DNA from: Pseudooceanicola lipolyticus
GTDB taxonomy: Bacteria; Pseudomonadota; Alphaproteobacteria; Rhodobacterales; Rhodobacteraceae
Assembly (NCBI RefSeq): GCF_002786325.1
Contig: NZ_PGTB01000024.1
Span: 1 to 40,039, forward strand
Direction of reading: 5' to 3'
Length of the DNA: 40,039 nt
The position numbers were made by a program, and so were the translations under genes. Below the pieces are notes generated by a model. That model was given only the letters and a program-made list of their open reading frames with translations, had not been told where the DNA came from and searched no databases. Of the stretch, positions 1 to 40,039 are shown in pieces. The first letter of the stretch is position 1. Each line of letters opens with the position of its first letter.

Positions 1-1
1 C

Positions 2-508
2 GGGCAGTTGCGGCGCGGCGACCTGGTGATCACCGCCGCCGGCGACAGCGTGCCGGTGCTGCACCTGATCACGCGTACCGTGCCGGCGCGCGGCAGTTTC
101 GCGCCCGTGCGGTTGCGCGCGCCGTTTTTCGGCCTGCGCCAGGACATAGCGGTCAGCGCTCTGCAGGGTCTGATCCTGTCCGGATCCGAGGTGGAGTACT
201 TGTTCGGCAAAGAGACCGTTCGGATGCGTGCGGGCGACCTGCTGAGCGGTCACGCGGTTCAGCCGGTGCGCTGTGGCCGCTTCATCCGTTACGTTCAGCT
301 GCTGCTGCCCGAGAACGAGCCGATCAACATTGCCGGCGCGGCGCTGGACAGCCTGGGCATCGGGCGCATCCGGCGCAAGCCGGGGCCGCTGGCCGCCAGC
401 CTGCTGGCCCCGCTCAGCCGCAACACCCTGCCCGAACACAGCCCGCCCGCGCATGCGGTGCTGCGTGCGCATGAGGCGGCGATGCTGGCCGATTACCGCG
501 CGGCTTAG
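2..508 (+). CDS. Hint-domain protein, C-terminal part (cut by window edge)
   Basis: This reading frame is already open at the left edge, so the start is missing and about 168 residues are visible. The pattern (LRRGDLV, a long beta-rich stretch, GHAVQPV, then a Y-V-[QH]-L-L-like strand) fits the C-terminal half of a Hint_2 (hedgehog/intein-like) domain, a family abundant in roseobacters and often fused to secreted or RTX-type proteins. Hint domains can self-process, but the nucleophilic N-terminal Cys or Ser that would show activity lies outside the window. The last 45 residues are Ala/Pro-rich and look like a tail. The gene converges on the next one with only 3 nt between stop codons. Family assignment is moderately sure; role is unknown. 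Confidence 0.6.
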   Translation, partial: GQLRRGDLVITAAGDSVPVLHLITRTVPARGSFAPVRLRAPFFGLRQDIAVSALQGLILSGSEVEYLFGKETVRMRAGDLLSGHAVQPVRCGRFIRYVQLLLPENEPINIAGAALDSLGIGRIRRKPGPLAASLLAPLSRNTLPEHSPPAHAVLRAHEAAMLADYRAA

Positions 509-511
509 GCT

Positions 512-847
512 CTATTCGGTTTCTTCTCCGAAAAACGGCGTCATCTGGGCGACGATCACCGCGTTTTCCTCCAGCGCGCGCAACATCAGCGCGCGCTCTT
601 CCTCGGGAATTTCGTGGCCCTGCTCTTCGCGCTCGTCCAGGGTGCCGTATCCGGTGACATCCAGCGGAGCGGTATCGGCCTGTTTCAGGATCGCCACCGT
701 TTCGCGCACCGCTTCGGCCTCGTCCACACCGCTGGCATAGCAGACCAGCGCCGCGCCGGTGGCGTCCTTGGGCAGGCCATCGCCATCCTTGCGCCCGATC
801 TGGACGACAAGGGTAAAGACCTGCTGACGTGAGGGTTGTTTTGCCAT
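512..847 (-). CDS. conserved hypothetical protein, 111 aa
   Basis: I do not recognise a named family. The product is a small acidic protein that begins MAKQPSRQQV and continues with beta-alpha-like segments (TLVVQIGRKDGDGLP, ALVCYASGVDEAEAVRETVAIL), followed by an acidic C-terminal helix (EIPEEERALMLRALEENA). There is no signal peptide and no membrane segment, so it is probably cytosolic. Codon use is like that of its neighbours, and the frame is closed by convergent genes, which supports it being real. It has its own upstream intergenic region with a strong inverted repeat. Confidence 0.65.
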   Translation of the reverse strand: MAKQPSRQQVFTLVVQIGRKDGDGLPKDATGAALVCYASGVDEAEAVRETVAILKQADTAPLDVTGYGTLDEREEQGHEIPEEERALMLRALEENAVIVAQMTPFFGEETE

Positions 848-902
848 GCCCCGCGATGCGCCGGCGCCGGGGCGATGTCAAGCGCCGGGTGGTTTAGACC
901 GT

Positions 903-959
903 GATCGCGCGGGACAGTGCCCGGCACCGAAACCGGAACCGGGCACTGCGGCCGCGATC
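903..959. repeat. strong two-part hairpin
   Basis: GATCGCG (903-909) pairs with CGCGATC (953-959), and CAGTGCCCGG (915-924) pairs perfectly with CCGGGCACTG (939-948). The result is 17 bp of stem with a small internal loop and a 14-nt apical loop. No T-run follows on either strand, so it is not a classical terminator. It could be a REP-like element, a structured RNA or a protein site. Confidence 0.6.
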
Positions 960-1189
960 TGTGCAATCCCCAGGCAGCGGGCCGGGACAGCCAATGCCTG
1001 ATGTCTTTCACCTAGCGAAAGCGGCGAAAAAACAACTCGTTACCGCATAGCACCTGGCGAAGCTAGCGGTGAAATGCGGCTGCAAACGGACGGTGAAATG
1101 GCGTTGCGGCGCGATGACGGAAACAATCAGATCCGATCGTTGCTGATTGCGCAACGGCAAGCTGGGCCGGCCTGTCATAGTGTTTGGAC

Positions 1190-1222
1190 GGGCGCGGCGG
1201 GCTTTGCCCTTGCTCCGCGCCC
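1190..1222 (-). terminator. possible terminator hairpin after dapD
   Basis: GGGCGCGG (1190-1197) pairs with CCGCGCCC (1215-1222) around a nested GGGC-TTT-GCCC mini-hairpin, 30 nt past the dapD stop codon. The position fits a transcription end, but there is no U-tract, so termination activity is uncertain. Confidence 0.35.
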
Positions 1223-1251
1223 GCCGCAGCTCTCCGACCGGCGTGGCGAAA

Positions 1252-2079
1252 TCAGTCGCGCAGCAATTCGTTGATGCCGGTTTTCGAGCGGGTCTTTTCA
1301 TCGACCCGCTTGACGATCACCGCGCAATAGAGGCCGACGCCGCCGGTGGAGGGCATCGAGCCGGCCACCACCACCGAATAGGGCGGCACCTCGCCGTACA
1401 TCACCTCGCCGGTGGCGCGGTCGACGATCTTGGTGGACTGGCCCAGGAACACGCCCATGCCCAGCACCGAGCCTTCGCGCACGATCACGCCCTCGACCAC
1501 TTCCGACCGGGCGCCGATGAAGCAATTGTCCTCGATGATGGTCGGGCCGGCCTGCATCGGCTCCAGCACACCGCCGATGCCGACGCCGCCGGACAGGTGC
1601 ACGCCCTTGCCGATCTGCGCACAGGACCCGACGGTGGCCCAGGTGTCGACCATGGTGCCGCTGTCGACATAGGCGCCGAGATTGACGAAGGACGGCATCA
1701 GCACCACACCCGGTGCGATATAGGCCGATTTGCGCACCACGCAGTTCGGCACTGCGCGGAAACCGGCGGCCTTCCACTGGTCGTCGCCCCAGCCGGCGAA
1801 CTTGCTGTCCACCTTGTCCCACCAGCCGCTGCCCTGCGGGCCGCCGGACTGGTGCTCCATATCCTTGATCCGGAAGCCCAGCAGCACCGCTTTTTTCGCC
1901 CATTGATTGACATGCCACGACCCGTCGGCCTGTTTTTCGGCCACACGCAGTTCGCCGCTGTCCAGTGCGTTCAGCGTGTCTTCGATTGCGTTGCGGGTTT
2001 CACCGGTGGTGGCGGGCGTGATGGTGTCGCGGGCCTCCCAGGCGGCTTCGATGGCGGTTTCAAGCTGGGCGTTGGACAT
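1252..2079 (-). CDS. dapD: 2,3,4,5-tetrahydropyridine-2,6-dicarboxylate N-succinyltransferase
   Basis: DapD succinylates tetrahydrodipicolinate with succinyl-CoA in the succinylase branch of lysine and meso-diaminopimelate synthesis, in the cytosol. The 275-aa length is normal for the family. A helical N-terminal domain (about 1-105) is followed by a left-handed beta-helix of imperfect hexapeptides (about 115-215, for example [23 protein letters not shown]) and a C-terminal beta/coil segment ending [10 protein letters not shown], typical of DapD. The start is preceded by AGGGAGAAT. dapF lies at 38.1 kb, so two steps of the same pathway are present but not in one operon. The gene stands alone here, with its own upstream gap. 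Confidence 0.96.
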
Positions 2080-2144
2080 CGGATTCTCCCTGTGAGTTCC
2101 GGCGCCGCTATAGAGATCAAACCCGCTGGGCGCAATCGCCCTGC

Positions 2145-2942
2145 TTAGGGATCGGCCTCGATCCCGGTCAGGCGGCCCTCGATCCGCAGGGTTTCGATCA
2201 GTTCGGGCCCTTCCAGGAACAGCCAGATCTCGCTGCGCCCGATGGCCTGCGTGCCGATCAATTGGCGCATATGCGGCAATGTCAGACCATTCACCAGCTG
2301 CAGGCCGGGCACCGAAAACATCGCCACCGCCAGACCGTCAACGCCGATCACGCCAAAGCCCTGGGTTGGCAGGGCGGGTTCGAATTCGCCGGTCGCGGCG
2401 GTGCGCCCGACCATGAAGCCAAAGCCGTCTCCCGTCTTGCCGGTCGGGCCGGTTTCGTCGATCAGGGTATGCCCGGCATCGTTCAGCAGGACGGCTATGT
2501 TGCCCATGCGGGTCATTTCCAGCCCGGCCAGGCGGCAATGATCGGCATCGACGCAAAAACTGCCATCATAGCGGGTCATCATGCCGACGCCGCTGGTGGC
2601 GACATGTGCCGCGATCAGGGCGGCGTTCATGGTGGTTTCGATCGCTCCCAACCGCAGCGTTGCCGCGGTGACCGCGTCTTTGAAGCCGGCAACGTTCTGG
2701 TTGGCGGTGGTTGTCGCCACGCCGGTTTCATAGCGGACTTCGCCGGACAGCTCGACCGCGCCGCCCATCGCACCGGCGCCGTAAAACTCGGACATCAGCG
2801 CGCCCAGCGTGCCGCCCTGTCGTCCAATCACCTTGTTAGGGTCGAAATTCAGCACACCACGCCAGACAAAGGCGCTGGGTTCGGCAACCAGGGGGCCGGA
2901 CCACAGGACAAGGAGAAGGGCAAAGAACCGGACAGCGGGCAT
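2145..2942 (-). CDS. secreted protein of unknown function, 265 aa
   Basis: I do not recognise the family. An N-terminal signal peptide is clear (basic start, hydrophobic [11 protein letters not shown], cleavage near LVAEP), so the mature protein is exported. The rest is rich in Gly, Ala and Thr and shows no catalytic motif. Two cysteines in [11 protein letters not shown] could form a disulphide in the periplasm. I chose the ATG at 2942 because the signal peptide begins there; an upstream in-frame extension to 3086 has the look of non-coding sequence. It lies 67 nt downstream of the dehydratase gene on the same strand and may be cotranscribed with it. Confidence 0.7.
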
Positions 2943-3009
2943 CGGGCGACCCTTGCGAGGGAGTTCTGTCAGATATTGACGCGAATTTGCTGCCCGCTGG
3001 CAACTGGAT

Positions 3010-3939
3010 TCACGCGGCGAAGGGATCCGGCGCAATATTGGCGCCGCAAACCAGCACCGCGACTTTTTCGCCTTCGGCCGGGACATAGGCGCCGCTGGTC
3101 AGCGCGGCCAGCGCGGTGGCCCCGGCGGGTTCCACCAACTGGCGGCAGGTGCGCCACAGCGCGTGTTGCGCCGCGGTGATCGCGCCATCTTCGACCAGCA
3201 CGCTTTCGACACCGGTCTGCCGGGCCAGGCCGAAACAGATGTCGCCGATCCGGCGCGCGCCCAGCGCGTTGGCGGCGACGCCCGACACCTCGACATCCAC
3301 CGGGTTGCCCGCCGCCAGCGCCGCGTTCAGCGCGCAGGAGGTTCTGGGTTCCACCGCCACCACCTTGCGCCGGGTGCCCAGCCAGGCCATTGCCCCGGCG
3401 ATCAGGCCGCCGCCGCCGACGGCGATCAGCACCGTGTCGGCCTGCAGACCCTGTTCCTCCCATTCGCGTATCAGCGTGCCTTGCCCCGCCACCGTCAGCG
3501 GCGCGTCATAGGCATGGATCTGCATCGCGCCGCTTTCGGCCTCATAGGCGCGGGCGGCCTCCAGCGCAGTGGCGTATTCGCCCTGCACCACCCGCAGGGC
3601 CGCTCCGGTTTGCCGGATCAGCGCAATCTTGGACGGGCCGGCCATTTCCGGGACGAAGATATGCGCGGGATGGCCCAATGCGCGGGCGGCAAAGGCCGCG
3701 GCCGCGCCGTGATTGCCGCCGCTTGCCGCCACCACCCCGGCCGGGGGCACATCAACCGCCAGCAGCGTGTTGAAGGCGCCGCGCGCCTTGAAGGTGCCGG
3801 TATGTTGCAGCTGTTCCAGCTTCATCTCGACCGGATGGCGCAGACCAAAGCCGGAGAGCGTGGCCACCGGCGTGCGCACCACGTGACCGGACAGCCGCTG
3901 TGCCGCCGCATCGATATCGTCCCTGCCCACCATCGCCAT
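3010..3939 (-). CDS. PLP-dependent serine/threonine dehydratase family protein
   Basis: This is a fold-type II PLP enzyme of about 309 residues. The PLP lysine sits in HTGTFKARGAF, the substrate loop is SGGNHGAA and the phosphate cup is VGGGGLIAG. These are hallmarks of threonine/serine dehydratases and serine racemases, which eliminate the hydroxyl and amino groups of Ser or Thr to give a 2-oxo acid and ammonia. It lacks the regulatory ACT-like C-terminal domain of biosynthetic IlvA, so it is of the catabolic or short type. The start is uncertain between ATGs at 3939 and 3933. The divergent LOG gene begins 143 nt away, so the promoters face each other. Confidence 0.85.
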   Translation of the reverse strand: MAMVGRDDIDAAAQRLSGHVVRTPVATLSGFGLRHPVEMKLEQLQHTGTFKARGAFNTLLAVDVPPAGVVAASGGNHGAAAAFAARALGHPAHIFVPEMAGPSKIALIRQTGAALRVVQGEYATALEAARAYEAESGAMQIHAYDAPLTVAGQGTLIREWEEQGLQADTVLIAVGGGGLIAGAMAWLGTRRKVVAVEPRTSCALNAALAAGNPVDVEVSGVAANALGARRIGDICFGLARQTGVESVLVEDGAITAAQHALWRTCRQLVEPAGATALAALTSGAYVPAEGEKVAVLVCGANIAPDPFAA

Positions 3940-4082
3940 CGTCCCATTTGTCCTGCCGTGCCACCCTAGCGCCGCGAAACCCGGCTGCAACCGGCAAAGC
4001 CGGCCAGATCGGGGCCGCCACCGCTGGCCCCTGCGCCTGGAAGCGGGTAAGCCTAGAGATGTGAATGATCAGGACCTGTCCA

Positions 4083-4925
4083 ATGCGAGACCAGCGACTT
4101 AGCGCTTTCCGTGATGCCCATACCGACCGGGACACCGCCACCCATGTGCCCGATACGCCGCAGACCCGGGCGCCGGCCTATCGGCTGGCCTTTGCGGATG
4201 AGGATTTCCTGTGCCGGGAAGAGCTGCGGCCGGTGCGGCTGCAGCTGGAATTGCTGAAGCCGCAGATGCACCTGGACGAACACCAGATCAAAAGCACGGT
4301 GGTGCTGTTCGGCGGCGCGCGGATTCCGGAACCGGCCAAGAAAGACACAGCGCGGACCCAGACCTTGGCCGATCTGTCGCATTACTATGACGAGGCGCGG
4401 CGGTTCGCGCGGATGATGACCGAGAAATGTATCGCCGGCGGCGGGCATGATCACGTCGTCGTCACCGGCGGCGGGCCGGGCGTGATGGAGGCCGGCAATC
4501 GCGGCGCGCATGAGGCGGGCGGCATTTCGATCGGGCTGAACATCGTGCTGCCGCACGAGCAGGCGCCCAACACCTATGTCACGCCGGACCTGTGTTTCAA
4601 CTTCCACTATTTCGCCGTGCGCAAGATGCATTTCCTGATGCGTGCCTGCGCGATCTGCGTCTTTCCCGGCGGTTTCGGGACCTTGGACGAGATGTTTGAA
4701 TCGCTGACCCTGATTCAGACCGGGCGGATGGAGCGGGTGCCCTTCCTGCTGTTCGGCCAGGCGTTCTGGGAAAAGATCATCAACTGGGAGGCGCTGGCCG
4801 ATGCGGGCACGATTTCGCCCGAGGATCTGGACCTGTTCCGCTTTGTCGAGACCGCCGAACAGGCGGCCGAAATCATCGGCAATTGGGAGCCAGCACCGCC
4901 GCGCGACGATATTCCGGGGCGCTAA
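4083..4925 (+). CDS. LOG-family (TIGR00730-like) Rossmann protein
   Basis: The 280-aa product carries the LOG signature PGGFGTLDE (about 195-203), a nucleotide-binding VTGGGPGVMEAGNRGAHEAGG block (127-147) and the preceding strand TVVLFGGARIP. LOG proteins are phosphoribohydrolases that release cytokinin-type bases or free bases from nucleoside monophosphates, and many bacterial members were once misnamed lysine decarboxylases. The N-terminal extension of about 65 residues with LKPQMHLDEHQIKSTVV is typical of the long alphaproteobacterial subtype. Substrate is not deducible. An alternative ATG exists at 4065; I prefer 4083 because the protein there starts like its homologues, but the ribosome site is weak. 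Confidence 0.85.
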   Translation: MRDQRLSAFRDAHTDRDTATHVPDTPQTRAPAYRLAFADEDFLCREELRPVRLQLELLKPQMHLDEHQIKSTVVLFGGARIPEPAKKDTARTQTLADLSHYYDEARRFARMMTEKCIAGGGHDHVVVTGGGPGVMEAGNRGAHEAGGISIGLNIVLPHEQAPNTYVTPDLCFNFHYFAVRKMHFLMRACAICVFPGGFGTLDEMFESLTLIQTGRMERVPFLLFGQAFWEKIINWEALADAGTISPEDLDLFRFVETAEQAAEIIGNWEPAPPRDDIPGR

Positions 4926-4993
4926 ACCCGCGCTCCACCGGGTGGTCAAAATAATTGCCGGTCTGAATGAAAGCCGCTAACAAGCGCTTATTG

Positions 4994-5011
4994 AACGCGA
5001 AATATCGCGTT
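4994..5011. promoter_or_regulatory. perfect 7-bp inverted repeat upstream of the RTX gene
   Basis: AACGCGA (4994-5000), spacer AATA, TCGCGTT (5005-5011) lies 32-49 nt upstream of the RTX start codon, where an operator would control the promoter. A second, shorter GC palindrome (AAGCGCTT) is at 4982-4989. No binding factor can be named. Confidence 0.45.
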
Positions 5012-5042
5012 ATACCAGCAATTTAAAGGAACTACCCATAAA

Positions 5043-6059
5043 ATGCCAAAGTCACTGATTAACAGCCTCGCGCCCGAGGCTGTCTTTTATGCCGACGTGT
5101 TTTCCCTGTTCACACAAGGTCGGCTTTTCTTCGATGCACAAGACTGGTCCGACGGCGCGCCGACGGGAAATCGCGCCAAATCCTTCACGATCAGCACCGA
5201 GTATGATTATCAGATTCACAACCAGCCCGATTTCGCCATGGACGCCGGTATCACCTTTCATGGTCGTTTCAAGAAAGCCAATGGCGATTGGACCGGTCGC
5301 GTCACCAAGGTTGAATTTGTCCGGGATGGTGAAGAGGTCGGAGAAATTCAGATCCGGTCCGGTGTCGATCTGGCGCGGGTGACGGAGGTGGGCAGCTCGG
5401 GCCTGATCTGGAACGAACTGACAACCAGCGGGGTCAAAGGCAGTCTGACCTCGACCACCGACTATATCAACGGCTCGTTGGGGGATGACATCATTTTCGC
5501 CGGCGCCGGTGCCGATTACATCAATGCGTCGCGCGGGAATGACAGGATCTTCGGCCAGGGCGGCAACGACCAAATCGATGGCTATGACGGGGATGACTAC
5601 ATCAACGGCGGCGGCGGCAGGGACAGGCTTGAAGGCAAGGGTGGCAGCGATACCGTTCTCGGCGGCGGCGGACGCGATACCTTTGCCAGCGATTTCATCG
5701 GTGACAATGTCTGGACCGGCGGCAAAGGCGGTGACCGTTTTCAGGTCGGCGGCTGGTTTGCCGACCAGGACGTGTCGACGCGCGTAACCGACTTCAACAA
5801 AAAGCAGGGCGACAAGCTGGACCTGACCGAACTGTCCGAGTTGCTGTTCGGCTATGTGGAGGAGGTACGCTATATCGGAAAACGTGCCTTTTCAGGCGAC
5901 GACGGCGTTCTGGAAATCCGCATGGAGAACGGGTTTGTCGAGCTTGACTATACCGACGACAACCGCGTCGAATACGGCCTGCATCTGGATGGCCTGAGCC
6001 ATTTCAAGGCATCGCAGACAAACTGGATCCTTCTGCCGGACGGCTGGGATTTCTCCTGA
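5043..6059 (+). CDS. RTX (haemolysin-type) calcium-binding secreted protein
   Basis: The 338-aa product has no Sec signal peptide. Residues about 144-234 hold glycine- and aspartate-rich nonapeptides (for example GGNDQIDGYDGDDYINGGGGRDRLEGKGG), the Ca2+-binding beta-roll of RTX exoproteins. It is followed by a C-terminal region ending in a hydrophobic strand (FKASQTNWILLPDGWDFS), as expected for type I secretion. The N-terminal 140 residues show no recognisable enzyme domain, so it may be structural or adhesive. No type I ABC exporter genes lie in the window. A good ribosome site (AAAGGAACT) and an inverted repeat precede the ATG. Codon use is less GC-biased than its neighbours, a hint of recent acquisition. 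Confidence 0.85.
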   Translation: MPKSLINSLAPEAVFYADVFSLFTQGRLFFDAQDWSDGAPTGNRAKSFTISTEYDYQIHNQPDFAMDAGITFHGRFKKANGDWTGRVTKVEFVRDGEEVGEIQIRSGVDLARVTEVGSSGLIWNELTTSGVKGSLTSTTDYINGSLGDDIIFAGAGADYINASRGNDRIFGQGGNDQIDGYDGDDYINGGGGRDRLEGKGGSDTVLGGGGRDTFASDFIGDNVWTGGKGGDRFQVGGWFADQDVSTRVTDFNKKQGDKLDLTELSELLFGYVEEVRYIGKRAFSGDDGVLEIRMENGFVELDYTDDNRVEYGLHLDGLSHFKASQTNWILLPDGWDFS

Positions 6060-6084
6060 TCCTCAACTTTGCCGGAGTTGCCGG

Positions 6085-6294
6085 TCAGTGAAAGTTGACC
6101 GGCAGCAATCCCAGCTCGGTGCCATTCAAAAGCCGCGTCACGATTTTGCGCTCGCCGTCTTCCTTGATGCCATAGCCGAAACCGGCCAGCCGGAATTTCC
6201 ATTCGCGATGCGACAGCGCCTTTTTGCGCTCGTCGCGCAGAAGTTCCAGCAGCGTGGCGTCGATCACGCCGTTTTCGTACATGCCATTTGCCAT
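6085..6294 (-). CDS. small conserved hypothetical protein, 69 aa
   Basis: The family is not recognised. The product is a charged, soluble protein with a helical ELLRDERKKALSHREWKFRLAG core followed by GYGIKEDGERKIVTRLL. I chose the ATG at 6294 because AAAGGA lies 8 nt upstream (6303-6308); an in-frame start at 6324 would add 10 residues but has no ribosome site. It converges with the RTX gene with 25 nt between the stop codons. Confidence 0.6.
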   Translation of the reverse strand: MANGMYENGVIDATLLELLRDERKKALSHREWKFRLAGFGYGIKEDGERKIVTRLLNGTELGLLPVNFH

Positions 6295-6620
6295 TTCCCG
6301 TGTCCTTTGGCTGGGGTTGGTCATGGCCTGATGATGGCGGGTGCTTCGGGGCTGAAATGTATCCGCATCTGGGTCATTTTGCGGCGCCGGGGCAAAAATG
6401 CCGGCATTGTTGCGGATATCTTGCCGGTTTGGGCATCAATTCGGGCCAATGTGTTTCCGAACGAGGAACAATAACTCGCTGTCCTGGCTGTTTCGCTCCG
6501 ATGAACGAACAGTTTCCGGGGCATTGTTTCGCCCGTTCAGCCGCCCGGCCACGCAGCCGCGACCGCCCGAGACAGGGCTCGGCCGGCGGTTTATTGCATC
6601 GGTCTTGATGAGGGTGTGCC
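6295..6620. other. 326-bp region without a recognisable gene
   Basis: This lies between the 69-aa gene and rlmN. Apart from the AAAGGA ribosome site of the former (6303-6308), I see no convincing reading frame, tRNA or strong hairpin. It must hold the promoter of the 69-aa gene and the transcription end of rlmN. Confidence 0.5.
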
Positions 6621-7805
6621 TTACAGCCCCGCCTCGGCCTCGATCTGGCGGCGGGATTTGCGGGCGCGTTCGGTGGCCGATTTCAGCTGGCCGCAGGCGG
6701 CCATGATATCCTCGCCCCGCGGGGTGCGGATGGGCGAGGCATAGCCAGCCTTATAGATGATATCGGCAAAGGCGCGGATGCGGTTGTTGGACGACCGCTG
6801 ATAAGGCGCGCCGGGCCATTCGTTGAACGGAATCAGGTTGATCTTGGCCGGGATGCCATAATCCTTGACCAGCTGGATCAGCCGCCGCGCGTCGTCGTCG
6901 CTGTCGTTCACGTCTTTCAGCATCACGTATTCAAAGGTGATGCGTTCGGAATTGGAGGCCTTGGGATAGGTCTTGAGCGCCTCCAGCAGCGTCTCGATGT
7001 TCCAGCGCTTGTTGATCGGCACCAGCTTGTCGCGGGTTTCATCGGTGGTGGCGTGGAACGAAATCGCCAATTGGCAACCGATCTCGTCGGCGGTGCGCGC
7101 GATCTCGGGGACAACGCCGCTGGTCGACAGCGTGATGCGGCGGCGCGACAGCTGGATACCCTCGGCATCCATGGCGATCTTCATCGCGTCACGCACGTTC
7201 TCGAAATTGTACAGCGGCTCGCCCATGCCCATCAGCACGATATTCGACAGCAGGCGGGTTTCGTCCTTGGGCGCACCGGGAACCGGCCATTCCTCAAGAT
7301 CGTCGCGCGCCATCATCACCTGACCGACGATTTCGGCGGCGGTGAGGTTGCGCACCAGTTTCTGCGTGCCGGTATGGCAGAACGAACAGGTCAGCGTGCA
7401 GCCGACCTGCGACGAGATGCACAGCGTGCCGCGGTCTTCTTCGGGGATATAGACGGTTTCAACCTCGTGCCCCCCGGCGATGCGTACCAGGTATTTGCGG
7501 GTGCCGTCGGAACTCACCTGTTTAGACACCACTTCGGGAATCTCGACGGTGAATTTTTCAGCCAGCATCGCGCGATAGGGCTTGGCCAGGTTGGTCATCT
7601 GGTCAAAGTCGCGCACGCCCCACTGGTAGATCCATTGCCAGATCTGCCCGGTGCGCATCTTCGCCTGTTTCTCGGGCGTACCCGCCTCGATCAGCGCCGC
7701 GCGCAGCCTGTCCCGCGTCAGCCCGACCAGATTCACCTTACCCCCCTCCGGAAGAGTCCGGGGGATGGTATGGACATCCTGCGTGATCGGTGCCGAGGCG
7801 GGCAT
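6621..7805 (-). CDS. rlmN: 23S rRNA (adenine(2503)-C(2))-methyltransferase, dual-specificity
   Basis: RlmN is a radical-SAM enzyme that methylates C2 of A2503 in 23S rRNA and A37 in some tRNAs. The radical-SAM cluster motif is C-TLT-C-SF-C (Cys 136, 140, 143), followed by the SAM-binding [13 protein letters not shown]. The methyl-carrying C-terminal cysteine is in IMAACGQL (about residue 371). The 394-aa length and the N-terminal accessory domain are normal. It is downstream of the IalB-type gene on the same strand, with 73 nt between them, which leaves room for its own promoter. Confidence 0.97.
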
Positions 7806-7878
7806 GGGGCGTTCCGTTTTCCTGAAAGATAGCCCCTATACAGGATTCGCGCGCGAAATCAAAAGCAATCGTGGCAGA

Positions 7879-8415
7879 TCAGCCCGCGCACCGCTTTTCC
7901 GCATCCTCGATGGCGGCGGTGAAACCGAGCAGCGAGAATGTGTCCTTGGTCTGCGTGCCGCGCGAAGACCGCGCCGAAAGCGTCGCCTGGGCGCCGCGTT
8001 TCATCGCGGTGATGATCCGGGTGTCATCGGCAGGCGTCGCCGGCCAGGCCCATTCGCCATCGGTAAACAGTTCGAACTGGCTGCCCGAGATATCCAGGTT
8101 CACGGTCGACCCTTCCGCGAACGGATAGCCGCCGGTAAAGGTGACCTGCCCGTTCACCCCGGCTTCGGGGCGGTAGAACACCATCAACAGGATATCGCCA
8201 CGCCGCACCGCCACAACGCGGCCATCGCGGGTGTTGACGGTTTCCTTCGGTGCCGAGACCCCCCAGCATTCCTTGGGGTTCTCATCGACAAACACGCTCC
8301 AATCGGTGTCGGCCGACACGCGGTTGTTGCTTTCTTCCTGATTCTGCGCACCCGCGGGCATCGCTGCCGCAGCCACGCACAGGCCCGCGATGGTCCGGGC
8401 GATCTTCGATCCCAT
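7879..8415 (-). CDS. invasion-associated locus B (IalB) family periplasmic protein
   Basis: This 178-aa protein has a signal peptide (GSKIARTIAGLCVAAAAMPAGA, cleavage after AGA). The mature part starts a DWSVFVDENPKECWGVSAP block and contains GYPFAEGSTVNLDISGSQFELFTDGEWAWP, the typical core of IalB-family proteins, plus two conserved Cys that could pair. In Bartonella the family was linked to erythrocyte invasion; in free-living roseobacters its role is unknown, so the family name should not be read as virulence. The ATG at 8415 is fixed by GGAGG 8 nt upstream (8424-8428) and by the signal peptide. Confidence 0.85.
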   Translation of the reverse strand: MGSKIARTIAGLCVAAAAMPAGAQNQEESNNRVSADTDWSVFVDENPKECWGVSAPKETVNTRDGRVVAVRRGDILLMVFYRPEAGVNGQVTFTGGYPFAEGSTVNLDISGSQFELFTDGEWAWPATPADDTRIITAMKRGAQATLSARSSRGTQTKDTFSLLGFTAAIEDAEKRCAG

Positions 8416-8585
8416 CTGTCCAGCCTCCAGACTGTCCGTTACCTCAAATTCACGTTGGCGCCTGCGGATTTTTATTCCGTCTTGGACGGCGCTTTCCGTC
8501 GCTTGCTGACAGAAACACACTAACGTAACTTGCGCACGGGGCGAAAGGGCGATTGGCGGGTTTTCGCCAAGAAATGGGGTATGAA

Positions 8586-9590
8586 ATGACCAGTCCCGAA
8601 CCACTTGTCGAGATCTGGCGCGGCGCGCTTCTGGAATGCGTGCATCAGGGTCATGCGGTGATCTGTGACGATACCGGCCAGATCGTCAAAGCCTGGGGCG
8701 ATCCCGCCGCGGTGATCTATCCCCGCAGTTCCTGCAAGATGATCCAGGGGCTGCCGCTGCTGAGTTCGGGGGCGGCGGATAAATACGGGCTGAACTCGGA
8801 ACATCTGGCACTGGCCTGCGCCTCGCATAACGGTGCGGCGATTCATACCGAGCGCGTGCGCAAATGGCTGGACCAGCTGGGGCTGGATGACGACGCGCTG
8901 CGTTGCGGCCCGCAGGAACCGGGCGACCGGCCCGCTTTCGAGGCGATGATCCGGGCCGGCGAACAGCCCTGCCAGGTGCATAATAACTGCTCGGGCAAAC
9001 ATACCGGGTTTCTGACCGTGACCGCGCATATGGCGGCGGGTCCGGATTATCACGAGATTGACCATCCGGTGCAGCAGGCGGTGTTGAACGCATTCGAGGA
9101 CGTCACCGGCAGCGATATCGCCGGCTACGGGATCGATGGCTGTTCGGCGCCGAATTTTGCCACCACGGTGCATGGGCTGGCCCGCGCCATGGCCTGGTTC
9201 GCCTCGGCTCGGCGGCGCAGCGACCGGCAAAGCGCGGCGGCGGTGCAACTGACCCGCGCGATGCTGGCGCATCCCGAACTGGTGGCGGGCGAGGGGCGGT
9301 CCTGTACCGCGCTGATGCGGGCGATGAAGGGCAAGGTGGCGGTCAAGACCGGTGCAGATGGCGTGTTTACCGGGATTCTACCTGAATTGGGCCTGGGTAT
9401 CGCGCTGAAGATCACCGATGGCGCAACACGCGCCAGCGAATGTGCGATCACCGCGATCCTGGCCGGGCTGGGGGCAATTTCCGCGCGCGACCCGGTGGCG
9501 CGCACCTATTGCAACGCGCCGGTGGTGAACCGGCGCGGCATGACCGTGGGTGAAATCAGGCCGGCCGGGCCGCTGACTCGGCCGATCTGA
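8586..9590 (+). CDS. L-asparaginase, Rhizobium etli AnsA-type
   Basis: The enzyme hydrolyses L-asparagine to aspartate and ammonia. The 334-aa sequence belongs to the thermolabile class represented by R. etli asparaginase, which resembles serine beta-lactamase-type hydrolases rather than E. coli AnsA/B. Visible catalytic features are S48-x-x-K51 in RSSCK, S80 in ACASHNG, and the metal-site segment NNCSGKHTG (C135, K138) with a later DGCSAPN. Start choice: ATG 8586 follows GGGGT by 7 nt; ATG 8574 would add four residues. It converges on the YciI gene. The 170 nt before it are shared with the divergent IalB gene. Confidence 0.88.
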   Translation: MTSPEPLVEIWRGALLECVHQGHAVICDDTGQIVKAWGDPAAVIYPRSSCKMIQGLPLLSSGAADKYGLNSEHLALACASHNGAAIHTERVRKWLDQLGLDDDALRCGPQEPGDRPAFEAMIRAGEQPCQVHNNCSGKHTGFLTVTAHMAAGPDYHEIDHPVQQAVLNAFEDVTGSDIAGYGIDGCSAPNFATTVHGLARAMAWFASARRRSDRQSAAAVQLTRAMLAHPELVAGEGRSCTALMRAMKGKVAVKTGADGVFTGILPELGLGIALKITDGATRASECAITAILAGLGAISARDPVARTYCNAPVVNRRGMTVGEIRPAGPLTRPI

Positions 9591-9603
9591 GCCGCGGGAG
9601 TGG

Positions 9604-9918
9604 CTACATCTCCATCAGTTCGGCCACCTCGACCGTCCCGCTGCCATCCACCACCATCGGGCAGCCGCGCGCCATCTCGCAGGCGGCGCCGATATCGGCG
9701 GCCGTGACAACGGAATAGCCCGAAAGCGGGTTGGCCCCGCCATTGTCGGCGATGCCGGACCCGCTGACGGTTTTCGACATGCCCACCGGATGTCCGGGCT
9801 GTTTCGTCGCCTCGCCCATGCTTTTGAACCAGGCCATCCAGGCCGCCATGGCCTTTTCCCCCTCTTCCGGCGTGTCGGGGGGCTTGCCGCCGTGATAGGC
9901 AAAAATGAAATCGGGCAT
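9604..9918 (-). CDS. YciI/DGPF-domain protein
   Basis: This 104-aa single-domain protein is of the YCII-related type, a dimeric alpha/beta ferredoxin-like fold. Visible features are the opening FIFAYHGG, the helix EEGEKAMAAWMAWFKSMG, a GYSVVTAADIGAACEMARGCP segment and a closing VEVAELMEM strand. Biochemical function is unknown for most members. It is the third gene of the arsR-SRPBCC-yciI set (21 nt after the SRPBCC gene), a combination often seen in bacterial genomes. Confidence 0.85.
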   Translation of the reverse strand: MPDFIFAYHGGKPPDTPEEGEKAMAAWMAWFKSMGEATKQPGHPVGMSKTVSGSGIADNGGANPLSGYSVVTAADIGAACEMARGCPMVVDGSGTVEVAELMEM

Positions 9919-9939
9919 TCCGTGTCTCCCTTTTGGTGA

Positions 9940-10392
9940 TCAGGTCAGCAGTTTGTCCAGCTTGGACAGGGTCGACAGCCAGCCGCTTTCATGGCTGAGC
10001 GATTGTTCCTCCGAGGCCAGGCCGCGATGCGTCAGGATCAGGCGCGCGCCGGTATCGGTGGGCTGCACCGAAAAAGTGACGTGGCTTTCGTGCCCGCGCT
10101 GGTCTTGGTCATCGTGCCAGGCCCAGGTAAAGCCGACCGACCCGCTGCCGTCCTCGGGCGGTTGCACATGGGTTACCTGGCCCGACACCTCGAAGCGGTT
10201 GCCGCTGTCCAGTCCGATCATCACGCAGGTATATGGCCCTAATTGGCTGAAATCGACATCGCAGCGTTCCAATCGCGTGCCTTCGGGGCCCAGCCATTGG
10301 GCAATCTGCTCGGGCCGGGTGACCGCAGACCAGAGCCGATCGAGGCTGACGTTGTAGTCGCGGGTTATTTCTAAGTCCTGCAGGTCCTTCAT
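9940..10392 (-). CDS. SRPBCC (AHSA1-like) domain protein
   Basis: The 150-aa START-fold protein begins with the typical ITRDYNVSLDRLWSAVTRPEQIAQWLGP segment and ends with a long C-terminal helix (SHESGWLSTLSKLDKLL). Such proteins bind hydrophobic ligands or act as co-chaperone-like modules; the ligand here is unknown. Its ATG overlaps the stop codon of arsR by 4 bp, so it is translationally coupled to the repressor. Confidence 0.88.
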   Translation of the reverse strand: MKDLQDLEITRDYNVSLDRLWSAVTRPEQIAQWLGPEGTRLERCDVDFSQLGPYTCVMIGLDSGNRFEVSGQVTHVQPPEDGSGSVGFTWAWHDDQDQRGHESHVTFSVQPTDTGARLILTHRGLASEEQSLSHESGWLSTLSKLDKLLT

Positions 10393-10730
10393 GCCTCTTC
10401 CTCCCCGTCGGGATCGAGCGCCAGCAGGGTATCCAACCGGTCGAGGCTGCCCTCCCAAAAGGCGCGGTGGTTGCTGGTCCAATCCGCGATGGCGCGCAGC
10501 GCTTCGGGACGGACGGTATAATAACGATGGGTGCCCTTGGCGCGCTGGTCGATCAGGCCGGCGGTGCGCAGCACCTTCAGGTGCCGGGAAATCGCCGGGG
10601 CACTGATGCCGAACCCGTCAGACAGGTCGCCGGCCGCCATCTCGCCCCCGGCGACCAGTCGTTCGACGATTTCAAACCGGGTGTCATCCGCCAGCGCGGC
10701 AAAGGTCTGCGTGAGCTTGGTCATGCTCAC
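10389..10730 (-). CDS. ArsR-family winged-helix transcriptional regulator
   Basis: The 113-aa product has the ArsR-type wHTH: LADDTRFEIVERLV, recognition helix GISAPAISRHLKVLRTAGLI and wing RAKGTHRYYTV. There is no ELCV(C)DL metal box, so it is of the non-metal class that usually accompanies SRPBCC/YciI genes. The start is either GTG 10730 or ATG 10724. A perfect inverted repeat lies immediately upstream, which points to autoregulation of the three-gene operon. Confidence 0.92.
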   Translation of the reverse strand: MSMTKLTQTFAALADDTRFEIVERLVAGGEMAAGDLSDGFGISAPAISRHLKVLRTAGLIDQRAKGTHRYYTVRPEALRAIADWTSNHRAFWEGSLDRLDTLLALDPDGEEEA

Positions 10731-10732
10731 TG

Positions 10733-10750
10733 TTTAACTTAATAGTTAAA
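10733..10750. promoter_or_regulatory. candidate ArsR operator
   Basis: TTTAACT (10733-10739), spacer TAAT, AGTTAAA (10744-10750) is an AT-rich perfect inverted repeat in GC-rich DNA, 3 nt before the possible GTG start of arsR and 9 nt before the ATG. Position and symmetry fit autorepression by the dimeric regulator. Confidence 0.7.
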
Positions 10751-10765
10751 TAACGGCAAGAAAAA

Positions 10766-11647
10766 TTACCGGGGCGAGGTGAATTCGTCCCTGGCATAGC
10801 CCTGAAGGTACAGCAACGCGGTCAGGTCACCATGATTGATGCGCAGGTCGCATTGCGCCGCAACCGAGGGTTTGGCATGCAGCGCCACGCCGGTGCCGGC
10901 GCGGTGCAACATCCCCAGGTCATTGGCGCCGTCACCGACGGCGATCACCTGGTGTTCGGTCAAACCGCGCCGGGCGGAGATCTCTTCCAGCGCCGCGATC
11001 TTGGCCTCGCGGCCCAGGATCGGGCGGGCGACCTCGCCGGTCAGGGCGCCATCGTGGATCAGCAGCGTGTTTGCCCGATTCTCGTCAAAGCCGAGTTTGC
11101 CGGCAATCGCACCGGTAAAGGCGGTGAAGCCGCCGGAAACCAGCACGGCGTAACCGTCATTGGCCCGCATCGTCGCCAGCAGTTCCGGCCCGCCGGGTGC
11201 GAGGGTGATCCGTTCGGCCAGCACCTTGTCGATCACCGACTCGGGCAGGCCTTTCAGCAGGGCGACCCGCTCGGTCAGGGCGCCGTCGAAATCCAGCTCG
11301 CCATTCATCGCGCGGGCGGTGATGTCTTTCACCCGGTCGCCCACCCCGGCCTCGTCGGCCAGTTCGTCGATACATTCCTGCTGGATCATGGTTGAATCCA
11401 TGTCGGCCAGCAGCATCCGCTTGCGCCGTCCCTCGGTGGGCTGAACGTTCAGGTCGATGCGCAGCGATTGCAGATCCTCCCAGACCTGCCAGCGGTTGCC
11501 GGGCATCTCGGCCACGGCAAATTCAACGGCAAGATTGGGTGCCAGCCAGTTGAGCGCGGCTCCACCCCAGGCGCTGCGCAAGGCTTCGGCGGCGGCCGGT
11601 TCCAGCGCAGGTGCGGCCGGATTGCTGGTAAGCGTGACGGTGAACAT
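10766..11647 (-). CDS. serB: phosphoserine phosphatase
   Basis: SerB performs the last step of serine synthesis, dephosphorylating O-phosphoserine. HAD motifs are all present: motif I DMDST (Asp82, Asp84), motif II VSGGFTAF, the lysine of GREAKIAAL, and motif III GDGANDLGML. The ECIDELADE segment after motif I is typical of SerB. An N-terminal region of about 75 residues precedes the HAD domain, as in other 290-300 aa alphaproteobacterial SerB. With serC and serA at 12.8-15.7 kb, the whole phosphorylated pathway lies within 5 kb, though serB is on the opposite strand and separated by a cytochrome gene. Confidence 0.96.
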   Translation of the reverse strand: MFTVTLTSNPAAPALEPAAAEALRSAWGGAALNWLAPNLAVEFAVAEMPGNRWQVWEDLQSLRIDLNVQPTEGRRKRMLLADMDSTMIQQECIDELADEAGVGDRVKDITARAMNGELDFDGALTERVALLKGLPESVIDKVLAERITLAPGGPELLATMRANDGYAVLVSGGFTAFTGAIAGKLGFDENRANTLLIHDGALTGEVARPILGREAKIAALEEISARRGLTEHQVIAVGDGANDLGMLHRAGTGVALHAKPSVAAQCDLRINHGDLTALLYLQGYARDEFTSPR

Positions 11648-11705
11648 GGCCTCTCCTTCGGATCCCGCCGCGCATTAAGCACGCGGCGGGCCAAATGGAA
11701 AGGCA

Positions 11706-12530
11706 TCAGCCGCCGGGGGCGATTGGCGGCAGGGTCCGCAGATATTTGATGATTGCGCGGATGTCTTCCGGTGCGGTCCGCGCGTAATAGGCATAGCCCA
11801 TCGGCGGGTTCATCTGGGTGCCGCCGGGCCGGACTCCGGTGGTGACCATCTGGAACACTTCGTCATCGCTGTATTGCGCCAGCGCCTCGGGGTGGCTGGT
11901 GATATTCGCGGCGATGGACACGCCCCAGGGCCCTTCGAATTCGTAACCGCCGCCGCCCAGGTTGGTTTCAAAATCGGGGCCTTCGTGCGTCAGCGAGTGA
12001 CACTCGATACAATGCGCCACCGGCCCGGCCAGATAGGCGCCATATTCCACGGTTTCGCCGCGCGGGATATCCGGCACATGCTCGACCGGCGGGCCGTAAT
12101 TCGGGGGCAGCGGGAAGGGGTAATCCGACCGGCGGAATTCGGTTTCGACCGGCTCCAGCGTGCGGATATAGGCCACGATCGCCGCCAGATCGGTATCGGA
12201 CAGGCCGCGATACAGCCCGATCGGCATCGGCGGGCCGATCACGCTGCCATCCGGCCGGATGCCCTCGCGAATCGCGCGCGACAATTCGGCATCGCTCCAG
12301 TCGGCGATGCGACTGGCCGGGGTGATGTTGGGCGCCTCCGCGGTAAAGGCAACCTCGTGAATCGTCCAGCCGCCATAGGCGGGTGAACCGGGCTCGGGCG
12401 CGGTGTGGCAATTGCCACAACCGGCAGGTCCTTCGACAAGATATTCGCCGCGTTCCAGAAGGGAGTTGCCTGATGCTGTCGAGCCGCAGACGGTGGCCGC
12501 GAAGGCGGCCAGAAATATTTGGGTTTTCAA
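11706..12530 (-). CDS. dihaem cytochrome c, periplasmic
   Basis: The 274-aa protein has a signal peptide (IFLAAFAATVCGSTASG) and two c-type haem sites, CGNCH (38-42) and CIECH (174-178), each followed by a class I cytochrome c fold with a later Met (PPMPIG; NPPMGYAY) as probable axial ligand. Repeated AIVAYIRTLEPV and AIIKYLRTLPPI helices mark the two domain ends. Tandem-domain cytochromes of this kind serve as electron acceptors for periplasmic dehydrogenases; the partner is not in the window. The start codon is TTG with GGAG upstream. Confidence 0.88.
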   Translation of the reverse strand: MKTQIFLAAFAATVCGSTASGNSLLERGEYLVEGPAGCGNCHTAPEPGSPAYGGWTIHEVAFTAEAPNITPASRIADWSDAELSRAIREGIRPDGSVIGPPMPIGLYRGLSDTDLAAIVAYIRTLEPVETEFRRSDYPFPLPPNYGPPVEHVPDIPRGETVEYGAYLAGPVAHCIECHSLTHEGPDFETNLGGGGYEFEGPWGVSIAANITSHPEALAQYSDDEVFQMVTTGVRPGGTQMNPPMGYAYYARTAPEDIRAIIKYLRTLPPIAPGG

Positions 12531-12706
12531 TTTAGCACTCCGTCAAAAGCAGAGAATCGCTTTGGCCGCCTCCGGCCAGGTGATTCAATCTAGCACAGCG
12601 CGCGGTGCACCAAGCATCAGAATTATATCCTGCTGTGCCGGTCCTCCGGGCGGCGTCGCGTGCCGGCAGGGGCCCGTTAAATGCAGGGAAACGCACAGAA
12701 AGCGAC

Positions 12707-12729
12707 ATGCCGCTGCCTGTCAGCGACAT
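12707..12729 (+). other. hairpin in the serC upstream region
   Basis: ATGCCGCTG (12707-12715) and CAGCGACAT (12721-12729) form a 9-bp stem with one C-A mismatch and a 5-nt loop. It lies just before the candidate leader and may be part of the same structured 5' region. Confidence 0.4.
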
Positions 12730-12732
12730 CTG

Positions 12733-12821
12733 CCGCCTTGCGCGGTTTCCGAATCACCCCTATACGCAGCAGCGGGACACCCCTCCCCAACGAGGGGCGC
12801 TTATCTGGAAGGGTAGCATCA
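12733..12821 (+). ncRNA. candidate serC leader RNA (cis-regulatory)
   Basis: The 5' region of serC folds into hairpins: CCGC (12733-12736) with GCGG (12742-12745), and a longer stem in which AGCG (12771-12774) pairs with CGCT (12798-12801) and CCCCTC (12780-12785) pairs with GAGGGG (12792-12797), with a 5-nt bulge. The last stem sits just before the ribosome site GAAGGG. The serC motif described in alphaproteobacteria lies in front of serC-serA operons and has a final stem near or over the ribosome site, which matches the arrangement here. I cannot compare with the covariance model, so the identity is inferred from position and structure. Confidence 0.55.
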
Positions 12822-13976
12822 ATGGCTATTGCTCAACCGGCATCGCGGCCGGTCAATCCGCGGTTCTCCTCTGGCCCCTGCGCCAAACCCCCTGCATTCA
12901 CCCTCGACAAGCTGTCCGGCGCCGCGCTGGGCCGGTCGCACCGTGCCGCCATCGGCAAGGCCAAGCTGAAGGCGGCCATCGACGAGACGCGCGAGATTCT
13001 CGGCATTCCGGCCGACTATCGCATCGGCATCGTGCCGGCCTCGGATACCGGCGCCGTCGAAATGGCGATGTGGTCGATGCTGGGCGCGCGCAAGGCCACG
13101 ATGCTGGCCTGGGAAAGCTTTGGCGCCGGCTGGGTCACCGATGTGGTCAAGCAGCTGAAAATCGACGCCGAGGTGAAAGAAGCCGGCTATGGCGAAATCG
13201 TCGATTTCGCCGAAGTGGATTTCGACACCGATGTCGTCTTCACCTGGAACGGCACCACTTCGGGTGTGCGGGTGCCCAATGGCGACGCCATCCCGGCCGA
13301 CCGGGCCGGCCTGACCATCTGCGACGCGACATCGGCCGCCTTCGCGATGGACCTGCCCTGGGACAAGCTGGATGTGGTCACCTTCTCGTGGCAGAAGGTG
13401 CTGGGCGGTGAAGCGGCGCATGGCATGCTGATCCTGAGCCCCCGCGCGGTCGAGCGGCTGGAAAGCTATACCCCGGCCTGGCCGCTGCCCAAGATCTTCC
13501 GCATGACCAAGGGTGGCAAGCTGAACGAAGGTATCTTCAAGGGCGAAACCATCAACACGCCGTCGATGCTGGCGGTCGAGGATTACCTGGTTGCGCTGGA
13601 CTGGGCGCGCTCGGTGGGCGGGCTGAAGGGCCTTATCGCGCGGGCCGATGCCAACACGGCGGCGGTTTCGGCCTTTGTAGAGACCCATGACTGGATCGAC
13701 TTCCTGGCAAGCGACCCGGCGACGCGGTCCAACACCTCGGTCTGCGTGAAGTTCACCGACGCCCGGATCAAGGATGGCGCCGCCTTTGCCAAGGCCGTAG
13801 CCAAGCGGTTGGAAGCGGAAAACGCGGCGCTGGATGTGGGTGCCTATCGCGATGCGCCTCCGGGTCTGCGGATCTGGTGCGGCTCGACGGTGGAAACCGC
13901 CGATGTCGAGGCGCTGCTGCCCTGGATCGAATGGGCCTTCGAGGCCGAGATCGCGGCGCAGACCGAAGCCGCCTGA
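12822..13976 (+). CDS. serC: phosphoserine aminotransferase
   Basis: SerC transfers the amino group of glutamate to 3-phosphohydroxypyruvate. The 384-aa protein starts with the family-typical [15 protein letters not shown], has [11 protein letters not shown], the substrate loop [13 protein letters not shown], and the PLP lysine in [13 protein letters not shown] (Lys192). This is the roughly 380-390-aa alphaproteobacterial/archaeal-type SerC rather than the 360-aa E. coli type. ATG 12822 is chosen over a longer frame from 12681 because the protein starts like its homologues and GAAGGG precedes it; the upstream part is the leader. serA follows 93 nt downstream and is very likely cotranscribed. 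Confidence 0.96.
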
Positions 13977-13985
13977 ACCTGCCCT

Positions 13986-14050
13986 CCCCGCGCAGGCGGG
14001 GATCTTTCCCCCGGTTCCTCCGACACTGGAGAGCCCCGCGCGTGCGGGGC
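13986..14050 (+). repeat. pair of related GC hairpins between serC and serA
   Basis: CCCCGC-GCAG-GCGGGG (13986-14001) and GCCCCGC-GCGT-GCGGGGC (14033-14050) are near-identical perfect hairpins with 4-nt loops, separated by 31 nt. This spacing and likeness suggest a REP-type element or an mRNA-stabilising or attenuating structure within the serC-serA transcript. The second hairpin ends 20 nt before the serA start. Confidence 0.6.
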
Positions 14051-14069
14051 ATTAAACAAGGATCCCAAA

Positions 14070-15665
14070 ATGGCTCCCAAAGTACTCATTTCCGACAAGC
14101 TGTCCGACGCCGCCGTCCAGATTTTCAAGGATAACGGCATCGAGGTCGATTTCATGCCCGAGCTGGGCAAGGACAAGGAAAAGCTGGCCGAGATCATCGG
14201 CAATTACGACGGCCTTGCCATCCGGTCGGCCACCAAGGTGACACCGACCATCCTGGAAAAGGCTGACAAGCTGAAGGTCATCGGCCGCGCCGGGATCGGC
14301 ACCGACAATATCGACAAGGACGCCGCCTCGAAAAAGGGCGTGATCGTGATGAACACGCCGTTCGGCAACATGATCACCACCGCCGAACATGCCATCGCGC
14401 TGATGTTCGCGGTGGCGCGCCAGCTGCCCGAGGCCAGCGCCTCGACCCATGCCGGAAAATGGGAAAAGTCGAAATTCATGGGTGTCGAGCTGACCGGCAA
14501 GACGCTGGGCGTGATCGGTGCCGGCAATATCGGCGGCATCGTCTGCAACCGGGCGCGCGGGCTGCATATGAAAGTCATCGCTTATGATCCCTATCTGGGC
14601 GAGGACAAGGCCGACAAGATGGGTGTCGAAAAGGTCGAGCTGGACGAGCTGCTGAAAAAGGCCGATTTCATCACCCTGCATGTGCCGCTAACCGAGCAGA
14701 CCCGCAATGTTCTGTCGCGCGAGAACCTGGCCAAGACCAAGAAAGGCGTGCGCATCATCAACTGTGCCCGCGGCGGCCTGGTTGACGAAGAGGCGCTGGC
14801 CGAGATGCTGAAATCCGGCCATGTCGCCGGCGCGGCGATCGACGTGTTCAGCACCGAACCCGCCACCGATAGCCCGCTGTTCAACCTGCCCAACGTGGTG
14901 TGCACCCCGCATCTGGGTGCGGCCACCACCGAGGCGCAGGAAAACGTGGCGCTGCAGGTGGCCGAGCAGATGTCGAACTATCTGCTGACCGGTGCGGTGG
15001 AAAACGCGCTGAACATGCCCAGCGTCACCGCCGAAGAGGCCAAGATCATGGGCCCCTGGCTGAAACTGGCCGGGCATCTGGGCAGCTTCATCGGCCAGAT
15101 GACCGACGAACCGATCAAGGCGATCAACATCCTCTATGACGGCTCGGTCTCGGAAATGAATCTCGAGGCGCTGAATTGCGGCGTGGTTGCGGGCATCATG
15201 AAACGGGTCAACCCGGATGTGAACATGGTGTCGGCCCCGGTGGTCGCCAAGGAACGCGGCATCAAGATCAGCACCACCAACCAGGACAAGTCCGGCGCGT
15301 TTGATGGCTATATCAAGGTGACGGTGGTGACCGATAAACGCGAGCGGTCGATCGCAGGCACGGTGTTCAGCGATGGCAAGCCGCGCTTTATCCAGATCAA
15401 GGGCATCAATATCGATGCCGAGATCGGCGCGCATATGCTCTATACCACCAACGAGGATGTGCCGGGCATCATCGGTACGCTGGGCCAGACGCTGGGTGCA
15501 AACGGCGTGAACATCGCCAACTTTACCCTGGGCCGTGCCGCGCCGAGGGGCGAGGCCATTGCCCTGCTTTACGTTGACGAGCTGGTTTCGGCGGAGACCA
15601 TCGCCAAGCTGAAGGACACCGGGCTGTTCCGGCAGGTCAAGCCGCTGCAATTCGACGTGGCCTGA
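14070..15665 (+). CDS. serA: D-3-phosphoglycerate dehydrogenase
   Basis: SerA oxidises 3-phosphoglycerate to 3-phosphohydroxypyruvate with NAD+ and is usually the control point of serine synthesis. The 531-aa length is that of the long class with an extra ASB domain. Seen are the Rossmann loop GVIGAGNIGG (about 147-156), catalytic Arg234 (ARGGLVDE), Glu263 (STEPAT) and His281 (PHLGAAT), an intervening domain, and a C-terminal ACT domain (HMLYTTNEDVPGIIGTLGQTLG) that commonly binds serine for feedback control. The ribosome site is AAGGAT. Confidence 0.97.
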   Translation: MAPKVLISDKLSDAAVQIFKDNGIEVDFMPELGKDKEKLAEIIGNYDGLAIRSATKVTPTILEKADKLKVIGRAGIGTDNIDKDAASKKGVIVMNTPFGNMITTAEHAIALMFAVARQLPEASASTHAGKWEKSKFMGVELTGKTLGVIGAGNIGGIVCNRARGLHMKVIAYDPYLGEDKADKMGVEKVELDELLKKADFITLHVPLTEQTRNVLSRENLAKTKKGVRIINCARGGLVDEEALAEMLKSGHVAGAAIDVFSTEPATDSPLFNLPNVVCTPHLGAATTEAQENVALQVAEQMSNYLLTGAVENALNMPSVTAEEAKIMGPWLKLAGHLGSFIGQMTDEPIKAINILYDGSVSEMNLEALNCGVVAGIMKRVNPDVNMVSAPVVAKERGIKISTTNQDKSGAFDGYIKVTVVTDKRERSIAGTVFSDGKPRFIQIKGINIDAEIGAHMLYTTNEDVPGIIGTLGQTLGANGVNIANFTLGRAAPRGEAIALLYVDELVSAETIAKLKDTGLFRQVKPLQFDVA

Positions 15666-15681
15666 TAGAAAAACGGCGCTG

Positions 15682-15702
15682 CGCGGGGCGATACGCTCCG
15701 CG
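15682..15702 (+). terminator. hairpin downstream of serA
   Basis: CGCGGGGCG (15682-15690), loop ATA, CGCTCCGCG (15694-15702) makes a 9-bp stem with one G-U pair, 17 nt after the serA stop. No T-run follows, so it may be a 3' stabiliser or a Rho-type end rather than an intrinsic terminator. Confidence 0.4.
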
Positions 15703-15802
15703 TGGTGCCCTTGACGCCATCGGTCCGCAGTGACCGGACCGGCGGTGGACCTTTCCGGCGGGGTGTGAAACACAAGCTTCCGCAGGGCAACGAGGTCATT
15801 TC

Positions 15803-16528
15803 ATGTCATCCCCCATCTATGCCATCGGTGATATTCACGGGCAGCTTGCCTTTCTCGAACAGGCGCTGGCCTGGATCGAGGCCGATGGCGGGCCCGATGC
15901 CGAGATCGTGTTCCTGGGTGACCTGGTCGACCGGGGCGCGGAGTCGCGCGCGGTGATCGAACGGCTGATCGCCGGACAGGCCGCCGGCCGTCGCTGGACC
16001 GTGGTCAAGGGCAATCACGACCGCATGTTCTCCCGCTTCCTCAGCGATGGAACCCTACATGACGACCAGGTCAAATCCGGCATCGGCTGGCTGCACCCGC
16101 GCCTGGGCGGCGCGGCAACACTGGCCTCCTATGGCGTGACCGAAGCGGAAACGCGGCCCTTTGCCGAGGTTCTGGAACAGGCGCGACAGGCGGTGCCCGC
16201 GACACATCGCAATTTCCTGGAAACGCTGCCGGTGTACGAAGAACGGGCCGAGTTGCTGTTCGTCCATGCCGGTATTCGCCCCGGCGTGGCGCTGGCCGAG
16301 CAGGCCGAGGATGATCTGGTCTGGATACGCGCCGGGTTTCTGGATGACACGCGGCCGCATCCGTGGCTGGTGGTGCACGGGCATACCGCGCTTGACGTGC
16401 CCTGTCATCACGGCAACCGGGTCAACCTGGATGGCGGCGCCGGCTATGGCCGGCCGATCTATCCGGCGGTGTTCGAAGGGCGCGAGGTCTGGCTGCTGGA
16501 TGAAGGCGGGCGGATGTCGCTGGGATAG
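15803..16528 (+). CDS. PPP-family metallophosphoesterase (serine/threonine phosphatase-like)
   Basis: The 241-aa protein carries the full metal-binding signature of the PPP family: GDIHG (9-13), GDLVDRG (39-45), GNHD (70-73), then FVHAGIRPG and VVHGHT. Bacterial PPP enzymes dephosphorylate phosphoproteins, nucleotides or diadenosine tetraphosphate; the substrate is not deducible. GAGGT precedes the ATG. It lies 137 nt after serA with its own likely promoter, and converges on the cysteine synthase-like gene with 20 nt between. Confidence 0.9.
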   Translation: MSSPIYAIGDIHGQLAFLEQALAWIEADGGPDAEIVFLGDLVDRGAESRAVIERLIAGQAAGRRWTVVKGNHDRMFSRFLSDGTLHDDQVKSGIGWLHPRLGGAATLASYGVTEAETRPFAEVLEQARQAVPATHRNFLETLPVYEERAELLFVHAGIRPGVALAEQAEDDLVWIRAGFLDDTRPHPWLVVHGHTALDVPCHHGNRVNLDGGAGYGRPIYPAVFEGREVWLLDEGGRMSLG

Positions 16529-16548
16529 TCCCGGCGGCAAAATCGGGC

Positions 16549-17508
16549 CTATGTCCACAGATCGGTCGACAGGTATTTAAGCCCGCTGTCGCAGATCAAC
16601 GCGGCGATGGTGCCGCCCTTTTCGGGCCCTTCCAGCAGGCGCAGCGCGGCGGCGACATTGGCTCCGGCCGAGAATCCGGCAAAAATGCCTTCCTCAACCG
16701 CCAGCGCGCGGGCGGTGCTGCGGGCCTCGTCCCCGGTGACTGTCAGATAACCATCGACCGGGGCCCCGGCCAGCAGCGACAGATCCGCCATGGCATAGCC
16801 GCCGCCCTGGATCGGGTGGGCGGGATCGCGGACCGGAGCACCGGACAGCGCGGCGGCGCCTTCGGGTTCCAGAACATAGCCTCTAAGCGCGGGGTTCTCC
16901 CTTTTCAGAGCCTGAATCACCCCCGCATAGCTGCCGCCCGAACCGGCGAAATCGACAAAGGCAGTCAGGCTGCCGCCGCTATCGGCCCAAAGTTCGGGGC
17001 CGGTGGTGTCGGCATGGGCGCGGGCATTGCCGGGGTGGTTGAACTGATCGGCGCGAAAGGCGCCACGCTCGGCGGTCAGGCGCTGCGCTTCGGCCTCGAC
17101 CAGGGCCAGATCGGCGCCCGAAACCTCGCCTGCGCGGCTGCCTGGCGCCTGGTCGACCAGCACCACCTCGGCCCCCAGCGCCGCCATCATCGCGGCACGC
17201 TCGGGCGAGTTGCCGCAGCTCATCACCGCGACAAAGGGATGGCCCAGCTGGCGGCAGACGATGGCCAGGCCGGTGCCCATGTTGCCCGAAGTCAATTCAA
17301 CCACCCCCTGGCCGGGGTGCAGGCTGCCGTCGGCCCGCGCCATGCGGATGATGCCCAGCGCGGCGCGATCTTTCTTGGAAAAGCCGGGGTTGAGATAGTC
17401 CAGCTTGGCCAGGATACGCCCGTTCAGCCCCCGCGCGGCGGTCATCCGGTCCAGCCAGACCGCCGGCGTGCGCCCGATCACGTCGAGAATGGAACCGGCG
17501 GCGGTCAT
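16549..17508 (-). CDS. cysteine synthase-like PLP enzyme (fourth gene of kbl operon)
   Basis: The 319-aa fold-type II PLP enzyme has the PLP lysine in [12 protein letters not shown] (Lys46, in the place of the NPxxSVKDR of CysK), the substrate loop [12 protein letters not shown] (CysK has TSGNTG) and a glycine-rich phosphate cup [11 protein letters not shown]. These changes suggest an O-acetylserine-sulfhydrylase relative with altered substrate rather than the housekeeping enzyme. Its ATG overlaps the tdh stop by 4 bp, so it is translated with the threonine-to-glycine genes. It may act on a hydroxy or acylated amino acid made there, but that is inference. Confidence 0.85.
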
Positions 17509-18542
17509 GTCCAGTCCAGCACCACCTTGCCGCTTTGCCCGGATTTCATCGCGGCAAAGCCCTGTTCGAATTCTGCCACCGGGAAACGGTGGGTGATCAC
17601 GCCCGAGATATCCAGCCCGTTCTGCAACATCGCGATCATCTTGTACCAGGTTTCGAATATCTCGCGGCCATAAACGCCCTTGATGGTGATCGCCTTGAAC
17701 ACGATGCGCGACCAGTCCACCGGGCTTTTGCCCGGCGGGATGCCCAGCAGGGCGATATGCCCGCCCATCACCAGCGCCTCGACCATCTGATCCAGCGCCT
17801 GCTGATTGCCGGACATTTCCAACCCGACATCAAAGCCTTCCTTCATCTTCAGATCCGACTCTACCTGGGCCAGATCCTGGGTGGTGACATTCACCGGGAT
17901 CACGTCGGCCACCCGCGCGGCAAGGTCCAGCCGCGCCTGGTTGACATCGGTGATCACCACATGGCGGGCGCCGACATGGCGGGCGACGGCGGCGGCCATG
18001 ATGCCGATCGGCCCGGCGCCGGTGACCAGCACATCCTCGCCCACCAAATCAAAGCTGAGCGCGGTATGCACCGCGTTGCCCAGCGGATCGAGTATGGCGC
18101 CGATCTCGTCCGGGATGTCGTCGGGCAGGGGTACCACGTTGAAGGCGGGCAGGCGCAGGTATTGGGCGAAGGCACCCGGCTCGTTCACGCCGATGCCGCG
18201 CGTCGCCGGATCCAGGTGAAACTTGCCGGCCCGGCTTTGCCGCGAGGTCTTGCCGATCAGATGGCCCTCGCCGGAACAACGCTGGCCCAGTTCCAGTCCC
18301 TCGACACGGCGGCCGATCTCGACGATCTCGCCGGCAAATTCATGGCCGGTGATCAGCGGCACCGGCACAGTTTTCTGCGCCCATTCATCCCAGTTCCAGA
18401 TATGGATATCGGTGCCGCAGATGCCGGTCTTGTTGATCTTGATCAGCACGTCATCGGGGCCGATCTCGGGCACTGGCGCCGATTGCAGCCAAAGGCCGGG
18501 TTCGGATTTCGCCTTGACCAGGGCCTGCATTTTGTTGGTCAT
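17505..18542 (-). CDS. tdh: L-threonine 3-dehydrogenase
   Basis: Tdh oxidises L-threonine to 2-amino-3-ketobutyrate with NAD+, which Kbl then cleaves. The 345-aa medium-chain dehydrogenase shows the catalytic zinc ligands Cys42 ([17 protein letters not shown]), His67 and Glu68 (ITGHEFAGE) and a Rossmann segment [20 protein letters not shown]. Unusually, the four cysteines that hold structural zinc in E. coli Tdh are replaced by Gly97, Ser100, Ser103 and Asp111 ([16 protein letters not shown]). It overlaps both neighbours by 4 bp in the kbl-methyltransferase-tdh-cysK-like operon. Confidence 0.95.
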
Positions 18543-19135
18543 CCGGTCCTCCGTTCAAAGGCGAGCCACGTGGCGGTGATGCCGGCCTCTGCCTCTTCCG
18601 CGTTGCGCGGCGGCGCCTCGGTCTGCCGCAGCAGGTCAAGCCCAGCGGCGGCGGCGCGGGTGATTTCCGCGCCGGTCTCCAGCGCCCAGACATCCCGTTG
18701 CGGTATGGCGGGGCCGTTGCGCAGGCACAGGAACAGCCGGCCTGCCGGGCCGAGCAGGTCGACAAGGCGGGCCAACGCGATGTCCCGTGCTTCGACCGAA
18801 AGGTGATGCCAGACGAGGTTCGCAAGGATAACGTCGAATGAACCCGCGACGCCGTCCAGGTCGGGGAGGCGGGCATCGACCAGGGTTGCCGTTGGGGCGC
18901 GGGTGGCGATCGCGACGCGGAACCTGGCGATGGGTTCGGCGGCAATGACCGGATGGCCGCGAGCGGCCAGCCACGCAGCGTCGCGCCCGCTGCCGGGGCC
19001 CACATCCAGGCAGGGCGCTGGGGGCGGCGGCAGCAGGTCGGCGATGGGTGCCAGCACCTGCTCGGCCGTGACCGCGTCATAGCGGGTGATCAAGGCATCG
19101 GCATGGTCGGCATAAACGTCCAGAGCCTTGCTCAT
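18539..19135 (-). CDS. class I SAM-dependent methyltransferase
   Basis: The 198-aa protein has SAM motif [19 protein letters not shown] (about 43-60), an acidic end of strand 2 (AAEPI), and motif-IV-like [13 protein letters not shown], all of the UbiE/Methyltransf type. The substrate is unknown. It is placed between kbl and tdh with 4-bp overlaps on both sides, so it is locked into threonine/glycine metabolism genetically. It could act on an intermediate or side product, or modify a protein; nothing in the sequence decides this. Confidence 0.85.
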
Positions 19136-20319
19136 TTCAACACCCCCGTGGCACGGCCTGCGGTTTCAAACGCCACCAACGCGCGGTCCAGCTCGTCCCG
19201 GGTCAGCGCCGCGTTCATCTGGGTGCGGATGCGGGCCTGGCCCCGCGGCACCACCGGGAAGAAAAAGCCCGAGACATAAACGCCCTCCTCGAACAGGCGC
19301 GCGGCCATGTCCTGCGCCAGCTGCGCCTCGCCCAGCATGACAGGAATGATCGGGTGTTCGCCGGGCAGCAGGTCAAAACCCAGCCGCGCCAGCCCGGCGC
19401 GCCAATAAGCGGCGTTGTCGAACAGTTGCGCGCGCAGCGCGTCGCCCTCTTCGACCAGGCGGATCGCCTCGATCCCGGCGGCGGCGATGGCGGGCGGCAG
19501 CGAATTGGAGAACAGATAGGGCCGGGCGCGCTGGCGCAGCAGGTCGACCACCGGCTGGGCGGCGGCGATATAGCCGCCGATGGCCCCGCCCAGCGCCTTG
19601 CCCAGGGTCCCGGTCAGGATGTCGACCGGCACGCCAGCATGGGCCGGAGTGCCGCGCCCCTGCGGCCCCATAAAGCCGGTGGCGTGGCAGTCATCCACCA
19701 TCACCAGCGCCTCGTACCAGTCGGCCAGGGCGCGGATCTCGGCCAGCTTCGCCAGGTAACCATCCATGCTGAACACGCCGTCGGTGGCGATCATGACATG
19801 CCGCGCGCCGGCGGCGCGGGCGGCCTTCAGCTGGGCCTCCAGATCCGCCATGTCGGAATTGGCATAGCGGTATCTTTTCGCCTTGCAGAGCCTGATCCCG
19901 TCGATGATCGAGGCATGGTTCAACGCATCCGAGATCACCGCGTCCTCGGGCCCCAGAAGCGGTTCGAACACGCCGCCATTGGCATCGAAACAGGCGGCAA
20001 ACAGGATCGCGTCGTCCAGGCCGAGAAACTGTGCCAGCCGCTGTTCCAGCGCGCGGTGCAGGTCCTGGGTGCCGCAGATGAAGCGCACGCTGGCCATGCC
20101 GAATCCGTGATCGTCCATCGCCCTTTTGGCCGCGGCGATCAGCGCGGGATGATCGGCAAGGCCGAGATAGTTGTTGGCGCAGAGATTGATCACGCTGCGC
20201 CCGTTCACGGTGATTTCGCCGCCCTGTGGCGAGGTGATCAGCCGTTCGCGCTTGGTCAGCCCCTCGGCGTCGATTTCGGCAAGCGTGTTAGAAACATGGT
20301 CGAGAAAGGCGGTGGACAT
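19132..20319 (-). CDS. kbl: glycine C-acetyltransferase (2-amino-3-ketobutyrate CoA ligase)
   Basis: Kbl cleaves 2-amino-3-ketobutyrate with CoA into glycine and acetyl-CoA. The 395-aa alpha-oxoamine synthase has the glycine-rich [17 protein letters not shown] segment, [11 protein letters not shown], and the PLP lysine in [15 protein letters not shown] (Lys241). The ATG at 20319 is fixed by AAAGGAGAG (20327-20335) 7 nt upstream; longer frames lack support. It is the first gene of a four-gene, fully overlapping operon, and the XRE/cupin gene lies just upstream on the same strand, separated by a terminator-like palindrome. Confidence 0.96.
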
Positions 20320-20364
20320 ATGGCGACTCTCCTTTGCCCAGAATTCTACCATAGCGGATGCCAG

Positions 20365-20378
20365 TCCGAAATACAGGA
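20365..20378. promoter_or_regulatory. candidate XRE operator, kbl promoter (imperfect)
   Basis: TCCG-AAATAC-AGGA matches TCCG-N6-CGGA with one mismatch, 46-59 nt upstream of the kbl start. It has the same layout as the perfect sites at 20400-20413 and 20976-20989 and is 35 bp from the first of these. Confidence 0.4.
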
Positions 20379-20393
20379 AATCCATGTTAACGG

Positions 20394-20416
20394 AAAAAAT
20401 CCGCTTAAACGGATTA
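20394..20416 (-). terminator. intrinsic terminator of the XRE/cupin gene, also a TCCG-N6-CGGA palindrome
   Basis: On the minus strand AATCCG, loop TTTAAG, CGGATT is followed by a run of T (CGGATTTTTT), which is a textbook intrinsic terminator starting at the regulator's stop codon. The same palindrome, TCCG-CTTAAA-CGGA at 20400-20413, has the form of the candidate operator, so it may serve both as transcript end and as a regulator site upstream of kbl. Confidence 0.6.
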
Positions 20417-20983
20417 GTCCGCGTATTTGACGATCAACAACGCGCGGGCGGGCCCGGAAGCAGGTGCAATCGAATGTGGCACATCGGCAGCATAGCGCGC
20501 GGTGTCGCCTTTGGCCAAAACCGCCTCGGCCGTGCCGGAATTTACCGTAAGCGTGCCCTCGATCACGGTCAGATGTTCACGGGTGCCGCGGGTATGCGGC
20601 TGGCTGACCAGGGCGCCGCCCTCGGAAAAGACCAGTTCGTAAACCTCGTGATGCTCGGCCTCTTCCGGCGGAGACAGGATGCGGATGCGGCAGCCCTGGC
20701 CGCGATTGTCGATGGTCGGCGCCTCGGCGGCACGCAGGATGTCGATGCTGTCCGGTACGTTCCCGGCATCCAGCAGGCCGGCAAAATCAATCTGCAATGC
20801 GCGGGTGAGGTTCCACAGGGTCGAAATTGTGGGGCTGCTTTCGCCGCGTTCGATCTGGCTGACCATCGAACGTGACACGCCGGAAAGATTGGCCACCGCT
20901 TCCAGCGACAGACCTTGCGCGCGCCGGGCGTCTTTCAGCCGCGCGGGCAGGCGGGTCAGGATATCACCGGCGTCTTCCGTCAT
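20414..20983 (-). CDS. XRE-family regulator with C-terminal cupin sensor
   Basis: The 189-aa protein has an N-terminal helix-turn-helix (about 15-70: [42 protein letters not shown]) and a C-terminal cupin barrel (about 105-185: [38 protein letters not shown]). This architecture is common among repressors that sense small carboxylates or amino acids. It is directly upstream of the kbl operon on the same strand and is the obvious candidate to control it. A perfect 16-bp palindrome covers its own start codon, which implies autoregulation. Confidence 0.9.
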
Positions 20984-20990
20984 GACGGAA
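20975..20990. promoter_or_regulatory. perfect 16-bp palindrome over the XRE start codon
   Basis: TTCCGTCATGACGGAA reads the same on both strands and contains the ATG of the XRE/cupin gene. It carries the TCCG-N6-CGGA pattern also found in front of kbl. Repressor binding here would block transcription or elongation of the regulator gene. Confidence 0.6.
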
Positions 20991-21140
20991 CTGTGTCCGC
21001 CCGTTCCCTGTACTTGTCAATATGGGTCAGCGGGCGCCCACTGACGCCGCGTCGAAACGGCGAGCTTTTGCGGGCCGGGCTGGACTTGCCTTGCTGCGGG
21101 TGCAAAGTGATGAACAGCTTTTAAAAGGGGGAGATCACAG

Positions 21141-22316
21141 ATGACGGATGTAGTAATTCTGGACGGCGCGCGGACGGCCATCGGGACCTTCGGCGGGGCG
21201 CTGGCCAGCACCGCGCCCATCGACCTGGCCACAGTCGCGACCGAGGCAGCGTTGGAGCGGTCCGGTGTCGAGGGCGGGCAGATCGGGCATGTGGTGTTCG
21301 GCCATGTGATCAACACCGAACCGCGCGACATGTATCTCAGCCGCGTCGCCGCGATGCAGGCGGGCGTGCCGGAAAGCAGCCCGGCGATGAACGTCAACCG
21401 GCTGTGTGGCTCGGGGGCGCAGGCCATCGTCTCCGCCGTGCAGGCGCTGATGCTGGGCGATGCCGAATTTGCCCTGGCCGGCGGCGCCGAAAGCATGTCG
21501 CGCAGCCCCTATATCGTGCCGGCGGCCCGCTGGGGCCAGAAGATGGGCGACATCAAGTCGCTCGACATGATGCTGGGCGCGCTGAACTGCCCCTTCGGCA
21601 CCGGCCATATGGGGGTGACCGCCGAAAACGTGGCGACCGAGCACCAGATCACCCGCGAGGATCAGGACGCCTTTGCGCTGGTGTCGCAGCAGCGGGCGGC
21701 CGAGGCGATCAAGGCAGGCCATTTCGACCGCGAGATCGCGCCGGTCGAGGTGATGGTCAAACGCGAAAAGGTGCCGTTCAAGCTGGACGAGCACCCGAAA
21801 TCGACCAGTGCCGAGGCGCTGGCCGGTCTACGCCCCGCCTTCAAGAAAGACGGATCGGTCACCGCCGGCAATGCCAGCGGCATCAATGACGGCGCGGCGG
21901 CGCTGGTGCTGGCCAGCGCCACGGCGGCGGAAAAGGCCGGGCTGAAACCACGCGCGCGCGTGCTGGGCTATGCCCATGCCGGGGTGCGGCCCGAGGTGAT
22001 GGGCGTGGGCCCGATCCCGGCAGTGCGCAACCTGATGGAGCGCACCGGGCTGAGCGTGGCTGATTTCGACGTGATCGAATCGAACGAGGCCTTTGCCGCG
22101 CAGGCCATCGCGGTGAACCGCGAACTGGGCCTGAACACCGACCGGGTGAACCCCAATGGCGGCGCCATCGCGCTGGGCCACCCGGTAGGCGCCACCGGCG
22201 CGATCATCACCGTCAAGGCCCTGTACGAGCTGGAACGCATCGGTGGGTCCAAGGCGCTGATCACCATGTGCATCGGCGGCGGCCAGGGCATCGCGCTGGC
22301 GATCGAACGTCTCTGA
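21141..22316 (+). CDS. acetyl-CoA C-acetyltransferase (thiolase)
   Basis: The 391-aa thiolase has the nucleophile Cys89 in VNRLCGSGAQAI, the GGAESMSR loop, NEAFAAQ, the His in NGGAIALGHPVGATGA and the second catalytic Cys in CIGGGQGIA. This is a biosynthetic/BktB-like enzyme that joins or splits acyl-CoA and acetyl-CoA. AAGGGGGAG gives a strong ribosome site. It is divergent from the XRE/cupin gene. Because Kbl produces acetyl-CoA, a metabolic link is possible but not shown. Other genes of a beta-oxidation or PHB operon are absent, so it may act alone. Confidence 0.93.
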   Translation: MTDVVILDGARTAIGTFGGALASTAPIDLATVATEAALERSGVEGGQIGHVVFGHVINTEPRDMYLSRVAAMQAGVPESSPAMNVNRLCGSGAQAIVSAVQALMLGDAEFALAGGAESMSRSPYIVPAARWGQKMGDIKSLDMMLGALNCPFGTGHMGVTAENVATEHQITREDQDAFALVSQQRAAEAIKAGHFDREIAPVEVMVKREKVPFKLDEHPKSTSAEALAGLRPAFKKDGSVTAGNASGINDGAAALVLASATAAEKAGLKPRARVLGYAHAGVRPEVMGVGPIPAVRNLMERTGLSVADFDVIESNEAFAAQAIAVNRELGLNTDRVNPNGGAIALGHPVGATGAIITVKALYELERIGGSKALITMCIGGGQGIALAIERL

Positions 22317-22441
22317 CCGGATGTAGCGCGGGGCGTTGCGAAACCGCTTGCCGCGCCGCATCCCGGCCTGCGGCGAGCGGCGGGCTGGTGCCCTGTGATC
22401 GACATTTTTGACCCTCCGGGCCGGGCGTGCCGCCTGGCCCG
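22317..22441 (+). other. post-thiolase region with GC hairpins
   Basis: GCCGC (22350-22354) and CCGCA (22356-22360) pair with TGCGG (22369-22373) and GCGGC (22377-22381) in an interrupted stem downstream of the thiolase, and a further CGGGCC/GGCCCG stem follows near 22420. They may end thiolase transcription, but no proper U-tract is seen. Confidence 0.35.
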
Positions 22442-22684
22442 TCATTGCCATCGCTGAGCCGACCATCGCGATCCTGCCTTCCGGGTCGTTACGTACGGTG
22501 TTCCCCGCAGCTGGATGCTGCCGTCATCAGCGAAGGACAGGCGGGTATGCCCGGCTTGGATCACCGTGGCATATATATCGATGAGCGCCGCGCCCGTGGG
22601 TGCCGCCTCGGCCAGATTTCGGAGCAGGCGTAAAATATCGGCCCTGTCGCTGCAACCGTCATCTATTGGCCATGAGTTCTGACC
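22442..22684 (-). pseudogene. 5'-truncated gene remnant at the left edge of the island
   Basis: An 80-codon open stretch on the minus strand reads as credible protein (DRADILRLLRNLAEAAPTG, then ALIDIYATVIQAGHTRLSF and DDGSIQLRG). It has no ATG, and its only alternative start is an internal GTG. It becomes open directly after a TAA at 22685-22687, on the side facing the island. I do not recognise the family. The simplest reading is a gene whose 5' part was lost when the adjacent DNA was inserted; chance open frame in GC-rich DNA is the alternative. Confidence 0.35.
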
Positions 22685-22717
22685 TTAGCAGACATCGTCT
22701 CAAACTAAGCTTAGGCT

Positions 22718-22770
22718 TCACAGCCCGTCGCCGATGAGAGCGGGTGCCAGGCCGCACTTTAAGGCTGTGA
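22718..22770. repeat. 8-bp inverted repeat downstream of the ureohydrolase gene
   Basis: TCACAGCC (22718-22725) and GGCTGTGA (22763-22770) are perfect inverted copies 37 nt apart, at the end of the minus-strand operon. They could form a weak terminator or be a junction trace. A 10-bp palindrome CTAAGCTTAG lies close by. Confidence 0.35.
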
Positions 22771-22786
22771 TGGCAGGTGCCGGGGG

Positions 22787-23746
22787 TTAGCGCTGGCGAG
22801 TTTCGGCGATCATGGCGAGCAGCTCGGCCATCACGGTTGCTCCGAGCAGCGAGGTAATCTGACCGGGGCCGTCGTAGGTTGGCGTGATTTCGACAACGTC
22901 GCAGCCCTTGATGTCGAGGCCGCGGATTTGGCGCAGGATGGCGAGGGTTTCGCGGGCGGTGGGACCGCCGGCTTCGGGCGTTTCGACGGCGGGGGCCGCC
23001 GAGGGGTCGACGAAATCCATGTCGAAGGTCACGAATACCGGTGCACCGGCGGTACGGGCGGCGATGCGCTCTGCCACGGCGTCGATCCCCATCTCGAAGA
23101 TGGCGTCCGTGGTCACGACGTCATAGCCGAGGTCCAGCGACTGGGTGATGTCGCCGCTGCGAAAGAGCGAACCGCGCATGCCAAGCTGGATCGACTTATG
23201 CGGATCGACGATCCCCTCTTCCACAGCCCGCAAGAAGGGCGTGCCGGCCGAATACCGCTTCTCAGCGAAATAGGTGTCCCAGGTGTCGGTGTGACTGTCG
23301 AAATGGACCAGCGCCAGCGGCCCGTGCCGCCGTGCCACGGCGCGGAGCTCGGCCAGCGTCACCGAATGGTCGCCGCCAAGGCAACAGGGCACCGCACCTG
23401 CCTCGACGACGCGCGCCACGGCCTGTTCGAGCCATTCCAGAGTTTCCATCTCGTATCCCGGCACCACCGGCGCATCGCCGATGTCAGCGATCTGAAGCGC
23501 CTGGAATACGTCGATGTTGCCGCGATAGGGATTAAAGGGGCGCAGCATGATCGACGCCTGACGGATGGCGTTCGGGCCCATGCGCGCACCGGTGCGAAAC
23601 GGCGCTCCGGAATCGGAGGGCAACCCGAGGATCGCGGCATCCAGCCCCTCGGCGGTGTCGCGCACGGGAAGCCGCATAAAGCTGGGCATGCCCACAAAGC
23701 GAGGCACGGCAAGGCTGTCTTTCGGCGCCGGGGGCGTTTCGCTCAT
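22787..23746 (-). CDS. ureohydrolase (agmatinase/guanidino-acid hydrolase family)
   Basis: The enzyme is predicted to release urea from a guanidino compound with a binuclear Mn centre. All metal-binding segments are present in the 319-aa protein: GGDHS (His127), HFDSHTDTWD (Asp150, His152, Asp154) and TFDMDFVDP (Asp242, Asp244). The loop after the last motif reads SAAPAVETPEAGG, different from the GTGTPE of many agmatinases, so agmatine is not a safe substrate guess; guanidinobutyrate, guanidinopropionate, guanidine or another guanidino acid are open. It is the last gene of the ten-gene minus-strand operon, 4-bp overlapped with the DUF1989 gene. Confidence 0.88.
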   Translation of the reverse strand: MSETPPAPKDSLAVPRFVGMPSFMRLPVRDTAEGLDAAILGLPSDSGAPFRTGARMGPNAIRQASIMLRPFNPYRGNIDVFQALQIADIGDAPVVPGYEMETLEWLEQAVARVVEAGAVPCCLGGDHSVTLAELRAVARRHGPLALVHFDSHTDTWDTYFAEKRYSAGTPFLRAVEEGIVDPHKSIQLGMRGSLFRSGDITQSLDLGYDVVTTDAIFEMGIDAVAERIAARTAGAPVFVTFDMDFVDPSAAPAVETPEAGGPTARETLAILRQIRGLDIKGCDVVEITPTYDGPGQITSLLGATVMAELLAMIAETRQR

Positions 23747-24366
23747 GGCTGAACCTCGGAGAATTCGAGTTCGATCTCGCGCGGGACACAATCGGGGCCG
23801 TTGATCGGCGTGACATCCTGCGGACAGGCCGAGAGCACCAGGATGATGTCACGATCCGCGCGCAGGGTGACGTGGTCTCCCGGGCTGGCGACGGGCAGTT
23901 CGCGCAGGATTTCGCCCTCGGGGCTGACGCCGACGCGCATGAACAGGTTCAGCGAGGCCGGGGTGAAAGGCATCGACAGGCCGATCTGTGACAGAGCGTC
24001 GTGGAAATTGCCGGCGCAGCTCCGGTGCTCTGGCGGCTGGTCGAGGTCAGCATAGAGCGGACCATTGCAGGGGCAGAGCTGGGTATCGTGATGACCGGGC
24101 GAGCTGTCTTCGATCATGGTGAAGAGCGGACGACGGTCCATCCCCATGACCGCGAGGCCGGTGTCCAGATAGATCGACGAATTGACCGAGCGTGTGTGCT
24201 CCATCGAGCTGTAGTCACAGGTGCCGTGGCCGGTTTCGGCGCCATCATCGGCCAGCGCCCAGGCATCGACGGCCTGTGTGCCATAAGGGTTAATGACGCG
24301 GACGGTCTGACCCGCTTTCATGCGCCATGCGCCACCCATCCGGGCCTCCAGCGTGAGTTTGGTCAT
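23743..24366 (-). CDS. DUF1989 (urea carboxylase-associated type) protein
   Basis: The 207-aa product matches the DUF1989 family, with NPYGTQAVDAWAL, a Cys-rich middle (CDYSSMEHTRS, QLCPCNGPLY, SCAGNFHDAL) and the C-terminal GDHVTLRADRDIILVLSACPQDVTPINGP. The Cys/His sites suggest a bound metal. Two family members, the urea carboxylase-associated proteins, form carboxyguanidine deiminase in guanidine breakdown. Here only one is present, and no urea/guanidine carboxylase accompanies it. A deiminase-like role on a guanidino or amidine group is therefore plausible but unproven. It is coupled to the ureohydrolase by a 4-bp overlap. Confidence 0.85.
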   Translation of the reverse strand: MTKLTLEARMGGAWRMKAGQTVRVINPYGTQAVDAWALADDGAETGHGTCDYSSMEHTRSVNSSIYLDTGLAVMGMDRRPLFTMIEDSSPGHHDTQLCPCNGPLYADLDQPPEHRSCAGNFHDALSQIGLSMPFTPASLNLFMRVGVSPEGEILRELPVASPGDHVTLRADRDIILVLSACPQDVTPINGPDCVPREIELEFSEVQP

Positions 24367-24375
24367 GGTTTGGAC

Positions 24376-24792
24376 TCAGCTCGCATAGACAGAGGCGAAA
24401 TCGCGAAAGCCCTTGATCTCTATCGGGTTGCCCGAGGGGTCGAAGAAGAACATGGTGCGCTGCTCTCCCGATCCGCCCTCGAAGCGGACAACGGGCGGGA
24501 TGTCAAAGGCGATACCGGCCTGTTCAAGACGCTCGGCCAGCGCCTTCCAGTCGTCGAGCGGCAGCACGGCGCCTATGTGGGGCATCATCACCATGTGATC
24601 GCCGACCTTGCCGGTGCGCGTGGTCATGAACGGTTCGCCAAGGTGCAGAGAGAGCTGATGGCCGAAAAAGTCGAAATCGACCCATGTCTCGGTGCTGCGC
24701 CCTTCCTTGCAGCCCAGAACCCCGCCGTAAAAGGCACGGGCCTCGTCGAGGTCAGTGATATGGATGGCGAGATGAAAGAGGGATTGCATCAT
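24376..24792 (-). CDS. VOC-superfamily (glyoxalase/dioxygenase-fold) protein
   Basis: The 138-aa single-subunit VOC protein has paired beta-alpha-beta-beta-beta modules: FHLAIHITDLDEARAFYGGVLGC at the start and RTMFFFDPSGNPIEIKGF at the end. His8, Glu near the end of the first module and Glu in NPIEIKG are probable metal ligands. VOC enzymes isomerise, epimerise or open rings, so it could serve as an epimerase or lyase within the pathway. It lies 9 nt before the DUF1989 gene and 17 nt after the M24 gene in the same operon. Confidence 0.85.
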   Translation of the reverse strand: MMQSLFHLAIHITDLDEARAFYGGVLGCKEGRSTETWVDFDFFGHQLSLHLGEPFMTTRTGKVGDHMVMMPHIGAVLPLDDWKALAERLEQAGIAFDIPPVVRFEGGSGEQRTMFFFDPSGNPIEIKGFRDFASVYAS

Positions 24793-24809
24793 GTTCTCCG
24801 AAGTATGCG

Positions 24810-25988
24810 TTATTTTACGGTCAGGCTGCGCGGCAGGTTCGAAAGCGGTTCCGCACCGCTCTCGGTTAGGATCACGGTTTCGGAGGCTCCGACCGTAAAG
24901 GCGCCGTAGCTGCGCAGCGTTGCAGGCAGGTGAAACACCATACCGGGTTCAAAGGGGCGATCGACGCCGGTGAAGAGGGACAGCAGCGCGCCTTCGCCCC
25001 AGTCCGGCGCAAAGGCGACGCCCATCGAGTAGCCGATCCGCTTGCGGAAGGCGGCGGTGTAGCCTGCGGCGTCTATCACGTGCTGTGCCGCCTCGTGTGC
25101 GGCGGCGCAAGGGACGCCCGGCCGCATCGCGGCCAGCGCGGCATCCAGTGCCCGCTCGGCCGTGTCCATCATGCGCTGTGCCTCCGCCGGGGGAGACCCG
25201 ATCCAGACCGACCGCATCAGGGCCGCGTGATAGCGGTCGTGACTGGCCGCAAGCTCAAGAAACACAGCATCGCCGTATTCCATCATGCGCCGCCGCCACG
25301 TGGCGTGCGGGACGCCCGAGCGCGGACCGGAACTGACAAGCGGCTCCATCGCCATCGACTCGGACCCGGCAGAGGTGGCGGCGGCGATCATCGCCGCAGC
25401 GACCGTGTTCTCGGACACCCCGACCTCGCAGGCCTCGATCGCGGCGACGAGCCCGGCCTGCGTATAGGCTGCCGCGCGGCGGATCGCATCGAGTTCAAGC
25501 GGGGATTTCACCACCCGCAGCGCCTCGACCCAGCCCGATCCGTCGGTCAGGGTGACGGGCAGCGTGGCGTCCATCCGGGCAAAGGTATCGGGGCTGACGA
25601 ACCAGCCGCTGCGCTCGACGGCCAGTTGCTGAAGGCCCATGGCGCCCACCATCTCGGCAAGGCGGGCCACCGGATCAGTGCCATCCTGCCATGTCTCAAT
25701 CTGCGACAGGTAGGTTGCGGCCCGCGCGCCGGTCTCTTCCAACTGGCGCACAAGAAGGCGCGGCGCGCCGCTTTCCTGCACCACAAGCGCCTGAAAGGCA
25801 AAGTAGCCCGCCGTCTGGCGACCCGTCGCCCAGAAGATATTCTCGGGACCGGTCAGCAACAGGGCCTCGGCCCCTTCTGCGCGCAGGCGGGCCTGAATGG
25901 CCGTGATACGGCGGTCGTACTCTTCGGGCGGGAAAACGGTTTCGCTCGGAACCGCGATGGTTGGCGCGAGGTCGAGGGTGTCAGTCAT
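24810..25988 (-). CDS. M24-family creatinase/ectoine-hydrolase-like protein with degenerate metal site
   Basis: The 392-aa product has a creatinase-type N-terminal domain (about 25-160) and a pita-bread C-terminal domain (about 165-390). In true M24 aminopeptidases five ligands (D, D, H, E, E) bind two metals. Here the first Asp position reads Glu245 (FLELAAS), the second is Ala (HAALMRS), the His is Tyr320 (RIGYSMG) and the first Glu is lost (FHLPATL); only Glu370 (GASETV) remains. The RIGYSMGVAFAPDWGE segment recalls ectoine hydrolase (DoeA/EutD). So it is likely a metal-independent hydrolase of a C-N bond in a cyclic amidine or guanidino substrate, not a peptidase. Its ATG overlaps the gntR stop as TAATG. 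Confidence 0.82.
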   Translation of the reverse strand: MTDTLDLAPTIAVPSETVFPPEEYDRRITAIQARLRAEGAEALLLTGPENIFWATGRQTAGYFAFQALVVQESGAPRLLVRQLEETGARAATYLSQIETWQDGTDPVARLAEMVGAMGLQQLAVERSGWFVSPDTFARMDATLPVTLTDGSGWVEALRVVKSPLELDAIRRAAAYTQAGLVAAIEACEVGVSENTVAAAMIAAATSAGSESMAMEPLVSSGPRSGVPHATWRRRMMEYGDAVFLELAASHDRYHAALMRSVWIGSPPAEAQRMMDTAERALDAALAAMRPGVPCAAAHEAAQHVIDAAGYTAAFRKRIGYSMGVAFAPDWGEGALLSLFTGVDRPFEPGMVFHLPATLRSYGAFTVGASETVILTESGAEPLSNLPRSLTVK

Positions 25989-26626
25989 TATTTTGCGCCT
26001 GAGAAGGTCTGGAGAAAGCGGTCGCGCACGTGTTCGAAGTGCTGCCACATGGCGGCGTGGGCAGCCTCGGCATCGCCCCGGTCGATTGCGTCGATGATCT
26101 CGACATGTTCGCGGGCCTGATCAGTGAAGGTGTCGTAGGTGCGGGTCAGCGTGCAGCGACGAGCGATGGCGCGCTGCTCGGCAAGGATGCCCGGCAGGAT
26201 CTCGAGTCGGGCGGCACGGGCCACTGCCATGTGAAACCGCTCGTCGGCTGCCCAGAAGGCGTCGAACCCAGTATGGGTGCCGGTTGCAAAGGCCTGCATT
26301 TCGTCCCGCAGGCCAGCCAGTTCTTGCGTCGGCGGATAACCCGCGGCGCGCGCGGCGGCGGCGCTTTCGAGTTGCTGTCGCAGCTTCACGATTTCGAACA
26401 GTTGCTCGACGGTGACGGATCGGACGAGGATTACCCCGTTCTTCAGCCGGTCGATCACGCCCTCGTTCTCAAGTTGCGACAGGGCCGTGCGCAGTGGGGT
26501 GCGCGAGATGCCAAGGTCTTCGGCAAGCCCTCGTTCGGAAAGCACCGACTCGGCCGGGGTCCGGCCCTGAACGATGTCGTCCTTCAAACGACGGTAGGCC
26601 GCCTGCGAGAGGGTTTCTCCGCTCAT
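25988..26626 (-). CDS. GntR-family regulator, FadR/FCD subfamily
   Basis: The 212-aa protein has an N-terminal winged helix (SQAAYRRLKDDIVQG, LSERGLAEDLGISRTPLRTALSQLENEGVI) and an all-helical FCD ligand domain with putative metal ligands in DERFHMAVARAA and REHVEIIDAI. FCD regulators sense carboxylic or amino acids. It is embedded in the operon between the M20 and M24 genes, with 4-bp and 1-bp overlaps, and is one of two GntR regulators in the set. The GTATAC palindromes in the island are candidate targets. Confidence 0.92.
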   Translation of the reverse strand: MSGETLSQAAYRRLKDDIVQGRTPAESVLSERGLAEDLGISRTPLRTALSQLENEGVIDRLKNGVILVRSVTVEQLFEIVKLRQQLESAAAARAAGYPPTQELAGLRDEMQAFATGTHTGFDAFWAADERFHMAVARAARLEILPGILAEQRAIARRCTLTRTYDTFTDQAREHVEIIDAIDRGDAEAAHAAMWQHFEHVRDRFLQTFSGAK

Positions 26627-27897
26627 GCTGCCTCCGAGATGACGGCGAGCGTCACGGCCTCGACCGCGACGGCGAGGTCGGCCTCGTCCATACCTTCTTC
26701 AGGGCAATGGCTGCCGTCCCAGTTGCGGATGAAGACCATTACGCTGTCCCACCCGGCGGTGGCAAAGGCGGCTGCATCGTGCCCGCCGCCCGAGAGCATC
26801 CGGCGCGGGCTGTCGCCGCGCCGTGCCGCGCCGTCGGTGACCCAGCCCGCCATTTCGGGCGACATGCGCTCGGGCTTCGAGCGCGTCTGGAGACCAAGGT
26901 CGAACTTGATGCCCGGTGTCGCCGCCTCGATCCGTGCGATCTCGGCCTTGAACGCCGCATCCGCCGCATCGAGCGTTGCTTGGTCATCGGAGCGCAGGTC
27001 GATGCAGAAGCCTGCATGACCGGCCACCTTGGCCATCGCGTGGGCGGGCCCTGCGGCGTCGAGCTTGCCGAAAGTCACGGTCAGGTCGTGGCCTGCCACC
27101 AGCATGTCGTCCCAGACGCGGTTCATCGCCACCACCAGTTCGGACAGGGCGACCACGGCGTCGGCGCGGCCCTCGCGCGGGGCGGCACCGGAATGGGCCC
27201 AGGTGCCATGCACCTGCGCCGCACGGTAGCGCAGCCCGCCGCGCACCGCCTCGACGATCCCATACGCCTCGCCAGCGGTGAAGAGGATCGGGCCCTGCTC
27301 GATATGGAACTCGACAAAGCGCGCCGGCGGCGGCGCTGTCTGGTTCAGGACCGCATCAGAGGAATAGCCCTGATCGGCCATGTGCTCGGCCAAGGTGCGG
27401 CCGCTGTCCACGCGCCGTGCTTCGAAATCGGCGGGCGTCAGCAGCCCAAGGTAGGCGCGCGAGCCGATATAAGAAACGGGAAACCACACGCTTTCCTCGG
27501 CCCGGGTGACCGTCAGAACGATGTCACTGCAGGGCGTGATCCCGCCTTTGACCAAGGCGCGGATCATGGCCAGTGCCCCGATCACACCGGCCGGCCCGTC
27601 ATAGGCCCCCCCCATGCTGACGGTGTCGAGATGCGAACCGATGAAAAGCGGAGTGGCCTCGGGGTTCCGCCCCGCCATGCGGGCAAAGAGGTTGCCGGCG
27701 GCATCGCGCGTAACGGTCAGACCAAGAGCCAAAACCTCGGCTTCGATCAGCGCATGCGCCTCGGACTCAAGGTGGCTGTAAGACGGGCGGGTCCAGCCCG
27801 GCCCCGGCTCGGACAGCGCATTCACAGCCTCAAGGCCCCGATTGATCGTGGTGCGGATCTCGTCCGTCATCTCGGGGGTCAGGGTGGGTTCGCTCAT
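26623..27897 (-). CDS. M20 hydantoinase/carbamoylase-family amidase
   Basis: The 424-aa Zn-dependent amidohydrolase shows the pattern of N-carbamoyl-L-amino-acid hydrolases and beta-ureidopropionase: GSHLDTV (His89), AYDGPAGV (Asp100), RAEESVWF (Glu134/135), EFHIEQGP (His198), the dimer-domain HSGAAPREGRADA and SGGGHDA near the end. Such enzymes remove carbamoyl (or acyl, allantoate, ureidoglycolate) groups from amino acids and release CO2 and ammonia. Context next to the ring-opening PxpABC genes and the ureohydrolase favours an N-carbamoyl or ureido intermediate. It overlaps both neighbours by 4 bp. Confidence 0.92.
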   Translation of the reverse strand: MSEPTLTPEMTDEIRTTINRGLEAVNALSEPGPGWTRPSYSHLESEAHALIEAEVLALGLTVTRDAAGNLFARMAGRNPEATPLFIGSHLDTVSMGGAYDGPAGVIGALAMIRALVKGGITPCSDIVLTVTRAEESVWFPVSYIGSRAYLGLLTPADFEARRVDSGRTLAEHMADQGYSSDAVLNQTAPPPARFVEFHIEQGPILFTAGEAYGIVEAVRGGLRYRAAQVHGTWAHSGAAPREGRADAVVALSELVVAMNRVWDDMLVAGHDLTVTFGKLDAAGPAHAMAKVAGHAGFCIDLRSDDQATLDAADAAFKAEIARIEAATPGIKFDLGLQTRSKPERMSPEMAGWVTDGAARRGDSPRRMLSGGGHDAAAFATAGWDSVMVFIRNWDGSHCPEEGMDEADLAVAVEAVTLAVISEAA

Positions 27898-28844
27898 GCG
27901 GTCGCCTTCCGGATGTCTGGGTTGAGCGTGGTGGCAGGCATCCCGCCTTGCAGCGCCGTAATTACGTGCCCGGCAGCCGCGCAGGCGACCCGGCTGAGCG
28001 CATCCTCGGTGGTGGCGCCAAGGTGCGGGGTGAAGATGACATTTTCATATTGCGCCAGCGGCCCCTGCGGCGCGTCGGGCGAATAGACATCGAGCCCTGC
28101 GCCGGCAAGGCGCCCTGACGCCAGCGCCTCTGCCAGCGCCTCTTCATCGACGACACCCGCCCGCGCGAGGTTAACCAGCAACGCGCCCGGCTTGGTCACC
28201 GCGAACCGTGCCCGGTTCATCAGGTGCCGAGTTTCGGGGCGCATCGAGGTATGGAGCGAAACGAGATCGGCCTGTGCCAGCCCCTTCTCGAGTTCCGTCA
28301 CCCGCTCGAAGGGCGCGGTGTCGGTGGCATTCGGCGAATAGACCAGAACACGCATTCCCAGTGCCGCGTCCAGCATCCGGCCAAAGCGGCTGCCGATCGC
28401 ACCCCAGCCAACGATGAGGGCTGTCTTGCCCTCCAGCTCGGAAAAGCTGCGGCTCTCGCGAAAGCCTGCTGTCCCTGCACGTTCCCAGCGGTCGGCCGCC
28501 GTCAGGCCGCGCGCCAGTGCCAGCGTCAGGCCCAGCGCCAGTTCAGCCACCGAGCGCGCATTGGCGCCGGGCGTGTTGGCCACGAGGACGCCCTTTTCAG
28601 CGGCGGCTTCCTTATCGACGGCATCGTGCCCGGTGCCATGCACCACGACCACCTGAAGCTGGTCGGCCCCGGCGAACGCCTCGGCGCTGAAGGCTGCATT
28701 GCGAATGATGACCGCATCACAGCCCGCCACGGACGCGGCAAGGCTTGCGCCGTCTGTCGCTGGAGCCATCACCGGTTCGATCCCGGCCTCACGCAGCAGG
28801 CGCAGCCCGTCGTGGTGAATGGGTTGTACGATCAGGCATTTCAT
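27894..28844 (-). CDS. D-2-hydroxyacid dehydrogenase family protein
   Basis: The 316-aa NAD(P)-dependent oxidoreductase has the Rossmann loop IVGWGAIGSRFGRML, catalytic Arg in VNLARAGVVDEEAL, Glu-equivalent region DVYSPDAP (where most members have a Glu before the Pro, here Asp) and His in TPHLGATTEDALSR. It interconverts a 2-oxo acid and a D-2-hydroxy acid. It resembles serA in the window but lacks ASB and ACT domains. In this operon it could reduce the oxo acid made by the aminotransferase on the other side of the divergent promoter. The changed Glu position deserves a check. Confidence 0.9.
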   Translation of the reverse strand: MKCLIVQPIHHDGLRLLREAGIEPVMAPATDGASLAASVAGCDAVIIRNAAFSAEAFAGADQLQVVVVHGTGHDAVDKEAAAEKGVLVANTPGANARSVAELALGLTLALARGLTAADRWERAGTAGFRESRSFSELEGKTALIVGWGAIGSRFGRMLDAALGMRVLVYSPNATDTAPFERVTELEKGLAQADLVSLHTSMRPETRHLMNRARFAVTKPGALLVNLARAGVVDEEALAEALASGRLAGAGLDVYSPDAPQGPLAQYENVIFTPHLGATTEDALSRVACAAAGHVITALQGGMPATTLNPDIRKATA

Positions 28845-29497
28845 GTGGCATCGGCCCTATCTGCATTCAGCGTCTGAAGACGTCGAAAAATCGCGTCGCG
28901 GGCACCCTCCAGATGGGCGCGCATCGCCTTCTCCGCGCGCGGGCCATCCTGGTCCCTTAGCGCGTCGAGAATGTCGAGATGCTCGGCACATCCCTTGAGA
29001 AACCGCGCTGGCACCTGCGTGTGGTCAAAGATGGCCGTGCGCCGGTGTAGGTTGGCGATGACCTTTGCCGTCGCCCGGTTTCCGGCCGCCAGCGCGATCA
29101 TCTGGTGAAACTCGTTGTCCGTGTCCCACGCACGTCCCTCGTCGCCGGGCCCCTCGCGCATCAGCGCCATGACACGCGCCTCCATCGCATCCAGTTCATC
29201 GCGCGCAATGCCGATAGCCGCTGCGGCGCAGGTCGGTTCGAGGCTCAGACGGATGAAAAAGATCTCGTCGACCTCGGCCTCGCTGCATCGCCGAACACGG
29301 GTAAAACGGCCCTGCACCTCGGCCAGCCCCTCGCTCAGGATGCGTTTCATCGCCTCGCGGACCGGAGTCCGCGACATGGCAAGCCGTTCTCCAAGCGCCG
29401 CTTCTTGCAGAACCTCGCCCGGCTTCAGCTCGCCTTCGAGGATCATGCGCAGGATTTCGTGGTGCGCCTTGCTCACAAGGCTGACATCGGTGCTCAT
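28841..29497 (-). CDS. GntR-family regulator, FadR/FCD subfamily (second)
   Basis: The 218-aa product has a winged helix (LQEAALGERLAMSRTPVREAMKRILSEGL) and an FCD domain with DNEFHQMIALAAGN and EHLDILDAL as probable ligand/metal sites. It is not a close copy of the other GntR in the operon, so two different effectors or promoters are likely. Overlap of 4 bp with pxpC and with the dehydrogenase places it within the polycistronic transcript, so it would be autoregulated through the divergent promoter. Confidence 0.92.
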   Translation of the reverse strand: MSTDVSLVSKAHHEILRMILEGELKPGEVLQEAALGERLAMSRTPVREAMKRILSEGLAEVQGRFTRVRRCSEAEVDEIFFIRLSLEPTCAAAAIGIARDELDAMEARVMALMREGPGDEGRAWDTDNEFHQMIALAAGNRATAKVIANLHRRTAIFDHTQVPARFLKGCAEHLDILDALRDQDGPRAEKAMRAHLEGARDAIFRRLQTLNADRADAT

Positions 29498-30528
29498 GGT
29501 GCTCTCCCCATCAGGATGGCCTCGGGGTCATAGATGCCGCCGACCAGATCACAGGACAGCAGATATTCGGAGGTCAGATGTCCGGTCGATTTGCCGACGA
29601 GACTGTCCAGCAGGGCGGCCAGGGCGGAGGCTTGCCGGCGCGCGGCCTCTTCGGCGGTGGGTCGGTCGACGACCTGAAACCGAAAGCGCGTTCCGGTTGG
29701 CATCTGGGCAAGGCGCGGCAGATCGGCGGAGATCACGGTTGCGATCTTGGGATAGCCGCCGGTGGTCTGGCACTCGGCCATCAGAACCATCGGCTTGCTC
29801 GATCCCGGCACTTGGATTGCGCCGGGAACCGCACCATCGGAAATGATGTCATGCCCATCGATCGCCGGAAGGTCGGGACCATCGAGGATCGAGGCCATGC
29901 GGTCACGCTGTGCGGTGATCAGGAATTCTTCAGTCGAGAGCCGGTCAAGTACCTCGGGAGTGAATTTTCTGTCCTGCGGCCCGAGAACGATGCGGATCGG
30001 GTCCGACAGCCGGTGTGCGGCGGGCGGGGACGCGGGGCGCAACAGCGCGCCATGCCCTTCGGGCGCGCCCAGCGGCAGCTTGTCTCCGGCTCGGAGCGCG
30101 CGCCCCTCGTGGCCACCAAGGCCGAAGCGCAGGTGGGTGGCGCGTGAGCCCAGCACCTCGGGCGTTGCGATGCCGCCCGAGACCGCAAAGTACCCCCACA
30201 CCGCGCCACGCAATGAGCCAATGCGCAGCGTCTCACCGGCGTCGAGCTGGTGGCTTTCGCCGGGCTGTACGGGCACCTCACCGACACGGATGTCGCAATC
30301 AGCCCCAGTCACGGCGAAACGTATCGTGCGTTCGGCACGAAAGGTTCCGCCCATCGCCGCGAATTCGAGCGCGGCTGCTTCGGTGCTATTGCCGCAAAGC
30401 CGGTTGGCCAGCGCCATTGACGGCCAGTCCATCGGACCGGCGGCCGAAACGCCATAGCTGCGGTAGCCGCGCCGCCCCTTGTCCTGAACCGAGGTCATCG
30501 GTCCTGTGGAAAGCACTTCCAGAATCAA
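29494..30528 (-). CDS. pxpC: 5-oxoprolinase subunit C (biotin-dependent carboxyltransferase-like)
   Basis: The 344-aa protein is of the KipA/PxpC family, recognised by the opening LEVLSTGPMTSVQDKGRRGYRSYGVSAAGPMD, later GPQDRKF and SDGAVPGAIQVPG, and AECQTTGGYPKIATVISADLP. With PxpB and PxpA it forms the ATP-dependent bacterial 5-oxoprolinase that opens the lactam ring of 5-oxoproline to glutamate. Within this island the ring may belong to a related substrate. It overlaps pxpB and gntR by 4 bp each. Confidence 0.92.
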   Translation of the reverse strand: MILEVLSTGPMTSVQDKGRRGYRSYGVSAAGPMDWPSMALANRLCGNSTEAAALEFAAMGGTFRAERTIRFAVTGADCDIRVGEVPVQPGESHQLDAGETLRIGSLRGAVWGYFAVSGGIATPEVLGSRATHLRFGLGGHEGRALRAGDKLPLGAPEGHGALLRPASPPAAHRLSDPIRIVLGPQDRKFTPEVLDRLSTEEFLITAQRDRMASILDGPDLPAIDGHDIISDGAVPGAIQVPGSSKPMVLMAECQTTGGYPKIATVISADLPRLAQMPTGTRFRFQVVDRPTAEEAARRQASALAALLDSLVGKSTGHLTSEYLLSCDLVGGIYDPEAILMGRAP

Positions 30529-31286
30529 GCCACCAACTCGGGCTGAACCACGGCTTCGCCGCGCGCCACGCGCACGGCAAGCTCTGACGCCTCGGCCTCG
30601 GCCACAGGCTCGAAGCGAACCAGGTCGCCTGCGGCAAACAGAAACGGCTTTGCTCGCTTCGGATCAAAAAGACGCACCGGCGTACTGCCGATAAAGCGCC
30701 AACCCGACGGGCCGGCCACCGAGTTGACCGATGCCTGCTGGCCGCCGATACCGATGGCGCCCGCCGGGACAAGCTGACGTGGCTTGGGCAGGCGCGGCAC
30801 ATGCAATTGCCCTGGCAGGCCGCCAAGATAAACGAAACCCGGTGCAAAGCCGATCATGAAGACACGGTATTCCGCGCTGGAGTGAAGCGCGATCAGCTCT
30901 TGCTGCGTCATGCCCTTTTCGGCCGACAGGCTCTCGAGGTCCAGCGCGGCCTCGCCCCCGTAATAGACCGGGATGTGCCAGCGCCGCGCCGGACGCGCGG
31001 CCTGTTCGGCGGCCGCGAACCGTTCCGCGACCACTTGCTCGACACGATCTCCGGACGTCACCAGCGGATCATATAGGATCAACAGGGACCGGTAGGTCGG
31101 CACCGCCTCTTCAAATCCATCAAAGGGATGGTCCCGCAGCGAATCAGCGACGCGGATCACCGCCTCGTTGGTTTCCTCATCGATAGTGTCACCAAAGGAA
31201 ACGGTAACCGCCCGTTCCCCCAATGGGAGAAACAGGGGGTATCTGTCACCGCTTTGACCCCGAAGTGGTTCCTTTAGTCCCGTCAT
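30525..31286 (-). CDS. pxpB: 5-oxoprolinase subunit B (KipI-like)
   Basis: The 253-aa product is of the KipI/PxpB family: FLPLGERAVTVSFGD at the start, PTYRSLLILYDP, HIPVYYGGEAALDL, and the conserved FAPGFVYLGGLP and PAGAIGIGGQQASVNSVAGPSGW with a catalytic-type His/Asp surround. ATG 31286 is taken because the family starts there and the longer frame reads as promoter DNA; the ribosome site (AAAGAA) is weak. It is the first gene of the ten-gene minus-strand operon. The start lies 165 nt from pxpA, across a shared regulatory region. Confidence 0.92.
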   Translation of the reverse strand: MTGLKEPLRGQSGDRYPLFLPLGERAVTVSFGDTIDEETNEAVIRVADSLRDHPFDGFEEAVPTYRSLLILYDPLVTSGDRVEQVVAERFAAAEQAARPARRWHIPVYYGGEAALDLESLSAEKGMTQQELIALHSSAEYRVFMIGFAPGFVYLGGLPGQLHVPRLPKPRQLVPAGAIGIGGQQASVNSVAGPSGWRFIGSTPVRLFDPKRAKPFLFAAGDLVRFEPVAEAEASELAVRVARGEAVVQPELVA

Positions 31287-31338
31287 AGTTCTTTCTATCG
31301 AAGTTCTTGCGTCGCTGACCTGCGCGCTCTTGCCGTTT

Positions 31339-31357
31339 GGGTATACCAGTTGTACCC
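31339..31357. promoter_or_regulatory. candidate GntR operator in the pxpB-pxpA divergent promoter
   Basis: GGTATACC (31340-31347) is a perfect 8-bp palindrome inside a wider GGGTA...TACCC inverted repeat (31339-31357). It lies between the divergent operons. Palindromic sites with a central TAT-A core are typical of FCD-type GntR regulators, two of which are encoded in the adjacent operon. The same core recurs before the ABC genes. Confidence 0.55.
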
Positions 31358-31451
31358 GAAAGAAAAGAGCTAGCCCGCCTCTCCCGTGCTGCGAGGAGCG
31401 GTTAGTCCGAAATTTGGGCGCTGCCATTTACCGCGCGAACGGAGACCACAG

Positions 31452-32222
31452 ATGACACGGACACTCGATCTGAACTGCGACATGGGCGAAAGCTTTGGCG
31501 CCTACACCATTGGCGACGACGCCGCGATGATGGAGCTGATCAGCTCCGCCAATATCGCCTGCGGCTTTCACGCGGGCGACCCGGTGGTTATGAGCAAGAC
31601 CGTGCGCCTTGCCAAACAGGCCGGAGTGTCGGTTGGGGCGCACCCCTCTTTCATGGATCTCTACGGGTTCGGTCGCCGCCGCATCTCGGGCGAACGCCCC
31701 GAAGATCTGGAGGCGCAGCTCATCTACCAGATCGTTGCGATGCAGGGCATATGCGCCGTCGCAGGGCACCGGATGACATATGTCAAAACACACGGAGCGC
31801 TTGGCAACATTGCGGCGGTTGATCCTGACCTTGCCGCGCTGTGCGTGCGTGCCGTCAAGTCGGTGGATCCATCCCTGACCTACGTGTCGCTACCCTACTC
31901 CGAGACCCATGCCGCCGCCGAAAAAGCGGGGCTGCAGGTGGCCTGCGAAATCTACGCGGACCGCAGCTATACCGACGCCGGAGAGCTGACGCCGCGCAGC
32001 CAGCCGGGCGCGGTGATTCACGACCCCGAACAGAGCCTCGATCAGGTGCTCGAAATGGTCCTGAACGGCCACATCCCCACCACGGGCGGCAAGCGCCTAC
32101 CGGTGGAACCGGCCACCCTTTGCATTCACGGTGACACCCCGGGCGCCGTTGAAATTGCCCGCGGACTGCGGGTTGCACTTGAAGAAAACGGTGTGACCAT
32201 CGCGCCGTTCACCAATCCCTGA
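31452..32222 (+). CDS. pxpA: 5-oxoprolinase subunit A (LamB/YcsF family)
   Basis: The 256-aa protein is a clear LamB/YcsF member: LDLNCDMGESFGAYTIGDD, ANIACGFHAGDP, SVGAHPSFMDLYGFGRR, YVKTHGALGN and LCIHGDTPGAVEIA. It provides the catalytic lactam-hydrolysing subunit together with PxpB and PxpC. Unusually, it is divergent from pxpBC instead of forming one pxpABC transcript. GGAG precedes the ATG by 7 nt. The aminotransferase follows after 10 nt. Confidence 0.94.
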   Translation: MTRTLDLNCDMGESFGAYTIGDDAAMMELISSANIACGFHAGDPVVMSKTVRLAKQAGVSVGAHPSFMDLYGFGRRRISGERPEDLEAQLIYQIVAMQGICAVAGHRMTYVKTHGALGNIAAVDPDLAALCVRAVKSVDPSLTYVSLPYSETHAAAEKAGLQVACEIYADRSYTDAGELTPRSQPGAVIHDPEQSLDQVLEMVLNGHIPTTGGKRLPVEPATLCIHGDTPGAVEIARGLRVALEENGVTIAPFTNP

Positions 32223-32232
32223 AGGAAACTTA

Positions 32233-33090
32233 ATGTCGCGAACAATCTATTTGAACGGAAGCTGGATGCCTGAAGGGGAGGCAAAAATCTCACCTTTTGA
32301 CAGAGGTTTCCTCATGTCTGACGGGATTTATGAGGTCACCTGCGTCCTGGACGGCAAGCTCGTCGAATACGAAGGTCACGCCGCCCGCCTGCAACGGTCG
32401 GCCCGCGCACTGGACCTAAACCTCCCGGTCGACGAGGCAGAGCTGCTGGTCCTTCACCGAGAGATCGTGGCCCGTAACGGTCTTGAGCAGGGCATGATCT
32501 ACCTCCAACTCACGCGCGGCGCCGCGGACCGGGATTTCATCTTCCCGCCCATGGACACGCCGTCGACCCTGTTCATGTTCACGCAGGCCAAGGACGTGCT
32601 CGGCAACCCGGCGGCCGAGGCGGGCATTTCCGTGGTGACGGTTCCCGATCTGCGCTGGGGCCGGCGCGACATCAAGACGGTCCAACTCCTCTATCCTTCC
32701 ATGGCCAAAATGGAGGCCAAGGCAAAAGGCGCCGACGACGCCTGGATGGTGGAAGACGGGGTCGTGACCGAGGCAAGCTCGGCGACCGCACATATCGTTT
32801 CCGCCGACGACAGGTTGATCACCCGCGACCTGTCGCATGCGCTGCTGCCGGGCATTACCCGCGCGTCGGTGCTGGAGCTGGCGGCCGCTCATGGGATCAC
32901 CGTGGAAGAGCGCGCCTTTACCGTGGAGGAAGCGCAGGCCGCGCGCGAGGCGTTCATCACCTCCGCCACCAACTTCGTGATCCCGGTCACCTCGATTGAC
33001 GGGGCGCGAATCGCCGATGGGAAACCCGGCCCTCTAACGCAGGTTCTTCGCGCCTTGTACGTGGACACCCGGCGCGCCGCCGCGATCTGA
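32233..33090 (+). CDS. D-amino-acid aminotransferase (fold-type IV PLP)
   Basis: The 285-aa enzyme has the class IV pattern: ISPFDRGFLMSDGIYEV, the PLP lysine in RWGRRDIKTVQLL (Lys148), the Glu in VVTEASSATAHIV (about 178) and the phosphate-binding TSATNFVIPV. The RDIK context is that of D-alanine-type aminotransferases rather than branched-chain enzymes. It would convert a D-amino acid to a 2-oxo acid, in line with the D-hydroxyacid dehydrogenase in the facing operon. AAGGA precedes the start; it is cotranscribed with pxpA. Confidence 0.9.
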   Translation: MSRTIYLNGSWMPEGEAKISPFDRGFLMSDGIYEVTCVLDGKLVEYEGHAARLQRSARALDLNLPVDEAELLVLHREIVARNGLEQGMIYLQLTRGAADRDFIFPPMDTPSTLFMFTQAKDVLGNPAAEAGISVVTVPDLRWGRRDIKTVQLLYPSMAKMEAKAKGADDAWMVEDGVVTEASSATAHIVSADDRLITRDLSHALLPGITRASVLELAAAHGITVEERAFTVEEAQAAREAFITSATNFVIPVTSIDGARIADGKPGPLTQVLRALYVDTRRAAAI

Positions 33091-33101
33091 ATGCCCCAAG
33101 G

Positions 33102-33131
33102 GCCCCCGGAGCGAAGCGTTCGTTTCGGGGC
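33102..33131 (+). terminator. strong hairpin after the aminotransferase gene
   Basis: GCCCC (33102-33106) pairs with GGGGC (33127-33131) and GGAGCGAA (33108-33115) pairs with TTCGTTTC (33119-33126), with one bulge, two G-U pairs and a 3-nt loop. No T-run follows. It could end or attenuate transcription before the separate ABC-transporter promoter. Confidence 0.45.
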
Positions 33132-33201
33132 GCAGCGCGCGGGGCGGCGAGTGCCCAAAACTTGTGCAGGTTTTACGCAAATCTCCACACGGTGCGCCGC
33201 C

Positions 33202-33209
33202 GGTATACC
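33202..33209. promoter_or_regulatory. candidate GntR operator 1 upstream of the ABC genes
   Basis: GGTATACC occurs 112-119 nt before the ABC ATPase start. With the next site it forms a wide inverted repeat in which GCCGCCGGTATAC (33196-33208) faces GTATACCGCCGGC (33238-33250), 12 of 13 positions matching. Confidence 0.55.
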
Positions 33210-33237
33210 AAAAGACTGTTCACTGACTTTCATTTCA

Positions 33238-33243
33238 GTATAC
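33238..33243. promoter_or_regulatory. candidate GntR operator 2 upstream of the ABC genes
   Basis: GTATAC within AGTATACCGCCGGC is the second arm of the pair, 35 bp centre-to-centre from the first. Two sites a few helical turns apart would suit looping or cooperative binding by a dimeric GntR regulator. Confidence 0.5.
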
Positions 33244-33320
33244 CGCCGGCATAACGAAACCGGTCATCCGGACCGCCATCACCGCCCCTTGGCGGCAGGG
33301 TGGATCAACAAGGAAAATGA

Positions 33321-34136
33321 ATGACCCAGCAAGACGCGCCCTCTCTGCTTAAGCTGCGCGGCATCCGAAAGAGCTTTGGCGAGCTCGAAGTCCTCAAGGG
33401 CATCGACCTCGATGTGGCCCCCGGTGAAGTCGTGTCGATCATTGGCGCGAGCGGCTCTGGCAAAAGCACATTCCTGCGCTCGATCAACGCGATCGAGCCG
33501 GCCGACAAAGGCACCATGGACTTCGAGGGCAAGCACCTCGACTTTGACGCCAACAGCCGCTTTTACCCCGGCGCTCGCGAACTTCAGGCCCTGCGCTCGC
33601 GCATTGGCATGGTGTTTCAGAGCTATAACCTCTGGCCCCACAAGACCGTTCTGCAGAACGTGATCCACGCCCCCATGCGGGTTCTCGGCCAATCGCGCGC
33701 CGAAGCGACCGAGGTGGCCGAGGCGCTGCTGAGCCGCATCGGCCTCTATGACAAGCGCGACTCCTCGCCGCTCCGCCTTTCGGGCGGTCAGCAGCAGCGT
33801 GTCGCGATCGCGCGCGCGCTCGCGATGAAGCCCCGCCTCATGCTCTTTGACGAGGTGACATCGGCCCTTGACCCGGAACTGGTCCACGAAGTGCTGCTGC
33901 TCATGGCCTCGCTCGCCAGTGAAGGTATGACCATGTTGCTGGTGACGCACGAAATGTCCTTCGCGCGCGACGTGTCGTCTCGGGTTCTGTTCTTTGACAA
34001 GGGCGTGATCGGCGAACAGGGCACCCCCGACAAGGTCTTGCGTGACCCGGAGAGCCCGCGCCTGCGGCAATTCCTCCATTCCATTCTACACGACGACCTG
34101 ACCGTTGCGGGCACCGACAAGGGGCTGATCCAATGA
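33321..34136 (+). CDS. polar amino-acid ABC transporter, ATP-binding protein
   Basis: The 271-aa ATPase has Walker A GASGSGKST (42-50), Q-loop VFQSYNLWPHKTV, signature LSGGQQQR (153-160), Walker B LMLFDEVTSALDPE and the H-loop VTHEMSFARDVSSRV. This is the HisP/GlnQ type of importer ATPase. AAGGA lies before the ATG. It overlaps the permease by 4 bp. The own promoter region carries two GTATAC sites, so uptake appears to be controlled together with the catabolic operons. Confidence 0.95.
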   Translation: MTQQDAPSLLKLRGIRKSFGELEVLKGIDLDVAPGEVVSIIGASGSGKSTFLRSINAIEPADKGTMDFEGKHLDFDANSRFYPGARELQALRSRIGMVFQSYNLWPHKTVLQNVIHAPMRVLGQSRAEATEVAEALLSRIGLYDKRDSSPLRLSGGQQQRVAIARALAMKPRLMLFDEVTSALDPELVHEVLLLMASLASEGMTMLLVTHEMSFARDVSSRVLFFDKGVIGEQGTPDKVLRDPESPRLRQFLHSILHDDLTVAGTDKGLIQ

Positions 34137-34789
34137 CACAGTTCTGGAACGACGTTCAGGTCTATGGCCCCGGTTTCCTCTCGGCGGCATGGACCGTTCT
34201 TTGGCTGACGCTCCTGACTATCGTGGTCAGCTGGGGCTTTGGCCTCGCCGCAGCACTTGGCCAGCGGTCTGACATGAAAGCCGTGCGGGCGACGGCGGCT
34301 TTTTATGTCTGGTTCATCAGAGGCACCCCGGCTCTGATCCAAATCTTCATCGTCTACTTCGGTATGCCCCAGCTTGGCATCCGCCTGACCCCCTACACGG
34401 CCGGGGTTCTGGCGCTTGCGATCAACTCGGGCGCCTACGTGACCGAGATCATCCGCTCCGGGCTGTCGGCCATTCCCATCGGGCAGACAGAGTCGGCCTT
34501 GGCCCTCGGGTTCAGCCAGCGCGAGACCATGCGTACGATCATCCTTCCGCAGGTTTTCCGCATCATCCTGCCGTCGATCACCAACGAGGCACTGTCGACG
34601 CTCAAGAACACCTCGCTGCTCTCGACGATCACGGTGGTGGAACTGACGCTTTACGCGCAGACGCTGATCTCGGCGACCTTCCGACCCTTCGATTTCTACA
34701 TTGCGGTGGCGATCATCTACCTGCTGCTGACCACGATCCTGACGCAACTAGCCGCATTTTTCGAACGCCGCTACGCGCGGCTTTACTGA
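34133..34789 (+). CDS. polar amino-acid ABC transporter, permease
   Basis: The 218-aa inner-membrane protein is of the HisM/GlnP type, with about five membrane spans and the signature FIRGTPALIQIFIVYFGMP near the middle and the ATPase-docking loop EALSTLKNTSLLSTI. Only one permease gene is present, so a homodimeric pore is likely. It lies between the ATPase and the binding protein. Confidence 0.94.
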   Translation: MTQFWNDVQVYGPGFLSAAWTVLWLTLLTIVVSWGFGLAAALGQRSDMKAVRATAAFYVWFIRGTPALIQIFIVYFGMPQLGIRLTPYTAGVLALAINSGAYVTEIIRSGLSAIPIGQTESALALGFSQRETMRTIILPQVFRIILPSITNEALSTLKNTSLLSTITVVELTLYAQTLISATFRPFDFYIAVAIIYLLLTTILTQLAAFFERRYARLY

Positions 34790-34889
34790 AAGGTCACGGC
34801 GCCTTCGGGTGTCGGGCCTCCACCCCTCGGGCGCAACCTCCACGCGACACACTTTCCCGAGCACTGACCAGAACAGGGAGTTCTACATT

Positions 34890-35684
34890 ATGAAAATCAA
34901 AACCACGATCGCGGCGCTCGCCGCCACTCTGCTGCTGCCATTCGGCGCAGCCTCTGCTGACGACGCGCTCGAACTGCTGGAAGCGGGCGTTCTGTCAGCC
35001 GCGACCGAAGGCACCTACCCTCCGTTCTCCATGCGCGCTCCCGACGGGTCGCTCGATGGCCTCGAAATCCGGGTTATGGGTGAAATCGCCAAGCGCCTCG
35101 GGCTGGAATACAAACCCGTCATCGTCAAGTGGGAGTCGGTGCTGATCGGTCTCGAAGCGGAACAGTACGACATCGTTTCCGTCGCCATGGACATCACCGA
35201 AGAGCGCCAGAAGAAAGTCATGTTCTCTGACGGCTGGCTTGAGTCCGGCGGCCGTGTCGTAGTGCGCAACGACAGCGACATCACCGCGCCGGCAGAGGTC
35301 GAAGGCCGCCCGGTCGGTGGCCTCGTCGCCTCGAACTGGACCAAGATCGCCGAAGAACTGGGCGGTGAAGTGAAAGCCTACAAGGCCGAGTCCGACGCGA
35401 TGCAGGATCTGGCGAACGGCCAGGTCGATGCGATCATCACCGACGCGGTTGCTGCCGCCTACGCGATCCAGAAATCGAACCTGCCGCTTCGCCTTGTCGA
35501 AGAGCCTGTCAGCTCCATCCAAAAGGGCTTTGCCATCAAGATGGGCAAGCCGAACCTTGCCAAGGCCGTGAACGAGGCTCTCGCAGAGATGATCGCAGAC
35601 GGCACCTACGAAGCCTTGACCACCGAATTGATCGGTGTGAACCCGGCGCCGAAACAGCCTATCCGCACCATCTTTGCCGAGTGA
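34890..35684 (+). CDS. polar amino-acid ABC transporter, periplasmic binding protein
   Basis: The 264-aa family 3 binding protein has a signal peptide (KIKTTIAALAATLLLPFGAASA, cleaved before DDA), the domain opening GTYPPFSMRAPDGSLDGLEIRV, and VSVAMDITEERQKKVMFSDGW. In amino-acid binders Arg in the MD-T-R region holds the carboxylate; here the equivalent segment is MDITEERQKK, so a typical alpha-carboxylate contact is possible. AGGGAG precedes the start. The ligand would name the pathway substrate. Confidence 0.92.
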   Translation: MKIKTTIAALAATLLLPFGAASADDALELLEAGVLSAATEGTYPPFSMRAPDGSLDGLEIRVMGEIAKRLGLEYKPVIVKWESVLIGLEAEQYDIVSVAMDITEERQKKVMFSDGWLESGGRVVVRNDSDITAPAEVEGRPVGGLVASNWTKIAEELGGEVKAYKAESDAMQDLANGQVDAIITDAVAAAYAIQKSNLPLRLVEEPVSSIQKGFAIKMGKPNLAKAVNEALAEMIADGTYEALTTELIGVNPAPKQPIRTIFAE

Positions 35685-35755
35685 TCCAAAGGCAACCGGA
35701 TCCGGGGCGGGCCAATGGCCCGTCCCTTTCTCATTTTGAAGGACCAGGAGCCCCC

Positions 35756-36934
35756 ATGTTGCGCCACTTTCCCATCGACGAATACGAAACGCGCTGGCAA
35801 CGGGTCGAACGGATCATGTCAGACGCGGGTTTTGACGCCGCCGTTGTCGTCGGCCGGGGTGGCGGCACAATGGATAACTGCGGCGACATTCTTTACCTCT
35901 CCAACCACTACTCGGTCAGCGGAGGAATGGACTCCCGCATCTGGTCGGCCCGGGCCTTTTCCGGGATCATCCTGCAAAAGGGTCACGCCCCCGAGCTGCA
36001 CATCGACGAGCCCGAGCCGCGCCAGGACCTTGTCAGCATCGACGAAGTGTATTGCGACAACCACCCGTTCCTGTCGATCGCCCGCCGCCTGAAAGAGCGC
36101 GGCATCAGCGGGCGCGTCGCCTTCTGCGGGAGCTGGTTCACGCCGGTCAAGTTCTGGCGCCAGTTGAGCGAGGCGACACCGGACATCGAATGGGTCGACA
36201 TGGACGACCTCGTGCGCCGCGCCCGCGCGATCAAGAGCGCGCGCGAGCTGGACACCTATCGTATCGCAGGGGCCGCCGCTACCGAGGCGACCGACGTCCT
36301 GATGAAAGCGCTGGTCGCCGGCAGGACCGAGCGCGAGGCGGCGGGCGAAGCCGCCCGTGTGACGGTGGCGCGTGGCGGCCGCATTCAGGCCATCGGCACC
36401 AATCACGGTGATACGATGGACTATGACTATCGCTTTCCGCTCACGGGTTCTGCGGCGGACGCGCCCGCGCCGGGCGATCTTGTGCGGGGCACGGTCCATG
36501 CGGCGTTTCAGCAGGGCTATTACCTCGACCCGGGCCGCACGGCGGTTTGCGGTGGACAGCCGAACGCGCGCCAAAAGCGCCTGATCGACGCCACCGCCGG
36601 GATCGTGCGCAAGCTGTCTGACATGATGCGCCCCGGCGTTCTGCTGACCGATGTCGCCGCAGAGGGCGACCGCCTGACCGCGGCCTACGGCGGCACAGAG
36701 TCCGCGATCATGAAGAACTTTCCTTTCTTCGGGCACGGCATCGGGCTGTCGTTCGAGCAGCCGCGTATTTCGACCGTCATGTCCGAGCCCGGCGACCGGG
36801 TTCAGGAGAACATGGTTTTCGGGGTCGAGGCATTTCTCGCGGACGAAGGGGTAGGATCTGCCTTTGTCGAGGACATCCTGATCATCGGCAAGGACGGCAA
36901 CGAGCTTCTGACCCGGTCCCCCTACCACTACTGA
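35756..36934 (+). CDS. M24-family peptidase/creatinase-like protein (second)
   Basis: The 392-aa product has a creatinase N domain (about 12-155) and pita-bread domain (160-390). Metal ligands are partly kept: His327 (FFGHGIG), Glu358 (VFGVEAF), Glu372 (FVEDIL) and Asp258 (YLDPGRT), while the first Asp is replaced (RGTVHAAF). It is therefore closer to active M24 enzymes than its partner at 24.8 kb, but still not a standard Xaa-Pro aminopeptidase. AGGAG lies upstream of ATG 35756. It follows the binding-protein gene by 71 nt and closes the plus-strand operon. Confidence 0.82.
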   Translation: MLRHFPIDEYETRWQRVERIMSDAGFDAAVVVGRGGGTMDNCGDILYLSNHYSVSGGMDSRIWSARAFSGIILQKGHAPELHIDEPEPRQDLVSIDEVYCDNHPFLSIARRLKERGISGRVAFCGSWFTPVKFWRQLSEATPDIEWVDMDDLVRRARAIKSARELDTYRIAGAAATEATDVLMKALVAGRTEREAAGEAARVTVARGGRIQAIGTNHGDTMDYDYRFPLTGSAADAPAPGDLVRGTVHAAFQQGYYLDPGRTAVCGGQPNARQKRLIDATAGIVRKLSDMMRPGVLLTDVAAEGDRLTAAYGGTESAIMKNFPFFGHGIGLSFEQPRISTVMSEPGDRVQENMVFGVEAFLADEGVGSAFVEDILIIGKDGNELLTRSPYHY

Positions 36935-37015
36935 CAGGCAAGCGCGGCGTTCCGCGCCGCCCGGCCCCGCCAACGCTGCGTCCGGCACCGCCGGCAAATT
37001 GGAGCATAATTATTT

Positions 37016-37213
37016 TGACTTCCACCGAGAACTGATCCGGTTTGCGGCGTAATTTTCATTGGGAACTGACCTATGTGACCCTTCCTTCAAGGCATTGAGC
37101 CGCGGGGGCAACGGAGTGATCCACATGGGACTGCGGAATATCATCAGGCATATGGCGCAGCGAGAGCATTTGCCGATTCGGGAGATCGCGCGGCGGACCG
37201 GGCTGCTACGGAA
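37016..37213 (+). mobile_element. istA: IS21-family left end with istA 5' fragment
   Basis: The sequence from TGACTTCCACCGAGAACTGATCC (37016) through the second subterminal repeat TTCATTGGGAACTGACC looks like an IS21-family left end. An ATG at 37125 then opens the helix-turn-helix of IstA (MGLRNIIRHMAQREHLPIREIARRTG). The reading frame is cut at 37213, where a different IS end begins. No catalytic part, istB or right end remains. Confidence 0.7.
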
Positions 37214-37326
37214 TGAGCTTCCCCCCGAAATTCGGACACTGACATAAGTTATGACTTGCAGTCTGCTGATCTTCGACGAGAAGGAGAACTGAGTTGTCGA
37301 AACGCGAGCAGCACGCGCCTGAGTTC
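37214..37326 (+). mobile_element. IS3-family left end with orfA 5' fragment
   Basis: TGAGCTTCCCCCCGAAATTCGGACA at 37214 looks like the terminal repeat of an IS3-family element. GAAGGAGAACTGAG and a TTG start (37294) lead into SKREQHAPEF, the N-terminus of the OrfA transposase. Homology stops after GAGTTC (37326), where the IS5-family fragment begins. The element has been deleted from there on. Confidence 0.65.
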
Positions 37327-37608
37327 GGCGTTAATCATGACCGTCTTTTTCTCACCGTGCTCGGCGGCCAGGCCGGCCTTTATCTGCGCGAAGACGCCCT
37401 TGTCGCTCCACCGCTTCCAACGGTTGTAGAGCATCTTGTGCGGGCCATAGGCCCCAGGCGCATCGCGCCACCGCAAGCCATTGCACTTGATGAAGGTAAT
37501 CCCGCTCAACACACGCCGATCATCGGCGCGGGGTTTGCCGTGGGACTTCGGGAAATAGGGCTCAAGACGTGCCTTCTGCGCATCTGTCAGTCAGAAGAGG
37601 TCAGACAT
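37327..37608 (-). pseudogene. IS5-family transposase pseudogene
   Basis: The ATG at 37608 is followed by a stop TGA at codon 6 (37591-37593), where related transposases have Trp (LFWLTD). The catalytic domain is missing because the frame is truncated at 37327. Both lesions make it non-functional. Confidence 0.75.
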
Positions 37609-37672
37609 GTTCACCGCTCGTTTTCGGGCGGTGAATCACGCAGCCCACCGGAAATCAATGGGTCCTGACACT
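37327..37672 (-). mobile_element. IS5-family fragment, N-terminal half of transposase, right end intact
   Basis: The minus strand runs from an IS end near GTGTCAGGACCCATTGATTTCC (about 37672) into an IS5-family transposase reading MSDLF, LTDAQKARLEPYFPKSHG and then VLSGITFIKCNGLRWRDAPG, YGPHKMLYNRWKRWSDKGVF. It stops at KKTVMI, where the first catalytic Asp should follow; that position is Asn, and the frame then runs into the IS3 fragment. Confidence 0.75.
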
Positions 37673-37808
37673 AGGGGCACCTCAGACATCATCGGACCTA
37701 GTTTCGGCATCACTACTGTGAGGGACCGCCACCTTCATGGCGATCTGAAGAATGCGGGCCCACCAAGGCATCTAGACACATGACTCTCACAGGGTTGCTG
37801 TGCATTTG

Positions 37809-37832
37809 AGCCTAGAACGAGCCTAGGCTTTT
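37809..37832 (+). repeat. hairpin with direct repeat near the tRNA-Lys 3' end
   Basis: AGCCTAG (37809-37815), loop AACGAGC, CTAGGCT (37823-37829) is followed by TTT. The octamer GAGCCTAG is present twice (37808-37815 and 37819-37826 with overlap of the stem). It may be a plus-strand terminator or an integration-site remnant; it lies 30 nt from the tRNA gene. Confidence 0.4.
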
Positions 37833-37861
37833 CCGAGAAACCCTCTAAGTCCCTGAAACAG

Positions 37862-37937
37862 TGGTGAGCCGTGCAGGATTCGAACCTGCGACCCACTGAT
37901 TAAAAGTCAGTTGCTCTACCAACTGAGCTAACGGCCC
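37862..37937 (-). tRNA. tRNA-Lys (anticodon UUU)
   Basis: The minus strand folds into a standard 76-nt tRNA with encoded CCA: acceptor GGGCCGT/ACGGCTC, D-arm GCTCAGTTGGTAGAGC, anticodon arm ACTGACTTTTAATCAGT with anticodon TTT, and T-arm GCAGGTTCGAATCCTGC. All stems pair apart from one G-U. The 3' end faces the island, the usual side for integration into tRNA genes. Confidence 0.97.
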
Positions 37938-37948
37938 ACTTCTGTCGT

Positions 37949-37964
37949 GGAAGGCGTGCCTTCC
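37949..37964. repeat. palindromic hairpin upstream of tRNA-Lys
   Basis: GGAAGGC, GT, GCCTTCC is a perfect 7-bp inverted repeat 11 nt upstream of the tRNA 5' end. It may be part of the promoter or processing region. The rest of the 207-bp gap up to dapF shows no gene. Confidence 0.35.
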
Positions 37965-38144
37965 TGATCCGTTCTCTAAGCGATTTGTTCCGCAAGGATC
38001 AACCGCTTAAATCGCGCAAGCCGGCTGGAAACAGAATCTCCGGACCGTCTCAGGCGGCCTACCTAGAAAACGGCATCGGGGTGGTCAAGCCCTAAATCCG
38101 GCTGTGATGCGGATGGGCTGGATTCGCGGCAACAGCGGCGCTAT

Positions 38145-38987
38145 ATGCCGGCCATGATGGATGCTGCGGAAACCGGACTGCCCTTTATGAAGATGCACGG
38201 GCTGGGCAACGACTTTGTCGTGGTCGATACCCGTTTGTCCGGGCGGGTGATGACGCCGGAGCTGGCGCGTGCGGTGGCCGACCGGCATTTCGGCGTCGGT
38301 TTTGACCAGCTGGCGGTGATCGCGCCGGGGCAGGGCGATGCGCATCTGACCTTTTTCAACGCCGATGGCTCGACCTCGGCGGCCTGCGGCAATGCCACCC
38401 GCTGTATCGCGCGTTACCTGATGCAGGAAACCGGCCGCAGCGAGCTGGTGCTGACCACCGATCGAGGCACGCTGGCGGCGCGGGATGCCGGCGGCGGGCT
38501 GACCGCGGTGAATATGGGCCAGCCGCAGACCGAATGGCGCGAGATCCCGCTGGCCGAGGCGGCGGATACGCTGGAACTGCCGATCGAAGGCGGGCCGGTG
38601 GCAACCGGCATGGGCAATCCGCATTGCACCTTCTTCGTCGAAGAGGCCGAGGCGGTGCCGCTGGAGGCCTTCGGGCCGCGCTATGAGCACCACCCGCTCT
38701 ACCCGCAGCGGACCAATGTGCAGGTGGCGCAGATCACCGGGCCGGACCGCATCCGCATGCGGGTGTGGGAGCGCGGCGTGGGGGTGACGCTGGCCTCGGG
38801 CTCGTCTTCCTGTGCGGTGGCGGTGGCTGCGGCGCGGCGCGGGCTGACCGGGCGGGCGGTGACCGTGGTCCTGGACGGCGGCACGCTGCAGGTGGACTGG
38901 CGTGAGGACGGGGTGTGGATGACCGGCCCCACCGCGCATGTCTTCTCGGGGGTGCTGACGCCGGGGTTCCTGGATTCGGTGGCATGA
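38145..38987 (+). CDS. dapF: diaminopimelate epimerase
   Basis: DapF interconverts LL- and meso-diaminopimelate for lysine and peptidoglycan. The protein (280 aa from 38145) has [14 protein letters not shown], the first catalytic Cys81 in [26 protein letters not shown], and the second catalytic Cys223 in [12 protein letters not shown]. The usual ACGSGAC sequence is altered to ASGSSSC, but the catalytic Cys itself is kept. The start is uncertain among 38145, 38154, 38157 and 38187; no clear ribosome site decides it. mtaB starts inside its stop codon (ATGA). Confidence 0.94.
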
Positions 38988-40039
38988 CCGCGCCGCGCTT
39001 TACCACGCTGGGCTGCCGGCTGAACGCCTACGAGACCGAAGCGATGAAGACGCTGGCGGCGGGCGCGGGGCTGGAGAACGCGGTGATCGTGAATACCTGC
39101 GCGGTGACCGCCGAGGCGGTGCGCAAGGCACGGCAGGAGATCCGCCGGTTGCGCCGCGAGAACCCGCAGGCGCGGCTGATCGTGACCGGCTGCGCGGCGC
39201 AGACCGAGCCCGAGAGCTTTGCCGCCATGGCCGAGGTCGACGCGGTGATCGGCAATACCGAGAAGATGACCCCGGCGACCTGGGCCGGGCTGGCCGGGGA
39301 TTTCGGCACCGAGCCGGTGCAGGTCGACGACATCATGAGCGTGACCGAGACGGCGGGCCACCTGATCGACGGCTTCGGCACCCGGTCGCGCGCCTATGTC
39401 CAGGTTCAGAACGGCTGCGATCATCGCTGTACCTTCTGCATCATCCCCTATGGGCGCGGCAATTCGCGGTCGGTCCCGGCCGGGGTGGTGGTGGAGCAGA
39501 TCCGGCGGCTGGTGGGCAACGGGTTCAACGAGGTGGTGCTGACCGGGGTCGACATGACGTCCTGGGGGGCGGACCTGCCAGGGCAGCCGCGGCTGGGCGA
39601 CCTGGTGATGCGGATCCTGCGGCTGGTGCCGGATCTGCCGCGGTTGCGGATCTCGTCGATCGATTCGATCGAGGCGGACGAGAATCTGATGCAGGCGATC
39701 GCGACCGAGCCGCGGCTGATGCCGCACTTGCATCTGAGCCTGCAGCATGGCGATGACCTGATCCTGAAGCGGATGAAGCGGCGGCACCTGCGGGACGATG
39801 CGATCCGGTTCTGCGAGGAGGCGCTGCGGTTGCGGCCCGAGATGACCTTCGGGGCCGATATCATCGCCGGCTTCCCGACCGAGACGGAGGCGATGTTCGA
39901 GAATTCGGCGCGGCTGGTCGAGGAGTGCCGGCTGACCTGGCTGCATGTCTTTCCCTATTCCCGGCGCCCGGGCACGCCGGCGGCGCGAATGCCGCAGGTG
40001 GACGGGCGGGCGATCCGCGAGCGGGCGGCGCGGCTGCGG
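38984..40039 (+). CDS. mtaB: tRNA (t6A37) C2-methylthiotransferase, N-terminal part (cut by window edge)
   Basis: MtaB is a radical-SAM methylthiotransferase that converts t6A37 to ms2t6A37 in tRNAs reading ANN codons, including tRNA-Lys. The N-terminal UPF0004 domain has three cluster cysteines (Cys11 in LGCRLNAYE, Cys39 in NTCAVT, Cys70 in TGCAAQ). The radical-SAM motif follows as C-DHR-C-TF-C (Cys 145, 149, 152). [13 protein letters not shown] is the MtaB-type opening. The 352 visible codons lack the TRAM-like C-terminus, beyond the window. It overlaps dapF by 4 bp. Confidence 0.93.

Follow-up and report, generated by a model that had tools for sequence, protein, structure and literature searches.

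A conserved sixteen-gene cluster of Pseudooceanicola lipolyticus with a probable role in the uptake and degradation of a cyclic or capped amino acid

The closest described systems each share part of the gene content reported here. The pxpTABC-pxpR operon of Corynebacterium glutamicum, under a GntR repressor, serves growth on 5-oxoproline and, in the cited sections of its description, combines ATP-dependent PxpABC with a dedicated importer of the APC superfamily and the operator agattgttcaacaatct (PMC13274462). Clusters for ectoine and 5-hydroxyectoine (ehu/ueh-eutABCDE, doeABCD) have a creatinase-fold M24 ring hydrolase and, according to the cited part of PMC5924519, import by either ABC or TRAP transporters. 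The guanidine carboxylase/carboxyguanidine deiminase and guanidinase pathways have the DUF1989 and ureohydrolase families in common with the locus. Looser relatives occur in Agrobacterium fabrum C58 (pAt cluster ATU_RS26185-26135) and in Klebsiella, Pantoea and Erwinia, in clusters to which the record assigns no function. These have an M24a protein (about 50% identical), an amino-acid ABC importer and an M20-type amidase, and in C58 also a VOC protein (82%), a hydroxyacid reductase and a D-amino-acid transaminase (56%); they differ in having no PxpABC in the examined stretches, where proteins of the class I amidotransferase type and of the enolase superfamily are encoded in its stead.

The window analysed is a stretch of 40,039 nucleotides of the P. 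lipolyticus genome, in which positions 22787..36934 hold sixteen genes, ten on the minus strand and six on the plus strand. All are open frames at the coordinates below and were recovered by a GC-position gene caller, and the families were matched by NCBIfam (all sixteen) and Pfam (the ten minus-strand genes), in agreement with the gene content given in a preliminary description of this DNA. No repeat of the terminal 12-20 bases of the tRNA was found within the window. In order of position, the features are:

22787..23746, minus, ureohydrolase-like protein (PF00491); GGDHS and DSHTD motifs kept, Ala167 in place of the HGT-motif histidine
23743..24366, minus, DUF1989 protein (PF09347; Pfam); in 6 of 31 relatives, all of the ABC type
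24376..24792, minus, VOC-fold protein (Pfam)
24810..25988, minus, M24a, creatinase/ectoine-hydrolase-type by family models, with catalytic residues of that type
25988..26626, minus, GntR1, GntR/FCD regulator; in 28 of 31 relatives
26623..27897, minus, M20 hydantoinase/carbamoylase-type amidase
27894..28844, minus, D-2-hydroxyacid dehydrogenase, PGDH/glyoxylate reductase-like (Pfam/NCBIfam)
28841..29497, minus, GntR2, GntR/FCD regulator; in 27 of 31 relatives
29494..30528, minus, PxpC, resembling 5-oxoprolinase subunit C; possible alternative start at 30498
30525..31286, minus, PxpB; frame open back to 31427
31336..31347, minus, operator-like GGTATACCCAAA, between pxpB and pxpA
31452..32222, plus, PxpA by family model, in a clade of its own (32 rows)
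32233..33090, plus, fold-IV D-amino-acid transaminase; exceeds the cut-off of NF005209
33202..33213, plus, operator-like GGTATACCAAAA, transaminase-ATPase gap
33233..33244, minus, operator-like GGTATACTGAAA, transaminase-ATPase gap
33321..34136, plus, amino-acid ABC transporter ATPase (NCBIfam)
34133..34789, plus, amino-acid ABC transporter permease (NCBIfam)
34890..35684, plus, periplasmic binding protein that retains Arg and Asp of the alpha-amino-acid site and has additional acidic residues
35756..36934, plus, M24b, the other M24 protein; identity with M24a about 22%

The genes had been described as two divergent, mostly overlapping operons. Overlaps of 1-4 bp were found at seven of the nine minus-strand junctions (with the PxpC start taken as 30528); the cluster probably comprises three transcription units and not two, because the 230-bp gap between the transaminase and ATPase genes contains two copies of the GGTATACYNAAA motif. 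The 5.23-Mb genome has three sites with this motif, all within the two promoter regions of the cluster, in a form relaxed after the sites of the window had been seen and against two genome matches for the reversed control. Of 25 loci of relatives, 20 have GTATAC in the 300 bp upstream of pxpA and the other five lack it; seven control palindromes were each present there in 0-2 of the 25. No GTATAC was found in the A. fabrum C58 stretch. The GTATAC count in the window (three) is not above the base-composition expectation; what is informative is where the sites lie and the longer motif alone. The P. lipolyticus genome has no copy of the strict form TGGTATACYGAAA, which gave 55 matches across 295 family genomes (about 35 for the reversed control). 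Thirty of these places were examined: three lay in pxp clusters and one in an M20-GntR-M24 cluster, one gave weak matches and 25 gave none. Across the family, the strict 13-mer failed to single out pxp clusters.

Relatives were defined as loci with an M24 protein at least 58% identical, and the neighbourhood search suggested in the preliminary description found the same gene order again, with 31 such loci. Within the scanned collection, about thirty genomes have the conserved gene set; they belong to bacteria of the sea, of soil and of plants, and Paracoccus denitrificans is one of them. A trunk of PxpABC, the D-2-hydroxyacid dehydrogenase, the M20 amidase and the two GntR regulators recurs, each in 25-28 of the 31 loci; a VOC protein adjoins a D-2-hydroxyacid dehydrogenase in some further genomes as well. 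Since the gene order recurs in other genomes, the gene set is real and more than a chance assembly. The sixteen genes apparently form one jointly regulated system, whose most likely role, as judged from sequence, is to take up and degrade an amino acid in cyclic or capped form; the earlier proposal of one catabolic system for an imported compound of this kind is supported. Literature searches for the gene set (open-licence PMC papers) gave no description of it, in line with the earlier statement that no pathway with this set had been described.

The importer is exchangeable. Among the 31 loci, 20 have a TRAP transporter, ten the ABC type of the window and one both; both importers are present in L021 and AF1/95. 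DUF1989 and the second M24 protein were seen only alongside the ABC-type importer. For one TRAP binding protein (locus L017), the nearest solved proteins are the pyroglutamate-binding Bordetella DctP structures 2pfy/2pfz (E values of 4e-41 and 6e-39), followed by 6wgm (9e-37) and then by a match at 1e-20; the structure model of the TRAP binding protein was poor (pLDDT 60). In 20 of 31 relatives the trunk is accompanied by a TRAP importer of the pyroglutamate type, an indication of a lactam acid. We read the arrangement as a lactam-type trunk that may be served by two entrances, TRAP and ABC. The TRAP and ABC binding proteins indicate different ligands, which counts against this reading.

The lactam need not be 5-oxoproline, since this PxpA belongs to a clade distant from the E. 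coli protein (45% identity) and PxpC scores 231.2 of 500 bits on the 5-oxoprolinase equivalog model NF045499, below its cut-off. The broader models were exceeded by PxpA (360.6 bits, subfamily cut-off 226), PxpB (185.8 bits on TIGR00370, cut-off 145.55) and PxpC (265.4 bits on TIGR00724, cut-off 230.2). A second PxpABC is encoded in a different gene context of the same genome. The PxpA and PxpB scores, the pyroglutamate-type TRAP of the relatives and the C. glutamicum precedent would all fit plain use of 5-oxoproline, in which imported pyroglutamate is converted to L-glutamate by PxpABC and the other enzymes serve loosely related amino-acid scavenging. We consider this unlikely. Beside M24a, the M20 amidase and the dehydrogenase are conserved about as much as PxpABC in the same gene run, whereas the C. 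glutamicum operon, as described in the cited sections of PMC13274462, is without M24, M20, transaminase and dehydrogenase genes, and both its importer and its operator are unlike those of the cluster. Moreover, the binding protein of the window keeps the ammonium-binding Asp, which would be superfluous for a lactam.

The M20 protein exceeds the TIGR01879 cut-off for hydantoinase/carbamoylase amidases (231.8 bits against 204) and scores 270.3 bits on the model for ErtE, an N-carbamyl-L-glutamate amidohydrolase (NF058540). These scores favour a hydantoin-type route, with PxpABC as an ATP-dependent hydantoinase and removal of the N-carbamoyl group by M20, but the ErtE cut-off is 520, and Rhizobium loci L032-L034 keep PxpABC and M24a yet give no M20 match; this route is judged rather improbable. 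The open-licence PMC papers searched gave nothing relevant on ErtE.

M24a is structurally nearest to DoeA, and its cluster resembles those for ectoine in the use of ABC or TRAP import, as would be expected if M24a were the ring hydrolase of a pathway that degrades ectoine, 5-hydroxyectoine or a closely similar compound. We hold this to be very unlikely: M24a is far below the cut-offs of the DoeA equivalog models (TIGR02993 and NF038259; 168 of 613 and 276 of 575 bits), the sixteen genes include no DoeC- or DoeD-type gene, and PxpABC, M20, transaminase and dehydrogenase are present instead. DoeB belongs to the AstE/AspA family (PF04952), which had no match in the genome, whereas the E. coli control matched; the ectoine pathway was rejected on the absence of this family.

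Guanidine-handling enzymes had also been proposed. The ureohydrolase and DUF1989 families are indeed present, but a guanidine function is weakened because the ureohydrolase occurs in one of 31 relatives and is without the histidine, and because no guanidine riboswitch (window, Rfam gathering score) and no full-length urea/guanidine carboxylase (genome, all 19 matches below the 1303.85 cut-off) were found. The two PxpC proteins account for the two of these matches that cover model positions 448-769. The residue at Ala167 is histidine in E. coli SpeB and in all five other ureohydrolases of the genome, and the single relative with a ureohydrolase also has alanine. The GdmH-type guanidinase signature consists of Thr at position 15, His at 134 and Trp at 223 of PF00491. 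The first two were compared here, with an ungapped offset and with an alignment that included SpeB and the paralogues; where guanidinases need Thr and His, the protein has A48 and A167. The DUF1989 protein scores far under the cut-offs of the UAAP models (85.6 bits against 284.7, and 41.9 against 205.95). Carboxyguanidine deiminase CgdA/CgdB has two DUF1989 subunits of the Cgd clade; the cluster encodes one DUF1989 protein, and a second gene lies on another contig. Catabolism of guanidine, creatinine or guanidino acids, partly as first suggested, would be in keeping with 3-guanidinopropionase as the nearest solved protein to the ureohydrolase, the DUF1989 gene, two creatininase-family genes elsewhere in the genome and the acidic binding-protein pocket; given the residues and genes that are missing, we assign it a very low probability.

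Our tentative reading, at somewhat less than an even chance, is of one substrate-induced regulon, comprising the trunk, its entrances and GntR control, that would degrade an amino acid which is cyclic or N-blocked and probably belongs to the glutamate family. The sequence shows gene content, conservation, the common motif, the exchange of importers, family membership and conserved residues; regulation, substrate, the order of steps and the activities are inferred from it. Points against the reading are the distance of PxpA and PxpC from known 5-oxoprolinase subunits, the second PxpABC, the loci without GTATAC, the reversed-control counts and relaxed form of the motif, the performance of its strict form across the family, the loci with both importers and the differing ligands indicated by the two binding proteins. 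M24a and the M20 amidase would open and uncap the molecule, and PxpABC would carry out the ATP-dependent opening of a 5-oxoproline-type lactam. The D-amino-acid transaminase could then convert a D-configured product to a 2-oxo acid, to be processed by the D-2-hydroxyacid dehydrogenase and, where present, the VOC protein. In most relatives a lactam acid would enter through the pyroglutamate-type TRAP transporter; in the window a more cationic form would enter through the amino-acid ABC importer, with M24b and DUF1989 as the enzymes of that branch. A GntR/FCD protein may bind GGTATACYNAAA and be released by the substrate or an intermediate. Ideas for the substrate include D-serine, 4-hydroxyglutamate and an opine-like lactam. 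A more specific version, possible but doubtful, is a nutrient pathway that has not been described before: the creatinase-fold M24 hydrolases, the M20 amidase and a divergent PxpABC would work one after another on a cyclic amidine or lactam amino acid of D configuration. Its two entrances would be interchangeable, TRAP admitting the lactam acid, and ABC, together with M24b and DUF1989, serving a cationic amidine form that is first turned into the lactam acid.

Known enzyme folds are combined in a conserved set with a common operator-like motif in about thirty genomes. If true, the proposed pathway would widen the known reactions of M24 creatinase-fold enzymes, PxpABC and DUF1989 proteins, currently labelled in databases as peptidase, 5-oxoprolinase and urea-associated. 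If the reading holds, the cluster would mark a widespread cyclic amino acid nutrient, with genetically tractable hosts for finding it.

The preliminary description placed sixteen genes in the cluster (22787..36934). Their coordinates were borne out by open frames and a GC-position gene caller, and their family assignments by family-model matches. The minus strand carries ten genes, pxpB through the ureohydrolase gene, with overlaps of 1-4 bp at 7/9 junctions. The plus strand carries pxpA, followed by DAT, and, after a 230-bp gap, the genes for the ATPase, permease, binding protein and M24b. Three genes are referred to by handle:

24810..25988, minus strand: M24a, creatinase/ectoine-hydrolase-type protein
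32233..33090, plus strand: DAT, D-amino-acid transaminase
35756..36934, plus strand: M24b, second M24 protein

Genome contigs were scanned with M24a, yielding 75 loci; M24a was at least 58% identical in 31. The same neighbourhood, proposed earlier as a check, was found in other genomes, the trunk recurring among the 31 loci. With a per-gene identity threshold fixed in the script, and some loci cut by contig ends, the counts among the 31 were PxpA 25, PxpB 27, PxpC 27, the GntR/FCD regulators GntR1 28 and GntR2 27, dehydrogenase 26, M20 (hydantoinase/carbamoylase-type amidase) 25, DAT 20, VOC 10, DUF1989 6, M24b 5 and ureohydrolase 1. The DAT count is too low because in TRAP-type loci this gene often lies at or beyond the 10-kb flank. 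From these counts, the trunk consists of PxpABC, the dehydrogenase, M20, M24a and the two regulators, and the ureohydrolase (L011 only; 87% identical to that of the window) is a rare addition, which weakens the earlier guanidine reading. A looser version (40-50% identity) was seen in L071, L072 and L084. No description of this gene set was found in the literature searched.

TRAP genes were present in 20/31 loci (binding protein, DctP, in 17) and the ABC type of the window in 10/31, called by a binding protein at least 55% or an ATPase at least 60% identical. Both importers occurred in one locus (L021) and neither in two (Fisher p 2.5e-5; 6.4e-5 without L038, which qualifies by ATPase alone). 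An Agrobacterium tumefaciens AF1/95 plasmid carries both importers, the trunk, VOC, M24b, DUF1989 and a DapA-like gene in a single stretch. Among the 31 loci, DUF1989 and M24b were confined to the ABC type.

Among solved proteins, the closest to the DctP of L017 are Bordetella 2pfy and 2pfz, presumably the DctPs of the original 2007 pyroglutamate-binding paper. Identity clustering covered all 17 DctPs; 14 of these aligned to that of L017 at 69-84%. Pyroglutamate binding is reported for two Bordetella DctPs in articles that cite the 2007 work (PMC12344293, PMC5812351). In the ABC binding proteins (E. coli GlnH numbering), R75 was kept in 12/12 ABC-type rows, including that of the window, D157 in 10/10 rows reaching that position; in 12/12, position D10 is occupied by an acidic residue (E or D) and position T70 by D. 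In the rows of C58 (Agrobacterium fabrum) and Pantoea, Ser replaces D157. We take the residues of the ABC-type rows to be consistent with a carboxylate and ammonium ligand bearing additional positive charge. The importer exchange, the binding-protein traits and the restriction of DUF1989 and M24b to ABC-type loci suggest one trunk with two entrances.

A common palindrome was noticed on reading the intergenic DNA of relatives. GTATAC lies at most 300 bp upstream of pxpA in 20/25 relatives (seven control palindromes, 0-2/25 each) and is absent there from L018, L024 and L032-L034. It also precedes separately placed TRAP operons in several loci and DUF1989/ABC/M24b units; it was not found in the examined C58 stretch. 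A strict 13-mer had no match in this genome and lacked specificity when 295 family genomes were searched (55 matches, about 35 for the control); 30 of the 55 places became loci, comprising 4 clusters of this sort, 1 with weak matches and 25 with none. The relaxed pattern GGTATACYNAAA, loosened to take in the window's own sites, had three matches in the 5.23-Mb genome: one in the pxpB-pxpA intergenic region and two in the gap that separates DAT from the ATPase gene. Its reversed control had two matches, and 100 shuffles of the window gave none. On these sequence patterns the cluster is probably jointly regulated and would form one regulon under common regulation.

ABC-M20-enolase-M24 clusters are present in Klebsiella, Pantoea and Erwinia, where they include DapA-like, class I amidotransferase, aminotransferase and SDR genes; SDR, DapA-like and aminotransferase genes adjoin DAT in some alphaproteobacterial clusters. 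C58 has a comparable run, ABC-M20-enolase-M24-amidotransferase-VOC-reductase-DAT (plasmid At, L122, NC_003064.2, about 465-476 kb; ten genes and a divergent GntR, annotated without function), with no PxpA match in the 25-kb stretch that holds it. A VOC search of 367 class genomes (E up to 1e-45) gave four further genomes (L132-L135). VOC (67-68% identical) directly adjoins a D-2-hydroxyacid dehydrogenase in L132, L133 and L134, where the rest of the cluster is absent from the examined stretch, and not in L135; the L132 and L133 dehydrogenases are 29-30% identical to that of the window, and that of L134 is 57% identical to the C58 reductase. L121 (G315:C22:8000-27000) holds an M20-GntR/M24 cluster with an importer resembling, by eye, a dipeptide-type ABC, a VOC protein 82% and a GntR1 homologue 61% identical, and the common motif at 8932.

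Elsewhere in the genome, a second PxpABC (G000:C230, L086, 7385-10107; PxpA 87% identical) lies beside a spermidine-type ABC importer (by eye), a GntR gene and a 2-oxoglutarate-oxygenase-like gene, for which an NCBIfam search gave no match; the same contig has a creatininase-family gene (29331-30050). Past the right end of the cluster are a transposase-like remnant (37249-37512; by eye, lower-GC stretch) and a tRNA-Lys gene (37862-37937), with no repeats of the tRNA ends found within the window. A serC leader RNA (RF00517, 12770-12821) precedes apparent serine biosynthesis genes, and the open frame at 5043-6059 has glycine-aspartate-rich repeats, by eye like RTX-type calcium-binding repeats.

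Chemically, the trunk is likely to open a cyclic amide or amidine, take off an N-cap, open a 5-oxoproline-type lactam using ATP, pass a D-configured product through transamination and either reduce or oxidise the 2-oxo acid formed; we infer both this order and the substrate. The earlier cyclic-amino-acid reading gains strength, with the substrate itself still putative. A glutamate-family theme is suggested by family resemblances, namely those of the pyroglutamate TRAP, PxpABC, an M20 like ErtE (N-carbamyl-L-glutamate amidohydrolase) and the relatives' enolase-superfamily protein, which scores highest on the DgcA model, yet far below cut-off. The cluster is a genuine, widely conserved catabolic system.
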